From IMG/VR virus record IMGVR_UViG_3300043411_000942, positions 168,938-232,937 of that record: a stretch of 64,000 nucleotides of DNA. One strand, 5' to 3'. A program made the translations under genes and the position numbers. The notes under the pieces are model-generated. The model was not told the DNA's origin, did no database searches, and saw only the letters and a program-made list of their open reading frames with translations. Below are positions 1 through 64,000 of this stretch, piece after piece; the stretch's first letter is position 1, and the number at the start of each line of letters is the position of its first letter. The DNA is from a virus.

Positions 1-252
1 TCTTGTACGGATACCGGGTTCCAGAAGATGACCATTACTCAGTGCGGTCCTGCACTGTACCAGAGAAACGATAACTTCCGTAGGCTGGTCCTAACGAAGG
101 CGATTGCTTCCTACAAGAAGCTATCCCCCTTCCGTGAGATGAGCGTGGACGACCTACGAGAGAAGCTTGGGATGTCTTCCGGAGGAGGGGTTGTGTCCCC
201 TGGTTCGGACCTCTCTACAGAAGACTTCACCAACATTCTGAACAACGTCTGA
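1..252 (+). CDS. C-terminal part of an unidentified protein (runs off left edge)
   Basis: The reading frame is open from base 1 to the TGA at 250-252, so this is the last 83 codons of a gene that begins outside the window. An internal ATG lies at 28, but nothing marks it as the true start. The visible part is mixed charged sequence ending in a Ser/Gly-rich stretch (SSGGGVVSPGSDLS) and a short acidic tail. I do not recognise the family. The gene is followed directly by a strong hairpin, so it probably ends a transcription unit. Confidence 0.6.
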   Translation, partial: SCTDTGFQKMTITQCGPALYQRNDNFRRLVLTKAIASYKKLSPFREMSVDDLREKLGMSSGGGVVSPGSDLSTEDFTNILNNV

Positions 253-263
253 CGTTACCCCCT

Positions 264-298
264 AAGGGGAAGGGGCTTTAATGTAGCTCCTTCCCCTT
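264..298 (+). terminator. Intrinsic-terminator-like hairpin
   Basis: Bases 264-277 pair with 285-298 in a 14-bp stem (one G-U) around a 7-nt loop, followed by a T-rich stretch. It sits between the partial gene at the left edge and the recombination operon starting at 319. Confidence 0.75.
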
Positions 299-318
299 TC
301 GCCTTTGTTTGAGGGGTA

Positions 319-960
319 ATGCTGTCTATTGGTTTAGACCCATCGATGTCTGGGTTTGGTTGGTGCGTCCACGACTCAAACGCCCTAGGTAAGTCTAGGG
401 TTCTGGATAAGGGTAGGTTCGCAAGTCCATCCTCTGCGGCATTCATTAGTCGCTATATTGGACTTAGGGCTTGCGTTTGTGACTTGCTGGATGGTTGGCC
501 AGAGGTGACTCATGTTGGTGTAGAGTCTCCTCCGTTTGGGGAGCTGTGGTCAGAGGGTCTGTACGGGCTGTTCTTGTACGTGAATGAGGCTATCTACACG
601 CGTAAGCGGGATGTAGTCTACTTTGATCCTCTCACACTGAAGTACCTAACTAAGGAGGATCCTACCCTACGACAAGGTAAGATGTTCAAGGCAGACATGA
701 TCGCCTTGGCAAAGGCCGACACTGGCATCGTAAAGTGGAGTGCCGATGAGGCGGATGCTTACCACCTAGCTAGATTTGCAGCTAGGTTTTGGAGTTTGAT
801 GGACGGGACAATCACCCAAGACGTCCTGTTACCCACTGAGCAACGAGTGTTTCTACGTGAGCAAACCTTCACCAAAGGCAAGCATAAGGGGGAGACTCAC
901 CAGGACGGGACAATATTTCGTGAGAACGACAGATTCTTTAGATTCTCGGAGCGCAAATGA
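319..960 (+). CDS. RuvC-like Holliday-junction resolvase / RNase H-fold nuclease
   Basis: The 213-aa protein opens with a beta strand and the motif GLDPSMSGFGW, whose Asp7 fits the first metal ligand of RuvC-type RNase H-fold nucleases. Glu69 in GVESPPFG and Asp143/Asp146 in SADEADAYHLA fit the later acidic ligands. Such enzymes resolve branched DNA during phage recombination and before packaging. The ATG at 319 has a GAGGGG ribosome site. Its stop overlaps the recA-like start (ATGA), so the two are probably translationally coupled. The C-terminal 50 residues are basic and not part of the core. The fold assignment is firm; specificity for Holliday junctions is inferred from the operon. Confidence 0.8.
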   Translation: MLSIGLDPSMSGFGWCVHDSNALGKSRVLDKGRFASPSSAAFISRYIGLRACVCDLLDGWPEVTHVGVESPPFGELWSEGLYGLFLYVNEAIYTRKRDVVYFDPLTLKYLTKEDPTLRQGKMFKADMIALAKADTGIVKWSADEADAYHLARFAARFWSLMDGTITQDVLLPTEQRVFLREQTFTKGKHKGETHQDGTIFRENDRFFRFSERK

Positions 961-2207
961 GTAAGATCGCTGCTACTACGGTAAAGTCTCAACCCAAAGA
1001 CAAGTCTTCAGTGACTAGGGCGAATGTTCTAGGGGCTTTAGCCGCTATCAAGAAGATAACTGGGGCAACTCCAGTTGGGTCTACTACGGTTACGTTCCCC
1101 CATATCCCATCCAACATCATCCAGATAGACAACCTTTTGGGGGGCAGTCCACTACCAGACGGTAGTGGACTGACATGTCCAGGCTACGCAAGAGGTCGCA
1201 TTATCGAGGTGTACGGTGCTGAGTCTAGCGGCAAGACTACCCTAGCTTTGGGGGCAATAGGGAATGTGCGTAAGATGGGAGGCACGTCCATGTTCCTGGA
1301 CTTCGAGAACTCCCTGCACCATGGGTACGCTCAGAAAGTCATTGGAGGTCCCTTCAACGATACGGACACAATCTGCTATGCGCCTGACACGCTTGAAGAT
1401 GGCTTCAAGATGCTGTACATCGCAATCAAGGCTGGATTCGACCTGATTGTTGTTGACTCTGTTGCGGCTATGATTCCGAAGAAGGAGCTGGACAAGAAGC
1501 TAGGGGATGTTGCGGCTATTGGCGCCCTCGCACGAGCTATGTCGGAGAATATCTCTAAGCTCGTTCAGTGGCAGAAGAAGGCCCCAAACACAGTGGTTAT
1601 GCTGCTGAATCAGATTCGGTCTACGATTACATCCGGACCTGGGGACAACGAGACTACAGCTGGTGGAAAGGCAGTGAAGTTCTACGCAACTCACCGTCTC
1701 AAGCTCACTCGGATTCGTTCGGACATTATCGAGAGAGTCGATCTAAACACTGGCAAGAAGAAGAAGGTCCCATTCGGAAACGTCACCCTCGTGAAGGTGG
1801 TGAAAAACAAGCTGGACGGTAAGCAGGGACATACGGCTGAAGTCTTCATTCGGTACGGGTACGGGCTAGACGAGTTCATGTCCCTCATTGAGTGCGGCAT
1901 CCCAAGGAAAATTATCCACAAGGATGGTGCTACTTACACCTACAATGGTGAGAAGTTCAAGGGTAAGGATCGACTGCGCAAGTACCTCATTGAGAACCCT
2001 AAAGCTGCTGCGGAGCTTCGCGCAAAGATCCACAAGGCCCTACTCCAGGAGAAACCTGAGGCGGCATCTCAGGAGGAAGACGTAGAGGATGACGACATCC
2101 AGTCTGACTCGACGGCTGGAATCTCTGATGATGACCAAGCGGATAGTGGCATTGACGAGGAAGCGCTAGATGTAGCTATGTCCGCAGAAGAGCTTCCTGA
2201 GGGCTAA
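957..2207 (+). CDS. RecA/UvsX-type recombinase
   Basis: This 416-aa protein is a RecA-family strand-exchange ATPase. Walker A is GAESSGKT (87-94), Walker B ends at Asp167 in FDLIVVDSVAAM, and LLNQIRSTI near 215-223 matches the segment leading into loop L2. The N-terminal 50 residues are a short helical arm, and the last 50 are strongly acidic, as in bacterial RecA. It should coat single-stranded DNA and drive recombination-dependent replication with the neighbouring SbcC/SbcD-like genes. The start overlaps the RuvC-like stop; the next gene starts directly after its stop. Confidence 0.92.
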   Translation: MSKIAATTVKSQPKDKSSVTRANVLGALAAIKKITGATPVGSTTVTFPHIPSNIIQIDNLLGGSPLPDGSGLTCPGYARGRIIEVYGAESSGKTTLALGAIGNVRKMGGTSMFLDFENSLHHGYAQKVIGGPFNDTDTICYAPDTLEDGFKMLYIAIKAGFDLIVVDSVAAMIPKKELDKKLGDVAAIGALARAMSENISKLVQWQKKAPNTVVMLLNQIRSTITSGPGDNETTAGGKAVKFYATHRLKLTRIRSDIIERVDLNTGKKKKVPFGNVTLVKVVKNKLDGKQGHTAEVFIRYGYGLDEFMSLIECGIPRKIIHKDGATYTYNGEKFKGKDRLRKYLIENPKAAAELRAKIHKALLQEKPEAASQEEDVEDDDIQSDSTAGISDDDQADSGIDEEALDVAMSAEELPEG

Positions 2208-3428
2208 ATGCTTGAAGTTGAGGTCAGAGGGTTTCAATCGATAGAGCATGTAAAGCTCCAGATTGATGGATTTACCGCACTAACGGGTAGGTCTAACATA
2301 GGTAAGAGTGCGTTCGTGAGGGCTATGAAAGTGGCCCTCACGAACTCAGGTGGAGTTGCCTTTGTTCGACACGCTATCGATTGCGCAAGAGCGCTAAGAG
2401 GAGCCAAAACCTGTAAGTGTCAATCCTCTGTTCATATCGTAGGTGAAGGCTTCGACTTACTGTGGGAAAAGGGGGATGCCGTCAACCGGTATGTGTTCAA
2501 TGGTAACACGTACGATAAACCGGGAGCTGGTACCCCAGATTTCCTTATGTCTAGTGGGTTTGCGCCTGTGAAGATAGGGGGTAACTCCGTACTGATTCAG
2601 GTGTCGGACCAATTTTACCCCATCTTCATGCTAGATCAGTCTGGCCCAGCAGCAGCAGAAGCTATCTCTGATGTGGCTAGCCTAGGTAGGGTAAATAGTG
2701 CTCTACGACTTGTGGAAAAAGATCGTAGAGAGGCTCTCGCTACTCAAAAGGTGCGGGATAAGGACCTAAAGGAGACCCAGGAGCACCTTACGCAATATGT
2801 CGACTTAGACCTAGGTTTGAGTTGTGTAGATGCTGTAGTTCAACAGCTCGCTACCGTAAGGGGGAAGCTCCGAGACCTAGATGAGGTGGATGGGTTCATC
2901 CTTGCCCTACAGGGCATCTCAGATAGGTTAAGGACCATATGGCGAATCAGCTCAGTGGTAACCCCAGAGTCCGAGTCCATCTCAGGTCCCCACCGTAGGC
3001 TGCTACAGATTCAGGAGTTTAACTCGGAGGTTGAGAAGCGAGAGGGTAGCCTAGCCAAACTCCTTCCCCTTCAGGGGCTACTGAACTCGACTAAGCTGGA
3101 TGTTGACTTGACCCTTGGGCATAAGCAATTACGTCAACTTAGTAACTGGGTACTTCGACTTAAGGACCTCAAGTTGAAGTTTGCTAGTCTTGAGCGAGCT
3201 GGAACGACTTGGCAGGGGGTAGGTGCAGCCGACCTTAACCTCTCTGCCCTTAAGCAGCTCCAGCAATTTCAAGTGAAGTTGGCCAGCCTACAGAAGACTA
3301 TTGCAGACATCGAAGCTCAAGTGTCTAACCTCGATCAAGTGGAGGTCGGGTTGCAGGCTGAGTTGGATGAAATAGGGGCGTGCCCAACCTGCCTACAAGC
3401 TATTCACGGAGAGCACCACCATGCCTAG
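2208..3428 (+). CDS. N-terminal half of a split SbcC/Rad50-type ATPase
   Basis: The 406-aa protein has the N-lobe of an SMC/Rad50 ATPase: an opening beta strand, then Walker A GRSNIGKS (27-34). A long helical region with coiled-coil character follows from about residue 165. It ends at CPTC (Cys392, Cys395), which fits half of a zinc hook, 11 residues before the stop. There is no signature motif, Walker B or H-loop. Those lie in a separate gene at 6813-7511. A complete Rad50 would continue from the hook down a second coiled coil to the C-lobe, so this gene looks like exactly the first half of the enzyme. It overlaps the nuclease gene at 3421 by 8 bases. Confidence 0.85.
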   Translation: MLEVEVRGFQSIEHVKLQIDGFTALTGRSNIGKSAFVRAMKVALTNSGGVAFVRHAIDCARALRGAKTCKCQSSVHIVGEGFDLLWEKGDAVNRYVFNGNTYDKPGAGTPDFLMSSGFAPVKIGGNSVLIQVSDQFYPIFMLDQSGPAAAEAISDVASLGRVNSALRLVEKDRREALATQKVRDKDLKETQEHLTQYVDLDLGLSCVDAVVQQLATVRGKLRDLDEVDGFILALQGISDRLRTIWRISSVVTPESESISGPHRRLLQIQEFNSEVEKREGSLAKLLPLQGLLNSTKLDVDLTLGHKQLRQLSNWVLRLKDLKLKFASLERAGTTWQGVGAADLNLSALKQLQQFQVKLASLQKTIADIEAQVSNLDQVEVGLQAELDEIGACPTCLQAIHGEHHHA

Positions 3429-4398
3429 GGTTGCATTTGTATGTAGGACTGACACTCACTTGTCAGATCGAAGCCCCATTTCCTGGAAGGCCGACTACCC
3501 AATGGAGGTGTGGTCTAGCCTAGAGCAGGTAGGAGCCCTGGCTAAGAAGTGGGAAGCTAACGCTGTCCTGGATGCAGGGGATTACTTCCACGTAAAGGCT
3601 GCTACAAAGAATCCGCATCGACTAGTGGAGCGCTCTGCCAGGCTGCATCAAGGGTACTCATGTCCTACGTTCTGTGTGGAGGGTAATCACGACATAGCCT
3701 ACAACAACCTTGATACGCTCGCGGATCAGCCGCTTGGGGTACTGTACGCCACGAAGGTGTTCCAGCACCTGCGGGAGGAAGTCTTCCGAGATGGGAACTT
3801 ACAGGTCCGTGTGGTCGGGGTTCCCTACAGTCCGGTTCGTAAGCTGAGTGAGTTGTTGCAGATCCAAAAAAAGCCTGGAGATACTCACCTTATTGCCGTA
3901 GTTCACACGCTAGCATCGAAGACCCCTCCACCTCAAGTCGAGGACTTCTGGAACGAGCCAGTCTTCTCCTACGAGTCTCTAGTGAGTAGGAATGGGCCAG
4001 ATTGCTGGGTATTTGGGCATTGGCACAAGGATCAGGGTGTCGAAGAGATCTCAGGGGTAAAGTTCGTGAACAATGGTGCCCTATCGAGAGGTGCGCTCGT
4101 TCGAGAGAACCTAACTAGGATCCCTAAAGCCTCCATCATCGAGATCGATAACGGCAAGCTATCTGTCACGTCCTCTCTAATTTCCGTGGCGTCCGCTGAA
4201 GACGTGTTCGACTTGGAGCGAAAAGCTACTCAAGAGCGAGAACGTAAAGATATCGAGCAGTTTGTTCTACAGTTGATGATGAAGGGTGCTATTGACCCTA
4301 CGTCTAGCATCGAGGAGAACATTCGAACGCTTGGTTTTGCAGATGAGGTTCGGGATGCTGCTCTACGCTACTTTGAACTTGTTGACACAGTGGGGTAA
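3421..4398 (+). CDS. SbcD/Mre11-type DNA nuclease
   Basis: This 325-aa metallophosphoesterase carries the family motifs in order: DTH (11-13), GDYFH (53-57), GNHD (88-91), a histidine in AVVHTLA, and the double-histidine GHWH near residue 200. Mre11/SbcD enzymes bind two manganese ions and trim DNA ends and hairpins together with a Rad50/SbcC ATPase. The two halves of such an ATPase lie on either side (2208-3428 and 6813-7511). The C-terminal region is helical and could hold the ATPase-binding part. The gene overlaps the upstream ATPase half by 8 bases. Confidence 0.9.
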   Translation: MPRVAFVCRTDTHLSDRSPISWKADYPMEVWSSLEQVGALAKKWEANAVLDAGDYFHVKAATKNPHRLVERSARLHQGYSCPTFCVEGNHDIAYNNLDTLADQPLGVLYATKVFQHLREEVFRDGNLQVRVVGVPYSPVRKLSELLQIQKKPGDTHLIAVVHTLASKTPPPQVEDFWNEPVFSYESLVSRNGPDCWVFGHWHKDQGVEEISGVKFVNNGALSRGALVRENLTRIPKASIIEIDNGKLSVTSSLISVASAEDVFDLERKATQERERKDIEQFVLQLMMKGAIDPTSSIEENIRTLGFADEVRDAALRYFELVDTVG

Positions 4399-4400
4399 TC

Positions 4401-5366
4401 GTGTACATTTCATACTCTGGTTACAAGTCTAACGAGCAGTGCCCGTTGTCCTACTGGCATCGGTATGTAAACAAGACGGTGCTAACTGCCCCAGATAACG
4501 GTGTGAATGCCCTCTACGGGATAATCATTGGCACGGTTTTCGAGATCTTCTATCGAGATCGAATTTGGAAGCACGTCAACTACGTAGATAAGTTGCAGGA
4601 TCTCGTTGAGCCCGTCTACCTTGAGTCCACAAAACCTCAAAAGGGTAGGATTATTGACTGGGGGGACGAGAGGTCGAACTATGCAAGTAAAGAGGCCTTA
4701 CTAGTCGATGTTCGAGACTCTATCCCACGGGGCATAGACACTATCCGACGAAATAGGCTCGTTGGTAGGTATGCGGAGGCTGAGGTAAAGCTTGACACGA
4801 AGTTTGGGGAGCATCTTATTGGAGGTAGAGCTGACTTCCTAATCCAGAGGGTGGCTCCTGACGGTGACCTCGTGTTGCTTGACGGTAAGGGGTCAAAGCA
4901 CAGAGATAAGTATGTCGATGGGCACGCTAAGAAAGCTGGAAAGCAAGTAGAGGGTGTGCAGCTCAAGTGGTACGCCTTCCTGCATAGAGCTAAGCTAAAT
5001 AAGGTCCCTGACCAGCTAGGCTATGTCTTCTGGAGATTTGAGGGGGACGCTGCTATGGAGTGGATCCCGTTCACCAAGTTCGATCTAGACCAGCTTCAAC
5101 ACGAGGTGTTGTCAACGGTCGACAGGGTGTCCGGGTCAATCCAGAAGCTTGCTAAGGTGAGCGGTAAGGCTCAAGAGCACTCGGAGTTGCTACAGGAGTT
5201 GTTCCCAGCTCAGCCAGGTTGGCACTGTTCGTTGTGTTCGTACCTTCCGGTGTGTGAGGAGGGTAAGAAAAAAGTAGCTTCCATTCAAAATCAACAACGA
5301 AAACCTAGGCCTACCATACCCCAGAGTGGTGTACTAGAGGATGGCCTGTCTTTAGATGAGGAGTGA
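4401..5366 (+). CDS. Cas4/AddB-like PD-(D/E)XK exonuclease with Fe-S cluster
   Basis: The 321-aa protein has the RecB-type nuclease core: GGRADF (Asp145), then LLDGKGS (Asp161 and Lys163), then QLKWYA. Four cysteines in the Cas4/AddB arrangement (Cys14, then Cys276, Cys279 and Cys285) should hold a 4Fe-4S cluster. These enzymes process single-stranded or duplex ends. The gene starts with GTG two bases after the SbcD-like stop. Its place among recombination genes, with no CRISPR array in the window, argues for end processing rather than spacer acquisition. Confidence 0.82.
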   Translation: MYISYSGYKSNEQCPLSYWHRYVNKTVLTAPDNGVNALYGIIIGTVFEIFYRDRIWKHVNYVDKLQDLVEPVYLESTKPQKGRIIDWGDERSNYASKEALLVDVRDSIPRGIDTIRRNRLVGRYAEAEVKLDTKFGEHLIGGRADFLIQRVAPDGDLVLLDGKGSKHRDKYVDGHAKKAGKQVEGVQLKWYAFLHRAKLNKVPDQLGYVFWRFEGDAAMEWIPFTKFDLDQLQHEVLSTVDRVSGSIQKLAKVSGKAQEHSELLQELFPAQPGWHCSLCSYLPVCEEGKKKVASIQNQQRKPRPTIPQSGVLEDGLSLDEE

Positions 5367-5369
5367 GTC

Positions 5370-5648
5370 ATGTTAGCACCCGATGAACTTGAGCGTAAAA
5401 TTGCAGACCTTATCTCCAGGAACCAGCGGGTTCTTAAGCGTAAGACTGAGCTAGGGGGAGAGTTGAAGTCTAAGAAGGAGGAGCTGGCGAATCTCGTTGC
5501 AGAGATCAAAGCAGCTGGGTACAACCCCAAGACTTTGGTGGAGGACCGAGACAAAACGCAGCAGGAGCTAGAGACCCTAATGCTCTCCTTTGAGAAGGGG
5601 CTGGTTGAAGCTGAGACCACAATCGAGGATTACGACAAGAAGAAGTAG
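5370..5648 (+). CDS. Small coiled-coil protein
   Basis: This 92-aa protein is almost entirely charged heptad-like helix in two segments (about 5-48 and 55-85) joined by a short AGYNPKT turn. I do not recognise a family. It sits between the Cas4-like gene and the clamp, inside the interval that separates the two halves of the Rad50-like ATPase. A helical hairpin of this kind could act as a partner of the split coiled coil, but that is only inference. Start ATG 5370, 3 bases after the previous stop. Confidence 0.7.
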   Translation: MLAPDELERKIADLISRNQRVLKRKTELGGELKSKKEELANLVAEIKAAGYNPKTLVEDRDKTQQELETLMLSFEKGLVEAETTIEDYDKKK

Positions 5649-5652
5649 TCCG

Positions 5653-6849
5653 ATGAAATTTGCAGCAAACATTGCAGACTTATTGGAAGCCGTTAGTCTC
5701 GTTGGCATTGTCACCCCAGCGAAGGACTCTGGCTATCTATTCAAGGTAGTGGGCGAGCGTTGCTACGTCTACTCCAGTGATAGTCTGTGTGTGGCAAGAG
5801 CTGAGTTCGCTGTAAGCTCTGACGCGGATGGGGAGTTTATCTACCCCGTTGCGAACATCGACGCCTTGCGTTTCCTCGGTAAGCATACCGTTAGGTTTGA
5901 GACCGTGGAGGAGGAGGGGAAGTTCATTGTACGCTACCAAGCGTCGAATGGGGCCAAGTCTGAGCGCACCACAAGGAACCCTAAATCCCTATCTACTTGC
6001 GACCAGGAGTTGCAAAAAGCAGAGGAAGCTTACACTGTCTCAGCTAAGGTGCTCCAAAAAGCCCTTGTGCTCAGCAAGCCATTCATGGGTAAGGACGCCC
6101 CACAGGAGAAGTTCAGGTCCATACGGTTGCATACAGACCTGGGTGACGGGTACCTTTGCGCCTCAGATGGGCAGAAGGCATCCTTCTTTTGGTCTGAGGC
6201 CTTTCAGGGTAAGGCCTTCTCCGTTCACCAGCTCCACCTAGACAATCTGATAGGGTTTCTGGCAAAGAGTCCTGGGGAGATTCAGGTCCTCTTTGGGGCC
6301 CAGTTTACCTTTGCTCGAAACACGAAAGGTCAAGTGTTTGGCTGGCCAAAGTACGCAAATGCGGATGGTATTTTCAGCACTTACGCTCTAGATATCGACT
6401 ACTTTGTTCTTGGGGTTGATCGGCAGCAACTGTACGGGACTCTCCAGTATCTGAAGAAAGAGCTGGACTCCAATTACGAGAAGGTGCGGATAGTCTACTC
6501 TCACGAGCAATGTAACCTTGAGTTTGTGATTGCAGATGGGTCCTCTAAGATCAAGAGCCCCCCTACAGCCGTGAGGTTAAAGTCAAAACCGGACGGTGAG
6601 GTTTGGGCTCTACCTGAAAGTTGGTCTTTCGATATCAGCTTAGACCACCTCATGTCCTTGGTTAAAGATAACCTCAGCCCTGAAGTGGAGCTGCGAGTGT
6701 GGTGGTGTCAAGTAGCCGAAGCTCGAAAACCAACTGGGGTGTTTCGCACTATAGATGAGTTTCGATTGGACTCCAATGGAGAGTCAGTCCCTGACTCGGA
6801 AGGTTCCGTGCTATGTCGAGTCATACGATTCATGTCCTCCCGAATGTAG
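5653..6849 (+). CDS. DnaN-like sliding clamp (DNA polymerase III beta fold)
   Basis: The 398-aa protein begins MKFAANIADLLEAVSLV and runs through three repeats of alternating strands and helices, the length and texture of a bacterial beta clamp (about 370 aa). Similarity is at fold level, with no long invariant motif, so the call rests on length, the N-terminal strand-helix pattern and context: a DnaX clamp loader lies downstream at 10030. The frame is open upstream to 5590, but the ATG at 5653, just after the preceding stop, gives the better fit. The last 37 bases overlap the next gene. Confidence 0.65.
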   Translation: MKFAANIADLLEAVSLVGIVTPAKDSGYLFKVVGERCYVYSSDSLCVARAEFAVSSDADGEFIYPVANIDALRFLGKHTVRFETVEEEGKFIVRYQASNGAKSERTTRNPKSLSTCDQELQKAEEAYTVSAKVLQKALVLSKPFMGKDAPQEKFRSIRLHTDLGDGYLCASDGQKASFFWSEAFQGKAFSVHQLHLDNLIGFLAKSPGEIQVLFGAQFTFARNTKGQVFGWPKYANADGIFSTYALDIDYFVLGVDRQQLYGTLQYLKKELDSNYEKVRIVYSHEQCNLEFVIADGSSKIKSPPTAVRLKSKPDGEVWALPESWSFDISLDHLMSLVKDNLSPEVELRVWWCQVAEARKPTGVFRTIDEFRLDSNGESVPDSEGSVLCRVIRFMSSRM

Positions 6850-7511
6850 ACGATCTAACCTTGCGTGTTCGTGCCCTACAGGACAAGGCGTTACGAGCTA
6901 AGACCATTCGAGACCAGCTGGTCACTACCGCGACTGCCAGAGAACTTGAGATCCTAGAGCTGAAAAAGAAGCAGGACATCCTAGTGAAGGTGTCCGAGCT
7001 GTACCGAACCCTTATGGATCGACTCGTCCTGCATCAGGTGAAGATGACAGAGGACATCGTTACAGAGGGGTTGAAGGCTATCTTTTTCGATCAAGACCTC
7101 AAGTTTAAGGCCGAAGTAACGTCCAAGTACAACAAGATAAGCGTTGAGTTCCTTATCTGTATCGGGGATCCGGACAATGGTGGGTTTGTAGGTGCCCCAT
7201 TGGAGTCCTTTGGGGGTGGTCCTGCTACGGTTGCCAGTCTCATTCTCCGTATCTTGACGCTTTTACGTCTCAAACGACAGAAGTTACTGTTACTAGATGA
7301 GACGCTTGCTGCGATATCGGATGAGTACATAGAGCCGACTGCTCAGTTCCTATCTAAGCTTGCAGGTGCAAGTGGATTGAATCTACTCTTAATTGCACAC
7401 AAAGCTGCTTGGTCGGACTATGCCAATAGCAGCTACCACGGGGATCTTAAGGCTGAGGTTGGCTCTAAGCCGAAACTCCACCTCAAAAAAGTACGAGGCC
7501 CTACGTGTTAA
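6813..7511 (+). CDS. C-terminal half of a split SbcC/Rad50-type ATPase
   Basis: This 232-aa protein is the missing C-lobe of the ATPase begun at 2208. After a short coiled-coil arm (about 12-65) come the ABC/SMC signature SFGGG (132-136), Walker B LLLLDE ending at Glu163, a D-loop-like LAAISDEY, and an H-loop histidine, His196, in LIAHK. It lacks Walker A. Together with the N-terminal half it supplies one complete set of Rad50 motifs. The gene is 3.4 kb from its partner, separated by the nucleases, the coiled-coil protein and the clamp. It overlaps the clamp by 37 bases and the next gene by 7. Confidence 0.85.
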   Translation: MSSHTIHVLPNVDDLTLRVRALQDKALRAKTIRDQLVTTATARELEILELKKKQDILVKVSELYRTLMDRLVLHQVKMTEDIVTEGLKAIFFDQDLKFKAEVTSKYNKISVEFLICIGDPDNGGFVGAPLESFGGGPATVASLILRILTLLRLKRQKLLLLDETLAAISDEYIEPTAQFLSKLAGASGLNLLLIAHKAAWSDYANSSYHGDLKAEVGSKPKLHLKKVRGPTC

Positions 7512-8179
7512 AGGTGCAGGTCGAACATAGGTTGAGTGAGTTACTAGCTAGTGCTCGTAATAGCTACATTGCAGAGTTTACCGAGTGCTTACCTCACCAC
7601 TGTGTGCACAACTACAGGCACTCCTTAGATCAACGAAAGCTGATTGGGTCAGAGGCTAACCCTGATTACAATCGGGTTACGTCATCGAAGCGCAGCTTGC
7701 CCGTCCTCCAAACAATTGGGCTGTGCATGTTAGGGTCCGACGATCCTGAGAGTTGGAGTGGGACTATCTGTGAGGAGCCTCTTGACGCCAAGCGTTGTGG
7801 TGACTTCACTTTAGCTCGCTCAGAGAGTGAACTTTTAGGTGAATTCGAGGCGTTGCTTCAGGACGATTCTTGGGTGGAGTTGAATCTCCCTCAGGTTCAT
7901 ACCCTACGTTGGGTCCTCTCACTGGAGGGTGGTGCCGACCCTAGCCCGATCCTCGTAGAGGCGCCACAGGCCACAGTAGAAGCGTCACAGGCCTCAGTTC
8001 TGTTCCCTTGTTGCCACTGTGGGGTACCCCTTGAAAACGAGTGGTCCCCTACCTCCTGCTGTCCCTCCTGCGACAAGACCCCAGAAGCGCTGCCGACTCT
8101 TGTAGAGACGTTGCCCCTCGTACCAGTAAGGGTCACCCTATGGGGTCGAATACTTCAATGGTTTCGGAGCTTTCGCTAG
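7505..8179 (+). CDS. Unknown protein with C-terminal zinc ribbon
   Basis: The 224-aa protein starts with GTG at 7505, overlapping the upstream stop. Its N-terminal 150 residues give no family match by eye. Near the C-terminus, CCHCG and CCPSC about 20 residues apart look like a zinc ribbon, followed by a hydrophobic, basic tail (LWGRILQWFRSFR) that could contact a membrane or nucleic acid. It sits in the replication operon, and the next gene starts directly after its stop. Confidence 0.7.
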   Translation: MLKVQVEHRLSELLASARNSYIAEFTECLPHHCVHNYRHSLDQRKLIGSEANPDYNRVTSSKRSLPVLQTIGLCMLGSDDPESWSGTICEEPLDAKRCGDFTLARSESELLGEFEALLQDDSWVELNLPQVHTLRWVLSLEGGADPSPILVEAPQATVEASQASVLFPCCHCGVPLENEWSPTSCCPSCDKTPEALPTLVETLPLVPVRVTLWGRILQWFRSFR

Positions 8180-8764
8180 ATGCTATCTATCCTATCGCAG
8201 TTACTCGTTCCTGATCGACATCGACCTAAGTCTGCAAAGGTGGGCTTAGCAGTGCCGATGATGATTGAGTTGCCAGGGGTAAGTACAGCCAAACAGGCGC
8301 TTGCTACGAATACGAGGGGGGACTTCGTTCAAACTCGTAGGACGGCAGATGGTACTTTACGTCTAGGGTTGTTCGATTGCCCCTTGGAGGACGAACCCAA
8401 GGTACTAGCTAAGCTTTTCCGAACCCTTCAGAGGGAGGCTAAGTTAGAGGGATGGAAGACGTGCCACCCTGACTTGGTTTCAGCTCTGAGTAAGATGCGG
8501 GAGGTTGGTACGACCCCTAAGTCCGTGGTACTGGCTAGTGATCTAGCGAAAGCTGTCACAAACCATGAGCTAAAGGAGGGGGAGACTTTGACCTTGAGTG
8601 GGTTGAATGTAATCACCACGAACGGATTAGTGGACGGTCAGGCTATGGTGGCAGCTAACCCTACAGCTCTTGGGGTTTATGTGCGCATTGGAGACCAGCT
8701 TGGTATCCAATTGTACGATGTTCAACATAACCTCTACCTTGTTGACCCTAGCTATGTGGGTTGA
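8180..8764 (+). CDS. Unknown protein
   Basis: This 194-aa protein follows the previous stop with no gap (TAG-ATG). It is a mixed alpha/beta sequence without Cys clusters, transmembrane segments or a recognisable catalytic motif. The C-terminal third is strand-rich. Its end overlaps the primase start by 11 bases. I do not recognise the family; position suggests a replication accessory protein. Confidence 0.65.
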   Translation: MLSILSQLLVPDRHRPKSAKVGLAVPMMIELPGVSTAKQALATNTRGDFVQTRRTADGTLRLGLFDCPLEDEPKVLAKLFRTLQREAKLEGWKTCHPDLVSALSKMREVGTTPKSVVLASDLAKAVTNHELKEGETLTLSGLNVITTNGLVDGQAMVAANPTALGVYVRIGDQLGIQLYDVQHNLYLVDPSYVG

Positions 8765-9449
8765 TACGTTTACAGCTCACACTCACGAGCTACTCCTTAC
8801 CTCAGAGCCTGTTCTGGAGTTTCTTTGGGGTAGAGGAGTCTCTAACGATCAGATTGAATCGTTCAATCTCGGGTACTTTGATGGAGAGTTACCTCCAGCT
8901 CAGTACTCCAGCGAGTTCCTAGATTGGGCTAAGGGTGGCCTAAAGCTCAGGCAGACCCTCGTTTTCCCTTTGACGAATGCGCTAGGCAGTGTAAGAGGAG
9001 TTCAAGTACGAGCCTTGGACCGTAGCAAGTACTCTGACTTCTTCTTGACTAGCTCTGAGCCGGTACTATTCGGACTGGGGCAGGCAATGCCCCATATTTG
9101 GAAGGACGAGTCTACGATAGTCGTAGAGGGGGTGTTCGATTTATTCCCTGTCCAAAGAGTCAACCCCACGGTTGTATCCACCTTAACTGCAAAAGTCAGT
9201 GAGTCTTTTGCTCGCACGCTAAAACGAGTCGCTCACACCATTTACCCGTTCTACGATTCGGACGCGAAGGGTAGACATGGTGTAGAGGCTATACGCACCA
9301 AGTACGGTAGAGACCTTACTGTACGCCCTATCGAATACCCACTAGGCCTAAAGCTAATTGATGGTACCCCCATCAAAGATCCTGGTAACCTGTGGGAAGC
9401 CTTGGGTGATGAACGTTTCGCTCAATTTTTGACCCAACAACTGGAGTAA
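8754..9449 (+). CDS. DnaG-like primase core (TOPRIM)
   Basis: From the ATG at 8754 the protein has 231 aa and matches the catalytic core of DnaG primases. The N-terminal subdomain has the pattern FLWGRGVSNDQIESFNLGY, and the TOPRIM fold shows VVEGVFDLF (the catalytic Glu and Asp of EGxxD) and FYDSDAKGRHG (DxD-like). It should make RNA primers for lagging-strand synthesis. Neither the N-terminal zinc domain nor a fused helicase is present, so it is a stripped-down primase. The frame is open upstream to 8670, but that stretch lies inside the previous gene. Confidence 0.82.
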   Translation: MWVDTFTAHTHELLLTSEPVLEFLWGRGVSNDQIESFNLGYFDGELPPAQYSSEFLDWAKGGLKLRQTLVFPLTNALGSVRGVQVRALDRSKYSDFFLTSSEPVLFGLGQAMPHIWKDESTIVVEGVFDLFPVQRVNPTVVSTLTAKVSESFARTLKRVAHTIYPFYDSDAKGRHGVEAIRTKYGRDLTVRPIEYPLGLKLIDGTPIKDPGNLWEALGDERFAQFLTQQLE

Positions 9450-9452
9450 GTT

Positions 9453-9938
9453 ATGCAAGTGTACGCTGAGGCTGAGGCTGTTCAGGCCATCGCAAACGAC
9501 CTAATCGCCACCTACCATCCAACCCTGGCTACGGCCAAGTTCAGGTTCCTCTTCAAGGAGAAGGCCTCGAAGAAGGGTGGTAAGGTTCAACCTGGGTCAG
9601 TGAAAAAACTCTCTGACCAGATGCTCTTCCTGATTGACGCCAACTTCCTAATGGAGATCCCTCTTGAGACATGGAATGAGATGGATGCCACGAAGCGAGT
9701 AGCTCTCATCGACCACCTACTGGAGCGCTGCGTAGGTGAGGAGGATGAAGATGGCGGTGGGGATATGAAGTGGTCTGTTCGAGAGCCAGACGTAAATGAG
9801 TTTGCTACAATCCTTCGTAGGTATGGGGCTTGGCACGATGACCTTGCCGCCTTTGTGTCTGTTGGGCAATCCATTGACTTGGGGTACCTAACTGAAGTAG
9901 AGTCAAGTACTGAGACCGTGCAAACCACCACAAACTAA
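9453..9938 (+). CDS. Putative phage metallopeptidase-family protein with degenerate active site
   Basis: The 161-aa protein follows the layout of the phage metallopeptidase family: an N-terminal LATAKFRFLFKEK strand, a basic Gly-rich segment, MLFLIDANFLMEIP, then WNEMDATKRVALIDHLLERC and a C-terminal DVNEFATILRRYGAWHDDLAAF. In active members the central helix reads like DHELCH, a zinc-binding HExxH. Here it reads DHLLER: the first His is kept but Glu and the second His are replaced. It is probably catalytically dead or repurposed. It closes the operon just before a hairpin. Confidence 0.6.
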   Translation: MQVYAEAEAVQAIANDLIATYHPTLATAKFRFLFKEKASKKGGKVQPGSVKKLSDQMLFLIDANFLMEIPLETWNEMDATKRVALIDHLLERCVGEEDEDGGGDMKWSVREPDVNEFATILRRYGAWHDDLAAFVSVGQSIDLGYLTEVESSTETVQTTTN

Positions 9939-9961
9939 AGTTTGCTGGGTAAGCTCGCTAA

Positions 9962-9997
9962 GACAGGAGAGGGAAAGACTACTTCCCCTCTCCTGTC
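9962..9997 (+). terminator. Terminator-like hairpin
   Basis: Bases 9962-9973 pair perfectly with 9986-9997 (12 bp, 12-nt loop) in the gap between the metallopeptidase-like gene and dnaX. The tail is only weakly T-rich, so it may be a rho-independent terminator or an mRNA-end structure. Confidence 0.55.
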
Positions 9998-10029
9998 GTC
10001 TATGGTAGTAAAGACTTGAGGGGTGAATT

Positions 10030-11481
10030 GTGTGGGATACTCGATATCGTCCACTAGTATTCTCTGATGTGCTGGGCCAGCAAGGCACAGTGCAGGTGCT
10101 TAGAGCTAGGTTAGCCAATGATACAGCTTTGGATACGAGTTACCTCTTCTCCGGGGCTTCTGGTCAGGGGAAAACCACTCTTGGTCGTATCTTAGCTCGG
10201 GCGTTACTTTGCACCCACCTGGACAAGTCTCTCCCAGACCCCTGCAATGCTTGCCCTAATTGCGTAGCTTGCCTCGAAGACACCTCGTCTGCGTTTGTCG
10301 AGAAAGACGCTGCGAACCAGGGCACCACTGAGCACATTCGAAAAATTGTCGAGGACCTACCCTTCGCTGTGTTCGGCGCCAGAAAGAGGGTTTACCTCTT
10401 TGATGAGTGTCATCGCATGAGTCTAGCTGCCCAAGACGGCCTATTGAAGCCTATTGAGGAGAAGCAGCTTGTAAGTATTCTTTGCACTACCGAGCCTGAA
10501 AAGGTTCGACACGCCATTCGTGCTAGGTGTGAAGAGTATGCGATTCGGAGAATCACCAGAGAAGACATCCTAGGTAGGATGGTGTCTATCCTTCAATCGG
10601 AGAAGGTGGACTACGAGGAAGATGCAGTTCTTACCGTGATCGACTTCGCTGGGGGACACGTTCGAGATGTGTTGAATCGTCTAGAGATGCTAGCGCAAGT
10701 TGGGGCAATCACTGTAAGCAGTGCTCGGGCCCATTTGAACTTGTCAGCAGTCACTACCTACTACAAGATCCTACTTAGCTTGGTCTCCAATACGCAAGAA
10801 GCTCTGGATCTACTAGACTCGCTAGGTGATACAAGTACTCCGGACGAGGTTGCTTCAGGTTTGACCGAAGCCGCAATGAACTCCTATCGTTTGGCTATGG
10901 GGATGTGTGCTAACTTTAGGTACGCTGACAAGAATCTTGGCTCACGGGTATTCGAAAGTTATGGTGGTAGTGGGTTAATTGAGTTGGTTAGGGTGCTCAC
11001 CTCCACGAAGTACTCGACACAAAATGGGCTTGTTTGCGACCTAGTGATCCTCGCTGATAAGTTGAGTTCGACCGCTCAAGCGCCTGTCCAGGTTCAGATT
11101 CAGAGTCCAATCCCGGCCCCTCCTCAGGTCCAGGCGGCCCCTCAGGTCACTGTTCCTGTTGCTGCCCCTCAGACCCCTACCCCTGCTCCTCAGGTCACTG
11201 CTCCTACTCCTGCTCCCGCCCCTCAGGTCCAGGCTCCTGTCACCCAGGATAAAGCCCCTACTCTGAGCTTCGTACCTCAACCCCCCTTAGGGGATTTAGG
11301 GTCTAACGACGTTTGCGCATTGACAGAAGTAGATTCTAAGGCAATGCCTACCGAGAAACCTGGAGTGGGTCGGATACGAAAACCACTCATCTTTGAAAAG
11401 CGAGGTGACAACAATGCCCCTATCCCTCCTAGTACATGGAGAAAGCACTTTGAGGCTCTTTGGGGCAGGAGACCTAAGTGA
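10030..11481 (+). CDS. DnaX-like clamp loader ATPase (gamma/tau-type)
   Basis: The 483-aa protein opens with WDTRYRPLVFSDVLGQ, typical of DnaX. Walker A is GASGQGKTT (42-50), a zinc-binding Cys set lies at 61, 72, 75, 78 and 81, Walker B is FDECH (124-128), and the SRC-like RARCEEY follows near residue 167. It should load the clamp encoded at 5653. Residues from about 350 to 415 are a low-complexity Pro/Ala/Gln/Val linker with repeated APQV units, followed by a short basic C-terminal part. The start is GTG at 10030. Its stop overlaps the next GTG start (GTGA). Confidence 0.9.
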   Translation: MWDTRYRPLVFSDVLGQQGTVQVLRARLANDTALDTSYLFSGASGQGKTTLGRILARALLCTHLDKSLPDPCNACPNCVACLEDTSSAFVEKDAANQGTTEHIRKIVEDLPFAVFGARKRVYLFDECHRMSLAAQDGLLKPIEEKQLVSILCTTEPEKVRHAIRARCEEYAIRRITREDILGRMVSILQSEKVDYEEDAVLTVIDFAGGHVRDVLNRLEMLAQVGAITVSSARAHLNLSAVTTYYKILLSLVSNTQEALDLLDSLGDTSTPDEVASGLTEAAMNSYRLAMGMCANFRYADKNLGSRVFESYGGSGLIELVRVLTSTKYSTQNGLVCDLVILADKLSSTAQAPVQVQIQSPIPAPPQVQAAPQVTVPVAAPQTPTPAPQVTAPTPAPAPQVQAPVTQDKAPTLSFVPQPPLGDLGSNDVCALTEVDSKAMPTEKPGVGRIRKPLIFEKRGDNNAPIPPSTWRKHFEALWGRRPK

Positions 11482-13349
11482 CTGCTAGTCCCCTAGATGA
11501 GTGGGTTGTCATCGAGCTAAGTGCTCAAGGGGAAGAGGAGGACCCGGATACTATCCTACAGGCCATACGACGGCTCCTAAAGAGGGAGGTAGAGATTTTC
11601 CTTCCGGTGTCTATACGTACTTCCGGAGACAGTAGGGTCGTTCACAAGCTAATTGACAATTATGTCTTCGTTCGACGAACTCTACCCGATACAGCGTACC
11701 TGAGGTTGGAGGGGACACGGTATATCGACTCAGTCCTCACTAGCAACAAGTCGACTGGCACATCAAGAAAAATTACTGGAGTGCGCAACTCTGACATAGA
11801 GAAGATGCGACGTCAGATCCATGTGGAGTGCGAACAGGGGATCAATGTTGGGGATGAGGTCCAGATTACTGGGGGCGCTTACCGCAATATTGTAGGTAAG
11901 GTGATAGAGGACATCCCAGAAACAGAGTCCGTTCAAGTTCACATTCAGCTAAGGTCAAAGGAGGCGATTGTCACACTCCCTCGATCGTTCCTAAGATTTG
12001 TCGCTAAGGGTCAGCAGCAAGCAAGCTCAGACTTTGCCCCTTTCGCCAACAAATTGACCCGCATTAGGGACTGGATTGAAGGGCTAAGGCCACTTGCTAT
12101 CGTGCCCGGTAAAGTCTCACCTTTACTTGAGTGCTACGTAAGATGGCGGAGGCTAACTCAATGGTGGACCTCCCACCAGAGCCTGAAGTTCGATCCAAAC
12201 CAGCTCCTACGTGGTACCAATCTCTTAGAGACTCAAATCCTATCTAAGTTGGAGGTACTTAGGCAGCAAGTAGCACTTACGCGCAGTCGTCCTTTCTTTG
12301 AGCTTGTGGCTATTAGCAAGGGCTTAGAGCGCGCAGACAACGTGAGGAGTAAGTTGTCCGCTACCTTAGGTAAGGTGCGGCAACTCCAGCGACTGCACCA
12401 AAGATTGGCTGCGATTAACAGTGAAGTTCGATGGCTAGAGGCTAGCCTGTTGGGTAAAGGTAGACATATGGTACAGAATGTAGTCGTAGATGGACTTAAC
12501 TTGGCGTATCGAGTTTACTATGCGTACGCAGCTTCCCGAGGATATATGGCCCCTGCAACTGAGGGTACAGTCCTGGCTCAAACCTTCCTCAAGAGTCTAG
12601 CTAGCCTTAGAAAGAAGTTCGATCGCGCCAATATCTATGTCGTGTGGGATGGCTCTTCTCAGTACCGAAGAGGGTTGTTCTCGGACTACAAGAAGGGTAG
12701 ATCCTCCCCACCATGGAAAGAATCCGAGATGCAAAGTCTCAGAGAGGTTCTGTCCGGACTAAAGGTGCAACAAGTCTGTAACCCTACAGAGGAGGCGGAT
12801 GACGTGATTGCTTGCCTGGTAAGAGGTCCTCTCAAAGGTCAAGCAAACGTCATTGTGTCCACAGACCGAGACTTCCTACAGCTTGTCACCCACTCCGACT
12901 TGTTGCTGGTCCCAAAGCAAGGAGCACGAGCAGAGCTTTTGTACGACCGGGATAAGGTAGTGTCGGAATTTGGCCTGGCCCCAGAGAGACTCAACCAGTA
13001 CAAGGCGTTCTGTGGGGACAAGTCCGACAACCTTCCTGGAGTTCCACGCGTACCGAAGAAGGTATTCGTCGACCTAATCAATACTTTCCACGACGTCGAA
13101 AGTATCTTCGCATCTAGCCTGTCCAACTTGACTGTCAAACAGTGTGCGCAAATGCGAGGTTCCGAGGCTCAGGTGAAGTTGAACCTACACCTGGTCACGC
13201 TACGCTCTGACCTAACCTTTGAATACTTCCCTGAGTTGACGCCAGATGAGACTGAGGGAGTACTGACACGACATGGCGTCTCTACTACCCTAGCAAGCAG
13301 TGTGCGGCGTAAGTCAGGGTTCGAAAAGTTCGGTACCTCTAACCCATAG
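11478..13349 (+). CDS. NusG-like (NGN-KOW) protein fused to a 5'-3' FEN exonuclease
   Basis: The 623-aa protein has two parts that are normally separate. Residues about 8-100 read like a NusG N-terminal domain, including DNYVFV where NusG has the GYxFV strand. Residues about 124-175 form a KOW domain (VGDEVQITGGAYRNIVGKV). A helical linker runs to residue 330. From Met331 a complete FEN/T4 RNase H-like nuclease follows: VVVDG (Asp338), VWDGS (Asp391), EEADD (438-442), STDRD (461-465) and GDKSDNLPG with an H3TH motif (513-530). All acidic ligands appear intact. An AAAGG sequence 7 bases before the Met331 codon (ATG 12468) could allow the nuclease to be made alone. Confidence 0.88.
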   Translation: MTASPLDEWVVIELSAQGEEEDPDTILQAIRRLLKREVEIFLPVSIRTSGDSRVVHKLIDNYVFVRRTLPDTAYLRLEGTRYIDSVLTSNKSTGTSRKITGVRNSDIEKMRRQIHVECEQGINVGDEVQITGGAYRNIVGKVIEDIPETESVQVHIQLRSKEAIVTLPRSFLRFVAKGQQQASSDFAPFANKLTRIRDWIEGLRPLAIVPGKVSPLLECYVRWRRLTQWWTSHQSLKFDPNQLLRGTNLLETQILSKLEVLRQQVALTRSRPFFELVAISKGLERADNVRSKLSATLGKVRQLQRLHQRLAAINSEVRWLEASLLGKGRHMVQNVVVDGLNLAYRVYYAYAASRGYMAPATEGTVLAQTFLKSLASLRKKFDRANIYVVWDGSSQYRRGLFSDYKKGRSSPPWKESEMQSLREVLSGLKVQQVCNPTEEADDVIACLVRGPLKGQANVIVSTDRDFLQLVTHSDLLLVPKQGARAELLYDRDKVVSEFGLAPERLNQYKAFCGDKSDNLPGVPRVPKKVFVDLINTFHDVESIFASSLSNLTVKQCAQMRGSEAQVKLNLHLVTLRSDLTFEYFPELTPDETEGVLTRHGVSTTLASSVRRKSGFEKFGTSNP

Positions 13350-13495
13350 CATTCCACGTAGATTGGTGGAGTATCTGGAGATTATAGACGATTAGCTAAT
13401 TTTGGTTGGATCTTTTGGGTGTGTTGTGGCAGAGTTACCTCTAGTAGCTTTGAGTGGGTACCTTTGTGCCTTGCTCGTTACAAGAGGTCTAAACC
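13350..13495 (+). other. 146-bp non-coding gap before the sigma-like gene
   Basis: No convincing ORF, tRNA or hairpin is visible. The gap is AT-richer than its surroundings in the middle (around 13380-13410) and ends in the AGAGG ribosome site of the next gene. A promoter is expected here, but I cannot fix its boxes. Confidence 0.4.
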
Positions 13496-14113
13496 ATGGC
13501 AGACGGATATCTTATCCTTGTAGACCCGACCGAGTTAGCTAATCGATTCTCCACTCAGCCAAAGGAATTTGAGGAGGAAGAAGAGCCCGAAGTAGGCACT
13601 AGTATGACTCTGAGCTATGAGAGTCAGATTCAGCCTCTACTAGACCGGATCCCTAAAAGGGAGGCGGATCTCATGGAGTTGTACTACATGCAAAAGAAAC
13701 GGCAGGCGGACCTTGCCGAGATCTTTGGGGTGACTCAAGCTGCAATCAGCTATAGGTTGAACCGAGGATTGCAGAGAATTAGGTTCCTGTTGTCGATCCC
13801 AACCCTTAGCGAAGATGGGTTACGTCAGGACCTCCCAGAGGTGCCCTTCAAGCCGACTGACGTCAACATCCTTGTGGGTATGTGGCAAACAACCTGCCAG
13901 TCTGAAGTAGCTTCCAAGTTAGGCCTAACTCAAGGTAGAGTTAGGCATCGTTTTTTTGGGGCTGTAGTAGTCCTAGAGAAGAGGGCTGCGGAGGACCCTA
14001 AGTTCGTCCCCTATTCCAAAGTCTTCAGTTCCATTGCGAATAAAAATTTCAACGTGCTCAGGGAGGTGCGTCTACCCCAATGGCAGGGGCGTGGTGGAGA
14101 TGGCTGTTTTTAA
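13496..14113 (+). CDS. Sigma-70 region-4-like transcription regulator
   Basis: This 205-aa protein has a short acidic N-terminal part, then a helix-turn-helix block (about 50-100: KREADLMELYYMQ, ADLAEIFGVTQAAISYRLNRGLQRI) resembling region 4 of sigma factors. A second HTH-like block follows (about 128-160: SEVASKLGLTQGRVRHRF). There is no region 2, so it cannot melt promoters alone and more likely acts as a late-gene activator or a small DNA-binding regulator. AGAGG lies 8 bases before the ATG. It begins after a 146-bp gap that is the natural place for its own promoter. Confidence 0.7.
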   Translation: MADGYLILVDPTELANRFSTQPKEFEEEEEPEVGTSMTLSYESQIQPLLDRIPKREADLMELYYMQKKRQADLAEIFGVTQAAISYRLNRGLQRIRFLLSIPTLSEDGLRQDLPEVPFKPTDVNILVGMWQTTCQSEVASKLGLTQGRVRHRFFGAVVVLEKRAAEDPKFVPYSKVFSSIANKNFNVLREVRLPQWQGRGGDGCF

Positions 14114-14198
14114 GGTGGTTTCCAGGTACACTAGGCACTACTGGTAAATGTTTTGAATTTGAGTTGCCAAGGCTAAGGAAGTCTGGTATGCTCCACCC

Positions 14199-15299
14199 AT
14201 GAATGTGAAACATGGGTATAGTAAACGACCTGAATATGCCTGTTGGTTGCAACTTAAAGCTAGGTGCTTAGACCAAAACCATCGAATGTACCCAAATTAC
14301 GGGGGGCGTGGTATTACGGTTTACGAGCCTTGGGTTCATGACTTTCAAGCGTTCTTTGATTACGTTGGAGTACGGCCCTCCGCGAAACACTCTTTGGATA
14401 GACTTGATAACAACTCAGGGTACTTACCTGGTAACCTAGCCTGGCGGACTCAACAGGAGCAGTTACGTAATCGTCGTTCCTTTGGGAGTGGGTTGAAGAC
14501 CTCTCCTCGCAACCCAAACAGAACTACTAACTTTAAGCATGGGATGATTCACACCTCAGAGTACGCCTCTTGGTCAACGATGAAAGACCGATGTCTTAAC
14601 CGTAACTCAAGTAATTACCCTCGTTGGGGAGCCCGTGGGATTAAGGTTTACGAGCCTTGGGTTCACGACTTTCAAGCCTTCTACACCTACCTTGGGCCAA
14701 AACCATCCCCGCAACACTCCCTCGATCGGTTCCCCAATCCAGATGGTAACTACGAGCCTGGTAACGTTCGTTGGGCATCCAAGACTGAGCAGAGTCAAAA
14801 CCGACGACCAACGATTACCGGACCTACTCACGGTAATTTTGACCACGGTTACACGGGCACCCCAGAATACAAGACCTGGACGAGCATCAAGACCAGGTGC
14901 TTCAACGAAAAGCACGACCGGTATGTCTCCTACGGTGGAGCTGGCATCACGATGTGTCAGCGATGGAAGAGCAGTTTCCCTGCCTTCTTTGAGGACCTTG
15001 GGTCGAAGCCAACCTCAGAGCATAACATCCTCCGAGAGAGCCAAGAGGGGCATTACTCTTGTGGTGGATGTGTGGAGTGCCTTGAAAATGGCTGGAAGCT
15101 CAATGCGCGTTGGGCTACACGAACCGAAGTTAACCAAAACCGCCGTCCTTCTACGAGGTCCGGTAAGCTCACTTTAGAGAAGGTGCAAGACATCCGTGCT
15201 CGTATCCTTAAAGGTGAGACGCACAAGCAACTCGCTGAAGTGTTTATGGTGGGCGTTACCTTGATTGGAAAGATAGCTAGACATGAAATCTGGCTTTAG
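14199..15299 (+). CDS. Triple-module HNH/His-Me-like putative homing endonuclease with HTH
   Basis: The 366-aa protein repeats one about-95-residue module three times (about 4-92, 112-205, 214-315). Each has HG, a PEYxxW helix, YGGRGI-like turn, EPWVHDFQAF-like segment, HSLDR and a W(A)xxxEQ-NRR end. The SLDR...N...W pattern resembles His-Me/HNH-type nucleases common in phages. Module three is divergent: its DR is replaced and it carries an added Cys cluster (CGGCVEC). A C-terminal HTH (about 325-362, IRARILKGETHKQLAEVF) could bind the target DNA. It stands alone between two unrelated genes, typical of a free-standing mobile gene. Nuclease activity is inferred, and the start lacks a strong ribosome site. 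Confidence 0.6.
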   Translation: MNVKHGYSKRPEYACWLQLKARCLDQNHRMYPNYGGRGITVYEPWVHDFQAFFDYVGVRPSAKHSLDRLDNNSGYLPGNLAWRTQQEQLRNRRSFGSGLKTSPRNPNRTTNFKHGMIHTSEYASWSTMKDRCLNRNSSNYPRWGARGIKVYEPWVHDFQAFYTYLGPKPSPQHSLDRFPNPDGNYEPGNVRWASKTEQSQNRRPTITGPTHGNFDHGYTGTPEYKTWTSIKTRCFNEKHDRYVSYGGAGITMCQRWKSSFPAFFEDLGSKPTSEHNILRESQEGHYSCGGCVECLENGWKLNARWATRTEVNQNRRPSTRSGKLTLEKVQDIRARILKGETHKQLAEVFMVGVTLIGKIARHEIWL

Positions 15300-15310
15300 A
15301 GGTAGCATCC

Positions 15311-15436
15311 ATGCCTACAATCTGGCGTATTGTCCACAACGTAGTTGCTCACCCCCTCTTGGAACTTCTACCCACTAGCTGGGGGAGTTCGTTTCATGAT
15401 TGGACCGCCCACAAAGCGTGGGGCAGGGAGGAGTAG
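15311..15436 (+). CDS. 41-aa conserved small phage protein
   Basis: ATG 15311 to TAG 15434 encodes 41 residues: MPTIWRIVHNVVAHPLLELL, then PTSWGSSFHDWTAHKAWGREE. The HNxxAHPLL...FHDWTA pattern is one I recognise from small proteins in many phages, with no known function. The His/Trp-rich, partly hydrophobic sequence might contact a membrane. It ends one base before the stop of the opposing minus-strand gene, so the two are convergent. Confidence 0.65.
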   Translation: MPTIWRIVHNVVAHPLLELLPTSWGSSFHDWTAHKAWGREE

Positions 15437-15437
15437 G

Positions 15438-15833
15438 TTAAAGGTACTTCAGCGCCAAGCCGTTGATCAGGATGTGCATCAGGTTGTCCGTGATAATCAT
15501 TAACCACACTGCCATCCAAACAGGCTTTTCTGGGCCGTAACCAGTGGCTTTACACGTCTCCCAGGAAGAGGGCCACCCCGTCCTTGGTGCGATAAAGTTC
15601 TTGATCCAGCAGATATACCTTGCAAGCCGCCAACGGTCGATAACAAAGTGGGTAGTTAGGATGACGGCCAGTGCAGGTATGCTGCGAGTTACGGCTAAGA
15701 ACGGGATAGTGTACGTTACTACATGAGCAAAGGCGGCTAAAGAGCGTTTCGTTTTTTCTGTAGCCATCCAATCGCTTTGAAAAACGTAGTCCCCAATGGC
15801 GTGAGCAATGAGTTGGTCGGTAGAGATGAGCAT
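15438..15833 (-). CDS. DUF3307-like membrane protein
   Basis: The only minus-strand gene in the window encodes 131 aa. It begins LISTDQLIAHAIGDYVFQSDWMA, then has hydrophobic segments at about 32-62 and 104-125 and a middle THFVIDRWRLARYICWIKNF. The histidine/aspartate-containing first helix and FVIDRxRL segment match DUF3307-type inner-membrane proteins found in phages and bacteria, whose role is unknown. Opposite orientation suggests separate, perhaps early, expression. It is convergent with the 41-aa gene and divergent from the gene at 15930. Confidence 0.75.
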   Translation of the reverse strand: MLISTDQLIAHAIGDYVFQSDWMATEKTKRSLAAFAHVVTYTIPFLAVTRSIPALAVILTTHFVIDRWRLARYICWIKNFIAPRTGWPSSWETCKATGYGPEKPVWMAVWLMIITDNLMHILINGLALKYL

Positions 15834-15884
15834 GTTTGTAGGTACCCTAGCTTCATAGTTGAGTCAAGCTCGTATTGAGGTAGG

Positions 15885-15913
15885 GGTTGTTGAGGTTCCT
15901 TTTATGCTATTCT
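15885..15913 (+). promoter_or_regulatory. Possible plus-strand promoter in divergent gap
   Basis: The 96-bp gap between divergent genes (15834-15929) should hold promoters in both directions. On the plus strand an extended -10-like TGcTATTCT (15905-15913) lies downstream of TTGTTG (15887-15892), with a rather short 15-bp spacer. Weak evidence. Confidence 0.25.
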
Positions 15914-15929
15914 TGTTAAGAGGGACCCT

Positions 15930-16835
15930 GTGCCACTTATCTCAAACTTAAGGTACCACGACTACCAGTTTGAATTGCCTGTTTCCAGTGGGAAATGGAA
16001 GTGGGTAACTCGACTTGACGTGTCGCAGTCCAGTCCAGCCTTCTACATTAGGGATGTGATCTCTCCCTACGGGTTGCTGCGAGACTCGATTCCTATCCCT
16101 GGGGAAGTTGTCCAGTCGATGGCTCAGTCCATCCAAGACCTTAAGGACAACTTCAAGCCACACATCCTTGTAGGACCTCCAACCTCCTTGACCTTTTTGG
16201 TCGATGAGGGTCGGGGGACCTCCTTGCCTCAGACTCTCATTCTCACGAATGATGGAGTTTACGGTTCGCTACTTGGGATGAGCTTGACTCCGTCAGCTGC
16301 TTACGTGAGAGTGACTCCAGGTAGTGTGGGTAACCTAGCGTTCAACGCGTCAGGTCAGATCTCTGTGGACGTAAACTCCACCAACCTACTATCAGCGAAC
16401 TCTCCTTATGCTGAGAGCATCACAATTCAGGACTCGACGGCAACAAATAGTCCTCGTAATCTTCCGATTACCATTGTGGTTAGACCCAAAGCTACAATCC
16501 AGGTAACGCCAAGCCTACTCTTCACCTTTACGGTAGCTAAGCCGCTTACTGGGGACTTCCCAGCTATCCCAGCGCAAACCTTTAACGTGGCCAATATCGG
16601 CCTTACCGGGTCGGTACTAGAGTACACGGTCAAGAAACTCTTAGGTCTCTCGGATTGGCTACCGAGCTTCCTACCCTCTTCTGGTACCCTAACTACCGTA
16701 ACCTCTGATACGGTTACGGTAACGGTAGCTCCAGCGAGTACGTTATTGGTTGGTACCTATACCGAGAAGTTGCGTGTTGCTGGGTATAGCTCAAATTCGT
16801 ACGTCGACGTTGAGATCCGTCTTGTGATTGTGTGA
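15930..16835 (+). CDS. BACON/Ig-like beta-sandwich protein, probably virion-exposed
   Basis: The 301-aa protein starts with GTG at 15930. Residues about 100-190 and 195-301 are two beta-sandwich repeats rich in Ser, Thr and Val. The second has the layout of a BACON-type domain (TFNVANIGLTG, SDWLPSFLPSSGTL, then VTVAPASTLLVGTYTEKLRV). Such domains decorate phage heads and tails and often bind carbohydrates. The N-terminal 90 residues contain YGLLRDSIPIPG and are not recognised. Surface binding is inferred from the fold class. Confidence 0.6.
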   Translation: MPLISNLRYHDYQFELPVSSGKWKWVTRLDVSQSSPAFYIRDVISPYGLLRDSIPIPGEVVQSMAQSIQDLKDNFKPHILVGPPTSLTFLVDEGRGTSLPQTLILTNDGVYGSLLGMSLTPSAAYVRVTPGSVGNLAFNASGQISVDVNSTNLLSANSPYAESITIQDSTATNSPRNLPITIVVRPKATIQVTPSLLFTFTVAKPLTGDFPAIPAQTFNVANIGLTGSVLEYTVKKLLGLSDWLPSFLPSSGTLTTVTSDTVTVTVAPASTLLVGTYTEKLRVAGYSSNSYVDVEIRLVIV

Positions 16836-16841
16836 GGGACT

Positions 16842-17111
16842 ATGACTAAGAACTTCGACCTAGGTCAATTTCAGGTGCAAGGTGCTACAGGATTCGATGC
16901 CTTCTTCTCTCGCGAGGGGGCTCAGATCGTCACCCCTACTCACCGTCGAAAAGTAGCCTCTATCCAAGATCTCAAAGAGTTCATACGAGTGGGGGCAGAC
17001 CAGCTGATCCACAAGTCTGAGCGAGACTTGTGGTCAATCAAAAAAGAGGGGGATGGAAGTCTCTCGATTGAGCGCCAGTTTGACGACAACGGACAACCTC
17101 TAAAGTTTTAA
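16842..17111 (+). CDS. Unknown small protein
   Basis: An 89-aa charged protein without membrane segments or Cys clusters. It begins MTKNFDLGQFQVQGATGFDAF and has a strand-rich C-terminus (DGSLSIERQFDDNGQPL). It lies 6 bases after the BACON-like gene and 13 before the next, so it is probably cotranscribed with both. Family not recognised. Confidence 0.65.
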   Translation: MTKNFDLGQFQVQGATGFDAFFSREGAQIVTPTHRRKVASIQDLKEFIRVGADQLIHKSERDLWSIKKEGDGSLSIERQFDDNGQPLKF

Positions 17112-17124
17112 GGTACCCACCAAG

Positions 17125-18453
17125 ATGGATGTCCGCAAGAAAGTTCGAGTAATCCTAGCACGGGAGGAAGCTGAAAACCCGCTTCCTCCAGAGGAGACGT
17201 CGTTTGTGGGTAGTGGGAAAAGAGACATTCCCCCTAAGCACAAGTTCGACCCCAAGGCTCTTAAGCCCCTCTCTAGGACCCTACTTTCTGCTAGCGTTGC
17301 GCTTGGGCACTCTGTCACAGCCTTCAAAGAGTTCACTCGAATCAAGTCATCTAGTATCTCTCCAGATGGTAAGCTTGGGGGTCGGGGTTACGTACTAGAG
17401 GTGAAGGACGTACGAGCGAAGTTGCAACAAGCTTGTGAGCTACTGTCTTCCGTGACAGATACGATGTTCGATGAGATCAACGCCCCACATTGGACTCCGA
17501 GCCTTGGGGAGTTGGATGTGAATGAGGCTGAGGATATCACGGAGCTAGTGGAGGAGGCTGGGGAGGTTCTGGAGGACCCCGAGAAAGCTGGAGAGAAGGA
17601 CCTAGACGCCATAGAGAGTAAGAATGATGGGCCTGGAGGGTCATCCAAGAGCACTCTGTGGAAAGATACAGAGAAGGGTAAGGCCTCAGAGGTACCCAAT
17701 GGGGGAGCCAAGGAGCAGGGAACTCAAGCAAGACCGTTCGGTCAAGTGAAGCAAGCCAATAGCTCTCTTCCCGTAGACACTCTTCCTGGCCCTAGGGTAA
17801 ACCACTTGGACCGTGGAGACCAGTTGGGACCAGAAGGGTCCTATAATCGAGATGAGCCCCTCGTTGAGGACGCTTGGGGGATGTCGAGCACCCTAGAGCC
17901 TATCTACGGGGAGAAGTGGGCTACCGGAGATGCCTGGGGAGAGGCTGCCATCCCTGACGGTAACGATGGCGTAGCTACAGACGCAAATGACTTTGGGCTA
18001 GGGTTTGGGGCTAAGGGTCAAGGTTCTGGGGGTTACGGAGTTACAGCTCCAGACGGGCGAGGAGTTTGGGGGCCTTCTAGTGACCTCCCTCAAGACTTGG
18101 GAGCCCCTACAACAGCCCCACAAAACGCTCCTTATCTAAATGAGAGTGGGCGGAACGTTTGGGCGTCAAGTGATGCTTGGGGTGTTGCGAAGCTTCCTAC
18201 GGACAGTCCTGTTGCACGGTCTGATTACTACGATGGGGACAAGGGTGGGAATCAGTTCAACGTTCTAACAGGAGACTCTCAGCTACCTGGACAGGATGTC
18301 TCTTTCAAAGTAGATGTCAATCTACCTAACGTGGGCTACTCTTATGAGCACCAAGACGTCCCATACGCTAAGTACGACTCTAGTACGCACTCTCATCGCC
18401 ACGATCAACAAGACTTGTGGAATGACGAAAACTTTGATAGGGTAGGTAAGTAA
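17125..18453 (+). CDS. Unknown acidic, low-complexity protein with DAWG repeats
   Basis: The 442-aa protein has a folded-looking N-terminal third (about 1-140, mostly helical). A long Glu/Gly/Pro-rich, probably disordered remainder follows. Three copies of a DAWG motif (EDAWGMSS, GDAWGEAA, SDAWGVAK) lie in the second half, each near acidic and Pro residues. The C-terminus is His/Asp-rich (HSHRHDQQDLW). I do not recognise it; location suggests a virion or assembly protein. One base separates its stop from the next ATG. Confidence 0.65.
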   Translation: MDVRKKVRVILAREEAENPLPPEETSFVGSGKRDIPPKHKFDPKALKPLSRTLLSASVALGHSVTAFKEFTRIKSSSISPDGKLGGRGYVLEVKDVRAKLQQACELLSSVTDTMFDEINAPHWTPSLGELDVNEAEDITELVEEAGEVLEDPEKAGEKDLDAIESKNDGPGGSSKSTLWKDTEKGKASEVPNGGAKEQGTQARPFGQVKQANSSLPVDTLPGPRVNHLDRGDQLGPEGSYNRDEPLVEDAWGMSSTLEPIYGEKWATGDAWGEAAIPDGNDGVATDANDFGLGFGAKGQGSGGYGVTAPDGRGVWGPSSDLPQDLGAPTTAPQNAPYLNESGRNVWASSDAWGVAKLPTDSPVARSDYYDGDKGGNQFNVLTGDSQLPGQDVSFKVDVNLPNVGYSYEHQDVPYAKYDSSTHSHRHDQQDLWNDENFDRVGK

Positions 18454-18454
18454 C

Positions 18455-20464
18455 ATGACTGATCTAGGTGACATTTCTGACCTCCTAAAGGAGGGTTCGG
18501 TATCGGACCTTGATTGGCTCGACGTTAACGAAAAAGACTACCGAGCTTTGGACACCCTACCTAAGCAGAATCTCGATATAGCTCCTGACTTAGAGGCTAT
18601 GTGGGCACATGAGGATAAGCCTGCAACAAACTACCTCGTCCCAAATACTGGAGCACCTCGGACCCTAAGTGACTTGAGCGAAGCTCATATCAAGAGTGCG
18701 TCGGTACCTCAAGTTGCCAAGGTGGCTCGATTTGCAATCATGCAGTCGACAAACGCCAATAAGATTGCACATGCCATCACCTCCAGGTTCGATGCAGGTA
18801 CAATTCTAGTAGCCAAAAGCGCCTTAGGTCAAGTCCTACAGGAAAAAGGCTTGCTAGGTGGGTACTACATTGCGGCATCTGACTTTGATGGGTGTAACCA
18901 AGCCGCTCAGAAGGTAGTCGCCTTTACTCGTAAGTTTGCAGGTGGGGCTAGATTCGTACTAGCCAAGGACAAGTGCCAAGGCTGCGTACACAATGCTGGC
19001 GGAGCTTGTGGTGTTTTCCAGAAGCAGTTGGTCACTGAGGTTCCCTACACGGAAGAGCTTGCAGTTGCTGTAGAGAATTCTCAGGCTTCTCAAGGTAAGC
19101 AGGCTTCTCAAGGTGTCGGATCACCTAAGGCTCGTATCCAACGTGCTCTATTGGCGAAGGATGTGAGGGTTGTAGCTGTTGAGACCCCTAAGCCCATCCT
19201 AAATCCAGCTCAGCAACTAAGGGCAGTGAAAGCTACAGGTAAGGTTCACCTACCTGTCGTTGAGAGTCAGAGAGCTAGTCTTGCTGTGGCAGACCAAGTT
19301 TGGGTACCACCTCAACCAAGTGGTAAAGTGGCGTCGACTTCGGCCACGTCTCACCACCTAAGCAAAACAGCTTTCGAGGTAAAAGCCCTTCTACAACGAG
19401 AGATGCTTAGGGGTCGAGGAGAGCAGGATTTGCTATCTGCGTTGAAGCTGTCCTTCAGTGTGGCAGATCTCAAGGCAACGAGATCGGATTGGGAGCCTCT
19501 ATTCAAAGAGGCAGGCTTCTTTGGTACCGTGTACTCCACTCAAACTGCCTTTGACGATTGCCACCAGGGGGCAGACTTTCTTGCGAAGCATAATGCTTCT
19601 GTCAAGTCGATCGTAGCTGGAGGTAAGTGCCAAGGGTGCATATACAACAAGCTAGCTCGTTGTATGCTCTACGGCCGCCCACTCGTAGCTAAGGCAGAGG
19701 ACGCCCTAACTTCTGAGGTGGTTCAGAATGTCATTTGGGAGCACAGGCTCGCGGGTCGGTTGGAGACTGGGGCGGATAAGGTTGTATGGGGAGACACTCC
19801 TAAGCAGGCACTGAAGGAGATCTACCGTCAGGCTTCAACCAAGCCAACGGTTGACACTACTAGGTATGTAGAGCAAGCGTTTAGAGGTAAGGACCACGGT
19901 CACGTAACTGCTGGCCTAACCAAGCGAGAGATCGTCAGAACGGCATCCAAGTACCTAAACGAGGGTTTGTACGGGACCCAGCTAAGAGAGGCTCTTAAGC
20001 GTCAATTTGACCCTAGAGATATCGTAGCTGCGAAGCAGGAACTGAGATCCGTCCTAGCTGAGCAGGGACTACAGGGTATATTCTACGTAGACCCCATGGT
20101 CTATGGGGACTATGCCAAAGGGTGTGATGAGGGTGCTAGGTACCATCGAGCGCGACTTGTCCCCTACGTCAAGTTGGGGTCTGGTTGCGAGAGCTGTGTA
20201 CTTCAGACTCGCGTAGGGCATTGCTCGAAGTACAACAAGCCTCTTGTTGTGGAGCCTCCATACACCGATAAGCAGGCCCAGCAGAGAGAGATCCTGGCAA
20301 CCGGGGAGTCTACAAAGGCAGACCTTGGTAGCCTCATGCACAATAGCCCGTCTATCTTGGCTCAGTTTGAGATGCAGGCAGGAGTAAATGAGCTGACTCT
20401 GAACCCAACTACAAGCAAGTCCACTGTAACCGTGGAGCTTGGTGGAATAGAGTTTGACCTATGA
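18455..20464 (+). CDS. Unknown protein with three Cys-rich modules
   Basis: The 669-aa protein contains three copies of an about-110-residue module, around residues 100-200, 310-420 and 500-610. Each has a helical lead (FDAGTILVAKSAL-like), then GLLGGYY-like strand, an acidic spot (DFDGCNQ, AFDDCHQ, VYGDYAKGCD), and a C-x2-C...C set (KCQGCVHN...CGVF, KCQGCIYN...CMLY, GCESCVLQ...CSKY) ending in a PLV strand. Four conserved Cys per module fit a metal site. The linkers are Ala/Gln/Ser-rich. Function unknown; it lies in the run leading to the terminase genes and may be a virion component. Confidence 0.7.
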   Translation: MTDLGDISDLLKEGSVSDLDWLDVNEKDYRALDTLPKQNLDIAPDLEAMWAHEDKPATNYLVPNTGAPRTLSDLSEAHIKSASVPQVAKVARFAIMQSTNANKIAHAITSRFDAGTILVAKSALGQVLQEKGLLGGYYIAASDFDGCNQAAQKVVAFTRKFAGGARFVLAKDKCQGCVHNAGGACGVFQKQLVTEVPYTEELAVAVENSQASQGKQASQGVGSPKARIQRALLAKDVRVVAVETPKPILNPAQQLRAVKATGKVHLPVVESQRASLAVADQVWVPPQPSGKVASTSATSHHLSKTAFEVKALLQREMLRGRGEQDLLSALKLSFSVADLKATRSDWEPLFKEAGFFGTVYSTQTAFDDCHQGADFLAKHNASVKSIVAGGKCQGCIYNKLARCMLYGRPLVAKAEDALTSEVVQNVIWEHRLAGRLETGADKVVWGDTPKQALKEIYRQASTKPTVDTTRYVEQAFRGKDHGHVTAGLTKREIVRTASKYLNEGLYGTQLREALKRQFDPRDIVAAKQELRSVLAEQGLQGIFYVDPMVYGDYAKGCDEGARYHRARLVPYVKLGSGCESCVLQTRVGHCSKYNKPLVVEPPYTDKQAQQREILATGESTKADLGSLMHNSPSILAQFEMQAGVNELTLNPTTSKSTVTVELGGIEFDL

Positions 20465-20859
20465 GCGATGACACGCTCCTTCTCAGGGTAGCTGCTAGAT
20501 TTCTTCGTGCGGATCAGCCCTCAGGGCAACGCAAGAAGGACAAGGCCTTAGTAAAGCCCGTGAACAAGCTAAAGGGTATTGGTAAGTCTACCACGAAAGA
20601 GCATGGTAAGGCTATGCCCGATGGGCATGACGATACCGTATCGCCAAATCGCAAGGACTTGAGACCCGAAGATCTGTTTATCCCAAAGCCTGATCAGGTC
20701 GGAGTGCGAAACTTAGCTGAAACTGGTAAGGACCTCTCGAAGGCTATCAAAAACCAGATACCTAAGGATAGAGGGTACGCTACGGTGCGAAATCTATCCC
20801 AGTACTTGATCGAAACAGCAGGTGGGGGAGGTACTCCCCCCGTGAACGTAAAGAAGTAG
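20461..20859 (+). CDS. Unknown small protein with N-terminal VAARFL motif
   Basis: The 132-aa basic protein overlaps the upstream stop (ATGA). It begins LLLRVAARFLRADQPSGQ, then is Lys/Gly/Asp-rich and probably disordered before a short helical end (YATVRNLSQYLIETAGGGG). A nearly identical VAARFL segment occurs in the 1200-aa protein at 30328. No recognised family. Confidence 0.65.
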   Translation: MSDDTLLLRVAARFLRADQPSGQRKKDKALVKPVNKLKGIGKSTTKEHGKAMPDGHDDTVSPNRKDLRPEDLFIPKPDQVGVRNLAETGKDLSKAIKNQIPKDRGYATVRNLSQYLIETAGGGGTPPVNVKK

Positions 20860-20867
20860 GAGTTCAA

Positions 20868-21449
20868 ATGAGTAACTCAGGTGATAGGGTAGCTTCGGTA
20901 TTGTCGATCGTACCTGTACATGGGGCTCCAAGGACAGATAAGAACGACCTGAAGGTCAAGCGAAAGCCTGGACGACCTCGCAAGGTTGAGCGAGCAGCTA
21001 CGACAAGTGACCTAGAGTATCACGCTGAATTGGTCACAAAGCGTCAAGAGTTTATCGGTACTGACGAACTCGTCAAAGCCGTTGAGGCAAAAGACGGCCC
21101 ACTCAACATCCTCTACCTCATCAAGAAGGAAGTCGCGAAGGAGGCAGCTAGCCTCCACTTCGAGCGAATTGAGACCGAGAAGCACGGTAGGGATACTGGC
21201 CAAGTTTCGACACGTCGAATTGAAGCCCTGAAGAAGATCGCAGACATTGAGCTTAAGATCAAGGAGCTAGACAACGAGTCTATCAACCTATCTAGCGAAC
21301 GTATGCAGAAGGTCTTCCAGCAATGGGTTGAGGCCCTCAGGGAGATTGCTCAAGAGACTATGCCTCCTGAGATGTTGGACTTGTTCTTCAATCGATTCTC
21401 CACGGCAATGGAAGGTTGGGAAGAGCGGGCAACGGGCGCACTCAAGTGA
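20868..21449 (+). CDS. Putative terminase small subunit
   Basis: The 193-aa protein lies 3 bases before the large terminase gene. It has an AT-hook-like KRKPGRPRK near residue 30, then a mostly helical body with long charged helices (about 95-150), compatible with an oligomeric small terminase that recognises the packaging site. No sequence signature proves this; the call rests on gene order, size, the basic DNA-binding N-terminus and helicity. Confidence 0.5.
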   Translation: MSNSGDRVASVLSIVPVHGAPRTDKNDLKVKRKPGRPRKVERAATTSDLEYHAELVTKRQEFIGTDELVKAVEAKDGPLNILYLIKKEVAKEAASLHFERIETEKHGRDTGQVSTRRIEALKKIADIELKIKELDNESINLSSERMQKVFQQWVEALREIAQETMPPEMLDLFFNRFSTAMEGWEERATGALK

Positions 21450-21452
21450 TCT

Positions 21453-24400
21453 ATGGCTCAAGATAAGAAACAGGTTGGGATTGCCAACCTCATCCGTAGT
21501 GCTGGGCACAGATCAAAGTCAACAGATAAGAACAGCAAAGCGGGGCTTCTCACGACTACGAAGAGTGGTCGTGAGATTCGCATATTCGACATTCTGACCT
21601 ATATTGAAGCCCCTTGGGGCCTCAATATGACGTTGTACCCAGTACAACGGTTCATAGTCAAGCTCTACTACAACCTACCCCTAGATGAGGTCTTACCTGA
21701 GAACGTGAATCGTCAGATTCGGGTCTCAGACATGTTCAACAGTAAGATACTGTACACCTTCACGGAGAAGGAGTACCTCCATTACCTATACAACGAGGGT
21801 CGCTGCAACATCAAAGAGCAGGACCACATGCGGAGGCAACTTACACTTCCGATAGGTCGGCGCGCGGGCAAGTGCAAGTCTCCGAAATCTTTAGTGGTTA
21901 CGTCAAAAGGCCTTTTAGAGCTTTCTGAACTAGGGGATGTTAGTGGGCCTGAGTGGCAACCCCTTACCATCACTGTCGCACAAGCTGGAGGGCGTCAGGC
22001 ACAATCGTCTCACTTCTACAATAACGGGGTAAGTCAAACCCGTAAGATTAAATTACGCTGTGGCATTGAGGACGAAAGCACTCCCAACCATAGAGTAATG
22101 ATACTAAGTAAAGACGGTGTTGTTGATTGGAAGTGCATGGGGGATGTCCAAGTAGGGGACTATGTAGCGGTCAGTAGAGGTACGGATCTTTGGCCAACTG
22201 TCATGTTCCCCGTACCTAAGGCAAACTTGTGGTCTCTCCCAGATGTAGTTGATGAGGACTTTGGGTTATTTCTAGGGTACTTGGTTGGGGACGGAACCTG
22301 GGGGCAAGCTTCGTACTTAGAGCTTACAGGTTTGGAGGCTCAGGTTCGTAGATTCTCTCAGATTGCATCAAAAGTTTTAGGGCACCCTGGTCGTTGCTAC
22401 CCAGCAATAGGATCTGATAATGGTTGGCGTTGGAGGTTTGACGGGGTGGGCGTAGGGGTTAACGGGCCAGCTAGAGAAGTTAGAGGTGTCTTGCATGACC
22501 TTGGATTTAACCTCGACGTAGAACGAGACAAGAAACGAGTCCCTTTCTCCATTAGAAGGTCCCCTAAGTCTGTTGTTTGTGCGTTTCTTCGTGGGCTATT
22601 TGAGACTGATGGGTGTTCGGAAGACTCTGGTCGAATTATTACACTCTCCTCATCTAGCTTTGAACTTGCCCGTGAAGTCCAACTGCTGTTGTTGAACTTA
22701 GGGGTGATTACGCATATTGGGTCGAAGTGGAACGCTAAGTACAAAAAGCACTACGCCATCCTTTCAATAAGGGGGGCGGAGTCTCGGGCAATTTTCTGCG
22801 AGCAGATCGGGTTTGACTCTGACAGAAAACAAGGACCCCTCCTAGAGAAGGTAGCTCAGCAAAAGGTAAGAGCTGACAACAAGTCAGACACCGAAGCTAT
22901 CCCCAACCAATTTGATTGGTTACAATCCCTACTAGGCCTTATCCCTAAGCGGAATGCTTCTGCTGGCAAACCTGGGTGGGGGCGAAGCCTTCTACGCCAA
23001 GAGTTAGGTAATGCTATCAAACCAGGGTCCTCTGAGGACCTTAGTTACCCCAGATTACGTAAGGCTCTTGTTGTAGCGGGGAACTTAGGCGCTGAGGGTC
23101 CAGTTGTAGACCACTTCGAGGAGTTGCTGCGGCTCAATTACTTTTACGACCCAATTGTCTCGATAGAGGAGGGAGAAGCTCAGGTTTACGACTTGACCGT
23201 GCCAGACGGGGAGGCGTTTGTCGCCAATGGTATGGTCAACCATAACACAACTCTCTCAGCAATTTTCGCTAGTTACGAGTTGTACCGTCTCCTTTCTCTG
23301 CATGATCCGCAGGAGTACTACGGACTCCCGAACGGAAACCGCATACAAATCATTAGCGTTGCTACCGACAAGGACCAAGCAGGGCTGTTGTTCAATGACG
23401 TGACCGCGCACATGGCTAAGTGCGAGTTCTTCAAGCCGTACATTGCCAACAACACGCTATCCTACGTTCAGTTGAGAACCCCTAGTGACATAGAAAAATA
23501 CGGACCAACCAACAGGACGACAGACGGCAAGTTTACGTCCTTCAACGGCAAGGCTTCAATCCGCGTAACCTTCAAAGCTAGTATCTCAAAGGGCCTTCGT
23601 GGAGCTGGTAACGTAGTCATCATCCTAGACGAGATGGCTCACTTCCAGGCTAATGGATCTAGCTCTGCGAAGGACATCTACGACGCAATCACTCCCTCCG
23701 CAGCTGCCTTCTCTCAGAAGGACTTGAACACTGGGTTGCCGATCAATGGTTCAGAGACCGAATCTGAGGCTAGGATCATCGGTATCTCCTCCCCCTTGAA
23801 TAAGGCAGGTAAGTTCTACGAGCTGTTTCACCTTGGCATGAGTCGAGGTGAAGGTTCGGAGAACATGCTTGTCATTCAAGCTCCGACTTGGGAGGTGAAC
23901 CCTACCGTACCTACGAGCTACTATAGGGCAAAGTACCATGAGGACCCTACGGTTTTCATGACAGAGCATGGGGCTCTATTCTCTGACCGTGTACGAGGTT
24001 GGATCGAGCGTGAGCAGGATCTTACGTCCTGTATACGCTCAGACCTACGCCCAAGGTCTTACGGGCCGGTCCGCTACCCGCATCAGATGGGTCTTGACGT
24101 GGGTATGGTAGGGGACGGGACGACTGTAGCCATTACTCACTGCGAGGGTCAAAACGTCATTCTAGACTACCACGAGGCGTGGTACGCAGGAGTGTCGTGG
24201 AAGGAATCGAACCCTCACCTCACTGCCCCTCTAGTAGACTACGCCAAGATGCTAGAGACGGTAGAGCGGTTGGACTTTGATGAGATTGCTAATTGGATCG
24301 TCACGTTATCCAAGAAATTCTACCTGACGTCTGGGATCTTCGATAGGTGGAACGGGCTACCCTTAGAGCAAGCGCTGCACAAAAAGGGGCTCAAGCAATT

Positions 24401-24812
24401 CAAGAGTGAGTTCTTCACCCGAGACGACCGAAGTCGAATGTTTCAGGCCATGAAGCTCATGTTGTTCGATCATCGTATTGTCCTGTACGATTGGCCGATA
24501 ACAGCGGATGGGAAGGCTAAGCACAGCCCCCTGATTGAAGAGCTGTTGAGTCTGCAAGCCACTCAGATGGCTAAGAACCAGATCCTAGTGGAGGCCCCCA
24601 AGATCCTTGGGGCGCACGATGACGTTTCAGATGCGTTGGTACGTGCCGTGTGGCTCTCGTTAGAGCAAGTCTCCAACCAAAAGTCTACGGCTCGACCTGA
24701 GGGAAGTAGTAGCCTCGCTCGTGGGTCGTCATTACAAGGGTACCAAGTACGCAGGGCCCGTAACCATGGGGTGTTGCTAGATCGTAACGTGCGAGGGTTA
24801 CGTCGGCGATAA
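21453..24812 (+). CDS. Terminase large subunit interrupted by an intein
   Basis: The 1119-aa precursor contains an ATPase-nuclease terminase of about 661 aa plus a 458-aa intein (residues 141-598). The extein parts join as GRRAGK + TTLSAIF, restoring Walker A; Walker B is VVIILDEMAHF. The nuclease domain shows LDVGMVGDGT, an IFDRW segment and AHDDVSDAL, whose acids should bind metal. The enzyme pumps DNA into the prohead and cuts it. Because the intein splits the ATP-binding loop, the protein cannot work until splicing is complete. The start is the ATG three bases after the TerS-like stop. Confidence 0.93.
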   Translation: MAQDKKQVGIANLIRSAGHRSKSTDKNSKAGLLTTTKSGREIRIFDILTYIEAPWGLNMTLYPVQRFIVKLYYNLPLDEVLPENVNRQIRVSDMFNSKILYTFTEKEYLHYLYNEGRCNIKEQDHMRRQLTLPIGRRAGKCKSPKSLVVTSKGLLELSELGDVSGPEWQPLTITVAQAGGRQAQSSHFYNNGVSQTRKIKLRCGIEDESTPNHRVMILSKDGVVDWKCMGDVQVGDYVAVSRGTDLWPTVMFPVPKANLWSLPDVVDEDFGLFLGYLVGDGTWGQASYLELTGLEAQVRRFSQIASKVLGHPGRCYPAIGSDNGWRWRFDGVGVGVNGPAREVRGVLHDLGFNLDVERDKKRVPFSIRRSPKSVVCAFLRGLFETDGCSEDSGRIITLSSSSFELAREVQLLLLNLGVITHIGSKWNAKYKKHYAILSIRGAESRAIFCEQIGFDSDRKQGPLLEKVAQQKVRADNKSDTEAIPNQFDWLQSLLGLIPKRNASAGKPGWGRSLLRQELGNAIKPGSSEDLSYPRLRKALVVAGNLGAEGPVVDHFEELLRLNYFYDPIVSIEEGEAQVYDLTVPDGEAFVANGMVNHNTTLSAIFASYELYRLLSLHDPQEYYGLPNGNRIQIISVATDKDQAGLLFNDVTAHMAKCEFFKPYIANNTLSYVQLRTPSDIEKYGPTNRTTDGKFTSFNGKASIRVTFKASISKGLRGAGNVVIILDEMAHFQANGSSSAKDIYDAITPSAAAFSQKDLNTGLPINGSETESEARIIGISSPLNKAGKFYELFHLGMSRGEGSENMLVIQAPTWEVNPTVPTSYYRAKYHEDPTVFMTEHGALFSDRVRGWIEREQDLTSCIRSDLRPRSYGPVRYPHQMGLDVGMVGDGTTVAITHCEGQNVILDYHEAWYAGVSWKESNPHLTAPLVDYAKMLETVERLDFDEIANWIVTLSKKFYLTSGIFDRWNGLPLEQALHKKGLKQFKSEFFTRDDRSRMFQAMKLMLFDHRIVLYDWPITADGKAKHSPLIEELLSLQATQMAKNQILVEAPKILGAHDDVSDALVRAVWLSLEQVSNQKSTARPEGSSSLARGSSLQGYQVRRARNHGVLLDRNVRGLRRR
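21873..23246 (+). mobile_element. Intein with LAGLIDADG homing endonuclease in terL
   Basis: The insert starts with Cys141 directly after Walker A Lys140 and ends ...MVNHN before Thr599, the +1 residue. TPNHRV is splicing block B, and YDLTVPDGEAFVANG is block F. Two LAGLIDADG-type helices (FLGYLVGDGT near residue 275 and FLRGLFETDG near 382) mark the homing endonuclease. Length is 458 aa, usual for a full-size intein. Confidence 0.95.
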
Positions 24813-24836
24813 TGTCCCTGTACGGAAAGCTATACA

Positions 24837-25874
24837 ATGGATCCAGTAGTTCGGGCAGTTGTAGCCAAGTACAAAGAGAAGCTAATCTCTGAGAAGGGGA
24901 ATACCGTCTACTTGTACAGTGAGCGTCAAGTCGCTTCTCGCAATCGCCAGAAGGCTGAGCGGGTTGAAAAGCTACGCAACCATATCAGTAAGTTGCGAAC
25001 GCAGGTCAAGGAGGACCTCAAGAGTGAGGACCCTAAGAAGAAGCTTACCGCTCTCGCAGTTGCTCTAATCGACCACACCTACGAGCGAGTAGGAAATGAC
25101 GGGTCTGCGGAAAATGGGCACTATGGGGTAACAGGTTGGCAAAAGCAGCATGTTACGTTTGGTAAGGGCTCCGCTACAATCAAGTACATCGGTAAGTCTG
25201 GTGTGAAGCACGAGAAGAAGGTCACGGATGCTTCCATTCTCAAAGCATTGAAGGCTGCGTGGGAGTCAGTAGAGTCTGCAAAGTTGGGTATCTTTGATGC
25301 AGATGGAGCTAAGGTATCCTCTAGGGACGTGAACTCGTATCTTGAGGCATTTAAGGTCACTGCAAAGGACTTGCGTGGATTTCATGCGAATCGTGAGATG
25401 CAGGAACGCCTTAAGGTCTTGCGAGGTAAGGGCGGCAAGCTACCTGAGGACAAGAAGGCTCGGGAGAAGAAACTCAAAGACGAGTTTCAGGAGGCCTTGG
25501 AGGGTACAGCCGAGATTGTAGGGCATGAGTCAGCTACTCTACGAAAACAGTATCTAGTCTCCTCTATCGAAGAGGCCTACCTAAAGGATGGTACTGTCGT
25601 GGAAAAGCTAACGAAGTCTGCAATGGATTGCCAGCCTGATCCGCCTTTGCTTTTCGCGAATAGGATCATACGGCAGCTTGTTGACCACATGGCATCCTCA
25701 GACTTGGTCATTGACGAGGCTGACTTCAACAACCTGCGTTCTGTCTTTCGTAGGTGCCAGGGCAGTTGGGAGAAGGTGTTGAGTGGGGACCCTGTTCACA
25801 CTGAACTATTGAAGACCATCGTAAGTACCTGGACGCAACTACCTGAGCGTAAGCAGGACATGGAGCGTACCTGA
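24837..25874 (+). CDS. Type IB DNA topoisomerase
   Basis: The 345-aa protein matches the catalytic core of poxvirus-type topoisomerase IB. Key residues are visible in order: Arg84 in YERVGN, Lys120 in YIGKSG, Arg180 in KDLRGFHA, His230 in VGHESATLR, and the nucleophile Tyr239 in RKQYL. Spacings (about 36 and 9 residues for Arg-Lys and His-Tyr) agree with the family. It would relax supercoils by a 3'-phosphotyrosine intermediate. The position directly after the terminase gene, not among replication genes, hints at a role in packaging or ejection topology, but that is inference. Confidence 0.85.
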   Translation: MDPVVRAVVAKYKEKLISEKGNTVYLYSERQVASRNRQKAERVEKLRNHISKLRTQVKEDLKSEDPKKKLTALAVALIDHTYERVGNDGSAENGHYGVTGWQKQHVTFGKGSATIKYIGKSGVKHEKKVTDASILKALKAAWESVESAKLGIFDADGAKVSSRDVNSYLEAFKVTAKDLRGFHANREMQERLKVLRGKGGKLPEDKKAREKKLKDEFQEALEGTAEIVGHESATLRKQYLVSSIEEAYLKDGTVVEKLTKSAMDCQPDPPLLFANRIIRQLVDHMASSDLVIDEADFNNLRSVFRRCQGSWEKVLSGDPVHTELLKTIVSTWTQLPERKQDMERT

Positions 25875-25875
25875 G

Positions 25876-26394
25876 ATGGATTTGCCTCGCACACGAGACT
25901 GCATTGTTTTGGTTAAGGGGGATAGTTACCCGGTAGCCATTTCAGCTGCATTAGCCACTGGAGGGTGGCAGGGAGGTCAGGGAGTTCAATGGTCAACTCC
26001 TACCCGAGACAACTTCGTGGTAACCTACTCGGATGGTCTCTACGCAGGGTTCCTTCTTTGGGGTAGTGATGAGCTAGGGGACAAACACACGGGTATGTCG
26101 GGCAACCAACCCCACTACAGATTTGCAACTTGTGGTGCTGGAGGGTGGTTGATTACGACTCGTACCTACGAGAAGTACACTTACGCTTCTCGTATTGGAG
26201 GTGGTCCGCTTATTCCAATCGTGTATTCCGCAAGTGATCGACTAGTTTTCAGTCTGCGGGGATGGCTGACGAAGGAAGACGAGTGGACCCTTTCAGGTGA
26301 CCCTCGTGCCCCAAACACATACTACATAGCTTTCGTATCCCAACCCCCTACGGCAGCGACTGAGTATTACTTAGGGGTTCAGGTGAGCATATGA
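25876..26394 (+). CDS. Virion-like paralog family, copy 1
   Basis: This 172-aa protein is the first of three paralogs (also 26391-26921 and 27538-28056). Shared features: an RxRDC start, KGD, GGWxGGQGVQW, TYSDGLYxGFLLxGSDE, then YTYASRIGGGPLxP and a C-terminal strand with a Q-T/V-S end. It is beta-rich, with no Cys pairs or membrane segment. Family not recognised. Its location just before the portal suggests a small structural or decoration protein, and three copies suggest repeated or hetero-oligomeric assemblies. Confidence 0.7.
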   Translation: MDLPRTRDCIVLVKGDSYPVAISAALATGGWQGGQGVQWSTPTRDNFVVTYSDGLYAGFLLWGSDELGDKHTGMSGNQPHYRFATCGAGGWLITTRTYEKYTYASRIGGGPLIPIVYSASDRLVFSLRGWLTKEDEWTLSGDPRAPNTYYIAFVSQPPTAATEYYLGVQVSI

Positions 26395-26921
26395 TTGGCC
26401 CACTGTCCTTTCCACGGGATCGAGACTGCTACACTATATTCAAAGGTGATGCCTACCCAGTAGCTATCTCTCCTGCGATGCGGGCTGGAGGGTGGCAGGG
26501 AGGTCAAGGTGTTAAGTGGGTGGACTCCTCTAGGGATGAGTTCATGGTGACCTACTCAGATGGCCTCTACGGGGGGATTCTTCTCTGGGGGTCAGACGAG
26601 AGTTCAGACCGGTATGCCTCTCTCACTGGAACACAACCTCAATACGGGTTTGGTACCTTTTGTGCGGGTGGTTGGCTCCTTGCCACTAGAACCTTCGAGC
26701 GGTACACTTATGCGTCTCGCATAGGTGGAGGCCCTCTAGTTCCTCTGACCTACATAGTCGGTGAACGTCTTGTACTTTCTCTACGGGGCTGGTTGACCAA
26801 ACAGGACGAGTGGACTCTCACTGCGGACCCTAGAGGAGCAAACGGTTACTACCTAGCTTCAGTTGTCCAAGCACCGTCTGCGGATAACAACTACTACATT
26901 ACGGTTCAGACCTCTATATGA
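26391..26921 (+). CDS. Virion-like paralog family, copy 2
   Basis: The 176-aa second paralog overlaps the stop of copy 1 (ATGA). It keeps the GGWQGGQGV, TYSDGLYGG and YTYASRIGGGPLVPLTY motifs and is closer to copy 1 than to copy 3 in its C-terminal RGWLTKxDEWTL. Its stop overlaps the start of the inserted HNH gene (ATGA), so translation can pass straight from one to the other. Confidence 0.7.
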   Translation: MIGPLSFPRDRDCYTIFKGDAYPVAISPAMRAGGWQGGQGVKWVDSSRDEFMVTYSDGLYGGILLWGSDESSDRYASLTGTQPQYGFGTFCAGGWLLATRTFERYTYASRIGGGPLVPLTYIVGERLVLSLRGWLTKQDEWTLTADPRGANGYYLASVVQAPSADNNYYITVQTSI

Positions 26922-27538
26922 TCATGGAGACCCTCAACAAGACATGCAAACGATGCAGCAAAGAGAAGCCTCTTGACTTGTTCGTGAAACATCGAGTGTC
27001 ACGTCACGGTCGTGGGTCTTGGTGTCTGAGCTGCTTCAATACTTACATGAAGCATCGGATCCGAGAGCGTCAGGAAATCATCGATCAGCATAAGTCTAAG
27101 CCTTGTGTTGACTGTCAACTCACGTTTCATCCCGTGAGTATGGATTTCGACCACGTCAGAGGTTCGAAGCTCAAGGAGGTGAGCCGTTTGCTCACCTACA
27201 GTCTTGAGCGGTTCTTAGGCGAAATTGCGAAATGCGAGGTGGTCTGCGCTTGCTGTCATCGCATCCGTACAAGAGCTATAAGCGTGTCTGTCGACCCTAA
27301 GTATCTCGCCTTTCAAGCACGCTTGCTCCCAGTTAAAACCAAACCATGTCTCGATTGCGGGTCGGCATTCCCACCGGAGGCTATGGACTTTGACCATGTG
27401 CGGGACTTGAAGGTTCGGGACATCTCACAAATGTCTTTGGCCCCGTGGGTCAAAGTGGAGAGGGAGATCGCCAAGTGTGATCTGGTTTGTGCTAACTGCC
27501 ACCGTTTGCGCACTCAAGCTCGCAAGGAGGCTGCTTAA
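26918..27538 (+). CDS. Tandem HNH endonuclease, likely homing gene
   Basis: The 206-aa protein has an N-terminal Cys4 finger (CKRCSKEK...CLSCF) and two HNH-like units of about 70 residues: KPCVDCQLTF...MDFDHVRG...AKCEVVCACCHRIRT and KPCLDCGSAF...MDFDHVRD...AKCDLVCANCHRLRT. The second has the full Asn-x-x-His end, while the first has Cys in place of that Asn. This duplicated zinc HNH layout is common in phage homing endonucleases. It sits between paralog copies 2 and 3, sharing 4 and 1 bases with them. Confidence 0.85.
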   Translation: MIMETLNKTCKRCSKEKPLDLFVKHRVSRHGRGSWCLSCFNTYMKHRIRERQEIIDQHKSKPCVDCQLTFHPVSMDFDHVRGSKLKEVSRLLTYSLERFLGEIAKCEVVCACCHRIRTRAISVSVDPKYLAFQARLLPVKTKPCLDCGSAFPPEAMDFDHVRDLKVRDISQMSLAPWVKVEREIAKCDLVCANCHRLRTQARKEAA

Positions 27539-28056
27539 TGCCTGAAATCCTTCGATTCCGAGACTGCATAGTATTCTTCAAGGGGGATTCACAGACTGTC
27601 GCTGTTTCTCCTGCTATGGTTGCGGGAGGTTGGCCAGGAGGCCAAGGAGTTCAATGGGTAGCCTCAACCTCAGATGAGCGAGTAGTTACTTACTCCGAGG
27701 GCCTCTATGGGGGCTTTCTCATTCACGGTTCGGATGAAGTTGGCGATAGGTTTACAGCGATCACCAGGCAGCAGCCTGTGTACAAGTATGCTACAATGTT
27801 CTCAGGAGGCTGTCTAATTTCGACAAGTAGCTACGAGCGGTATACCTACGCGTCTCGCATAGGTGGGGGCCCTCTAGTTCCTCTGACTTACCAAGTGCAA
27901 GACATTCTCTACCTGTCGAAAAGAGGGTTGTGGACCAAAGAGGATGAGCTGACTATAACGGGTAGTCCTCTGGCCCCTGCATTCTTTACTGGGTTCGTGG
28001 CTCAGACCCCCAAAGCTAGCAACCAGCTCTTTTTGGGCATTCAGACATCAATGTAG
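27538..28056 (+). CDS. Virion-like paralog family, copy 3
   Basis: The 172-aa third paralog follows the HNH gene with a TAATG overlap. It has GGWPGGQGVQW, TYSEGLYGGF and YTYASRIGGGPLVPLTYQV. It diverges more at the C-terminus (RGLWTKEDELTI). The three copies must come from duplications, with the HNH gene arriving between the second and third afterwards or together with one duplication. Confidence 0.7.
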   Translation: MPEILRFRDCIVFFKGDSQTVAVSPAMVAGGWPGGQGVQWVASTSDERVVTYSEGLYGGFLIHGSDEVGDRFTAITRQQPVYKYATMFSGGCLISTSSYERYTYASRIGGGPLVPLTYQVQDILYLSKRGLWTKEDELTITGSPLAPAFFTGFVAQTPKASNQLFLGIQTSM

Positions 28057-28060
28057 GCAA

Positions 28061-28510
28061 ATGAAAACCATAGACAGAATGACAGCTGCTGAGTTGTGCG
28101 TAGAGTCAACTCGACTACGAGGTAGTTTGGTTACCTCCATTGAGCAGTTGCGTGGATTGTACGAGCTTCTCCAACGGAAGGCTAAGTTGGAGCTACGTGA
28201 GGTTGCAACCACTACCAGAAGTAAAACCGCACATGACCCCATGGAGACGGCTAGGGTACATCTTGCGATTGCTTCTGCTGGGCAAAGATTCACGGGTATG
28301 GTGCTGCATGCAACTCGTAGGTTAGGGGCATTCGACCGAACATTGAAACGTGATAAAGTCGCCCAAGATCTACACCCACAAGACCGACCAGCCCCTCAAA
28401 AAGCTAAAGCTGCCCCTAAGAGTGCAGGGAAGGACCCAATCCTTCAACAGGTGTTGTCCTTACCTACTGTAGTTGACGACTTAGATGAGTTGTATGGAGA
28501 TGCTACCTAA
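28061..28510 (+). CDS. Unknown helical protein upstream of the portal gene
   Basis: The 149-aa protein is helical in its first 70 residues (AAELCVESTRLRGSLVTSIEQLRGLYELLQ), then Lys/Ala/Pro-rich. It ends with a short acidic segment. The last base of its stop is the A of the portal start codon region, so the two are coupled. Family not recognised. Confidence 0.65.
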   Translation: MKTIDRMTAAELCVESTRLRGSLVTSIEQLRGLYELLQRKAKLELREVATTTRSKTAHDPMETARVHLAIASAGQRFTGMVLHATRRLGAFDRTLKRDKVAQDLHPQDRPAPQKAKAAPKSAGKDPILQQVLSLPTVVDDLDELYGDAT

Positions 28511-30297
28511 TGTCCACGTTCACCAACACTCCTAGCTTTAAGTCCACGACTATAGCCGTTAGTCCGTCTCGTAAGGTATACAGCCCTTACGTATCTCAGA
28601 GCAGTAAGATGTCGAACCTTACCGACAAGGAACGCGCTGCGAGAAAGCTTACGAAGTTAGGTAGTTTCGGGGGAGGTGGAATGAACACCTCGGTATCAAG
28701 TCAATCCCCCTTCTTTAGCGCTCAACTATCGACTGACTTCCTTGAGCTTCCGCAAAACTTACGTGAGAGGCGAGAGCTATTCCGGCACTTCTATGACTCT
28801 GACCCCATTGTAGGTCAGGCCATTGATCTACACACGGATCTTCCCCTCTCCAAGATTCGTCTTGCGAAGCCCACTCCTAGGACCTGTCCAAGTCGATTTA
28901 AGAGTCCAGAGGACTACGCAAACTACATTCTAGCGTTTTTCAATAGGATGGTAAAGCGGGTCAAGCTATTTCAGCGGTTGATTACGGCTACTCACCACTA
29001 CCACCTCGATGGGAATGTCTTCATCTTTGCAGAGGATGGTACCGTAGAGGTTCCAGCTGAGGTGGGGCAGACTACGGTAAAGCAGGCAAGTGCAGTCCTA
29101 GCGGATGACGGCACAACCAAAGAGGTGGTTACCGAAGAATCGGTAGACTATGAGGATAGGGAGGACAGGGAGTTAGCCTACTACCAGCGACACTACAAGG
29201 GTTGGGACAAGATCATCATTCTTCCAATCGATCAGGTTGCGGTTCGATCCATGACATACACGGATAAGGTCAAGTTGAGTCTGATCCCATCCGATAGAGA
29301 TAGGGCCCTTATTACCCAGGCGAGTGCTGGGGATGAGGAGGCTATGGACATGGTGCAGGAGATCCCACCTGAGGTTAGAGATTACATCGAGACTGGCAAA
29401 CTCATCCCCCTGGGTACAGACCCTGACGAAGGTTCGTTTTGCTACCACCTGAAGTCTCGGGCAGGTTCGGGGGAGGAGTTGGGGGCGAGCATCCTAAATC
29501 GTTGCCTACGCGACCTGATGTACAGGGAGAAGCTTCGACAAGCCCAGACTCAAATCGCATCTAGAGCTATGACCCCGAAGCGGCTCGTGTGGGGCGAGAA
29601 CCTTTCTGAGGGGGACACTGAAGACCTTCGAGAGCAAGTAGACCTAGCGCTTGTAGACCCAGACTACTCGATTGTCACCAACTACGAAGTGCATTGGGAG
29701 GAGATAGGGGCGAGAGACCGACTCCTAGACCTATCGGGTGAGTACGAGATTACCGATAAGCACTTGTATGCCGGACTAGGAGTCACAGAAAGTATCCTAA
29801 CTGGCGAAAGCACCTTCTCTGGAGACCGTGTAAAGCTGGAAGTCCTCAACACAAAGTATGTCCTCTTTCGAGAGGTCATTCAAGAGTATGTAGAGGAGAA
29901 CCTATTCAAGCCAGTTGCTAGACGTAAGGGGTTCGTTGAACTTGATGAGTGGGGGGAGGAGGAGGTAGTACTCTTCCCTCGGCTATCCTTTACTCGCCTA
30001 GCTCTACGCGATAGCCAGGACACCTTTGACGCCCTCCTTAATCTGTACCAGAAGGGGAGCTTGTCCATCGATGTCATTCTGGAGCTGTTCAACATTGACC
30101 CAGTAGACACCAAGGAAAAGATTGAGCGTGACATGTTCACGGTCAACGATGCCCTCTTCAATGAGGTTATTCGAGGAATCTACGGTGAGGTTGGTAGGGG
30201 TATTGCAGAGAAGACTGACGTTATGGCAAAGATTGCGGCATACCTCAAGTTGGAAGTAACCCCAGAGGCTCCTGCTGAAGCTGAGGGTAGGTTCTAA
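28510..30297 (+). CDS. Portal protein
   Basis: The 595-aa protein has the size and landmarks of a phage portal: a disordered Ser-rich N-terminus, LRERRELFRHFYDSDPIVGQAIDLHTDLPLS, a wing region with ILPIDQVAVRSM, YHLKSRAGSGEELGASILNRCLRDLMYREKLRQAQ, and a stem/crown region with YAGLGVTESILTGE and EYVEENLFKPVARRKG. The portal dodecamer forms the DNA entry vertex and docks the terminase. It follows the terminase with several small genes between, as usual in large phages. Confidence 0.85.
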   Translation: MSTFTNTPSFKSTTIAVSPSRKVYSPYVSQSSKMSNLTDKERAARKLTKLGSFGGGGMNTSVSSQSPFFSAQLSTDFLELPQNLRERRELFRHFYDSDPIVGQAIDLHTDLPLSKIRLAKPTPRTCPSRFKSPEDYANYILAFFNRMVKRVKLFQRLITATHHYHLDGNVFIFAEDGTVEVPAEVGQTTVKQASAVLADDGTTKEVVTEESVDYEDREDRELAYYQRHYKGWDKIIILPIDQVAVRSMTYTDKVKLSLIPSDRDRALITQASAGDEEAMDMVQEIPPEVRDYIETGKLIPLGTDPDEGSFCYHLKSRAGSGEELGASILNRCLRDLMYREKLRQAQTQIASRAMTPKRLVWGENLSEGDTEDLREQVDLALVDPDYSIVTNYEVHWEEIGARDRLLDLSGEYEITDKHLYAGLGVTESILTGESTFSGDRVKLEVLNTKYVLFREVIQEYVEENLFKPVARRKGFVELDEWGEEEVVLFPRLSFTRLALRDSQDTFDALLNLYQKGSLSIDVILELFNIDPVDTKEKIERDMFTVNDALFNEVIRGIYGEVGRGIAEKTDVMAKIAAYLKLEVTPEAPAEAEGRF

Positions 30298-30327
30298 TAC
30301 TTGGTTTGTTACTTAGGTAAGGCGACC

Positions 30328-33300
30328 ATGCGAATCTTTGGCACTAAGACCCATGTAGAGCTGGAGAACGAAGAAGCAGAGCGTCTTGTTCGCCTTACGC
30401 CTAAGGTAAAGCCTCCACGTAGGGATAAGCGTCGGGAGGATATGCGTACGGAACGCGATCCCGACATCGATGGAGACCCCGACATAAAGCGGGACCAAGA
30501 TCGATCCCTTAACTACAAGACTGTAGGTGGTGCGGCGAGAGTGGCGGCTAGGTTCCTCCTGGCAAGAGATGAGTTAGTCTCTGTACGCAACAAGGAGACT
30601 GGTCATGTGGTGAATGTCTCGGAAGAGACACTCAAAGGGGAGGATGCTAGTAAGTACGAGAAGCTAGAGGATGAGGAGTCACAGAAAGATCCTGAGCAAG
30701 AGCTTGCAAGCCAAGGGGAGGCCCTTCGAGACCTAGCGAAGGATAACCCTAAGCTTCAGGCCATGATCAAAGATCTGACCAATCCAAAATCTGACTTGGG
30801 GGGTTTGGCAGAGGGTAACCCCTCACTTCCTGCATCGACTGTACTGAAGAACGTTAAGATCCCGGAGGGGTTGAAGACCCTTGGCGATCTAGTCAAGTCT
30901 TTAAGGGCCCCCAAGGTAAGTCCCAAGGTAAAGTCGAAAGCTCCAAAAGAGAAGGGACCTAAGCCAGCAGAGAAGGCCCCTGAGGGTAAGGATCCCCGTT
31001 GGGATGAATCAGGTGAGAGTGTAGAGCCAGAAAAGGCCTCTACCCCTCCTGAGGCTGGTAAGCCAACAGAGCCCTCAGGGGTTCCAGAGGCACCAACAGC
31101 ACCAGAGGCCCCAGAAACTCCACCAGAGGCACCCTCTGACGGAGCGGAGCCAGATCCCTTCCCAGAACCGAAAAAACCTCAGGCTCCAAAGTTCCCTCCG
31201 ACAGATGCTAGGAGTTACCCCCCTCCAAAACGACCACCTCCAACGAGGCAGGAAGAGTTGGAGGCCATGGATGCTTTGCGGGAGTCAGGGTTGCCTCCAA
31301 GTGTACGGAGCACTCTATCCTTACTGCATCCAGCTGACCTAAAGACCTTACTGGCAAGTTACTCAAAGTTCCAATCCTTGCCGGTTTACGGTAGTTTGAA
31401 GTCTGAGATTCAAAACGCAAGGGGCGGGTACGTCTCTAAGCCAGAGGATGTTCAAACCTTACCTGACGACTTTGGGTCATCGAAGAAGAAGAAGACTGAA
31501 GGGGGGCCTGAGGATTCTGAAGAAGACTCTCAAGCTGAGGCTGTACAGCAGCATCGTATGGCTGTCATGGCAGCCAGCTTAGCTTCCCAGGTTCGAGTTA
31601 CCAAGATGATGACGTCAAGTGGAGTGCCTTCGTACCTGGCAGGTAAATTGGCGTACTTCACTTTGACCACGGCCTCAATGCCACCTGAAAAGCAGATGGA
31701 GGTGGCTAGACAGGCTGCACAGACAGCATTTACGCAAGCGGCTACAGGGTTCTCAGGCCTACCTGAGAAGGATGATAGGTTCGGATCTTTCATCGATAAG
31801 GCAAAGAGGAGACTTCTTGGGGACCAGGAGCGCAAAGACTTCATCTCCGCCATGGACCATCTAGACCCCTACACTCAGATGGCTGCGGTGGCGCATCTAC
31901 AAGGAGAGGATTACCGAGCAGCTTCGGATAAGTTTCTAGGGGACCAGGCAAAGAACCCTATCTCTGGTTACGATCCACCCAAGGTCATCAAAGATAAGCT
32001 GCAAGCTGCAACAAAGATGATTCGAGAGGCTGGGAGAGACTACCCCTTAGCTGCAAGGGTTGCCCTTGTGGACCCTGCTACCGTTTTTCGGGTTAGGGCT
32101 CGTGAGTCCCTTAGCGGCATGCCTCCAGAAAAGAAGGCGGAGCTTACTGAGGCGCTTTTGGAGTCGGATGCGGATGACTACGAGAAGGCCGATGCGGAGT
32201 ACACCAAGCACGACCTACCTAAGTTTGAAAAAGCTTACGCCAAGTACGAGCAAGAGCTGAAGCGGTGGGAGTCCGACAAAGCAGACTTCGAGTCAGACCT
32301 TGACTACAGAGAGTCTGCAAAGCCGTTCGAGAAAGAACCTCCTCAACCTCCACTCAAACCAGAGCCACCCAGGAAACCAATTGGGTATGAGAAGGTCCGC
32401 CCACCAGCTGAGCATGACCAAAAGGCAATCCAACAGGAGTTGGACTCTGCAAGAGCTAAGCACACTCCACATGAAGATACTCATGGGGACTCGGAGCACT
32501 CGGATGATGAGCATGGCGAGCCAAAGCAAAGCTGGAAGGAACGAGCTAAGAGCTTGAGTGCAAAGGCAAAGGCCACCCTCCAAGCCTCACCTAAGGCAGT
32601 GAAGCAATTCATTGAGGATGATAGCTTCCGTCGTAAGACTCTCATGGATGCCCATGCGGTACTACTCAAAGCCCCGGAGAAGATTGCTAAGCGAGCACTT
32701 GACACAGCAAAACACGAGGTGAAAGAGTTCAAAGAAGCTGGACAAGGGATCGCCTCTGTACTGCGTGGGGGCAAAATGACCTCTCACCAGAAAAAGGCAT
32801 TTAAGACCGTAGCTACGCACATGGCAATCAGTGTTGCAGCTGCGGCACTCACAGCTTCCGGCCCACTTGCTATCGCAGGGGCTGTAGGTAAGGGGATGGT
32901 AAAGCATGTGGCTATGAAGGCGGTAGCCAACCTCTTTGGGCACCTCCACATACTAGAGGAGGTGGGTCACATCGGGCATGGGGTGAAGCACCTCATGGAG
33001 CACCTAGCCTCCACTGAGAGTCCAGATCCAGAAGAAGTGCTTAGTAACTTGGTACTTGCTGCCGTGGCAAAAGAAGTGCCTAAGTTGGATCATGACGGAA
33101 TTCAAAGCGCTCTGGAGGGTGAGCAGGAGAGTACAGAGAAAGTTGTCGCTAGTATCTATTCTTCTTATCAGTCTTCAAAATGGCAGATGACTTCATCCAA
33201 TCGCACTGCACTCTACCATGGAGTAGAGCCTAGTCCTCAAACCCCATACTCAGAGTGGCAGCAAGCTCATCAACGAGACTTAGCCCCTGAGGACTCTGCG

Positions 33301-33930
33301 CTTATTTTGAGTGCGGCTAGGTCTTGGTTAAGGTCACCCGTACTTTCCTCTTCGATTGAGGGGATGGTACCAGACACCAGGTTTCGGGCTGCACTTGATC
33401 TTGCAATCCGTGAGGTCAGTGACGGTAGGTACAGTGGAGCTATTACAGCGAACCTGTACAACCAACTCTTGGCTAAGTTAGCTAACTCAACGGATCAACC
33501 GCTGGGTACAATTCGCGAGGCTTCAACCTCAACTAAAGGAACTAGGACCATGATTAAGTTTGCCAAGTCGGATGCCAACACCATTCTAGCTCGTCTTGAC
33601 CGCGTTGCGGCTGCCATCCAAGAAAACCATGCAAAGTGGGGGATGGGCTTCGACGTCGCGAAGGAGCTAGTCAACGACCTCGATAAGACCGCAGACGAGA
33701 TTGAGAAGGCCTCGTTTGGGGAGGAGTCTCTTATGACTCGTCAAGTTGAAGTGCTCAAGCAAGCAAAGGTGCTTCAGCAGGACAAGGACGAGAAGTACAT
33801 GGGTACTTACAATGCCCCATCCGCTGTTCATCAGTCGGATAGGGACGAGAAGTACATGAGCCTCTACGATGATGATCAGACTCAGGCAGTTGTGAGTGGC
33901 AAGTCCTCTGTTGGTCGCCCTCTTACCTGA
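30328..33930 (+). CDS. Very large unknown virion-associated protein
   Basis: The ATG at 30328 has AAGG 8 bases upstream and gives 1200 aa; the frame is open to a TTG at 30301. Near the N-terminus is RVAARFLLARDE. Residues about 190-330 are a Pro/Glu/Lys-rich disordered tract. Residues about 400-700 are helical. Around 820-870 lies an Ala/Gly/His-rich hydrophobic segment (MAISVAAAALTASGPLAIAG) that could be a membrane-active or packed helix. The C-terminus carries two DEKYM(G/S)xY repeats. Portal-protease location suggests an internal head or injected protein. No enzymatic motif seen. Confidence 0.65.
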   Translation: MRIFGTKTHVELENEEAERLVRLTPKVKPPRRDKRREDMRTERDPDIDGDPDIKRDQDRSLNYKTVGGAARVAARFLLARDELVSVRNKETGHVVNVSEETLKGEDASKYEKLEDEESQKDPEQELASQGEALRDLAKDNPKLQAMIKDLTNPKSDLGGLAEGNPSLPASTVLKNVKIPEGLKTLGDLVKSLRAPKVSPKVKSKAPKEKGPKPAEKAPEGKDPRWDESGESVEPEKASTPPEAGKPTEPSGVPEAPTAPEAPETPPEAPSDGAEPDPFPEPKKPQAPKFPPTDARSYPPPKRPPPTRQEELEAMDALRESGLPPSVRSTLSLLHPADLKTLLASYSKFQSLPVYGSLKSEIQNARGGYVSKPEDVQTLPDDFGSSKKKKTEGGPEDSEEDSQAEAVQQHRMAVMAASLASQVRVTKMMTSSGVPSYLAGKLAYFTLTTASMPPEKQMEVARQAAQTAFTQAATGFSGLPEKDDRFGSFIDKAKRRLLGDQERKDFISAMDHLDPYTQMAAVAHLQGEDYRAASDKFLGDQAKNPISGYDPPKVIKDKLQAATKMIREAGRDYPLAARVALVDPATVFRVRARESLSGMPPEKKAELTEALLESDADDYEKADAEYTKHDLPKFEKAYAKYEQELKRWESDKADFESDLDYRESAKPFEKEPPQPPLKPEPPRKPIGYEKVRPPAEHDQKAIQQELDSARAKHTPHEDTHGDSEHSDDEHGEPKQSWKERAKSLSAKAKATLQASPKAVKQFIEDDSFRRKTLMDAHAVLLKAPEKIAKRALDTAKHEVKEFKEAGQGIASVLRGGKMTSHQKKAFKTVATHMAISVAAAALTASGPLAIAGAVGKGMVKHVAMKAVANLFGHLHILEEVGHIGHGVKHLMEHLASTESPDPEEVLSNLVLAAVAKEVPKLDHDGIQSALEGEQESTEKVVASIYSSYQSSKWQMTSSNRTALYHGVEPSPQTPYSEWQQAHQRDLAPEDSALILSAARSWLRSPVLSSSIEGMVPDTRFRAALDLAIREVSDGRYSGAITANLYNQLLAKLANSTDQPLGTIREASTSTKGTRTMIKFAKSDANTILARLDRVAAAIQENHAKWGMGFDVAKELVNDLDKTADEIEKASFGEESLMTRQVEVLKQAKVLQQDKDEKYMGTYNAPSAVHQSDRDEKYMSLYDDDQTQAVVSGKSSVGRPLT

Positions 33931-33966
33931 TTCAAGCTCGGTCGCTAGGCCCAAGGTTGTACCAAA

Positions 33967-34815
33967 ATGGCTATTGACTACTGGCAACTCGTCAAAGACT
34001 TCGCCCAAGGGGACGCTGTTCAAAAGATCAATGCTCATAATGGGCAGCTGTCTCCTTACGTAGGTAAGGTTACGGCTGTCTTTCGTGGGACGGGTTGTTT
34101 GGACGTTCAGTGGCCCTTTGGGAACGAGCGAGTCTTTTCGGATGATGTAGTCAAGGTCAACCCTCTCTTTCTACGGTACCTACCTCCTACCCTAGATCAG
34201 AGCTACAACACGGTTGAGATCGAGAAAGCTAGGGAGGAGGATGCAAAGCTTCGCAAGGCTTCTACTCCTCTTTGGCAGCACACCAAGTTTCCACCCATGC
34301 TCTATGTGAAGCTGGCTCAGTACTGGCACAAGGGAGCTAGTGAGGTTGTAGCTTACGATGACCTCTATCGTAGCCATGCTCCCCACATCAATGATGACCT
34401 GCTTAGGTCTGAGGTGTCCAAGTTTTACTTGTTCGCTTCAAACTCAGGAGAGCTTCGTATCCAGCAAGCTGTAAAGCAAGCTCTCCGCAGTAAGCAGGGA
34501 GCTTACTGGGTTGCTCAGAATCGCCAGTACCGAGCTACGGGCGAAGACATCAAGTTAGGCAAGCCCGCTTGCCCTAAGTGTAGTTCAAGGATGCGCCAAG
34601 CTACCTACAAGATGCAGGAGGGGTCTAAGCACAAGATTTTTGCCTGTCCAAAGTGCCTTTACCTCATCGACCCAACCTCTATCCTTGGCCCTAAGGGTGA
34701 GCCTCACTCTTGGTTTGGGGATGTAGCTAAGGTGACGGGGCCCCCAGTGCCAGCTACCCCCAAAGAGGTAGTGACTCTAGCCCCTATCCCAATGTTCAAA
34801 GGGGATGCATTCTAA
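33967..34815 (+). CDS. Unknown protein with zinc ribbon
   Basis: The 282-aa protein has an N-terminal SH3/KOW-like beta segment (about 28-62: GQLSPYVGKVTAVFRGTGCLDVQWPFG). A helical middle follows, then a zinc ribbon formed by ACPKCSSRM and ACPKCLYLI about 25 residues apart. It starts 36 bases after the 1200-aa gene, and its stop directly abuts the protease-like gene. Family not recognised. Confidence 0.65.
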   Translation: MAIDYWQLVKDFAQGDAVQKINAHNGQLSPYVGKVTAVFRGTGCLDVQWPFGNERVFSDDVVKVNPLFLRYLPPTLDQSYNTVEIEKAREEDAKLRKASTPLWQHTKFPPMLYVKLAQYWHKGASEVVAYDDLYRSHAPHINDDLLRSEVSKFYLFASNSGELRIQQAVKQALRSKQGAYWVAQNRQYRATGEDIKLGKPACPKCSSRMRQATYKMQEGSKHKIFACPKCLYLIDPTSILGPKGEPHSWFGDVAKVTGPPVPATPKEVVTLAPIPMFKGDAF

Positions 34816-36477
34816 ATGGCCTTCCTAAAGTACGCGAATGCGGCTATCCTACAACCAGCTATCAATCAGGAGAGCTGGAGTGAGATCCGTCAGGCTGCCT
34901 TACTAGGCTCTAGCTTTGAGGACCGTACAGCTGCGCATGTAGTACTACAGAAGTATGACCCCGCACAGTACCTGCTCTCGCACTGCTCCATTGTAGCGTC
35001 CGTGGATACGGAGAACTCTGGCCTCCCTACGGGGGCTCAGATGTTTGATGGAGTCCAAATCGAACGGAAGTTCCCAGACCACTACATCACGGTTGAGACT
35101 CAGAAGTACATCAACAACAACCAGGATGCGTTCGAGAGAAAACTGCTACTAGCGACGTACAAGACGTTCATTGGTGCAGAGAACTACATGGAGCACGTCC
35201 AAATCCCCGAGCTGAGTAAGGGGAAGATCATCGATGCAGCGGCTAGAGACATTGGAGACTCTATCTACATTGACATCCTGGTAGCTACTGACCTGAAGCA
35301 CAAGTCCCTGATAGAGGCGATTAGTAGCCAGAAGCTCAGTACCCTATCGATGGGTTGCCAGGTCACCTACACCCAGTGTACGAAGTGTGGCAACATTGCT
35401 GAGGACGAGCTTCAGATTTGCCGTCACATTAAGTACGAAAAGGGTAACTGGTTTATTGATGCCAGCGGTAAGCGTCGTAAGATCGCAGAGCTATGTGGGC
35501 ACCACTCTGACCCTGGGACGGTAAAGTTCATTGAGGGCTCTTGGGTAGGTACTCCAGCATTCACTGGAGCTGTACTAAGGAATATTCTAGACCCAGCTAA
35601 TGCGATGGCGGGAGTGCTTGGTAAGCGGATTCAAGTTGCCTTCTCTCATCCAGCTAGAACGGCAGACCCAGGCTCCCTTCAGAGAGCGGCTAAGTTAGCC
35701 CCTATTGGGGTTGGGGCAAAAGCGGTCAATGCTGACCATATGGTCTATCAGTACGAGGGTCCCTCTATTGGTAAGCTCCACGCGACTACCCCTTACTCAA
35801 AGGACCTGCAAGCCGCTGCTACTTTGGCTGCAAGACAGCAGACCGTTCAGGGTTTTCGCCCAAGTAATTACGGCGTACAGCTGTTCTCCGCAGAACAGCA
35901 AGGGCAGGAGCCTACCCCTCCTGCTCCTGTAGAGGATGTTGACCCCCTTAAGAAGGTTGAAGACGAACTCTACAACACTCTTAAGAAGAAGGTAGAGCGA
36001 CGGGTCCGAGACGACCTCAATAAGGAAGAGTCGTCCAATGTCCGTAAGGTCCTTGACGAGAACTCTTCCAACGAGTCAATCATCAAGTCGGCTCTTCGAT
36101 ACCCTAAGTGGCAACGAAGGGCAAAGACTATCCTAGCCTCGATTCCAGCCTCAAAAGCAAAAGTGATTTTGGCAGGTTGGATCCTCTATGATCGTGGGGG
36201 ATGGGAAGCTGTCGTAGAGGCTAATCGATTTAAGGGACGAGACTTCCTTGCAGTCGCTCACATTGTTGATCGGTCAACAAGAAAGTCTAACTTGTCCGGA
36301 GGTGGTAGAATCTACTCTACAGTTATCGCTGTAGGGGGTATTCGTAAGTATTCAGATGTAAATACCTATTTGGCGGCTTGTCGTCAAGTGCTCGGTCGGA
36401 CCCTCTTAGAAACGGAAAAGGTCCAACTCATCGAGAAGGGTAACTTGTTTTCACTAGGACTCTCGGACTTTGAATAA
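34816..36477 (+). CDS. Probable prohead maturation protease
   Basis: The 553-aa protein lies between portal and capsid, where the protease is expected. Residues about 115-200 hold the recognisable core: TYKTFIGAENYMEHVQIPELSKGKIIDA, SIYIDILVATDLKHKSLIEAI, and LSTLSMGC, matching large-phage prohead proteases in which a His (EHVQ) and a Ser (STLSMGC) would be catalytic. A zinc-like insertion follows (CTKCGN...CRH...CGHH), then GSWVGTPAFTGAVLRNI. The last 200 residues are a charged, helical extension that may serve as scaffold. Confidence 0.6.
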   Translation: MAFLKYANAAILQPAINQESWSEIRQAALLGSSFEDRTAAHVVLQKYDPAQYLLSHCSIVASVDTENSGLPTGAQMFDGVQIERKFPDHYITVETQKYINNNQDAFERKLLLATYKTFIGAENYMEHVQIPELSKGKIIDAAARDIGDSIYIDILVATDLKHKSLIEAISSQKLSTLSMGCQVTYTQCTKCGNIAEDELQICRHIKYEKGNWFIDASGKRRKIAELCGHHSDPGTVKFIEGSWVGTPAFTGAVLRNILDPANAMAGVLGKRIQVAFSHPARTADPGSLQRAAKLAPIGVGAKAVNADHMVYQYEGPSIGKLHATTPYSKDLQAAATLAARQQTVQGFRPSNYGVQLFSAEQQGQEPTPPAPVEDVDPLKKVEDELYNTLKKKVERRVRDDLNKEESSNVRKVLDENSSNESIIKSALRYPKWQRRAKTILASIPASKAKVILAGWILYDRGGWEAVVEANRFKGRDFLAVAHIVDRSTRKSNLSGGGRIYSTVIAVGGIRKYSDVNTYLAACRQVLGRTLLETEKVQLIEKGNLFSLGLSDFE

Positions 36478-36513
36478 GTTCTTATATGAGTCTACTAAGG
36501 AAAGGATCCACCA

Positions 36514-37779
36514 ATGACTCGCGAACGCTCTACTTGGAACCGTAACGAAATTGTCAAGCAAGCGGGTATGGCACGAACTGCTGACCCCTACTTGATGAAT
36601 CAGGATCACGTTAAGCAGCAACCTGCCTCTGATGCTTATGGCATTGGTGGACCTTCTGAATTTGGCGAAGATGTCTCGAAGGGGACATGGGAAGCTGAAT
36701 ATAGCGGGGGCCAAGTCTCTCGTAACGAGATTGGACTACCTGAGATGCGCAAGGACACCTTCAACCACTCTGAGAAGACTGCAAGTGTTGAGTTCCTCAC
36801 AAAGAAGGCAGCTCTTTGCGTTGCAATCTCGCGAAGCATTCTCCCAAAGACCGCTTCTGAGTCGGAGATTGAGGATCAGTCTCTATCGCTCATGCACCTC
36901 CCAGACAGTGAGGTCATGTCGACCTATTCTCGCCTAGCTGCTGAAGGTCAGCAAGACGAAGATGGTGACGATGACGATGCTCAAGGGAAGCAGGCTGGTC
37001 AGCAGGATGATGATCAGGATCAAGCTCAGAGTCAAGCTCAGCAGAAGCAGGCTAAGAGGGCGAACCAGCAGATGCAGGCTCAGGTCCAAGAGCTACAAGC
37101 CCAGCTACAAGCACTACAAGCCCAGCTACAGCAGCAGGGTGGGCAGCAGGCTCAGCAAGGTCAGCAAGCTCAGCAACAGCAAGTTGCTCAGATGTTGCAG
37201 CAAGGTCAGCAAGCTCAGCCTCAGCAGCAAGTTCAGGCTGGACAGCAGGTTCAACAGGGCCAGCAGGCTCAGATGCAGCAGCAAGCTCAGCAGCAGCAAG
37301 TTGCTCAGCTTGTTCAGCAAGCTCAACAGCAGGGTATGGACCCTGTCCAAGCTGCGATGTTTGCAGTACAGCAGATGCAAGGTCAGCAGCAGCCAATGGC
37401 TCAAGACAGCCAGATGATTGATGACATGCTACTCGATACCTCCTCAGCCCCTCCAATGATGATGGGCGAGGGAGACATTGAGATGGATGCCCCCTCCATG
37501 GATATGTCCGATGCTCAGCTAGGCCCAGAGGATGATGTCCTTAAGACCTTGTTTGCAGCTGACCAGGATGACCAGGGGCAGCAGCAACAGGCTCAGCAGC
37601 AGAAGCAAGCCCACGCAGTCCGTACAGCCTCAACGCGTACCGTAGGGACTCGTCCCACTGGTGGCGTCAGTGCAATTGGTGGGAACCCAGGTACAAGCTC
37701 CAATGAAGTTGGTAAGCTTGCTTCCTTGTGGGGCAGCTCGCCTGATGTACGCGAAGTGTTCGGTATGAACAAGAGCTGA
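36514..37779 (+). CDS. Gln-rich scaffold-like protein
   Basis: The 421-aa protein has a folded N-terminal 130 residues. A very Gln/Ala-rich coiled tract follows (about 150-300), made of QAQQ/QQQ runs. An acidic Met-rich part and a short C-terminus (KLASLWGSSPDVREVFG) complete it. The bias is encoded by cag/caa/gct runs around 37020-37400. Position between the protease-like gene and the capsid genes suggests a scaffold or internal head protein, but sequence alone does not prove it. Confidence 0.55.
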   Translation: MTRERSTWNRNEIVKQAGMARTADPYLMNQDHVKQQPASDAYGIGGPSEFGEDVSKGTWEAEYSGGQVSRNEIGLPEMRKDTFNHSEKTASVEFLTKKAALCVAISRSILPKTASESEIEDQSLSLMHLPDSEVMSTYSRLAAEGQQDEDGDDDDAQGKQAGQQDDDQDQAQSQAQQKQAKRANQQMQAQVQELQAQLQALQAQLQQQGGQQAQQGQQAQQQQVAQMLQQGQQAQPQQQVQAGQQVQQGQQAQMQQQAQQQQVAQLVQQAQQQGMDPVQAAMFAVQQMQGQQQPMAQDSQMIDDMLLDTSSAPPMMMGEGDIEMDAPSMDMSDAQLGPEDDVLKTLFAADQDDQGQQQQAQQQKQAHAVRTASTRTVGTRPTGGVSAIGGNPGTSSNEVGKLASLWGSSPDVREVFGMNKS

Positions 37780-37874
37780 AAAGCTAAAAGACCGACTCAG
37801 CCTTAAGTGGCTGCTTAGATGTAGATGCGAATGTAGAAAAACCCTGCTTTTCCCCGCCTAACAAGGAGTTCGAT
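37780..37874 (+). other. 95-bp gap ahead of the capsid cluster
   Basis: No ORF is seen. It contains a weak inverted repeat (CAGCC...GGCTG near 37800) and an AAGGAG ribosome site 7 bases before the next ATG. A promoter for the capsid genes may lie here, but I cannot define it. Confidence 0.35.
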
Positions 37875-38522
37875 ATGTCGATGCGCGGTCAAAGCTCGGG
37901 TGGATTCAAGGAAACGTCTGGCCGAGTTCAGTTGTTCCATGTGGTTACACGCAATAGCGTTGGAGCCCTTGCAGCAGATGCATTCACCCAGGCTAACCCT
38001 GTTACCTACACGGGCGCTACAGTTAAGTCTACAACCCTAGCCGGTATTACCAAGGTCGGCGTTCTAGGTGGTTCGGTTGCGTTTACGCGACCTCAAGTTG
38101 GTAACAACCTCACGGGAGGGCCTTCTACTACAGCAGGTCCAGCGTTCTTGGCAGGTATCAGGCCTCTTGGTATCTTCATCAACGATGCCGTGGGTAATGC
38201 CTACGAAAACACCCCAGGACCTGCTTCTGGTCGTGGACCCTACGTCCATGGTACAGGTACGGTTATCGGAGTCACTCTCTACGAGACCATGATTCTTCAG
38301 GCACTAGGCCCTGGCGCCCTAGCTGATCCTCTCACATATGCCGCTGGTGACCTTCTCTACGCGTCGGCAAACGGGCTTCTCACGAAGCAGCCAGACGACT
38401 CGTATGAGCAGCTTCAATCGGGCGTGTTGTTCGCAACAATGCCTACCACCACCGTCATGGGCGTCGTTTTGGCGGCTCCTGATGCAACCAACCCATTGCT
38501 CGTGCTGAGCATGCGCGTCTGA
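37875..38522 (+). CDS. Putative head decoration or capsid-associated protein
   Basis: The 215-aa protein is Gly/Ala/Thr-rich and beta-like, without Cys or catalytic motifs. It lies directly before the capsid gene behind a good AAGGAG site, the usual place of a decoration protein. It contains TYAAGDLLYASANGLLTKQ and TVMGVVLAAPDA, the layout of trimeric head-decoration proteins. Codon use shifts here toward C-ending codons, as in the capsid gene, suggesting high expression. Confidence 0.5.
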   Translation: MSMRGQSSGGFKETSGRVQLFHVVTRNSVGALAADAFTQANPVTYTGATVKSTTLAGITKVGVLGGSVAFTRPQVGNNLTGGPSTTAGPAFLAGIRPLGIFINDAVGNAYENTPGPASGRGPYVHGTGTVIGVTLYETMILQALGPGALADPLTYAAGDLLYASANGLLTKQPDDSYEQLQSGVLFATMPTTTVMGVVLAAPDATNPLLVLSMRV

Positions 38523-38560
38523 GCGCAACAGCTCTCTAAGAAAGGATAAAGGCACTAACA

Positions 38561-39433
38561 ATGGTTTCCAACGAAATTAAGCAGCAAATCATCAGCGAGT
38601 ACATCAAGACTGCGGCAGGTCGCGCAAAGCTTGCTGCCTCGATGATTCAACCCCTCCGCTCGCGTCGTGACTACACCGCAGTGGGTCGTAAGACCTTCTT
38701 GGTGGAGCAACTTCCTGACGGCGCACTTCCAATCTACGACAAGGACCCGGACGTTACGGCCTACGTCGTTGGCGAGGAAGGCGAGAACATCCTTGCTATC
38801 CAGAAGCCACGCAGAGTGATCTTCCCTCTGTTCGAGGTTGCCTCGAACCCAGAGATCCCTCTCACCCAGATCAAGGAGCGTCGTTTCGACCTCATTGAGC
38901 GCTCGCAAGACCTTGCGAAGGCTCAGATCCAGGCAGCTGAGGACGAGCGTGTGTTCGCGGTTCTAGACAGCATTGCTGTCTCGGGCTTCGACACTCTAGC
39001 AGGGCAGACGAACCCCGACATCAACGTCGTGGCTCCAATCTCCCCAAGCGTCCTAGCTGACGCGTTCGCTGAGGTAGAGCGTCACGACCTTCGGGTTGCT
39101 CGTATCTACATGAACGCAACCGACTACGCGGACATCCGTAAGTTCGGTCGCGACATCCTGGACATCGAGTCTCAAGCAGTCCTGCTTAAGACTGGTCTTC
39201 AGGCAACCCTCTGGGGCGCCCAGATCATCACAAGCCGCCTGGTTCCAGCCGGTTTCGTGTACATCTGCGCCGAGCCAGAGAACTTCGGACGCTTCCCAGT
39301 ACGTACGGAACTAACCGTTCTCAGTGCGGACGACGCGAAGGCCCGAACCATCGGATTCTCATGTTTTGAAAATATCGGCATAGGTGCCTTCAACCCACGC
39401 GGACTTACACGCTTGGTTGTCACCCGAGTCTGA
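38561..39433 (+). CDS. Major capsid protein
   Basis: The 290-aa protein has an HK97-fold outline: a helical N-terminal segment (about 5-30), an E-loop-like strand region (SRRDYTAVGRKTFLVEQLPDG), a long spine helix (RFDLIERSQDLAKAQIQAAEDERVFAVLDSIA), and a C-terminal part with YMNATDYADIRKFG, LWGAQIITSRLVPAGFVYICAEPENFG and FSCFENIGIGAFNPRGLTRLVV. That ending is typical of T4-like/HK97-like capsid proteins. Codons are strongly biased to C-ending and cgt/cgc forms, and a strong hairpin follows the gene. Both fit a very abundant product. Confidence 0.82.
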   Translation: MVSNEIKQQIISEYIKTAAGRAKLAASMIQPLRSRRDYTAVGRKTFLVEQLPDGALPIYDKDPDVTAYVVGEEGENILAIQKPRRVIFPLFEVASNPEIPLTQIKERRFDLIERSQDLAKAQIQAAEDERVFAVLDSIAVSGFDTLAGQTNPDINVVAPISPSVLADAFAEVERHDLRVARIYMNATDYADIRKFGRDILDIESQAVLLKTGLQATLWGAQIITSRLVPAGFVYICAEPENFGRFPVRTELTVLSADDAKARTIGFSCFENIGIGAFNPRGLTRLVVTRV

Positions 39434-39459
39434 TAAACTAGCCTAGAAATAGGCACTTC

Positions 39460-39493
39460 AGAGGACCATCCTGGAAAACCAGGATGGTCCTCT
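39460..39493 (+). terminator. Strong hairpin after the capsid gene
   Basis: A perfect 15-bp stem (39460-39474 with 39479-39493) closes on an AAAA loop. It is followed by a short, weak T tract. It should end or stabilise the capsid mRNA. Confidence 0.8.
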
Positions 39494-40362
39494 GTCATTT
39501 GGTAAAATGCATCCCTTGCGTAGCGATTCCGACCCTTCTGCTAGACTCTCTAACAGGTACCCTAACGGCAAGTGGGGATCTCGTTGGAAGCGTTTTCTAT
39601 GTTGGGGCTTTGGACTCAACGGCAGCTGGAGGTGCCTCTGTAGCGGTAGACCTACTTATGGGCGAGTTGGGAGCTGTAGACTGTAGCGGATCTGCAACCG
39701 TTGTAGCGGACCCTACCTCTCTCATGGCTTTGGGGTTGACTCTAGAAGCTGCGTCCTACTTGGTGACCCCTTCCTTGTGGAGTTCTCTAGGGGTACCCCT
39801 ACCTTTGGTGTATGGAAGTGATACGAACTTCAGTTCTACCCTGGGTCCAAACCTCATCACCTCTACTGTGCGTAGCCCAGCGTTCTCTACGAGAGGGACC
39901 GGGAAGTTTTCAGCCGAGGGTAAGCTTACGGGTAGGCAGGGGTCTATTGACCTTTGGATTACAACTGGGGCGACAGGATCAGCTAGGTCCTTGATTGTAC
40001 TTACCAACGGGGTAACCAATAACTTCCTAGAGATCCTCCTCGACACAAACAACAGAGTTAGTCTGATTCACCGTTCTGAGGCGACCGCCATTGTAGCTCA
40101 AGCTACTGCGCAGTTTGCAGCGGAGCCAGTTGGAACTAGAATGAATCTAAGGTATGTTTGGGACTCTACTCAGGCAGTTGACGTGTCCACTAGATTCGCG
40201 GTACTGTACAAAAACAACGAGAAGATAGCCACTTGGGCGACTGACCCAACGGCAGCTTGGGATAGTTTCTTCCCCACCCTTATCTACGTAGGAGTTGGAA
40301 GCGTGGCTACGGGCGGAGACTTCAACGGCACCGTAGACAAGGTTCAAGTTGGTACTGCCTGA
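39484..40362 (+). CDS. LamG/concanavalin-like virion protein
   Basis: The frame spans 292 codons from an ATG at 39484. That ATG lies inside the capsid hairpin and has no ribosome site. An in-frame TTG at 39499 or the ATG at 39657 are alternatives, so the start is uncertain and the gene may be 5'-truncated. The N-terminal 90 residues are Gly/Ala/Thr-rich repeats like those at 49123 and 50270. The rest (about 110-290) is a beta-jelly-roll of LamG/concanavalin type (SIDLWITTG, NFLEILLDTNNRVSLIH, RMNLRYVWD, FNGTVDKVQVG). Such domains bind glycans on the host or virion surface. Confidence 0.6.
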   Translation: MVLCHLVKCIPCVAIPTLLLDSLTGTLTASGDLVGSVFYVGALDSTAAGGASVAVDLLMGELGAVDCSGSATVVADPTSLMALGLTLEAASYLVTPSLWSSLGVPLPLVYGSDTNFSSTLGPNLITSTVRSPAFSTRGTGKFSAEGKLTGRQGSIDLWITTGATGSARSLIVLTNGVTNNFLEILLDTNNRVSLIHRSEATAIVAQATAQFAAEPVGTRMNLRYVWDSTQAVDVSTRFAVLYKNNEKIATWATDPTAAWDSFFPTLIYVGVGSVATGGDFNGTVDKVQVGTA

Positions 40363-40377
40363 CAGAGGGAGCTTCCT

Positions 40378-40470
40378 ATGCCACCGTTGAATATCTGGAC
40401 AATCGGACCATTTGTGTGGTGGTTGCATGTCACAGACGCTACTTTACGTCTCTGGGGTTTGAAGAAGTGA
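40378..40470 (+). CDS. Possible 30-aa hydrophobic protein
   Basis: ATG 40378 to TGA 40468 encodes MPPLNIWTIGPFVWWLHVTD, then ATLRLWGLKK. A GAGGGAG ribosome site lies 6 bases upstream. It is Trp-rich and hydrophobic with a basic end, so it could be a small membrane peptide. Length alone makes it uncertain. Confidence 0.4.
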   Translation: MPPLNIWTIGPFVWWLHVTDATLRLWGLKK

Positions 40471-40706
40471 CCAGTGCAGTGGCTGGGCTGCAACAACTAC
40501 TCCTCTGAGCTTGTCTACTATAGGTCCAGCATGGGATCCGTACTCACCTGAGGCCCCGCAGTGAGTAGTTCCCAAGACTTATTTTCACCCAGTCGAACTT
40601 TTCTGGTTGATTTCGCTAGCGCGATAAATGTACTTGGGTTATATAGTAGGAGTACTTAGGCATTGTTGATGCCAAATATCGTAAGATATCGAAAGGACAA
40701 GAGAAA
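40471..40706 (+). other. 236-bp non-coding region before the HU-like gene
   Basis: No ORF of note on either strand. It holds an inverted repeat (TACTCAC 40541-40547 with GTGAGTA 40561-40567), a short GGCAT/ATGCC hairpin and an ATATC/GATAT hairpin just before the HU start. The AT-rich stretch around 40620-40650 is the likeliest promoter zone. Exact boxes cannot be assigned. Confidence 0.4.
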
Positions 40707-41108
40707 ATGACAAAGACAGAGTTGATTTCGGCCCTCGCAGCAGAGATGGAAAGCAGCAACAACAAGTCCACGAAGGCGACCATCCGCGCTTTCCTCAAGG
40801 CACTTGAGGCTGTTTCGTGTAAGTCCCTTAAGAAGGACGGAGCGGTTACAATTCCTGGTCTCGTGAAGCTACTTGTCCTAAAGGTGGGCTCGAAGCCAGA
40901 GCGTAAGGCTCGGAATCCTGCGACTGGCAAGGAGATGATTGTCCCCGCGAAGGGTCCGGGCAAGAAGCTGAAGGCCCGATTTGTTCGTTCGCTGAAGGTC
41001 GGTGTTGGGCAGATTGCGGCTCCACCGAAGAAGGCTTCGACGGCTAAGCCTGCGGCTGCAAAGGCTGCAAAGGCTGCAAAGCCTGCGGTAGCGGCTGTCT
41101 CGAACTGA
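40707..41108 (+). CDS. HU/IHF-like DNA-binding protein with Lys/Ala tail
   Basis: The 133-aa protein begins MTKTELISALAAEM and carries the HU signature region: VTIPGLVKLLVLKVGSKPERKARNPATGKEMIV, where the beta arm NPATGKE should enter the DNA minor groove. The usual HU core is about 90 aa. The last 35 residues here form a Lys/Ala/Pro tail of histone-H1 type (KAAKAAKPA). It should bend and compact phage or host DNA. It has its own long leader and a strong terminator, and its codons resemble those of the capsid gene. Confidence 0.85.
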   Translation: MTKTELISALAAEMESSNNKSTKATIRAFLKALEAVSCKSLKKDGAVTIPGLVKLLVLKVGSKPERKARNPATGKEMIVPAKGPGKKLKARFVRSLKVGVGQIAAPPKKASTAKPAAAKAAKAAKPAVAAVSN

Positions 41109-41127
41109 AGTCGGTCCGAACTATCCT

Positions 41128-41166
41128 CAAAACCCCTCTCCCTCTAATAGGGGAGAGGGGGTTTTG
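41128..41166 (+). terminator. Intrinsic terminator after the HU-like gene
   Basis: A CAAAACCCC-TCTCCC arm pairs with the GGGAGAGGGGG-TTTTG arm (one bulged G), followed by CTTT. Strong rho-independent form. Confidence 0.8.
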
Positions 41167-41218
41167 CTTTCCGATAATCTACTTGTCATATACCCCTTAT
41201 AGATGGAGGTTACGGTAA

Positions 41219-42517
41219 ATGGCATTAGATCAAATCAAGTTTCGACCGGGCACGATGATCAAGTTCTTCTCAACCAAGTCGTTTGCGTTGGGTAGTACTG
41301 GGTATAACGTTACGGATGGTATGGAGGTCCTGTTCGATGGGACTACCGTAGAATTTAGCGGCAATCGGTTTACGCTACCTGGACTTCGAGGGGCCATTAG
41401 GGCTCAGTGGTTGGTACTTCCAGAGGAGTACGAGGCCATTATGGAGAGTGGGGGTGTGGACCCAGTTTCCGCGAACGTTCAAGTACGGTCTACGAGTGAC
41501 TTAGGTCAAAACCCTATGCAGCCTGCCCGTAAGGGTATGATTGCGACGGTTGAGTCTGATGAGCGTGTGGTCATGAGTCGAGGGGATCGTGCGGCAAGTG
41601 TGCAGCAAGCGAGGACGGCACAGAATCAAGCAAGGGATCAGGCGAGGCCTTCCGGTGGAATTGCTAGGTCCTTTGTTAGCGGTAAGGGTATCGATGTAGG
41701 TGGTGCCGAGTTTGGAACCCCTGTAGCTCGTACGTTTACTACCCCAGCAAAGCAAACCCCAGAGGTTACTCCCAACTCGGTAGGTCAAGCTATTATGGCG
41801 GCCGACAAGGTGAAGGTGCAACCGGGGCAGGGGATGTCTGAGAGTGAGATGCTTTCTCGTATGTCGGACGATGACAGAGAGGCCTATCTATCGGAGAAGG
41901 AAGCTCGAAAAGCAGATGTCCTTAGTCGTACAGTAGGGTATGAGCGAGAAGAGAGGTCCACCTCTAATCTCGCGAGTAACAACCAGTTGGGTACTCAGGT
42001 TAAGCAGGCCAGTGCCCCGCGTACGGTAGGGAAGGTGTCTGGGCACAAGGTGAGCAACACAGAGGGCTTTACGACTACGCTGTCTACAGGCAGAGGAGTA
42101 GAGATTGCAGACCTATCCGGAATGGATGATGCCCCAGCTCGTCAGGACACGGTCTCTTCTGAGGGTATGACGTTTAGAAATACGAACGGCCCAAGGAAGG
42201 CATTCAAGCCGGTTGTAAGCAGTGACTCGGCAGAGGCCTCTACCGATGCAGATTACATTGTACCCGTAAGACACGAAGAGCCTCAGTCTCGTATCGACAA
42301 GGATGGGACTGCGGACACTCGAAAGTTGATCGCCAAGTCAATCTGCAAAGAGTTCCCTGACGACTACGATTTCAGTGCTCACTGGAAACGTCGGCTAGCT
42401 ACCATTCGACTGAACTATGAGGGCAACTTCGAGGTCATTCGAGCAATCTTCGCAGCCGAGAGTGACGACTTCAAGAAGCTCCTTTTGGAGGAGTTCCCAG
42501 AGGCGTTTACTTCTTAG
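41219..42517 (+). CDS. Unknown protein, possibly virion-linked
   Basis: The 432-aa protein has a beta-rich N-terminal 90 residues (FRPGTMIKFFS, GMEVLFDGTTVEFSGNRFTLPGLRGAI). A long charged, probably disordered middle with many short repeats of Ser/Gln/Lys follows. A helical C-terminal 70 residues (ADTRKLIAKSICKEFPDDYDFSAHWKRRLATI) completes it. No family recognised. The N-terminal part resembles small SH3-like head proteins only in texture. Its gene is bracketed by two terminators, so it is probably a single transcription unit. Confidence 0.65.
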   Translation: MALDQIKFRPGTMIKFFSTKSFALGSTGYNVTDGMEVLFDGTTVEFSGNRFTLPGLRGAIRAQWLVLPEEYEAIMESGGVDPVSANVQVRSTSDLGQNPMQPARKGMIATVESDERVVMSRGDRAASVQQARTAQNQARDQARPSGGIARSFVSGKGIDVGGAEFGTPVARTFTTPAKQTPEVTPNSVGQAIMAADKVKVQPGQGMSESEMLSRMSDDDREAYLSEKEARKADVLSRTVGYEREERSTSNLASNNQLGTQVKQASAPRTVGKVSGHKVSNTEGFTTTLSTGRGVEIADLSGMDDAPARQDTVSSEGMTFRNTNGPRKAFKPVVSSDSAEASTDADYIVPVRHEEPQSRIDKDGTADTRKLIAKSICKEFPDDYDFSAHWKRRLATIRLNYEGNFEVIRAIFAAESDDFKKLLLEEFPEAFTS

Positions 42518-42531
42518 TTCGTGAGCTTGAG

Positions 42532-42566
42532 AAGGGTGGGTAGCCTACGTGAGGTTACTCACCCTT
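42532..42566 (+). terminator. Hairpin terminator
   Basis: Bases 42532-42545 pair with 42553-42566 (14 bp, two G-U) around a 7-nt loop, between two structural-type genes. The tail is only moderately T-rich. Confidence 0.65.
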
Positions 42567-42599
42567 CATGCGTAATTCATTTGTACCTATGTGTAATCG

Positions 42600-44366
42600 A
42601 TGACTCGAAGTGCAAGCACTCACAAAGAAGCTGGGATCATCGTTTACCTTCAGGAGGAGTTGACCGACGCAAGAATGCGTTGCGACCAACTGAAGAAGTT
42701 CGTTGATCGGGCTGTACGTCACATATCCGACTCCCCTCAGAAAGATCACTTCTATGAGGTGGCAGGGGATCTCATCTACGGGATTCCGGATGCTCTGTTC
42801 CGGCTAGATAAGGCTCTTGACGCTACGGCTCTTGCTGCGGCTAGGCTGGACTATGAAGAGCTGAAGCAGAGCCTTAAGCCAGAGAAGGTAGAGCTACTGG
42901 AAGAAGTTCTTAAGGGCGTTAGGGTGAGACACCTTGACCGACGCGCCCCATCTGCCATTAAACCGAGTCCAGAAGGCCTAGCCTTCCCCCAGGAGAAAAC
43001 TGCTATGTTCAAGGCTGCGTCCAAAAATCGTGTTGCTGAGGCTCTTTACCGTATCGCTTCTGGAGTGGAGGCGGCAAGCCTATCTCCAGTGGACGCTACC
43101 ATGAGGCTACATCGAGTCCTCATGGCTCTAGCTCAGACTCCAAGTCGAGCTGTTCAAGCCATGGGTCCTATCCAGGCAGACTCTCGTGAGAAGGTCATGG
43201 AGGGGTTCAAGGGAGCCAACCCAGACCTCACGGATGAGCAGCTTGAGGAGATCGCTGACCAGTGGGAGGCGAACAAGGACGTCGTAAAGGATAAGCAAGC
43301 TGCTGGTGAAGAAGGCAAGGCCTTCAAAGAGTTGCTAATGGGGCATAAGGCGTTAGCTCGTGCGCGCTTCTTACTTGAAGACGCGGAATATAGCGAATCG
43401 CTAGACGATATGATGGTTGATCTCGATAAAGCCCAAATGTTGGTTGCTAAGTGTCTAGATCGACTCAAGAGTGGTAAGACAGCTCACTCTAACAAGTCAG
43501 CTGCTGGTCTCAGGTCAGCAGCAATATCTGAGCAGGGGCTAGTCTGGGACGCAGAAGACTTAGTTGCATCCTCGGATATTCAAATCCGTAAGTTGCAAAT
43601 CTTTACCCGTGAGTGCAAAGGGAGGGCAGATCTTGCTACCCCTTTGAAGTACGTTATGAAGTGGCTGGTGGATGCAGACGCCTCACTCAGAGGCATTGAA
43701 CATACACTCAAGAGTGGTAAGAAGACAGCCCGCTACGAAGAAGCTGGTCTCAGGTCAGCAGCAATATCTGAGCAGGGGCTAGTCTGGGACGCAGAAGACT
43801 TAGTTGCATCCTCGGATATTCAAATCCGTAAGTTGCAAATCTTTACCCGTGAGTGCAAAGGGAGGGCAGATCTTGCTACCCCTTTGAAGTACGTTATGAA
43901 GTGGCTGGTGGATGCAGACGCCTCACTCAGAGGCATTGAACATACACTCAAGAGTGGTAAGAAGACAGCCCGCTACGAAGAAGGTAAGTCCGCAGACCCC
44001 ACTCAGAACATGTCTGAGGAAGACGCTGCGGAGTGGAAGAAGCAGACTGAAGAGAACAAGGACAACTTCAAGTCCGCTGCTGGTAAGGCCTTCCGTTACC
44101 CGGAAGGTCAGATGACGGAAGAGGACTGGGTCGACAGATACGCTGAGTCGGTGGAGGAGTACCGTGCTAGATGGACCGACCTCTTTGATCGTCGGAAGTT
44201 CAACAGCCTGGAGGGGTTTGGGGCACAGCAAAAGTACGAAGACGACCTGAAGCTCAAGGCCCAGAAACCCCGCTTCAGAGCTTGGAAGAAGGGTAAGGAG
44301 ACGTACCAGGACATCTCCAAGGCGACGTTCGAGTGGGCGAAGAAGCGAGGCATCAAGTCCGAGTAA
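42600..44366 (+). CDS. Unknown helical protein with an exact internal duplication
   Basis: The 588-aa protein is mostly helical. Residues about 302-381 and 382-461 are identical 80-residue units (starting AGLRSAAISEQGLVWDAEDL, ending GKKTARYEE), encoded by an exact 240-bp tandem repeat. A related, diverged unit (LLMGHKALARARFLLEDAEY...MVAKCLDRLKSGKTA) precedes them. So the protein grows by repeat addition. The C-terminal 120 residues are charged (MTEEDWVDRYAESVEEYRARW). No family recognised; its place in the structural region suggests a virion protein. Confidence 0.7.
   Translation: MTRSASTHKEAGIIVYLQEELTDARMRCDQLKKFVDRAVRHISDSPQKDHFYEVAGDLIYGIPDALFRLDKALDATALAAARLDYEELKQSLKPEKVELLEEVLKGVRVRHLDRRAPSAIKPSPEGLAFPQEKTAMFKAASKNRVAEALYRIASGVEAASLSPVDATMRLHRVLMALAQTPSRAVQAMGPIQADSREKVMEGFKGANPDLTDEQLEEIADQWEANKDVVKDKQAAGEEGKAFKELLMGHKALARARFLLEDAEYSESLDDMMVDLDKAQMLVAKCLDRLKSGKTAHSNKSAAGLRSAAISEQGLVWDAEDLVASSDIQIRKLQIFTRECKGRADLATPLKYVMKWLVDADASLRGIEHTLKSGKKTARYEEAGLRSAAISEQGLVWDAEDLVASSDIQIRKLQIFTRECKGRADLATPLKYVMKWLVDADASLRGIEHTLKSGKKTARYEEGKSADPTQNMSEEDAAEWKKQTEENKDNFKSAAGKAFRYPEGQMTEEDWVDRYAESVEEYRARWTDLFDRRKFNSLEGFGAQQKYEDDLKLKAQKPRFRAWKKGKETYQDISKATFEWAKKRGIKSE
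43503..43982 (+). repeat. Exact 240-bp tandem direct repeat
   Basis: 43503-43742 and 43743-43982 are identical over 240 bases and in frame (80 codons each). Not even a synonymous difference is present, so the duplication is very recent or maintained. Confidence 0.97.
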
Positions 44367-44374
44367 GTCCATCG

Positions 44375-45163
44375 ATGAGCCTTTTTGCCGAGTCCAAACT
44401 CCCTGAGGGAGACCCAGCGGGTAGAGGGGTGTCTTTGGATCCTGGGATCCCAGGCACCTCCACCTTTGCTAAACCCTCAGGGGAGCCTCCCAGAGGTCAG
44501 GGGGTTGAGGACTCGTCCATCTATCGAGTGGATGATGTAGACAGTCTACTGAAAAGCCAGACGACTCCAGACTCCACTGACCTTCAAAATCTACGGCCTT
44601 CGTATGCGACACCAGGTCCCGTAGATAGCCCTAAAACAAGGTACCCGAATCGAGATGGCATCCCAAACGCTCACAATGCGGGTTTGGTGTCGTCCGTAGT
44701 CCAACTCTGGTTACTTAAGTCAGCACGGGAGGTTCAAGTCGACCTTACTCTTCCCAGTAGGGTAGCTGCGACCATCGCTGAGATTGAGACGGGGTTGAAC
44801 CCTAAGACTCAGATGAAAGCCAAGTCTTGCTCCTCTACTTTGAAGAGAGCTGACATAGCTAATTTGAGATGGATTTTTTCGGTGGATTGTGGGAATGGTC
44901 CTAGACTTGTTAGGCTGAAGGCTGTACGAAGCGGTAAGGTTGTAGCTCTTACGAAGATGGGTCTATTCTTCTCTTGTTCCTGTCCAGGATGGCAGTGGTT
45001 AGGCCCAGAGTACCATGCAAAAGGGGAGAGCTACATTGACGGTAAGCCGAGAGGTACAGCGTCCCCCCCAAACATCAAAGATCCTACCCGCGTGAATAGA
45101 GTCTGTAAGCATGTAGCGGCAGTTCTCTCCCAAGTGCGAGCTTGGCAGATACCAAACAAATGA
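44375..45163 (+). CDS. SWIM-type zinc-finger protein
   Basis: From ATG 44375 the protein has 262 aa (the frame is open to a GTG at 44333 inside the previous gene). The N-terminal 100 residues are Pro/Ser/Asp-rich. The C-terminal half holds CSCPGW...VCKHVAAVL, a CxC-x(n)-CxH pattern of SWIM zinc fingers, with an unusually long loop of about 45 residues. SWIM domains bind DNA or proteins. A WIFSVDCG...RLVRLKAVRSGKVVAL beta region precedes it. Function in the phage is unknown. Confidence 0.65.
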   Translation: MSLFAESKLPEGDPAGRGVSLDPGIPGTSTFAKPSGEPPRGQGVEDSSIYRVDDVDSLLKSQTTPDSTDLQNLRPSYATPGPVDSPKTRYPNRDGIPNAHNAGLVSSVVQLWLLKSAREVQVDLTLPSRVAATIAEIETGLNPKTQMKAKSCSSTLKRADIANLRWIFSVDCGNGPRLVRLKAVRSGKVVALTKMGLFFSCSCPGWQWLGPEYHAKGESYIDGKPRGTASPPNIKDPTRVNRVCKHVAAVLSQVRAWQIPNK

Positions 45164-45177
45164 GATGAGGTTAGACC

Positions 45178-45588
45178 GTGCCAACGTATTCAATTGAGTG
45201 TCATGAGTGTGGGACCGTACGGGAGCAAAGACTTTCCTACTCAGAGTACGACTCTGTACGAGGGGGGAGTAAGAGCCTTACCTGTGACAAGTGTGAACTA
45301 CCGGTTCACATTGGATTCCATCCTGGAGCCATAGGCTTCATTCTGAAGGAGGGGGAGTCCGGTGGTTGGGCGAGTAAGTCCATTCGGGAGAATGCTTACC
45401 GTACCAAGCGTAGAGCTGTTATGGCTCAGAAGGAAGCTGACCACGTTTTCAAGAACTCTCTTCAGGCAAACTACGATGGAGCTGAAACTGGCTCTTGGAG
45501 AGAGGCTCAAGAGTTGGCTCGAAAAGAAAAAGGTGACGTTGCTGCTGCCACCTATAACCCTCTTGTACAGAAGGAACAGATGACATGA
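45178..45588 (+). CDS. FmdB-like zinc-ribbon protein
   Basis: The GTG at 45178 gives 136 aa beginning MPTYSIECHECGTVREQRLS, the FmdB-type zinc ribbon, with the second Cys pair CDKC about 30 residues later. The C-terminal 70 residues are charged and helical. FmdB-type ribbons are common in phages and bacteria and have no firm function. A second, smaller one lies at 56855. Its stop overlaps the next start by 4 bases. Confidence 0.7.
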   Translation: MPTYSIECHECGTVREQRLSYSEYDSVRGGSKSLTCDKCELPVHIGFHPGAIGFILKEGESGGWASKSIRENAYRTKRRAVMAQKEADHVFKNSLQANYDGAETGSWREAQELARKEKGDVAAATYNPLVQKEQMT

Positions 45589-46604
45589 GTGCTCCACGAT
45601 TGTTTTCTGTTCTCAGGCGTAAGGCAGGTCTAATCGACCTAATTACCCCTATTCTACCTCCGTCAAGTCTGGTTGAGCAGTATCGGATTAAGACCGATAT
45701 CAACCCAGCAGGGGCCTTCGTGACTAGGGTAGTTACAGCCCCTAGAACGGGGATGGTAGATCCTGACGTAGCTGGAGGGCAGCATGTGATTCAACCGGGC
45801 GAGAACGTTCGGATGATCTTCAAGCCTTCCAACTTTGCGTTGTCGGACAATGCCGTCTGGGTAAAGTTGGTCTACCTAGATAGTGCAGGGTTGGAGTTGT
45901 CTACCCCCGCCCCTAGTGCGCCAACTTTGATTCTCCCTCCTGTTGGAGGCCCTGAGATGGCCGGGTTTACGGTCTCTGTACCCAACCGAGCAAGCCTTGC
46001 TACAGCTCTTCGTCTCGACCTACCTAGAGCGATGGAGAATGTCAGGCTCCTGAACCTGGACACGGGAGTGGCTATCTGGGTAGCGTTCAATGAGGGCGGA
46101 CCTGAGGTAAAGATCCCATTCGGAAAAGAGCTTGTAGGGTTCCAGGGTACGGTATCCTCGCTATTTGTCAGAGGGGCTGGAGCAGCCGATGTTGCCGCTG
46201 TAGGGTCGTTGACTCTTGCTGCAAATGTGGTTGCAACGAACACGGTCACCATTGGCAGTAAGGTCTACACTTTTGTAAGCCCTATGGTGAACGTCGATGG
46301 GAACGTACTCATTGGAGCTACGGCTTCGGATTCCATTGACAACTTGATTGCAGCGATCAATCTAACCCCGTCTGGAGCTGGTACTCTCTACGCAGCAGCA
46401 ACAACATTGAATACCTCGGTTGTAGCCGCTGTAGCCCCTGGGGATGTAATGGGCGTCACTGCTTTGGTGGCAGGAGTAGCGGGTAACTCCATTGCAACTA
46501 CAGCTACAGGTGGTATCGCAACCTGGGGGGCGGCTACACTTGCGAGTGGAGCTGGAACCCCTGTAGACCTATCAGTAACATTTACTTCGGCCTTCCCACG
46601 ATGA
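45585..46604 (+). CDS. Putative tail or neck structural protein with phage beta domain
   Basis: The 339-aa protein has an N-terminal beta-rich half with an Ig-like part (QPGENVRMIFKPSNFALSDNAVWVKLVYLDSAG). A C-terminal domain (about 205-325) begins GSLTLAANVVATNTVTIGSKVYTFVS and ends GDVMGVTALVAGVAGNSIATT. That second domain occurs widely in phage tail and decoration proteins. No enzyme motif seen. ATG overlaps the previous stop (ATGA). Confidence 0.6.
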   Translation: MSAPRLFSVLRRKAGLIDLITPILPPSSLVEQYRIKTDINPAGAFVTRVVTAPRTGMVDPDVAGGQHVIQPGENVRMIFKPSNFALSDNAVWVKLVYLDSAGLELSTPAPSAPTLILPPVGGPEMAGFTVSVPNRASLATALRLDLPRAMENVRLLNLDTGVAIWVAFNEGGPEVKIPFGKELVGFQGTVSSLFVRGAGAADVAAVGSLTLAANVVATNTVTIGSKVYTFVSPMVNVDGNVLIGATASDSIDNLIAAINLTPSGAGTLYAAATTLNTSVVAAVAPGDVMGVTALVAGVAGNSIATTATGGIATWGAATLASGAGTPVDLSVTFTSAFPR

Positions 46605-46637
46605 AGGTAGTCGTCCTTCGTACGTTTTCTTTTTATG

Positions 46638-46665
46638 AAACGGGTTGTGTAACCCTTCCCCGTTT
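46638..46665 (+). promoter_or_regulatory. Alternative hairpins ahead of 46678 gene
   Basis: AAACGGG (46638-46644) can pair with CCCGTTT (46659-46665), or its GGGTT can pair instead with the inner AACCC; the two structures exclude each other. The AGGAG ribosome site follows at once. This could be a weak terminator or translation control element. Confidence 0.3.
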
Positions 46666-46677
46666 AGGAGTGACCAA

Positions 46678-47307
46678 ATGCTGAGGCTTACCCACACTCA
46701 AGTTGCACAAGGTGCCCACTATATTCCGGACATTGATGACGGCCTACCCCGTAAGACTGCGGGTCGTGGGATTGGGGCCCCAAAGAGATTTGACCGTGAT
46801 GGCAGCTCGCCAGGTGGCGCTGATCGTAGCGTCAAGCCAGGGGCTAACTTCGACAAGCAAAAGTGCTATGTCCCTAGGGTCAAGGCCGGGGAAGTAACCA
46901 TTGCTGGGTACATTGACATCGCTGAGAGCGATGCAGTGTTGCTCTCTCAGGCGAGGGGTACAATCAACGGACTCCGTGTGGCTAACCACATCACCGTGAC
47001 TTCCTTCCTAGCTACAGACCTTGCGGCCCCTGTCCTCACGCTAGCAGATAAGGACACCCCAGGAGCTGGAGATCTTCGTATCACTGGAACTGGGCTAACC
47101 TCACTAGCTCCGGACATCACGACGGTCATCCTTACAGGTACCGCAGCCATTACGCTCACCCAGTCTCAAATCACTACCGGAGGTGGCTCGATCAGTGCTA
47201 CCCAGATCAACATTCCGGCAGCGTTGATTCCTGGTGTTGCTCTGACCACAACCTCTGCTCAGATTCGTGCAGACGGTCAGTTGTCGGCTGTCGTAGCTCT
47301 AACATAA
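46678..47307 (+). CDS. Putative virion protein, paralogous C-terminal domain
   Basis: ATG 46678 with AGGAG 7 bases upstream gives 209 aa; the open frame reaches back to a TTG at 46645 in a hairpin region. The last 90 residues (LTLADKDTPGAGDLRITGTGL...ITLTQSQITTGGGSIS...AQIRADGQLSAVVALT) form a beta domain shared with the protein at 47701. The N-terminal part is positively charged with HYIPDIDD. Sequence is typical of head or tail decoration proteins. Confidence 0.65.
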   Translation: MLRLTHTQVAQGAHYIPDIDDGLPRKTAGRGIGAPKRFDRDGSSPGGADRSVKPGANFDKQKCYVPRVKAGEVTIAGYIDIAESDAVLLSQARGTINGLRVANHITVTSFLATDLAAPVLTLADKDTPGAGDLRITGTGLTSLAPDITTVILTGTAAITLTQSQITTGGGSISATQINIPAALIPGVALTTTSAQIRADGQLSAVVALT

Positions 47308-47313
47308 AAAGCT

Positions 47314-47676
47314 ATGAAAGCCCCTGCACTTCTCAGTCTAATCGACCAAGAAGCTGGGGCTTTCCAGCGGATCGACAACAAGTGGCGACCTCAAAACCTC
47401 TTGTTTGAATTACAGATGAAGACGTTGATGGACGATATGACTCGTAGGTTCAACTTGGTGGTTCAAGCTGAAAGTGAGTTTCAAGGTTTGGTTAGGGCTG
47501 CATTCTTTGTCAAGTCCATTCGGCAGTTGAACCTCATCCTCAAAAGAGCTAACTTCGTTCGTCGAATTAACGACCTAGCCTTTATCCAAGCTGTGTCAGA
47601 TTTCTACTCAGTGTACGGAGAAGTGCTTAGGTATCTCAAGATTGATCAGGCAAGAGGCCAATTACAGCCCATATAG
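47314..47676 (+). CDS. Unknown helical protein
   Basis: A 120-aa, largely helical protein (LLFELQMKTLMDDMTRRFNLVVQAESEFQGL; SIRQLNLILKRANFVRRI). It starts 6 bases after the previous stop and lies between two genes sharing the same beta domain. Family not recognised. Confidence 0.65.
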   Translation: MKAPALLSLIDQEAGAFQRIDNKWRPQNLLFELQMKTLMDDMTRRFNLVVQAESEFQGLVRAAFFVKSIRQLNLILKRANFVRRINDLAFIQAVSDFYSVYGEVLRYLKIDQARGQLQPI

Positions 47677-47700
47677 GGTCAAAGATTAGAGGAGTTCCAA

Positions 47701-48450
47701 ATGCGTGTTGCTGTTATCCGAGGGGATCTTTCAAAGGGTCTATACATTGCGGACGTAGACACTAGAGGTCAGTTCGCAGGTAAGAGTAATGCTCGCTCTG
47801 TTGGGCGCCCAAGTGTAGCGGACATTACGGCGTACCTAGCTGCTCAAGGACTGGCTGCAAGTGCTGCCACTTTGATTACGGCTACGGTTCCCGTGGGAGG
47901 TCCAGTTAACGTATCTTCTGCTACGATTACTGGCGTAGCTGGGCTTGGAGGAGCTTCTGCTGCTCAAGTCCTAGCTCTACAGGATTTGCTAGCGCCTTAC
48001 TTCGTTGAGACAGATGCCGTAAAGAAGAGCTTCCTGTACGGAAACCTTGCGGGCTTTAGGTCGGCTTCGTTTAATCCTGACCCTCGACGCGAGCCAGCTC
48101 TCTCTTCGAGTGCTGCGATTTCTTGTGTGCAGGACGACGGGTCTACTGCATTTAACCCACTCCCTCCGGTAGTTACAACTGCGGACAAGGACACTCCAGG
48201 AGCTGGAGACCTTCGTATTTCAGGTACGGGTCTTCTTCCTTACGGTCTCTACTCGTACACCGTAATTCTAGAGGGCGTGCTCACAAAGAAGTTGACTCAG
48301 GCGCAAATCCTTGCTGGGGGCGGCTCTATCAATGCAGGTGGGACTCAAATCGACATCCCAGCAGCGTTGGTCCCAGGGGCAACTCTGACGACCACTACGG
48401 CTAGGGTCCAAGTGAACGACATGCTGTCCGCAGCTGTCGCCCTTACCTGA
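47701..48450 (+). CDS. Putative virion protein, paralogous C-terminal domain
   Basis: The 249-aa protein ends in the same beta domain as the protein at 46678 (TTADKDTPGAGDLRISGTGL...KLTQAQILAGGGSINAGG...VQVNDMLSAAVALT). Its N-terminal 130 residues are different: an opening MRVAVIRGDLSKGLYIADVDTRGQF strand, then Ala/Gly-rich repeats. The GAGGAG-like site before the ATG is good. It is probably a structural protein that shares a docking domain with its paralog. Confidence 0.65.
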   Translation: MRVAVIRGDLSKGLYIADVDTRGQFAGKSNARSVGRPSVADITAYLAAQGLAASAATLITATVPVGGPVNVSSATITGVAGLGGASAAQVLALQDLLAPYFVETDAVKKSFLYGNLAGFRSASFNPDPRREPALSSSAAISCVQDDGSTAFNPLPPVVTTADKDTPGAGDLRISGTGLLPYGLYSYTVILEGVLTKKLTQAQILAGGGSINAGGTQIDIPAALVPGATLTTTTARVQVNDMLSAAVALT

Positions 48451-48458
48451 GAGAGAGA

Positions 48459-48740
48459 ATGGACCCTCTAATTTGGAAAACTGCGGATGCTCAGAAAGTG
48501 GTCGCTGACCAGTGGCGAGACGCTTTACGTAAGTTACAGGTTAGACTACTAGCTGCGGAGGCTGAAGCAAAGTCCCTTTCGGATATGATGCGAGGCTCTT
48601 TGGACATGGGGGACGTTCTCTCGAAGAGGGTGTTACCCCCAAATGCCGTAAAGCAGGTATCTGATATCTGGAAGCAGACTTCGGACTTGAGTAATCAGGT
48701 CCAAGAAATTTCAAAAAAGCTAATAGCTGTACGGGGTTAG
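48459..48740 (+). CDS. Unknown small helical protein
   Basis: A 93-aa protein of two long helices (DQWRDALRKLQVRLLAAEAEAKSLSDMMRG and VKQVSDIWKQTSDLSNQVQEISKKLI) with a short Pro loop. Its stop codon lies inside the following hairpin stem. GAGAGAGA precedes the ATG. Family not recognised. Confidence 0.65.
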   Translation: MDPLIWKTADAQKVVADQWRDALRKLQVRLLAAEAEAKSLSDMMRGSLDMGDVLSKRVLPPNAVKQVSDIWKQTSDLSNQVQEISKKLIAVRG

Positions 48741-48758
48741 GGTCATTCCCCTAACCCC
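48733..48758 (+). terminator. Short terminator hairpin overlapping a stop codon
   Basis: GGGGTTAGGG (48733-48742) pairs perfectly with 48749-48758 across a 6-nt loop, followed by TTCT. The TAG of the upstream gene is inside the left arm. Confidence 0.7.
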
Positions 48759-48797
48759 TTCTAGATGTAGAAACCGATGGATAGAGAGGTGGAGCAA

Positions 48798-49049
48798 ATG
48801 TCAAATACATTGAAAGAACGAGCGCCGTTTAGGACCCCAGACCTGTACTTTGCAGCTTACTTGCAGACAGCAGGCGTTACGATGCTGAAGTCTGAACGGG
48901 AGAACTCTCGGGTGTTCTTTGTGTTCAGTACCGAGGTTGCAGACATTGAAGAGCTGAAAACAGGTTGGTTCAACAGCACTGCAAAGATTCCAGCAATGAC
49001 GTTTGCGAACAATATCAAGTCGTTGAAGTCTGTATGTCACATGACCTAG
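48798..49049 (+). CDS. DUF5659-like small protein
   Basis: ATG 48798 has GTGGAG just upstream and gives 83 aa; an in-frame ATG at 48777 would add 7. The sequence FRTPDLYFAAYLQTAGVTML, then SRVFFVFSTEVADIEELKTGWF and FANNIKSLK, matches the DUF5659 pattern seen in phages. Function unknown. Confidence 0.6.
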   Translation: MSNTLKERAPFRTPDLYFAAYLQTAGVTMLKSERENSRVFFVFSTEVADIEELKTGWFNSTAKIPAMTFANNIKSLKSVCHMT

Positions 49050-49122
49050 ACTACCCCGTTCCCACCTAATCTACTGATAACCTAGTATGTGTGGTGGGAG
49101 TGACCCTTAGGAGAGCACGAAC

Positions 49123-49719
49123 ATGGCTGATCATGCGGTTGACGCAACTTTAGCGGGAGATTCCACTCAGGTGGCGGATGCGGTCATGCTATATGCTGGA
49201 GGGGCAGTAGCTGTAACTGGAGCGGCTGACCTTGTAGCTCCTAACCTACTCTGGGAACTAGGTACAACGCCTCTAGTAGGCGATGCCTCCGTGGCATCGG
49301 ACTTCATTCTTTCTCTTGCAATTGACTCCTCCTTCGGGGGTGGGGCAGACGTCACGGCCCCAAATCTACTTGCATGTATGGATGCCACCCTTACGGGTGG
49401 GGCTGACCTGACTGCCTCCTTCACAATTCTTTTGAGTGCTGCTCTACTCGCAGACGGCTCAGGTTTGACTGTTGGAGACCTACTCACTATCTATGGAGTT
49501 AGTGCGGCATTGGAAGGTGTCGCAGACTTCCCTCAGGTCGAGCTAACTCTGATGGCACACCCTGGGACAGTGGCTACTAAGCCCATTGCAAACTCGGGAG
49601 CCACTCTTCAACAATTCATTGATGCGACTGGCTCTAGTAAGGCTTCTCAGAAAACTCAGCCCGTTAGCCACCCTGTGGTCGACCCAAACCCACCCAAGAA
49701 ACCTTTTGCACCACGTTAA
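49123..49719 (+). CDS. Repeat-rich adhesin-like virion protein
   Basis: The 198-aa protein begins MADHAVDATLAGDSTQVADA and continues as about-21-residue units of the form (A/S)xLxGxADVTA. It shares this repeat with the protein at 50270 and, more loosely, 39484. A Pro-rich tail ends it. The repeats look like a beta-solenoid or fibre segment. AGGAG lies 10 bases before the ATG. Confidence 0.6.
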   Translation: MADHAVDATLAGDSTQVADAVMLYAGGAVAVTGAADLVAPNLLWELGTTPLVGDASVASDFILSLAIDSSFGGGADVTAPNLLACMDATLTGGADLTASFTILLSAALLADGSGLTVGDLLTIYGVSAALEGVADFPQVELTLMAHPGTVATKPIANSGATLQQFIDATGSSKASQKTQPVSHPVVDPNPPKKPFAPR

Positions 49720-49732
49720 GTAGGAGAAAACA

Positions 49733-50131
49733 ATGACTGCTAAGACTGACTATTTGGAGCTTCGTGTTCTTGACCGTGTTCTAAAGAACAACGCTCAATT
49801 CGTGTACTCTTTCCCAGCAACTGTGTATGCTTCGCTACACACTGCTGACCCAACAGATACTGGCTCTCTAGCAGCGGAAGCTGCTGGTGGCTCGTATGCC
49901 CGCGTTGCAATCAGCTGGGGTACCATCGCTTCGGGTTCGGTCGCGAACTCGTCCGCGATCACCTTCCCAGTTGCAACGGGAGCCTGGGGTACGATCACCC
50001 ACGTTGGTATCTGCGATGCGTTGACCACGGGTAACATGCTCTACAAGGGAGCCCTTGGTACCTCTAAGGTCGTTGGTAACGGCGACCAGGTCAGTTTCGC
50101 AATCGGAGCGCTAACTGTCTCTGAGGGGTGA
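49733..50131 (+). CDS. Phage decoration/tail-fibre-type structural protein
   Basis: The 132-aa protein has the common phage pattern YLELRVLDRVLKNN, PATVYASLHTADPTDTG, GGSYARVAISWGTIA, NSSAITFPVATGAWGTITHVGICDA, MLYKGALG. Members are small structural proteins of heads or tail fibres. It has a TAGGAGAAAACA ribosome site, uses C-rich codons like the capsid gene and is followed by a very strong terminator, so expression is probably high. Confidence 0.7.
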   Translation: MTAKTDYLELRVLDRVLKNNAQFVYSFPATVYASLHTADPTDTGSLAAEAAGGSYARVAISWGTIASGSVANSSAITFPVATGAWGTITHVGICDALTTGNMLYKGALGTSKVVGNGDQVSFAIGALTVSEG

Positions 50132-50149
50132 TTCTACCCTTTGGTTAGC

Positions 50150-50201
50150 ACCAAAAGCAGGAAACCATTCTGGGAAACCGGGATGGTTTTTTGCTTTTGG
50201 T
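50150..50201 (+). terminator. Very long terminator hairpin
   Basis: A continuous 24-bp stem, with a few G-U pairs (50150-50173 with 50178-50201), closes on a GAAA tetraloop. Its T-rich right arm provides an internal U tract for plus-strand termination. Confidence 0.85.
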
Positions 50202-50269
50202 ACCACCCATTAAACGTCTTATTCTTTCTGGTAGATGTCGGGTTGTTCGAGCTACTTCGGAGGTAACTA

Positions 50270-51355
50270 GTGGTTGATCATGCTGTCGATGCGAGCCTTC
50301 TTGGGGATGCTTCGGTAACCTCTGAGGCAGTTGCCATTTACGCCCTAGCCTCCTCCCCTACAGGGGATGCTACTCTTGGGGTAGTAGACCCTACTATTCA
50401 ATGGGCACTTGGGTCATCTCTTGCAGGAGATGCTACTCTTGGAGTAGTAGACCCTACCGTACAGTGGGCGCTTAATGCCTCCTTAGATGGAAGTGCTGAC
50501 GTTCTGATCATTCAGAATTTCCATGCAGTAGATGCTACACTTAGCGGGGATGCCGCACTAACAGCTAGCCTTACTGCTCAATGGGCGTTGGGTACATTGT
50601 CCCTCGATGCCGGAGCCACCCTTGGTGTAGTGGACCCTACAATCCAATGGGCGGTCGCAGCGACCCTTCTTGCAGATGGCACACTAGGGGTTGTAGACCC
50701 TACCCTACAAGGCGCCTTGGCCGCTACTCTATCGGGAGACGCCACCGTAACCTCTGATCTTGCCGGACAGTATCCGCTTGTCGTAACGTTCGCTGGGTCT
50801 GGGGACTTTGTTGCGACAATCCTACAGAACCCACTATTCGCAAGCCTAGATGCGTCTGCGGACCTGACAGCAGTACCTACCATGGTACTCTCCCCTTCGG
50901 CAATCCTGATTGGAGATGCATCGGTCACCTCCGCCCTGAACGTTTTCGTGGGTCCGGTTACAGCTCTGCGCTACGGGGTCCCAAGTAGGCGAGCTGAGGC
51001 GTCCAAGGTAGTCTTCGATCAACTAGACTTGTTCCTTGCAGACGGTAAGACTAGGGCCCAAGATGTTCCTGTCTCAGCTCTCTACCTCAGAGTCTACGTC
51101 AATGGTACACAGGCTGACTGGCCCTTGGTGTCAGGGGCTGGAGTCACGGATGTGCAGATCGCTGCGGGTAAGGTCTACTGGACGGAGTTCTCTACCGGGT
51201 TCTACAGTGTTCGATTCTTCCCCAACCAGATCGGTATCTGGCGGGTAATCCTGACCTACCCAATCTACGACCAAGCTGTATCGCTAAGCTATGATGTGGT
51301 ACCTCAAGTTGGGTTCCCAGGTGGTCTAGGTCTAAGGTCTTCTTTCATAGGTTGA
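50270..51355 (+). CDS. Adhesin-like protein with 21-residue repeats
   Basis: The GTG at 50270 gives 361 aa. The N-terminal 230 residues contain about ten units of 21 residues, the best of them reading GDATLGVVDPT(I/V)QWALxxSL. The C-terminal 120 residues form a different beta domain (ALRYGVPSRRAEASKVVFDQLDLF, then FYSVRFFPNQIGIWRVILTYPI), which looks Ig-like. At the DNA level adjacent units are 63 bp apart and nearly identical, so slippage could change repeat number. It is related to the protein at 49123. Confidence 0.65.
   Translation: MVDHAVDASLLGDASVTSEAVAIYALASSPTGDATLGVVDPTIQWALGSSLAGDATLGVVDPTVQWALNASLDGSADVLIIQNFHAVDATLSGDAALTASLTAQWALGTLSLDAGATLGVVDPTIQWAVAATLLADGTLGVVDPTLQGALAATLSGDATVTSDLAGQYPLVVTFAGSGDFVATILQNPLFASLDASADLTAVPTMVLSPSAILIGDASVTSALNVFVGPVTALRYGVPSRRAEASKVVFDQLDLFLADGKTRAQDVPVSALYLRVYVNGTQADWPLVSGAGVTDVQIAAGKVYWTEFSTGFYSVRFFPNQIGIWRVILTYPIYDQAVSLSYDVVPQVGFPGGLGLRSSFIG
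50363..50488 (+). repeat. 63-bp repeat units in the adhesin-like gene
   Basis: Two adjacent 63-bp units start GGGGATGCTACTCTTGG (50363) and GGAGATGCTACTCTTGG (50426) and differ at few positions. More diverged units follow around 50612 and 50678. Confidence 0.8.
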
Positions 51356-51361
51356 GGGGAA

Positions 51362-51553
51362 ATGTCACATCAACTATTACAGGTCATTGATTGCGAGCAA
51401 ACAAGGGAAATTCGGTATGTGGATAACACCTTGATACCTAGCAGTCATATCAACAACTTCTTAAAGGTGATCAGCCCATCCGGTAAGGAGTACACTCTTC
51501 AGTGCTCAGAGGACCTCCTTGAGGAGTTGTTCCCAAGCCCAGTAGAGACTTGA
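51362..51553 (+). CDS. Unknown small protein
   Basis: A 63-aa protein behind a GAGGGGAA ribosome site: MSHQLLQVIDCEQTREIRYV, then SGKEYTLQCSEDLLEELF. It is strand-rich and acidic at the end. Its place between virion genes, six bases after one and 33 before the next, fits co-expression. Family not recognised. Confidence 0.6.
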   Translation: MSHQLLQVIDCEQTREIRYVDNTLIPSSHINNFLKVISPSGKEYTLQCSEDLLEELFPSPVET

Positions 51554-51586
51554 TGCTCACCCTAGCCAACAAGGAATGGTAACTCT

Positions 51587-52066
51587 ATGGCCTTCCCAGG
51601 AGTGTTCAAACGAGGCTATATCTTCCAAAGAGGAGATCTACCTCTCTTCATTACGGACTCTAGTGGGAATGCGACCAACCCTTACAAGGTGACGTTCACT
51701 CTCTACTACCGTGCAGGTAATAGTCCGTGTGAGCTTCAGGTTGGACCTATAGACCGAACCCCCGTTCAAGCTAAGATTGGGGAGTACTATGTCTCTGGGG
51801 TTGCTGGGGAGTGCGGTCAGCCGGGCCAGTGGTACGTAGAGTGGAAGTACCAGGAGTCTTTCGGGTCTCAGTGGGTGTCCGATAAGATGGGGTTCAGTGT
51901 GTTTGAGACGACCCAATTCGCACCAGTAACCTACACAAGTTACCCTTGCGGCTGTGGAAACTCTTCGGGATGTGGATGCACGATTGCCAACCCCCGTGGA
52001 GGGTGTCAGTGGGGCTGTCGAAACTCTTGTCTCCAAGTGTCCTCTTGCGGAAAGTATGGGTGGTGA
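51587..52066 (+). CDS. Virion protein with Ig-like domain and Cys-rich tail
   Basis: The 159-aa protein has an N-terminal beta domain (about 10-105: RGYIFQRGDLPLFITDSSGN, GEYYVSGVAGECGQPGQWYVEW) shared with the next gene product (RGQQLGREDLNLFLTNASGH, GEYYASIIIPLDANLGEYRIRW). The C-terminal 50 residues carry 9-10 Cys in CxC patterns (CGCGNSSGCGC, CQWGCRNSC). That tail could bind metal or form disulfides outside the cell. Probably a duplicated neck or tail structural protein. Confidence 0.6.
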   Translation: MAFPGVFKRGYIFQRGDLPLFITDSSGNATNPYKVTFTLYYRAGNSPCELQVGPIDRTPVQAKIGEYYVSGVAGECGQPGQWYVEWKYQESFGSQWVSDKMGFSVFETTQFAPVTYTSYPCGCGNSSGCGCTIANPRGGCQWGCRNSCLQVSSCGKYGW

Positions 52067-52069
52067 GTC

Positions 52070-52549
52070 ATGGGCGTAGGTCTTCTTAGGGGTCAGCAGT
52101 TGGGTAGGGAGGACTTGAACCTTTTCCTGACCAATGCTTCCGGACACCCCGTCAATGCAGCAGAGATAAGCTACGCTATCTACGACTTCACTACTGGACT
52201 AGAGGTCTTGGTTGGGAGCAATCAGCGAACCCCTCTAAATCCAACAGTAGGGGAGTACTACGCGAGTATCATTATCCCTTTGGATGCGAACTTGGGTGAG
52301 TACCGTATACGTTGGGCAATCCAAGAGCTAATTGGTGGCCCACTCCAGACCGTAGTTCAAGAGTTTAGCGTTCAAGACCGAGATATGGTCATGCCAACGT
52401 GCTTCACTCCTACTCAAACAGACCTGATTCGCAGATTGCGAATGGTTCTCAGAGACCAGTGTGTCGGAGGTGAGGAGCTTGTTGAGTTAGATGTGGATGG
52501 TGAACTTATGCTTGTTAGATTGGACGAGCTTTGGGGGGCTATTCAGTGA
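52070..52549 (+). CDS. Fractured structural gene, part 1: N-extein plus 29-aa N-intein
   Basis: Residues 1-130 are the N-extein: a beta domain like the previous gene product, then TPTQTDLIRRLRMVLRDQ. Cys131 starts a 29-residue N-intein (CVGGEELVELDVDGELMLVR, then LDELWGAIQ). It has the Cys and strand pattern of block A and then stops. The rest of the intein and the rest of the protein are encoded in a separate gene at 53423. The joined exteins read RMVLRDQ + SPDKFYKFRPPAHEETVNQF, a continuous helix-rich neck-type sequence. The product should be made only after trans-splicing. Confidence 0.88.
   Translation: MGVGLLRGQQLGREDLNLFLTNASGHPVNAAEISYAIYDFTTGLEVLVGSNQRTPLNPTVGEYYASIIIPLDANLGEYRIRWAIQELIGGPLQTVVQEFSVQDRDMVMPTCFTPTQTDLIRRLRMVLRDQCVGGEELVELDVDGELMLVRLDELWGAIQ
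52460..52546 (+). mobile_element. Split intein, N-terminal fragment (29 codons)
   Basis: Starts at Cys131 (52460-52462) and runs to Gln159, just before the TGA. At 29 aa it is far shorter than the about-100 aa usual for split-intein N-fragments and resembles atypically split inteins. Complementary to 53423-53818. Confidence 0.88.
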
Positions 52550-53433
52550 CGGTTCTCCTCCAATTATTGGCAAAGCATGGTATCAGTTTAGATGCCTTCG
52601 TAAAGAAAGGTCGTCCCCCACTGGGAGTTAGGGAGAAGAGGGCTTTAATTGTCACGGAGCTACACCTATCTGGGTACTCTTGGGCCGAGATGTGTCAAAT
52701 CACTGGATTAGGTAATGCTGCTATTCAGAACCTATCTAGAGCAAAGGGGTGCGCTGCGGTAGTTAGAAAACGCAAGGAACTAGGTAGGAATGTTGGGTTG
52801 TCTTGGGCTGGTAATACAAGACCAGGTCAGTTAGAGAAGCAGTGGGCTAGAGGGGATTTCGACCGGCTTAGGGGCCGTATTAGACCAAAAGAAGAGAGAG
52901 CAGCTTTAGTTCGTGGTTGGACTCCAGAGAAACGAGCAGCAGCGTCAGTACGAAGTTTGAAGTTATGGCAAAGTCCAAAAGTTAGGGGTCACCTATTAGG
53001 TTTTCACCGTGACCCACTTGAGCGTAGTAGACGATCGAAGTTGCAAGTTGTGCGCATGCTCCAAACTCCTACAACCTACCTAAGGGGTAAGTTTGATTGG
53101 GTACCTACCCCAAAAGGGATAAGCTCCAAAGCAAGAGTTCGGTCGTCCTATGAAGCTGCGGCAATATCTGTACTTGAGGCTGATGTAACGGTAGCTAAGT
53201 ACAGCTATGAGTTAGTCTTTATGGTTGAAGGTGGTAGGTGGATAATACCCGACTTCCTTGTAGAGTACTCAACTGGAATTACAACTCTAGTTGAGGTAAA
53301 AGCGTCTTGGGTTTTGAGTCTGCCGAGTGATCACAAGGTTAAGCAAAGACTTGAGTTATCCCGTCGACTAGCTGAGCAGAACAACTGGCACTTCGAGATT
53401 TGGACAGAAAAGGAGCTGCGTAATGCTCTCTGA
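52546..53433 (+). CDS. PD-(D/E)XK-type homing endonuclease between split-intein halves
   Basis: GTG 52546 overlaps the upstream stop (GTGA); a TTG at 52531 is also in frame. The about-295-aa protein has an HTH-like N-terminus (SGYSWAEMCQITGLGNAAIQNLSRAKG). A basic middle rich in Arg/Lys follows (TPEKRAAASVRSLKLW). The nuclease domain near the C-terminus reads SSYEAAAISVL, WIIPDFLVEY and TTLVEVKAS, which fit the Glu, Asp and E-x-K ligands of TnsA/T7-endonuclease-like PD-(D/E)XK enzymes. It lies exactly between the two intein-bearing genes. It would cut the unbroken homologous gene and so spread the whole cassette. Confidence 0.75.
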   Translation: MTVLLQLLAKHGISLDAFVKKGRPPLGVREKRALIVTELHLSGYSWAEMCQITGLGNAAIQNLSRAKGCAAVVRKRKELGRNVGLSWAGNTRPGQLEKQWARGDFDRLRGRIRPKEERAALVRGWTPEKRAAASVRSLKLWQSPKVRGHLLGFHRDPLERSRRSKLQVVRMLQTPTTYLRGKFDWVPTPKGISSKARVRSSYEAAAISVLEADVTVAKYSYELVFMVEGGRWIIPDFLVEYSTGITTLVEVKASWVLSLPSDHKVKQRLELSRRLAEQNNWHFEIWTEKELRNAL

Positions 53434-53818
53434 TATACAACGAAGTAGGGTAAGGGCGGCCTTTACTGTAGGAAAGCTCAAGGTCAGATCCGTATCCCCT
53501 AGCGGGAGTATGGAATGGAAACGGGTTGTTGATGTGCAACGAGCTGAAGTCCCATGGGAGACTATCTACGAAGTAAGCTCAGACTTAGGATCAATGGTTT
53601 TGACTAGTGGTCACCGAGTTTTCACTTCTCCTGTAACCAAGACGGAAACTTCGAAACTTTGCCATGGGGTAAGATTACTGTCCGTGGTAGGCAGTTTAGT
53701 TAGTTCCTCAACCGTGGTAAGTGTGCAACAGATTGCTAGCCGACAGTTCATGTACGACTTAACAGCTGAAGATTGGCATAACTTTGTGCTATTTAGGTCT
53801 AAGAGTGTCATTAGCAAC
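53423..53818 (+). mobile_element. Split intein, C-terminal fragment (132 codons)
   Basis: Runs from the start codon to Asn132 (53816-53818), directly before Ser133. It holds splicing blocks B, F and G, so the break in the intein lies after block A. There is no LAGLIDADG domain. Confidence 0.88.
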
Positions 53819-54319
53819 TCCCCTGACAAGTTTTACAAGTTCCGGCCTCCAGCTCATGAGGAAACGGTCAACCAATTCAGTCGGGTGTTTGGTTATATCT
53901 GGGAGGACGCAGAGTTGCTAGAGTATCTTGAGAGGTCTCTAGACATGATCATTGCGTCCCCTCCTAGGACCCCATTCAATGGCATTGACCAGATGACTCA
54001 GATCCGACCAGAGTGGAGGACGCTCCTCATCACGGGTGGGATGTTCTGGGCACTTCAAGCCCTGCAAATTAACTGGACGGCAGATGAGTTCTCGTACTCG
54101 ATCGGCGGGATCTCCCTAGACTTAGACAAGTCAAGTAAGTATGACACCCTGAAACAAGGTGCAAGCGACCAGTTCGATAAGCAACTTGAGAAGGCCAAAG
54201 CGACCGTCAAGTTCATCAAGGGGCTACAGCAGCCTAAGTACGGGATGGGCGTGCGCAGCGCCTTCGGCCCGTTCCAAAGTAGGGGCGCTATATCTCCGCG
54301 AAAATTCATGGGAATTTAG
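53423..54319 (+). CDS. Fractured structural gene, part 2: 132-aa C-intein plus C-extein
   Basis: The ATG at 53423 has AGGAG 7 bases upstream. Residues 1-132 are the C-intein: block B-like LTSGHRVFTS (His64), block F MYDLTAEDWHNFVL, and the end SVISN, with Ser131 in place of the usual penultimate His. Ser133 is the +1 residue. The C-extein (133-298) begins SPDKFYKFRPPAHEETVNQF and continues FGYIWEDAELLEYLERSLDM and a helical end. It completes the protein begun at 52070; trans-splicing would give about 296 aa. It probably belongs to a neck or tail-connector protein. Confidence 0.88.
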   Translation: MLSDIQRSRVRAAFTVGKLKVRSVSPSGSMEWKRVVDVQRAEVPWETIYEVSSDLGSMVLTSGHRVFTSPVTKTETSKLCHGVRLLSVVGSLVSSSTVVSVQQIASRQFMYDLTAEDWHNFVLFRSKSVISNSPDKFYKFRPPAHEETVNQFSRVFGYIWEDAELLEYLERSLDMIIASPPRTPFNGIDQMTQIRPEWRTLLITGGMFWALQALQINWTADEFSYSIGGISLDLDKSSKYDTLKQGASDQFDKQLEKAKATVKFIKGLQQPKYGMGVRSAFGPFQSRGAISPRKFMGI

Positions 54320-54373
54320 TTTTTCACCGTATCGAGGTTGACTTTTCCGTTGTGCCGATCCATACTTAGGTCA

Positions 54374-55762
54374 ATGCCAAATAAGGGTCGTTGTGCCTGT
54401 CCTGCGTGTGGGAAGAACCTAGCCCCAAAGAGTATTCACGCTCACACTCTTGAGTGCGTTGATTGGAAGACAAAGTACGGTGACCCGTACCCGTACTTCA
54501 AGTTCAATGGTACCCCACACCAATACTCTGACGTAGCTCAGGAGGGCATTGACTATGTTCGATGTCGAGTGTGTCTTGAGTATGGGTGGGACTTTCGGTT
54601 CAAGCGCATGATGGATCACCTTAAAGGGGTCCACGGTCTTAGTGAGGCTCAGTATCTGCTGAGGTTCCCTGCGGCTCTAGTAAGGTTGCAGTCTACCCTA
54701 AGTAAGAGGCAGGGAACGGTACAGGGTAGGTTTGGAGTTAGTAACGTTTTTCAAGCTGACGTAGTTAAAGCTAAGTCCAAAGCTTCTTTGCTTGAGCGTC
54801 ATGGGGTAACCAGTCCGATTCAAGCTAGTTCGGTACGAGCAAAGATCGATGCTACGAATCTTGCTCGTTACGGGGTGACTAACCCTTTTGCCTCCTCAGA
54901 GGTGAAACAACGCATTCGAGCCACCAACCTAGAGCGATTCGGCGTCGAGAACCCTAACCAAGCTCCTGAAATTATACAACAACGTATAGCTACTAACCAG
55001 GAGCGGTACGGTGCAGATCACTATCTTGAGACTCCCGAGTTCAAAGAGAAGTTCAAGGCAACTTCTTTGGAGAGGTACGGCACTGTGCATCCTATGCAGT
55101 CCCCAGAGGGTAGGTTACCTTGTGAGACTAGTATGCTTGCTAGTCTTGGTGTTACCTACCCATTTCGATCTGATGCTGTACAAAGTAAGGCCTACGCAAC
55201 ATCCGTTGCGAACCATGGGGGGCAGCACCATCTCTCAGACCCAGCAATCATTGAGGCACGGAAGCAGCACCTAATGGAGCTTTACGGAGTTGACAACATC
55301 TCTAAGGTACCAGCGGTTAAAGAGAGGATCATCGCCAAGATTAAGGAGCGGTTTCGAGACGGAGCTATCCCACGAATTACGACTCCAGAGAGGGTATTTA
55401 GAGACCTTGTACCTGAGCGTGTGGTGTATTCTGGGGACTTTGAGTACTGGGTAACGTGGGCAAATGGGAGACGTAAGAATCCTGACTTTGTGGTACTAAC
55501 CGAGGAGCAGTACGCAGCGTATAGGGCTGGGGTCCCTTTGGGAGACCTACGGACCTACCTTGTGGTTGAGGTCAATGGTGTTTGGTGGCATACTAAGCAC
55601 AAGAACATGACGCGCGAGGCTAGGGAGAAAGAGTTTGTAGACGGCTACGCTTCAGTTGGTGTGAGTTGTTTGGTTGTTTGGGAGGACGATCTAGAAACCA
55701 AACCAGAGTCTATTCAGCAGCAGGTCAGCGCGTTTCTTGTGCAACCGAAGGTTAGAGGTTAA
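54374..55762 (+). CDS. Zinc-finger Vsr-like homing endonuclease with YGV repeats
   Basis: From ATG 54374 the protein has 462 aa (open upstream to TTG 54338). The N-terminus has two C2H2-like fingers: CACPACGKN...HAHTLEC and CRVCLEYGWDF...HLKGVHGLSEAQYL, the latter like MucR/Ros. Residues about 115-315 hold about seven units of the form ERxGVxNPFQ...VKxxIxATN, probably DNA-reading. The C-terminal 120 residues read NPDFVVL...VVEVNGVWWH...CLVVWEDDLE, matching the Vsr/EDxHD nuclease fold. It lies 55 bases after the C-half of the fractured gene, next to the other homing gene. Confidence 0.75.
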   Translation: MPNKGRCACPACGKNLAPKSIHAHTLECVDWKTKYGDPYPYFKFNGTPHQYSDVAQEGIDYVRCRVCLEYGWDFRFKRMMDHLKGVHGLSEAQYLLRFPAALVRLQSTLSKRQGTVQGRFGVSNVFQADVVKAKSKASLLERHGVTSPIQASSVRAKIDATNLARYGVTNPFASSEVKQRIRATNLERFGVENPNQAPEIIQQRIATNQERYGADHYLETPEFKEKFKATSLERYGTVHPMQSPEGRLPCETSMLASLGVTYPFRSDAVQSKAYATSVANHGGQHHLSDPAIIEARKQHLMELYGVDNISKVPAVKERIIAKIKERFRDGAIPRITTPERVFRDLVPERVVYSGDFEYWVTWANGRRKNPDFVVLTEEQYAAYRAGVPLGDLRTYLVVEVNGVWWHTKHKNMTREAREKEFVDGYASVGVSCLVVWEDDLETKPESIQQQVSAFLVQPKVRG

Positions 55763-55763
55763 T

Positions 55764-56030
55764 ATGACTCTCAAATCCAGATCAAACAACGTCGACATTA
55801 CACCAGCGGAAGCCTTTGAGAAGCAGGTCTCTGGGATCGCCAACACTCTCGCAGAGATCGACTGCGGCGCGATCCACGGCGGCAACTGGCGCTTGCCGTG
55901 TCAAATCTGCATCGGTCGAGAGCGGGACCTTGGGAAGCAACTCCTGAGCGCAATCCAGGACGAGTCGGTTCGGAGGATGGTGCAGCGAGGACACGATGCA
56001 CGCGATGGGAACAAAAAGCGAGGCCCATGA
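55764..56030 (+). CDS. Unknown small protein
   Basis: ATG 55764 follows AGAGGTTA; the open frame extends back to 55737 within the previous gene. The 88-aa protein contains ITPAEAFEKQVSGIANTLAE and a Cys pair LPCQICIG, and ends in a basic tail. The LPCxIC pattern may bind metal. Family not recognised. Confidence 0.6.
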   Translation: MTLKSRSNNVDITPAEAFEKQVSGIANTLAEIDCGAIHGGNWRLPCQICIGRERDLGKQLLSAIQDESVRRMVQRGHDARDGNKKRGP

Positions 56031-56054
56031 CGCTGCTTGGTGTATACCCTGTCA

Positions 56055-56204
56055 ATGCAACTGACTTGGGCTACCTACTGGCACCTGAACGAGCTTCAAC
56101 GCGAGGAAGTCTCTTTCCATGTGAAGGGTAAGCATGTCCATGACCTTGGAGCTGGAAACGGTAACCTCATCTTCGGCAAATTTGCCGTAGGGCTAAGGTT
56201 GTGA
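56055..56204 (+). pseudogene. N-terminal remnant of a class I methyltransferase
   Basis: The 49-codon frame reads WATYWHLNELQREEVSFHVK and then HVHDLGAGNGNL, which is motif I of SAM-dependent methyltransferases. It then runs to a stop at 56202. The frame shift to the next fragment happens with no room for motifs II-IV. I read it as the 5' end of a gene that lost its centre. The remaining C-terminal part follows at 56201. Confidence 0.5.
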
Positions 56205-56524
56205 TATACTTGGGGAAGAACACAGATGGTTCCGCATGTGGCCAACCGGAGTTCTTTGACGACCAGCTCTATCGAGAGCTTCTTGCCTACCATAGCGATC
56301 GATTCAACACGCTTGTAGTCGTGGGTGGTGTAAGAGATCTCAAACGTACCCCGATGGGGGAGGAGCTAGCTGGGCTCAACCTTAACTCAGGTCCAGTAAT
56401 GTACTACGACCAAGTGGAGAGAGGAAGAGAAGTGCCTGTAACTCATCGGAGCAATTACGATTTTCTTCCTACGCTCCACGTAGATCAAGTCAAGTGGGAG
56501 GGCGAGTGTGAGGGGGAGCAATGA
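56201..56524 (+). CDS. C-terminal remnant of a class I methyltransferase
   Basis: The GTG start overlaps the upstream stop and the frame encodes 107 aa. In this frame the bases just before the GTG already read RRAKV, continuing VIYLGKNTDGSACG, DQLYRELLAYHSDRFNTLVVV and GEELAGLN, a C-terminal end known from phage and bacterial class I methyltransferases. The catalytic middle is absent. It may be translated as a small protein, but catalysis is very unlikely. Its stop overlaps the next gene by 4 bases. Confidence 0.6.
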   Translation: MIYLGKNTDGSACGQPEFFDDQLYRELLAYHSDRFNTLVVVGGVRDLKRTPMGEELAGLNLNSGPVMYYDQVERGREVPVTHRSNYDFLPTLHVDQVKWEGECEGEQ

Positions 56525-56853
56525 GGCGAGACATTTCAGCTGACTCGAAAGCCACCCACTACTGCAAGTATTGCGGGTTAACAATGCAACCCGACGACGT
56601 GATCGAGTGCCCGGTGTGCGACGGTGACTTGTGTGATCCAAAAAAGCGCGAACCTGAGGCGGCAACTACCACCTACCAGAGCAGGTACGAGGGTGTTCAA
56701 CGAGCAATTCAAACCCCAGAGGATGCACTCAAGAAGGCTCAGGAGTGCGTCCCAAGTCTAAAGGGTGCCAGCGTAACTAACCTTGCGGATGTGCAAGCTG
56801 CCCTTGTCACCTTAGCTCGTAAGGTGCTAGAGTTAGAGTACGAGTGGAGCTAA
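56521..56853 (+). CDS. Zinc-ribbon small protein
   Basis: The 110-aa protein has an N-terminal zinc ribbon, YCKYCGLTM...CPVCDGDLC, followed by a helical C-terminal half (TPEDALKKAQECV...LVTLARKVLELEYEWS). It overlaps the preceding stop (ATGA) and starts a run of three short zinc-ribbon genes (56521, 56855, 57047). Function unknown. Confidence 0.7.
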   Translation: MRRDISADSKATHYCKYCGLTMQPDDVIECPVCDGDLCDPKKREPEAATTTYQSRYEGVQRAIQTPEDALKKAQECVPSLKGASVTNLADVQAALVTLARKVLELEYEWS

Positions 56854-56854
56854 G

Positions 56855-57043
56855 ATGCCAACCTACGAATACATTTGTACGTCTTGTGAGAAGGAGTGGG
56901 AGCAATTCCAGTCTATTACTGAGCCTCCCACACAGGAGTGCTTACACTGTCAAGCACCTACTGCGAAGAGGGTGATTAGTAAGGGCACTGGGTTCCAGCT
57001 CATGGGTAAGGGTTGGGCAGCTGACAACTACTCAAAGGATTGA
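56855..57043 (+). CDS. FmdB-like zinc ribbon
   Basis: The 62-aa protein MPTYEYICTSCEKEWEQFQS continues TQECLHCQAPTAKRVISKGTG, the standard FmdB regulatory-type ribbon with two CxxC pairs and the MPTY start. One base separates it from the upstream stop. It is a smaller relative of the protein at 45178. Confidence 0.8.
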   Translation: MPTYEYICTSCEKEWEQFQSITEPPTQECLHCQAPTAKRVISKGTGFQLMGKGWAADNYSKD

Positions 57044-57046
57044 GTG

Positions 57047-57250
57047 ATGGAGCAATCTACGCTAATGTGCCCCCAGCATCCCGAGGAAGGACTCCTCAGG
57101 GAAGAGTACGGACCTGATGGTCGAACAGGGTTTTGCCTTAAGTGCTTACAGCATTACAAGCTCTGCAACGCTGTCCAGTACATGAGTAAATGCAATGACC
57201 TCCTAGGGCACCCTGGGAAGCATGTTGATAGTCGGGGGTCCAGATGGTAA
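57047..57250 (+). CDS. Cys/His-rich small protein
   Basis: ATG 57047 gives 67 aa (GTG 57044 also possible). MCPQHPEEGLL and FCLKCLQHYKLC, then SKCNDLLGHPGKHVDSRG give a Cys/His set that could hold zinc. The last 7 bases overlap the NADAR gene, so they are coupled. Family not recognised. Confidence 0.65.
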   Translation: MEQSTLMCPQHPEEGLLREEYGPDGRTGFCLKCLQHYKLCNAVQYMSKCNDLLGHPGKHVDSRGSRW

Positions 57251-57726
57251 AGCATGACGATCTTCAGGTAATCGAGTTCTACAGCCCCAGCAATGCCTAT
57301 GGGGCCTTTTCCAACTTCTCTAAGCACGCAGTGAGTCTTGACGGGAAGACTTGGCCTACGTCGGAGCATTACTTTCAGGCGATGAAGTTTGAGGGCACTC
57401 CAGTCGAAAGTATTGTGCGTAAGGCCTATAGCGCTGGGGAAGCTGCTAGAATTGGCCGTGACCGAAGTAACCCACTCCGTAAAGACTGGGAGGCAGTCAA
57501 GCATGATGTAATGCGTAGAGTTATTTACGCAAAATTCACACAGCATAATGACCTTCGTAAGCTACTACTCTCCACTGGGGACAAAAAGCTTGTTGAGCAC
57601 ACTGAAAAGGATAGCTACTGGGGAGACGGAGGGGATGGGTCTGGGGGGAACATGCTGGGGTTAATCTTGATGGAGACCCGAACTCGCATTAGAATTATGG
57701 CCAACGCACACACACTTGAAGAGTGA
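57244..57726 (+). CDS. NADAR (YbiA-like) family protein
   Basis: The 160-aa protein has the full NADAR pattern: GAFSNFSKHAVSLDGKTWPT, SEHYFQAMKFEG, KDWEAVKHDVMRRVIYAKFTQH, and the C-terminal HTEKDSYWGDGGDGSGGNML. NADARs are N-glycosidase-like proteins that act on NAD-related or ADP-ribose substrates. Some remove ADP-ribose from guanine in DNA and so undo DarT-type toxins. A phage copy could counter such defence or act in nucleotide metabolism. The first is inference. Key residues (Trp/Glu of TWPTSEH and GDG) are present. Confidence 0.88.
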   Translation: MVKHDDLQVIEFYSPSNAYGAFSNFSKHAVSLDGKTWPTSEHYFQAMKFEGTPVESIVRKAYSAGEAARIGRDRSNPLRKDWEAVKHDVMRRVIYAKFTQHNDLRKLLLSTGDKKLVEHTEKDSYWGDGGDGSGGNMLGLILMETRTRIRIMANAHTLEE

Positions 57727-57735
57727 GGTGTCTGC

Positions 57736-58068
57736 ATGATGTGCGGAATCGCTAGGTTAGTGTTCAAAGTCATCCCTAAGTCCCCTTATCTTATCCTAGA
57801 GGCTCGGTCCAAGTCTGGTGGAGGTCCTTGGTCCGTGCAGTTACGTTTATGGTCTATGCCTGACGAAACAGGGACGTGTATGGCGAACTATTCGTTCCTT
57901 TCGAATAAGGCTAATGGCCATCTTGGTGATTCGTTTAGGCTTACCCTTGGTAGGGGTAAAGGTGGCGACAGCTCAATCATTCAAGCCCCAACTTTTGACA
58001 CGGATACAGAAGTTATAGAGCTAGACTTCCTTGAGTCTGGAGTTCCACCAAGGAGACTTTTGCACTAG
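57736..58068 (+). CDS. Unknown small protein
   Basis: The 110-aa beta-rich protein has LVFKVIPKSPYLILEARSKS, VQLRLWSMPDETGTC and EVIELDFLESG. No Cys pairs or membrane segments. Starts at ATG 57736 or 57739. It lies 9 bases after the NADAR gene and 54 before the next start, so it may share their transcript. Family not recognised. Confidence 0.6.
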   Translation: MMCGIARLVFKVIPKSPYLILEARSKSGGGPWSVQLRLWSMPDETGTCMANYSFLSNKANGHLGDSFRLTLGRGKGGDSSIIQAPTFDTDTEVIELDFLESGVPPRRLLH

Positions 58069-58122
58069 ACTTTGGACTTCGCTTGGGGTATGTGTGATGG
58101 TAACTTTTCACTAGGAGATGAG

Positions 58123-58461
58123 ATGACTACAGAAGCTACAGTAACTGAAGAAGTTCCGACCCAGAAGAAGGTCCTGACGATTGAGGACCCCATTGACGAG
58201 GAGACCTTGGAGCGATTCAAGACCCTCCAGGGGGTTCGGATGCAGTGTGCGGAGCGACTTTTGGATCTAGAGCAGGAGAAGGTTCGTACCCTCCGTATGG
58301 CAGCTGGAATTGACCAGGACCGCCAGAAGGTGTTTGAGGCTCAGTTGGTAGCTCGCGGGCTTCCACCGAACTTCCCCGTCGAGATCGACGCTACCACTGG
58401 AAAGATTACTCCCGTGATCACTGGGGACGGGCAAGTTGAGGCTGTTGACCAGCCTTCCTGA
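58123..58461 (+). CDS. Unknown acidic small protein
   Basis: ATG 58123 has AGGAG 7 bases upstream and gives 112 aa; the frame is open to 58072 but without a site. The helical middle (DEETLERFKTLQGVRMQCAERLLDLEQEKVRTL) is flanked by acidic ends. The C-terminal PNFPVEIDATTGKI is strand-like. It precedes a good terminator and closes this transcription unit. Family not recognised. Confidence 0.65.
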   Translation: MTTEATVTEEVPTQKKVLTIEDPIDEETLERFKTLQGVRMQCAERLLDLEQEKVRTLRMAAGIDQDRQKVFEAQLVARGLPPNFPVEIDATTGKITPVITGDGQVEAVDQPS

Positions 58462-58480
58462 ATTCTGAAGTGAGACGTAG

Positions 58481-58511
58481 AGGGGGAGTGAGCTAACGGC
58501 TTACTCCCCTT
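58481..58511 (+). terminator. Hairpin terminator
   Basis: Bases 58481-58493 pair with 58499-58511 (13 bp, two G-U) around a 5-nt loop, followed by a short T-rich tract. Separates the moron-like genes from the next structural block. Confidence 0.75.
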
Positions 58512-58534
58512 TCTACTTATGTCCTGTACCAAGT

Positions 58535-59887
58535 ATGGTAGGGCAAAGAGACCGAACCCCTCAGCTACTGGAGATGACAAAGCTCCCGTGGCCAGCACCC
58601 CCACTAAACATCTTCATGTTAGATGGTACGAGAGGAGCTATAGACCTCCGGTGGGATGACCCCGCTATCTTGTCATTGAACAGTGGGTTTCAGCTTCTTG
58701 GGGTGAATGTCTACCGGTCGTTCGACTCTGAGTTTGGACCTTACCATCGGATATCCGACCTACCCATTGGGGCAACCTTTTGGAGAGACCAGACAGACAA
58801 CGAGTTGATTGTAGAGGAGGATGTATCCTCAAGCTTCATCCTATTTGGCGCCTCTCGCTCTGCAAGTGGGTCTGATGCTCCTAGATATGTATTCAAGACC
58901 CTACACTACCCCATCGTTAAATCGGGAAGTGACAGAGGGCAACCTACGAACACTCCTGGGGATGTTCGAGTTTTCGTGGATGGGGTGGAGGCAAGAGTCC
59001 TTCGTGTGAGTGGGGCTACGGGCGAGGTTGAGCTTGACGCCAACATCTACACAGAGGTTGGCCGTCAGAAGACCATAGCTCCTATTCTGCCCACCACGAC
59101 AAGCAGGGTGACGTGTACGTACCTTTACCCAAGGTCTGTACTCAAGACAGACCTGAGTCAGCGTATCTTCTACCGCGTTACCACGGTAGGTATTCCTGTA
59201 AGTTGTAACCCGGCACTCGCTACGGCTCAAGACCTCGTGGAGACCCCACTAGAGCATGCTGCGGCTACGAATACGTTTGAGATAGAGAAGCTTGACTATA
59301 TCTGGAGGGAAGCCATCCGCCGAAATCGGTGGATCCTTCAGCAGGGGGGAGAGAGAGCCAGCGTCTTCCTTCGTAAGAATGTGGGCGTCCCTTGCACATG
59401 TGTGTCCCCTCACCACAAGCAGCCTATCTCCGACTGTTACCTGTGCTACGGGGTTGGAGTTGTTGGGGGCTATGAGGGGCCCTATCCAATCCTGATTGCC
59501 CCAGATGATGCTGAGGTGGCTATTCGGCAAAAAGAGACAGGTCGTGTCCAAGAGCACACCTATGAGGTATGGACAGGCCCCACCCCTCTTCTTAGTCATC
59601 GTGACTTCATCATGAAGGTCAATGGGGACAGGTACTCGATCGGCCCCGTACGGATGCCCTCTAACCGTGGTAACATCCTACAGCAACACTTCTCTATCTC
59701 ATCCTTCGATGACAAGGACATTCGATACAAGGTGCCAGTAGGTAACCCTGTAAAGTACGCTGCTACTCAGTTTGTCCCATCTGGCCCAGAGCATGCAGCA
59801 AGTCAAGAGATTACGAACAACCCCAATGTTGGGGATGAGCGTGAGCTTAAGGGGCGGACTTTGGCTTGGAAGAACCAGAACACGTAA
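58535..59887 (+). CDS. Structural protein with fibronectin-like domain
   Basis: The 450-aa protein begins with a FN3-like segment (PPLNIFMLDGTRGAIDLRWDD, GFQLLGVNVYRSFDSEFGPYHRISDLP). A middle beta region follows, then a Cys cluster CTCVSPHHKQPISDCYLCYGVG that looks zinc-binding, and a C-terminal region with GDRYSIGPVRMPSNRGNILQQHF. Proteins of this layout occur at the neck of large phages. No enzyme motif seen. Start is ATG 58535; no strong Shine-Dalgarno visible. Confidence 0.6.
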   Translation: MVGQRDRTPQLLEMTKLPWPAPPLNIFMLDGTRGAIDLRWDDPAILSLNSGFQLLGVNVYRSFDSEFGPYHRISDLPIGATFWRDQTDNELIVEEDVSSSFILFGASRSASGSDAPRYVFKTLHYPIVKSGSDRGQPTNTPGDVRVFVDGVEARVLRVSGATGEVELDANIYTEVGRQKTIAPILPTTTSRVTCTYLYPRSVLKTDLSQRIFYRVTTVGIPVSCNPALATAQDLVETPLEHAAATNTFEIEKLDYIWREAIRRNRWILQQGGERASVFLRKNVGVPCTCVSPHHKQPISDCYLCYGVGVVGGYEGPYPILIAPDDAEVAIRQKETGRVQEHTYEVWTGPTPLLSHRDFIMKVNGDRYSIGPVRMPSNRGNILQQHFSISSFDDKDIRYKVPVGNPVKYAATQFVPSGPEHAASQEITNNPNVGDERELKGRTLAWKNQNT

Positions 59888-59911
59888 ACTACTTATCCGT
59901 TGGAGCTGAGT

Positions 59912-60490
59912 ATGGCAAGCAAGTTAACCGCCTTCAAGAACGCAGTCCTCGCCCGCAATGTAGTGGCTCGTGTGTTGGAGGCTACTGAGTTTAAGTCCCC
60001 AGAAGCTCTCAAGAAGTACCTCCATGACCATCCAGATGCTGATAAGTCCAATCACTCTGTGAAGAAGCAGGATAAGGAGGATAGTGGTAAGGAGGACAAG
60101 AAGAAGAGCAAGGCTCACCTTAAAGAGGTTCATGACTCCCTTCGCACTAGTGGTGCAATTGACAAGTTGAAGAAAACTTTTCGAGAGACAGGTGGGGATT
60201 TCGAGCTACAAGAGTCCAGCATTGCTGGAGGTAAGGGTGGCCATCTGGGGTTGGTATCAGGTAAAACCAAAGAGAAGGTTGACCTGGACTACACCCTATC
60301 TGATGGCGAGATCGAGATAACCATGAAGTACTCTGGCAAAGACGGGAAGCCCTACACTCAGAAGCTAAAGAAGCCCTACAAGAACGATGGGGATCTAGCC
60401 TCCCACGTATCGGATGCCGCAGAGGACCTTATGGCTAAGATCCCGGAAGAGAAAGTGGAGAGTAAGGGAGAGAAGGATCGGGATTACTAG
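59912..60490 (+). CDS. Unknown Lys-rich protein
   Basis: ATG 59912 gives 192 aa (a TTG at 59900 is possible). The N-terminus MASKLTAFKNAVLARNVVAR resembles the VAAR-type starts of other proteins here. A Lys/Asp/Ser-rich stretch (about 35-75) is disordered, then a beta domain follows (LDYTLSDGEIEITMKYSGKDG). It lies 24 bases after the FN3-like structural gene. No family recognised. Confidence 0.6.
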   Translation: MASKLTAFKNAVLARNVVARVLEATEFKSPEALKKYLHDHPDADKSNHSVKKQDKEDSGKEDKKKSKAHLKEVHDSLRTSGAIDKLKKTFRETGGDFELQESSIAGGKGGHLGLVSGKTKEKVDLDYTLSDGEIEITMKYSGKDGKPYTQKLKKPYKNDGDLASHVSDAAEDLMAKIPEEKVESKGEKDRDY

Positions 60491-60511
60491 GGACTAAGCT
60501 GAGGTACCCTC

Positions 60512-61009
60512 TTGTCCAACCTAGCTAAAGTATACGGGAAGCCATTAGTCAAAGGGGTAGCTGCGACTCCTGAGCGGGCACTCAAGTTACTTAAGCAGGA
60601 CATCCTACAGAGGGTCCGAGCCAAGCTACTTCAGTCTACATTCTCGGACAGGGCCAAGAAGGCGTTCTCCAGGTCCTTGTCAGTCAAAATAGGCAGCTCT
60701 TCGCTTACCATCCGGTCCAGCCACCCAGCATTTATCCTCTTGTTGAGAGGTCAACGTAAAGGTCAGATGACCTGGCTCGTGAAGGCTAGGGCTCCTATTC
60801 CTATCATTACGGACACTGGAGAGCTTATTTTCCGTACAGCCTCTGCAAGGTCTATGTTGAATGGTAAGTGGATTCACCCAGGGAGGGGCCCATTCGACTT
60901 TGTGGAGAAAGCTAAAGCAGAAGCCAAGGCTAGGATTCGCAAGGGAATTATGGAAGAGATACGTAGGACTGTAGCTCAGTCCGCCAGACAGAATGGAAGA
61001 ACTAGATGA
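60512..61009 (+). CDS. Putative minor structural / tail completion protein
   Basis: The TTG at 60512 gives 165 aa. It has a basic N-terminal helix, a beta core (SVKIGSSSLTIRSSHPAFIL) and WIHPGRGPFDFVEKAKAEAKARIRKGIMEEI. The last motif and size recall HK97 gp10-like tail-completion proteins, but only in outline. Last 4 bases overlap the next gene (ATGA). Function inferred. Confidence 0.5.
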   Translation: MSNLAKVYGKPLVKGVAATPERALKLLKQDILQRVRAKLLQSTFSDRAKKAFSRSLSVKIGSSSLTIRSSHPAFILLLRGQRKGQMTWLVKARAPIPIITDTGELIFRTASARSMLNGKWIHPGRGPFDFVEKAKAEAKARIRKGIMEEIRRTVAQSARQNGRTR

Positions 61010-61647
61010 ACTTAGGCGATATCGTAGTGTGTGGTGTGACCGAAGACATCCTCTTGGATGACATCAAGTTTATGGTGCCCAAAGGAGAAGCTGTCACAGT
61101 GCCAGCGGACCTTGTTGTCAGGTCGACAGACTTGTACCGGCAACTATCCGTAGGGGCTATATTCCAGTTGAATAAGAACAGCCGTGGGCTCCGACCGAAC
61201 TCCCCACCAAAAGAAGAGCCCCTGGAGAGCCCTTCGCTACAGCCTGTAGTTATGGCAGCTCAGGTAGAGATTGAGGCCCTGAAGTCTGAGAATGCTCGAC
61301 TTGCAGAGGAGAACAACATCCTTCAAGAGAGGGTTTCCGTACTCACCCGAGAGGCTTCTCTACTTAAGGATTCCTTAGGTATTGGGGAGAGGTTAGACCA
61401 GATGATGGTCATGTTGAAGAACGGGGTTGCACAAGGGCCCTCCGTACTTCGCACCTCGAACCTTAACGGCGACTCATTTCCATCCTCGGAAGAGGCTCCA
61501 GTATTCATCCCATCCCAAATCAAAATGGATGATGTTGACACCTCTAGGTTGAGTACCCCTGAATCCACAGAAACTACCTCAGGAGCTGGGGTGTCTAGGG
61601 CTGCAAACGCACTACGTAAGTTGAAGGTAGAGAAGGATAAGTCATGA
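61006..61647 (+). CDS. Unknown protein with leucine-zipper-like coiled coil
   Basis: The 213-aa protein has a beta-rich N-terminal 60 residues (MNLGDIVVCGVTEDILL, VPKGEAVTVPADLVV). A clear coiled coil follows at about 85-125 (VEIEALKSENARLAEENNIL and QERVSVLTREASLL), then a Ser/Thr-rich tail. The coiled coil suggests dimers or trimers. ATGA overlaps on both sides. Not recognised. Confidence 0.65.
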   Translation: MNLGDIVVCGVTEDILLDDIKFMVPKGEAVTVPADLVVRSTDLYRQLSVGAIFQLNKNSRGLRPNSPPKEEPLESPSLQPVVMAAQVEIEALKSENARLAEENNILQERVSVLTREASLLKDSLGIGERLDQMMVMLKNGVAQGPSVLRTSNLNGDSFPSSEEAPVFIPSQIKMDDVDTSRLSTPESTETTSGAGVSRAANALRKLKVEKDKS

Positions 61648-62291
61648 CTATTAGAGACCGCATCGCCAAGTTAGTTCAGGTCACGGCAGCAGCTGCTATC
61701 CTTTGGAAGTACGTAGACGAAGACGGCAAGGACTTCTACCTAGCAGAGAAGAAGACTGGCACCGTTCGTAGTCCTTACTCCGGGAAGAGCTTTACTGCGA
61801 AGCCTGAGAGGTCCTCTCTTGGGGATGTAAGCAAGGAGCAAAAGGAAGACGGGTCGAAGACCAAGGGCTCACTCTTCAAGTACACGGATGACGAGGGCAA
61901 CGACTTCTATCTCCCAGAGAAGAAGACCAGCACCCTAAAGAGCCCCTACTCCGGAAAGAGCGTCACCCCTAAGGCGGAGAAGTCTACGTTGAGTGACGTA
62001 GGCAAGGACCTGAAAGAGAAGATTGCAAGCTCACCCATGCAGTGGGAGCTTGCCTCGGACATCCTCGCTAAGAAGGAAGCTCACCCTGCGTTGAAGGTCC
62101 TCCAGGTCCAATACGCGAAGATTCTGGAGGGGTTGGAGGAGGCCGCTCAACGATCAGCTCGAATGAAGAAGGTGGGCGTAGGGGCTACGGAAGACCCAAC
62201 TTTTATCATGGCTCATGTGGTCCCAGAGATTCGTAAGCTTGGGGAGAAGTGTCTGCTTGTTGCTAAGCAGCTAGAGGAGAAGCTCGATTGA
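61644..62291 (+). CDS. Unknown protein with two SPYSGK repeats
   Basis: The 215-aa protein has two about-48-residue repeats: KYVDEDGKDFYLAEKKTGTV plus RSPYSGKSFTAKPERSSLGD, then KYTDDEGNDFYLPEKKTSTL plus KSPYSGKSVTPKAEKSTLSD. Each looks like a small beta hairpin unit. The C-terminal half is helical (VLQVQYAKILEGLEEAAQRS). Function unknown. Its stop overlaps the TTG start of the Dps-like gene. Confidence 0.65.
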   Translation: MTIRDRIAKLVQVTAAAAILWKYVDEDGKDFYLAEKKTGTVRSPYSGKSFTAKPERSSLGDVSKEQKEDGSKTKGSLFKYTDDEGNDFYLPEKKTSTLKSPYSGKSVTPKAEKSTLSDVGKDLKEKIASSPMQWELASDILAKKEAHPALKVLQVQYAKILEGLEEAAQRSARMKKVGVGATEDPTFIMAHVVPEIRKLGEKCLLVAKQLEEKLD

Positions 62292-62968
62292 ACTGGAAAA
62301 CCTCAGCTGACGCTACGCAGGCGATCTGGCAAGACCCATCCTCTTACGACCCCTATACGCAGGGGCCTCCATACCTCCCAGAGAGCCCTTCACGACGTAC
62401 AGCGTCTCAGAAGGTTAGCTCTGAGTTTGGGTTGCCAGAGGCACTAGCGGCCCTTCGCGCCCTAGCTATGGTCCACCAAACGCACCATTGGCTTACTTCA
62501 GGGCCAGCCTTCTACGCAGACCACCTTCTCTTTGAGCGCCTCTACACGGATACGGTTGGTGAGATTGACAGCATCGCTGAGCGAGCTGTGGGAACTGGGG
62601 CTGCCTCTAGTTCCATCCACCCCGTGGTTCAAGCACAGCAAGTTCTGAATGTGCTTGGGACCTGGAACCTCCAAGAAGACCCTAAGTCCTATATCGCTAC
62701 CAGCCTTGTTGCGGAACGATGGGTTCTTGCTCAGTTGAAGCAAGTCGTAGCGACGATGAAGGCCACAGGCGCGCTCTCGCGTGGTACCGATAATCTACTT
62801 GCAAGTATTGAAGATAAGCACGAAGAGCACGTTTACCTTCTTTCTCAACGTAGTAAGGTGGGGCGTTGGAAAGTCCAAAGTACTGAGGCTCGTCGGGCTG
62901 AACTCGAAGTACGTGGTTGGAAGTATGTTGAAAACCCAAAACCTGCGAAGTTTGTGGTAAGGCTTTAG
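62288..62968 (+). CDS. Dps/ferritin-like protein
   Basis: The 226-aa protein starts with TTG 62288. Its helix pair carries the Dps ferroxidase set at family spacing: His67 (THHW), His79, Glu83 (FERLY), Asp94 and Glu98 (IAER); the relative spacings 12, 16, 27 and 31 equal those of bacterial Dps, with Glu where Dps has Asp. Dps proteins form 12-mers that store iron and protect DNA. The N-terminal 45 and C-terminal 60 residues are extensions beyond a typical Dps (about 160 aa). The C-terminus (GRWKVQSTEARRAELEVRGW) is basic and could bind DNA or a partner. Confidence 0.75.
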   Translation: MNWKTSADATQAIWQDPSSYDPYTQGPPYLPESPSRRTASQKVSSEFGLPEALAALRALAMVHQTHHWLTSGPAFYADHLLFERLYTDTVGEIDSIAERAVGTGAASSSIHPVVQAQQVLNVLGTWNLQEDPKSYIATSLVAERWVLAQLKQVVATMKATGALSRGTDNLLASIEDKHEEHVYLLSQRSKVGRWKVQSTEARRAELEVRGWKYVENPKPAKFVVRL

Positions 62969-62994
62969 AGGTAGGGTTAGGAGATTGAAATCAG

Positions 62995-64000
62995 ATGTCA
63001 AACGAAAAAGAGTACGGAGTTGGCGTGGATTTGGGCACAATGAATATTTTGTCCGCTCGGCAGGTTGATGGGAAAGTCACAACCAAACGAGTAAGGGACG
63101 CGTTCATTGACTTGGACGGAGAGGCTAAAAAAGCCCTCAAGATGACGAAGGTGGAGTACATCGAGAGAGACGGTCAGTTGATTGTCATTGGAGACTCAGC
63201 CCTGAACATGGCCAACCTCTTTAAGCGAGAGGTACGTCGACCCCTAGCGAAAGGCGTTGTTGCGGCTGGGGAGTTCTTGGCTCAGGAAGTCTTGTCTTTG
63301 ATGATCTTCCAAGTCTTACAGGAGCCATTGGTCGACGGAGAGCACTGCTTCTACAGTATTCCTGCGGCACCTATTGACATTCCAGACCAGGACGTCACTT
63401 ACCACCGTGAGGTCTTCCGCAAGATCATAGCTGAGTTTGGGTACACCCCCCACCCGATGAACGAAGCTATGGCTATCATCTATAGCCAGTGTGCAGAAGA
63501 GCAGTTCTCGGGGCTATCGGTCAGCTTTGGCTCGGGTATGTGTAACGTGGCACTCGCCTATCAGACCATGATGGGTATGGAGTTCTCTATGGCTAGGGGT
63601 GGGGATTGGATTGATCTCCACGCGTCTAAAGCCACTGGAATGACAGCTTCCCGTATTTGCGCAATCAAAGAAAAAGGAGGTTTCAATCTTGCTAACCCAC
63701 CGAAGAACAGTCGTGAGGCTGAAGCGATATCTCTCTACATTCGTAGCCTCATCAGCTACAGCCTGGAGAAGATCGCACACCAATTCCGTAGGGACGCAGG
63801 CAAGATGGAACTCTCGGACCCAATCCCATTCGTAGTGTCAGGTGGGACCACGAAGGCGGAGGGCTTCATGGATATCTTCAAAGAGGAGTTTGAAGCCATG
63901 AAGAAGAAGGGTTTCCCAATCCAAATCTCCGAGGTTCGACAGGCGAAGGACCCTATGACGGCAGTAGCAGAAGGCCTTCTTGTCCTAGCGATGCAAGAGT
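62995..64000 (+). CDS. Actin-like (ParM/MreB-type) ATPase, 5' part
   Basis: The ATG at 62995 opens 335 codons that run off the right edge with no stop. The actin/Hsp70-fold signs are EYGVGVDLGTMNILSAR (phosphate 1), SVSFGSGMCNVALAY (phosphate 2, with SFGSG in place of the usual DIGGGT), ASKATGM, and PFVVSGGTTKAEGF (adenosine loop). AGAGG-like sequence lies upstream. Phage actins can form filaments that position or segregate DNA or capsids. The gene may instead encode a chaperone-type ATPase; the atypical phosphate-2 loop leaves that open. Confidence 0.78.
   Translation, partial: MSNEKEYGVGVDLGTMNILSARQVDGKVTTKRVRDAFIDLDGEAKKALKMTKVEYIERDGQLIVIGDSALNMANLFKREVRRPLAKGVVAAGEFLAQEVLSLMIFQVLQEPLVDGEHCFYSIPAAPIDIPDQDVTYHREVFRKIIAEFGYTPHPMNEAMAIIYSQCAEEQFSGLSVSFGSGMCNVALAYQTMMGMEFSMARGGDWIDLHASKATGMTASRICAIKEKGGFNLANPPKNSREAEAISLYIRSLISYSLEKIAHQFRRDAGKMELSDPIPFVVSGGTTKAEGFMDIFKEEFEAMKKKGFPIQISEVRQAKDPMTAVAEGLLVLAMQE

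What the first reader, a model, noticed from the sequence alone, without database searches (positions are those of the whole stretch)
52070..54319. Fractured structural gene with an atypically split intein and a nuclease gene between the halves
One protein is encoded in two genes. Part 1 ends in a 29-residue N-intein (Cys131 start). Part 2 begins with a 132-residue C-intein (blocks B, F, G) and continues the protein from Ser133. Between them lies a PD-(D/E)XK nuclease gene, overlapping part 1 by 4 bases and part 2 by 11 bases. The joined exteins give a continuous helix-rich sequence. Fractured genes with split inteins and homing endonucleases are known from metagenomic phages, but the N-fragment here is unusually short, the penultimate His is Ser, and the nuclease is of TnsA/T7-like PDF...EVK layout rather than Vsr-type. 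The virion of this phage would depend on trans-splicing.
Basis: partly seen in the sequence, partly recalled or inferred. Interest (0 to 1): 0.92.

Follow-up and report, generated by a model that had tools for sequence, protein, structure and literature searches.

The report
Phage gene broken by mobile split intein
A virion-region gene of a giant phage is cut into two genes that each end in half of a self-splicing protein (a split intein), with a TnsA-like DNA-cutting enzyme gene between them; relatives show that this cassette jumps between phages, that the two protein halves must be stitched together after translation, and that in some relatives the same gene is broken at two places into three pieces.

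Summary
Confirmed and extended. At 52070-54319 one protein is encoded in two genes. Part 1 ends in a 29-aa IntN (Cys1) and part 2 begins with a 132-aa IntC; a nuclease gene overlaps both. Dozens of uninterrupted homologues cross the junction with no residue gained or lost (nearest ~80% identical). One relative (L126) carries the same intein unsplit at the same site in one 450-aa ORF. Sixteen distinct phage genes are split here; 14 keep the nuclease, two have lost or decayed copies. All 17 intein-bearing genes have Cys/Ser at +1, against 0 of 68 empty genes (64 Asn). IntC matches solved inteins, and the unsplit relative's model matches VidaL, an atypically split intein, so the short N-fragment is typical of that class. 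The penultimate Ser is a conserved subtype that covaries with a Trp in block F. The nuclease fold matches TnsA. Homing-type mobility is supported by a co-conversion tract between near-identical phages, synonymous divergence of 0.04-0.12 in the cassette against 2.2 in the extein, and mutually rejected trees. Four relatives are also split at a second site (gene in three parts). Splicing and cleavage are untested; the extein's function (head-tail connector) is weakly supported.

The parts
52070..52459 (+). N-extein, residues 1-130 of the host protein (Ig-like/beta-rich region plus the start of the helical region), ends ...RLRMVLRDQ
   Evidence: Aligns end to end with uninterrupted homologues, e.g. 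L116 82%, L114 77%
52460..52546 (+). IntN: 29-residue N-terminal intein fragment, Cys1 (stop codon 52547-52549)
   Evidence: Same fragment in 16 split genes, always Cys1; continuous with IntC in the unsplit homologue L126
52546..53433 (+). Nuclease gene, 295 aa, GTG start: N-terminal helix-turn-helix, helical middle, C-terminal PD-(D/E)XK domain (E203, P235-D236-F237, E250-V251-K252)
   Evidence: PF08722 TnsA-like N E 5e-8; PHROG 218 (head closure/gp4-like) 2e-9; AF2 pLDDT 84; Foldseek TnsA 1t0f E 5.8e-6; catalytic residues conserved in 14 relatives
53410..53415 (+). AAGGAG ribosome-binding site of part 2, inside the nuclease gene (codes ..TEKEL)
   Evidence: the sequence is kept in L135 although its nuclease gene is gone
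53423..53818 (+). IntC: 132-residue C-terminal intein fragment (blocks B, F, G; ends SVISN)
   Evidence: PF14890 E 0.002 for this copy, 1.3e-9 for L132; profile matches solved inteins 2jmz 1.2e-9 and 4e2u 1.8e-6
53819..54319 (+). C-extein, 166 residues beginning with Ser+1 (SPDKFYKFRPP...), with stop codon
   Evidence: Uninterrupted homologues continue from residue 130 straight into this stretch; +1 is Asn in the nearest empty genes
54338..55762 (+). DUF7487 putative free-standing homing endonuclease next to the broken gene (neighbour, not part of the cassette)
   Evidence: PF24308 2.8e-41, PHROG 3339 homing endonuclease 2e-31; occurs with and without the intein

Best explanation
This is a fractured gene. 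A class-1 intein, split near its N-terminus (29 + 132 residues), interrupts a phage head-tail-connector-like protein between residues 130 and 131 of the uninterrupted protein. The three genes are translationally coupled. IntN and IntC bind each other, and the intein (Cys1, block B TSGH, block F D/H, Asn132, Ser+1) joins Gln130 to Ser133 by protein trans-splicing, giving the 296-residue host protein that relatives make as one chain. The TnsA-like PD-(D/E)XK enzyme between the halves is a homing endonuclease: it is expected to cut intein-less alleles in a co-infecting phage, so that repair copies IntN-nuclease-IntC, with some flanking extein including the Cys/Ser+1 codon, into the cut allele. 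Shown by sequence comparison: the split, the site, the intein family, the nuclease fold, horizontal movement of the cassette, and the +1 dependence. Inferred: splicing, site-specific cleavage, and the role in the virion.
For: (1) Uninterrupted homologues with zero bases between the two extein matches. (2) Unsplit form of the same intein at the same site, one 450-aa ORF, L126, PF14890 2e-7; Foldseek top 50 all inteins, including VidaL 6vgv E 2.3e-8 and NrdJ-1 E 1e-8. (3) IntC profile hits solved inteins to 1.2e-9. (4) +1 residue Cys/Ser in 17/17 intein-bearing genes, 0/68 empty ones. (5) Active-site residues conserved and block F/penultimate residue covarying. (6) L006 vs L047: 97% and 99% identical flanks, but from about 45 bp before the site to 355 bp after it only about 80%; outgroup L017 is equidistant (87-88%) to L047 throughout but only 80% to L006 in the tract, so L006 received it. 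(7) L129 vs L132: dS 2.19 in the N-extein, 0.04 IntN, 0.12 nuclease, 0.09 IntC; nuclease dN/dS 0.33. (8) Extein and cassette trees reject each other (delta lnL 238 and 154, AU p < 1e-30).
Against: No biochemistry. The mobility evidence comes from relatives; the window's own nearest empty relatives are about 70-77% identical in DNA, too distant for a co-conversion test. The window copy lacks the penultimate His. Some split copies persist without an intact nuclease (L118, L135), so the nuclease is not needed for splicing. L127 lacks both the block F His and the penultimate His and may be inactive.
Confidence: 0.87

Rival explanations
1. The two halves work as two separate polypeptides (a gene in pieces) and the intein residues are vestigial.
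For: Phage genes in pieces created by a homing endonuclease without splicing are cited in PMC10448857.
Against: Intein catalytic residues and the Cys/Ser+1 are kept in essentially all carriers and only in carriers; IntN and IntC evolve under purifying selection (dN/dS 0.08-0.31); an unsplit, in-frame intein exists at the same site.
Confidence: 0.05
2. The window's intein is a splicing-defective relic (penultimate Ser instead of His).
For: Penultimate His normally assists Asn cyclisation; it is Ser here.
Against: Ten of 16 split relatives have Ser there, always with WHNF in block F, while His-penultimate members have NHNL: a covarying subtype, not random decay. No stops or frameshifts; the gene would otherwise lack an intact copy in a record whose search found one copy only.
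Confidence: 0.06
3. The TnsA-like nuclease is not a homing enzyme for this site but a passenger, for example a gp4-like head-completion protein or an exclusion nuclease that happens to sit inside the split intein.
For: Its nuclease domain is also related to T4 gp4-type head-completion proteins (PHROG 218; phage ME3).
Against: All 16 full-length relatives found by scan 4 lie between IntN and IntC at this one site; it moves together with the intein; it has an N-terminal HTH that gp4-type proteins lack; a free-standing phage protein (L058) joins the same nuclease domain to a GENNPNWRGG motif typical of phage homing enzymes.
Confidence: 0.12
4. Assembly error or programmed frameshift, or a self-splicing RNA intron.
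For: None found.
Against: Same layout in 16 distinct genes from independent assemblies; three separate ORFs with their own start signals; no intron or other RNA family above its gathering score in 51000-56500.
Confidence: 0.01

Closest known systems
Fractured genes with split inteins and a homing endonuclease between the halves (Dassa et al. 2009, cited in PMC10448857, PMC12350094; paper itself not held)
   Same: Host gene in two genes, each carrying half an intein, with a nuclease gene between them, in phages.
   Different: The nuclease there is the EDxHD/Vsr-like family; here it is TnsA-like PD-(D/E)XK with an N-terminal HTH. A host gene of head-tail-connector type, and a second fractured site in the same gene of relatives, were not found in the papers read.
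Atypically split inteins: VidaL, AceL-TerL, PolB16 OarG (PMC10189870, PMC11923092)
   Same: Split near the N-terminus: short IntN, long IntC; class-1 motifs; VidaL 6vgv is the second-best fold match.
   Different: Penultimate Ser subtype; IntN 29-35 aa; an unsplit orthologue at the same site exists.
AceL NrdHF and MIJ3 PolB fractured genes (PMC7891396, PMC6892783)
   Same: Split intein with a putative homing endonuclease gene between the halves in phage-like DNA.
   Different: Those carry GIY-YIG and HNH enzymes and are split at the usual site or have a long IntN.
TnsA endonuclease of Tn7 (PDB 1t0f, 1f1z)
   Same: Fold of the C-terminal nuclease domain, E / PD / EVK motif order.
   Different: No TnsB/TnsC genes, different N-terminal domain, sits inside a split intein.
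MjaKlbA intein (PDB 2jmz, 2jnq)
   Same: Best sequence match of IntC to a solved structure.
   Different: Unsplit archaeal intein without this nuclease.

Membership tests
Split inteins (class 1, trans-splicing) | Two genes, one ending in IntN with a nucleophile at position 1, one starting with IntC ending in Asn followed by Cys/Ser/Thr | tested here: met
   Cys1, Asn132, Ser+1; 16 of 16 relatives
Split inteins (class 1, trans-splicing) | Hint fold / homology to proven inteins | tested here: met
Split inteins (class 1, trans-splicing) | Exteins join into a protein that exists uninterrupted elsewhere | tested here: met
   68 distinct empty genes
Split inteins (class 1, trans-splicing) | Demonstrated splice product | not testable with these tools
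   Needs co-expression or virion mass spectrometry
Atypically split inteins | IntN far shorter than IntC, split before block B | tested here: met
   29 vs 132 residues; block B lies in IntC
Fractured genes (Dassa type) | Homing-endonuclease-like gene between the split halves | tested here: met
   TnsA-like PD-(D/E)XK gene overlapping both halves
Fractured genes (Dassa type) | EDxHD/Vsr-type nuclease as in the original family | tested here: not met
   Site-1 nuclease gives TnsA and gp4-type matches only; a Vsr/DUF559-like nuclease is found at site 2 of relatives
Homing endonucleases | Mobile together with its element, with flank co-conversion | tested here: met
   In relatives; not testable for the window copy itself
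Homing endonucleases | Cuts the intein-less allele at or near the insertion site | not testable with these tools
   Needs purified enzyme
Tn7-type transposition (TnsA) | Works with TnsB/TnsC at transposon ends | tested here: not met
   No transposase gene in the cassette; the insertion is exactly IntN-nuclease-IntC

The most novel reading that the evidence does not exclude
A previously undescribed family of homing endonucleases with a TnsA-like fold mobilises an atypically split intein as a unit among huge phages. In the same gene, a second, Ser1-type split intein with a Vsr-like nuclease occupies another site, so some phages assemble one head-tail protein from three polypeptides by two trans-splicing reactions. 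Unsplit inteins in this family can be secondary: they re-form from split ones by deletion of the nuclease gene.
Probability: 0.65. Interest if true: 0.78.

Novelty: new variant of a known kind. Interest (0 to 1): 0.68.

Why it matters
Fractured genes are known from scattered cases, and whether the nuclease between the halves really moves a split intein, and how split and unsplit inteins turn into each other, has had few natural series to test. This gene family supplies one: empty, unsplit, split with nuclease, split with decayed nuclease and split without nuclease, at one residue of one protein, plus a donor-recipient pair of near-identical phages with a co-conversion tract. It also offers a set of new short-IntN split inteins (29-35 aa, two sites in one protein) of the kind used for protein semi-synthesis.

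Tried and rejected
Rfam scan of 51000-56500: no intron or other RNA above gathering score. PDB sequence search with the nuclease profile: nothing credible; the fold search was needed. Genome-contig scan with the nuclease profile: none; with the extein: three MAG contigs, not followed. First attempts to align IntC fragments to the unsplit protein together with empty genes failed (MAFFT mis-placed them), so the structure job used L126 with C-parts only; its N-extein is therefore modelled poorly. A link between the downstream DUF7487 enzyme and the intein was considered and dropped: it occurs beside 12 of 52 doubly empty genes and is missing beside several split ones. The original fractured-genes paper is not held.

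Full report
What is in the window. The window is the last 64 kb of a 232,937-bp virus record. At 52070-54319 three overlapping genes lie on the + strand. Part 1 (52070-52549) ends, after ...RLRMVLRDQ, in CVGGEELVELDVDGELMLVRLDELWGAIQ. The middle gene starts with GTG at 52546 and ends at 53433. Part 2 starts with ATG at 53423, behind an AAGGAG at 53410-53415, and runs to 54319; its first 132 residues carry TSGH, MYDLTAEDWHNF and SVISN, and the host protein resumes at SPDKFYKFRPP.

Is it an intein? The C-fragment alone matches Pfam Intein_splicing weakly (E 0.002), but the orthologous fragment of L132 reaches 1.3e-9 (above the curated cut-off) and the unsplit L126 protein 2e-7. A profile of C-parts matches solved inteins (2jmz 1.2e-9, 4e2u 1.8e-6, 7cfv 5e-5). 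A model of L126 (AlphaFold2, intein residues 131-284 mostly pLDDT 70-90, exteins poor) gives 50 of 50 top PDB fold matches that are inteins or intein-like domains, with NrdJ-1 and the atypically split VidaL first and second.

Do the exteins join? Scans of IMG/VR returned about 145 usable loci. A tblastn classification found 68 distinct genes in which the two extein matches follow each other with no residue between; the nearest to the window are L116 (82% / 80%) and L114 (77% / 80%). Tunturiibacter phage Tunturi_5 gp319 and Bacillus phage G gp165 are distant uninterrupted relatives.

The series at this site. Distinct genes at site 1: 16 split and 1 unsplit (L126). Of the split ones 14 keep a full-length or nearly full-length nuclease gene; L118 has a deleted nuclease fused to IntC, and L135 keeps only about 100 nt, including the piece that serves as ribosome-binding site of part 2. 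The +1 residue is Cys or Ser in all 17 intein-bearing genes and in none of 68 empty ones (64 Asn, 2 Asp, 1 Lys, 1 Ala). If labels were exchangeable the chance would be 3e-18; relatedness makes the true figure larger, but the trees below show several separate arrivals. This is the residue the splicing reaction needs, so it is the best sequence evidence that splicing really happens.

Active site. IntN begins with Cys in 16 of 16; block B is TxGH-like in all. Ten members have WHNF in block F and Ser before the final Asn (the window among them); five have NHNL and His there, as does unsplit L126; L127 has WYRF and Lys. The penultimate Ser is therefore a subtype that covaries with block F, not decay of this copy. 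L127 may be inactive.

The nuclease. Fourteen relatives align over their length with invariant E203, P235-D236, E250 and K252. Pfam gives TnsA-like N (5e-8), PHROGs a T4-gp4-like head-closure family (2e-9). The AlphaFold2 model (pLDDT 84) has an N-terminal helix-turn-helix, a helical middle and a PD-(D/E)XK domain; only TnsA structures match significantly (1t0f 5.8e-6, 1f1z 3.8e-5). Every full-length relative found sits between IntN and IntC at this site. A 272-aa free-standing phage protein (L058, L059) joins the same nuclease domain to a GENNPNWRGG motif, typical of phage homing enzymes (own knowledge).

Mobility. (a) L006 (site 1 split) and L047 (site 1 empty) are 97.3% identical over 5.0 kb upstream and 99.0% over 5.0 kb downstream, but from about 45 bp before the junction to 355 bp after it they are only about 80% identical. 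Against outgroup L017, L047 stays at 87-88% throughout, whereas L006 drops to 80% in the tract: L006 received the element with flanking extein. (b) L129 and L132 differ by dS 2.19 in the N-extein but 0.04, 0.12 and 0.09 in IntN, nuclease and IntC: the cassette moved recently as a unit between diverged alleles. (c) Trees of extein and of cassette for 14 loci reject each other's topology (delta lnL 238 and 154). The window's own cassette is closest in nuclease identity to L129/L132 (50-51%), which belong to the other extein clade. The nuclease is under purifying selection (dN/dS 0.33).

A second broken site. Ninety-two residues further on, relatives carry a different intein (Ser1, Ser/Thr+1, EF|S...HN|SYSIGG). 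It is split around a Vsr/DUF559-like nuclease (Pfam DUF559 2e-5 to 4e-8, PHROG homing endonuclease 1e-10) or unsplit (L006, L129, L052, L183). L016 and L192 have both sites split with both nucleases, and L135 and L118 both sites split with a nuclease lost or decayed: one protein from three genes by two trans-splicing reactions. The window has only site 1. In L129 the unsplit site-2 intein reads ...aaagaggag|cgtATGATGGAT..., that is, the ribosome-binding site and double start codon of the IntC gene of L168/L135 translated in frame (EERMMDN); the junction lies at a GGAG shared by both sides. There the unsplit form came from the split one by deletion of the nuclease gene.

Host protein. Upstream in the window are TerL, portal, protease and major capsid genes, and PHROG 17327 (head-tail connector) matches the C-extein at 0.002-0.005. 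Head-tail connector or adaptor is the likely role, with modest support.

What is known. Split inteins with nuclease genes between the halves, and atypically split inteins with IntN of 15-25 aa, are published (PMC7891396, PMC6892783, PMC10189870, PMC11923092; Dassa et al. 2009 through citing papers). In the papers searched I found no TnsA-like nuclease in this role, and no natural gene broken by two split inteins. Absence from an open-access library is weak evidence of novelty.

Limits. All mechanism beyond sequence is inferred. IMG/VR scans are seeded by short peptides and miss distant members. dS of 2.2 is saturated and means only 'large'. The mobility evidence concerns relatives, not the window copy.

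Noticed in passing
L016 4634-8282; L192 3484-7263; L135 5516-8453; L118 6001-8563: Same host gene split at two sites, hence three protein-coding parts; two different nuclease classes (TnsA-like at site 1, Vsr/DUF559-like at site 2) in L016 and L192.
   Followed up: yes
L129 8080-8175 vs L168 6733-6800 and 7700-7775: Unsplit site-2 intein that still contains the ribosome-binding site and double ATG of the split form: re-fusion by deletion at a GGAG microhomology.
   Followed up: yes
window 54338-55762: DUF7487 putative homing endonuclease directly downstream of the broken gene; found beside both intein-bearing and empty relatives.
   Followed up: partly
window 21453-24812: Large terminase gene with a contiguous intein containing a LAGLIDADG domain (PF14890 8.6e-13, PF14528 3.8e-15).
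   Followed up: partly
window 54074-54100 region (ADEFSYSIGG); also L115, L193: Residue at the empty site 2 is Ser where most empty genes have Asp, the residue that carriers have; possible footprint of a lost site-2 intein or chance.
   Followed up: partly
window 11478-13349: NusG/KOW-like domain fused to a 5'-3' exonuclease; the protein ends in FEKFGTSNP, resembling a DUF7487 repeat, perhaps a homing-endonuclease remnant.
   Followed up: no
window 42600-44366: 588-aa protein with a near-exact internal duplication (..AAGLRSAAISEQGLVWDAEDLVASSDIQ..).
   Followed up: no
window 26391-28056: Small putative nuclease gene (26918-27538, CxxC and HNH-like motifs) lies between two paralogous genes.
   Followed up: no
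window 13496-14113: Small protein with a sigma-70 region 4 domain (PF04545 4e-12), possible phage sigma factor.
   Followed up: no
L127 7298-7699: IntC lacking both the block F His and the penultimate His (WYRF, LKN|S), possibly a non-splicing relic.
   Followed up: no
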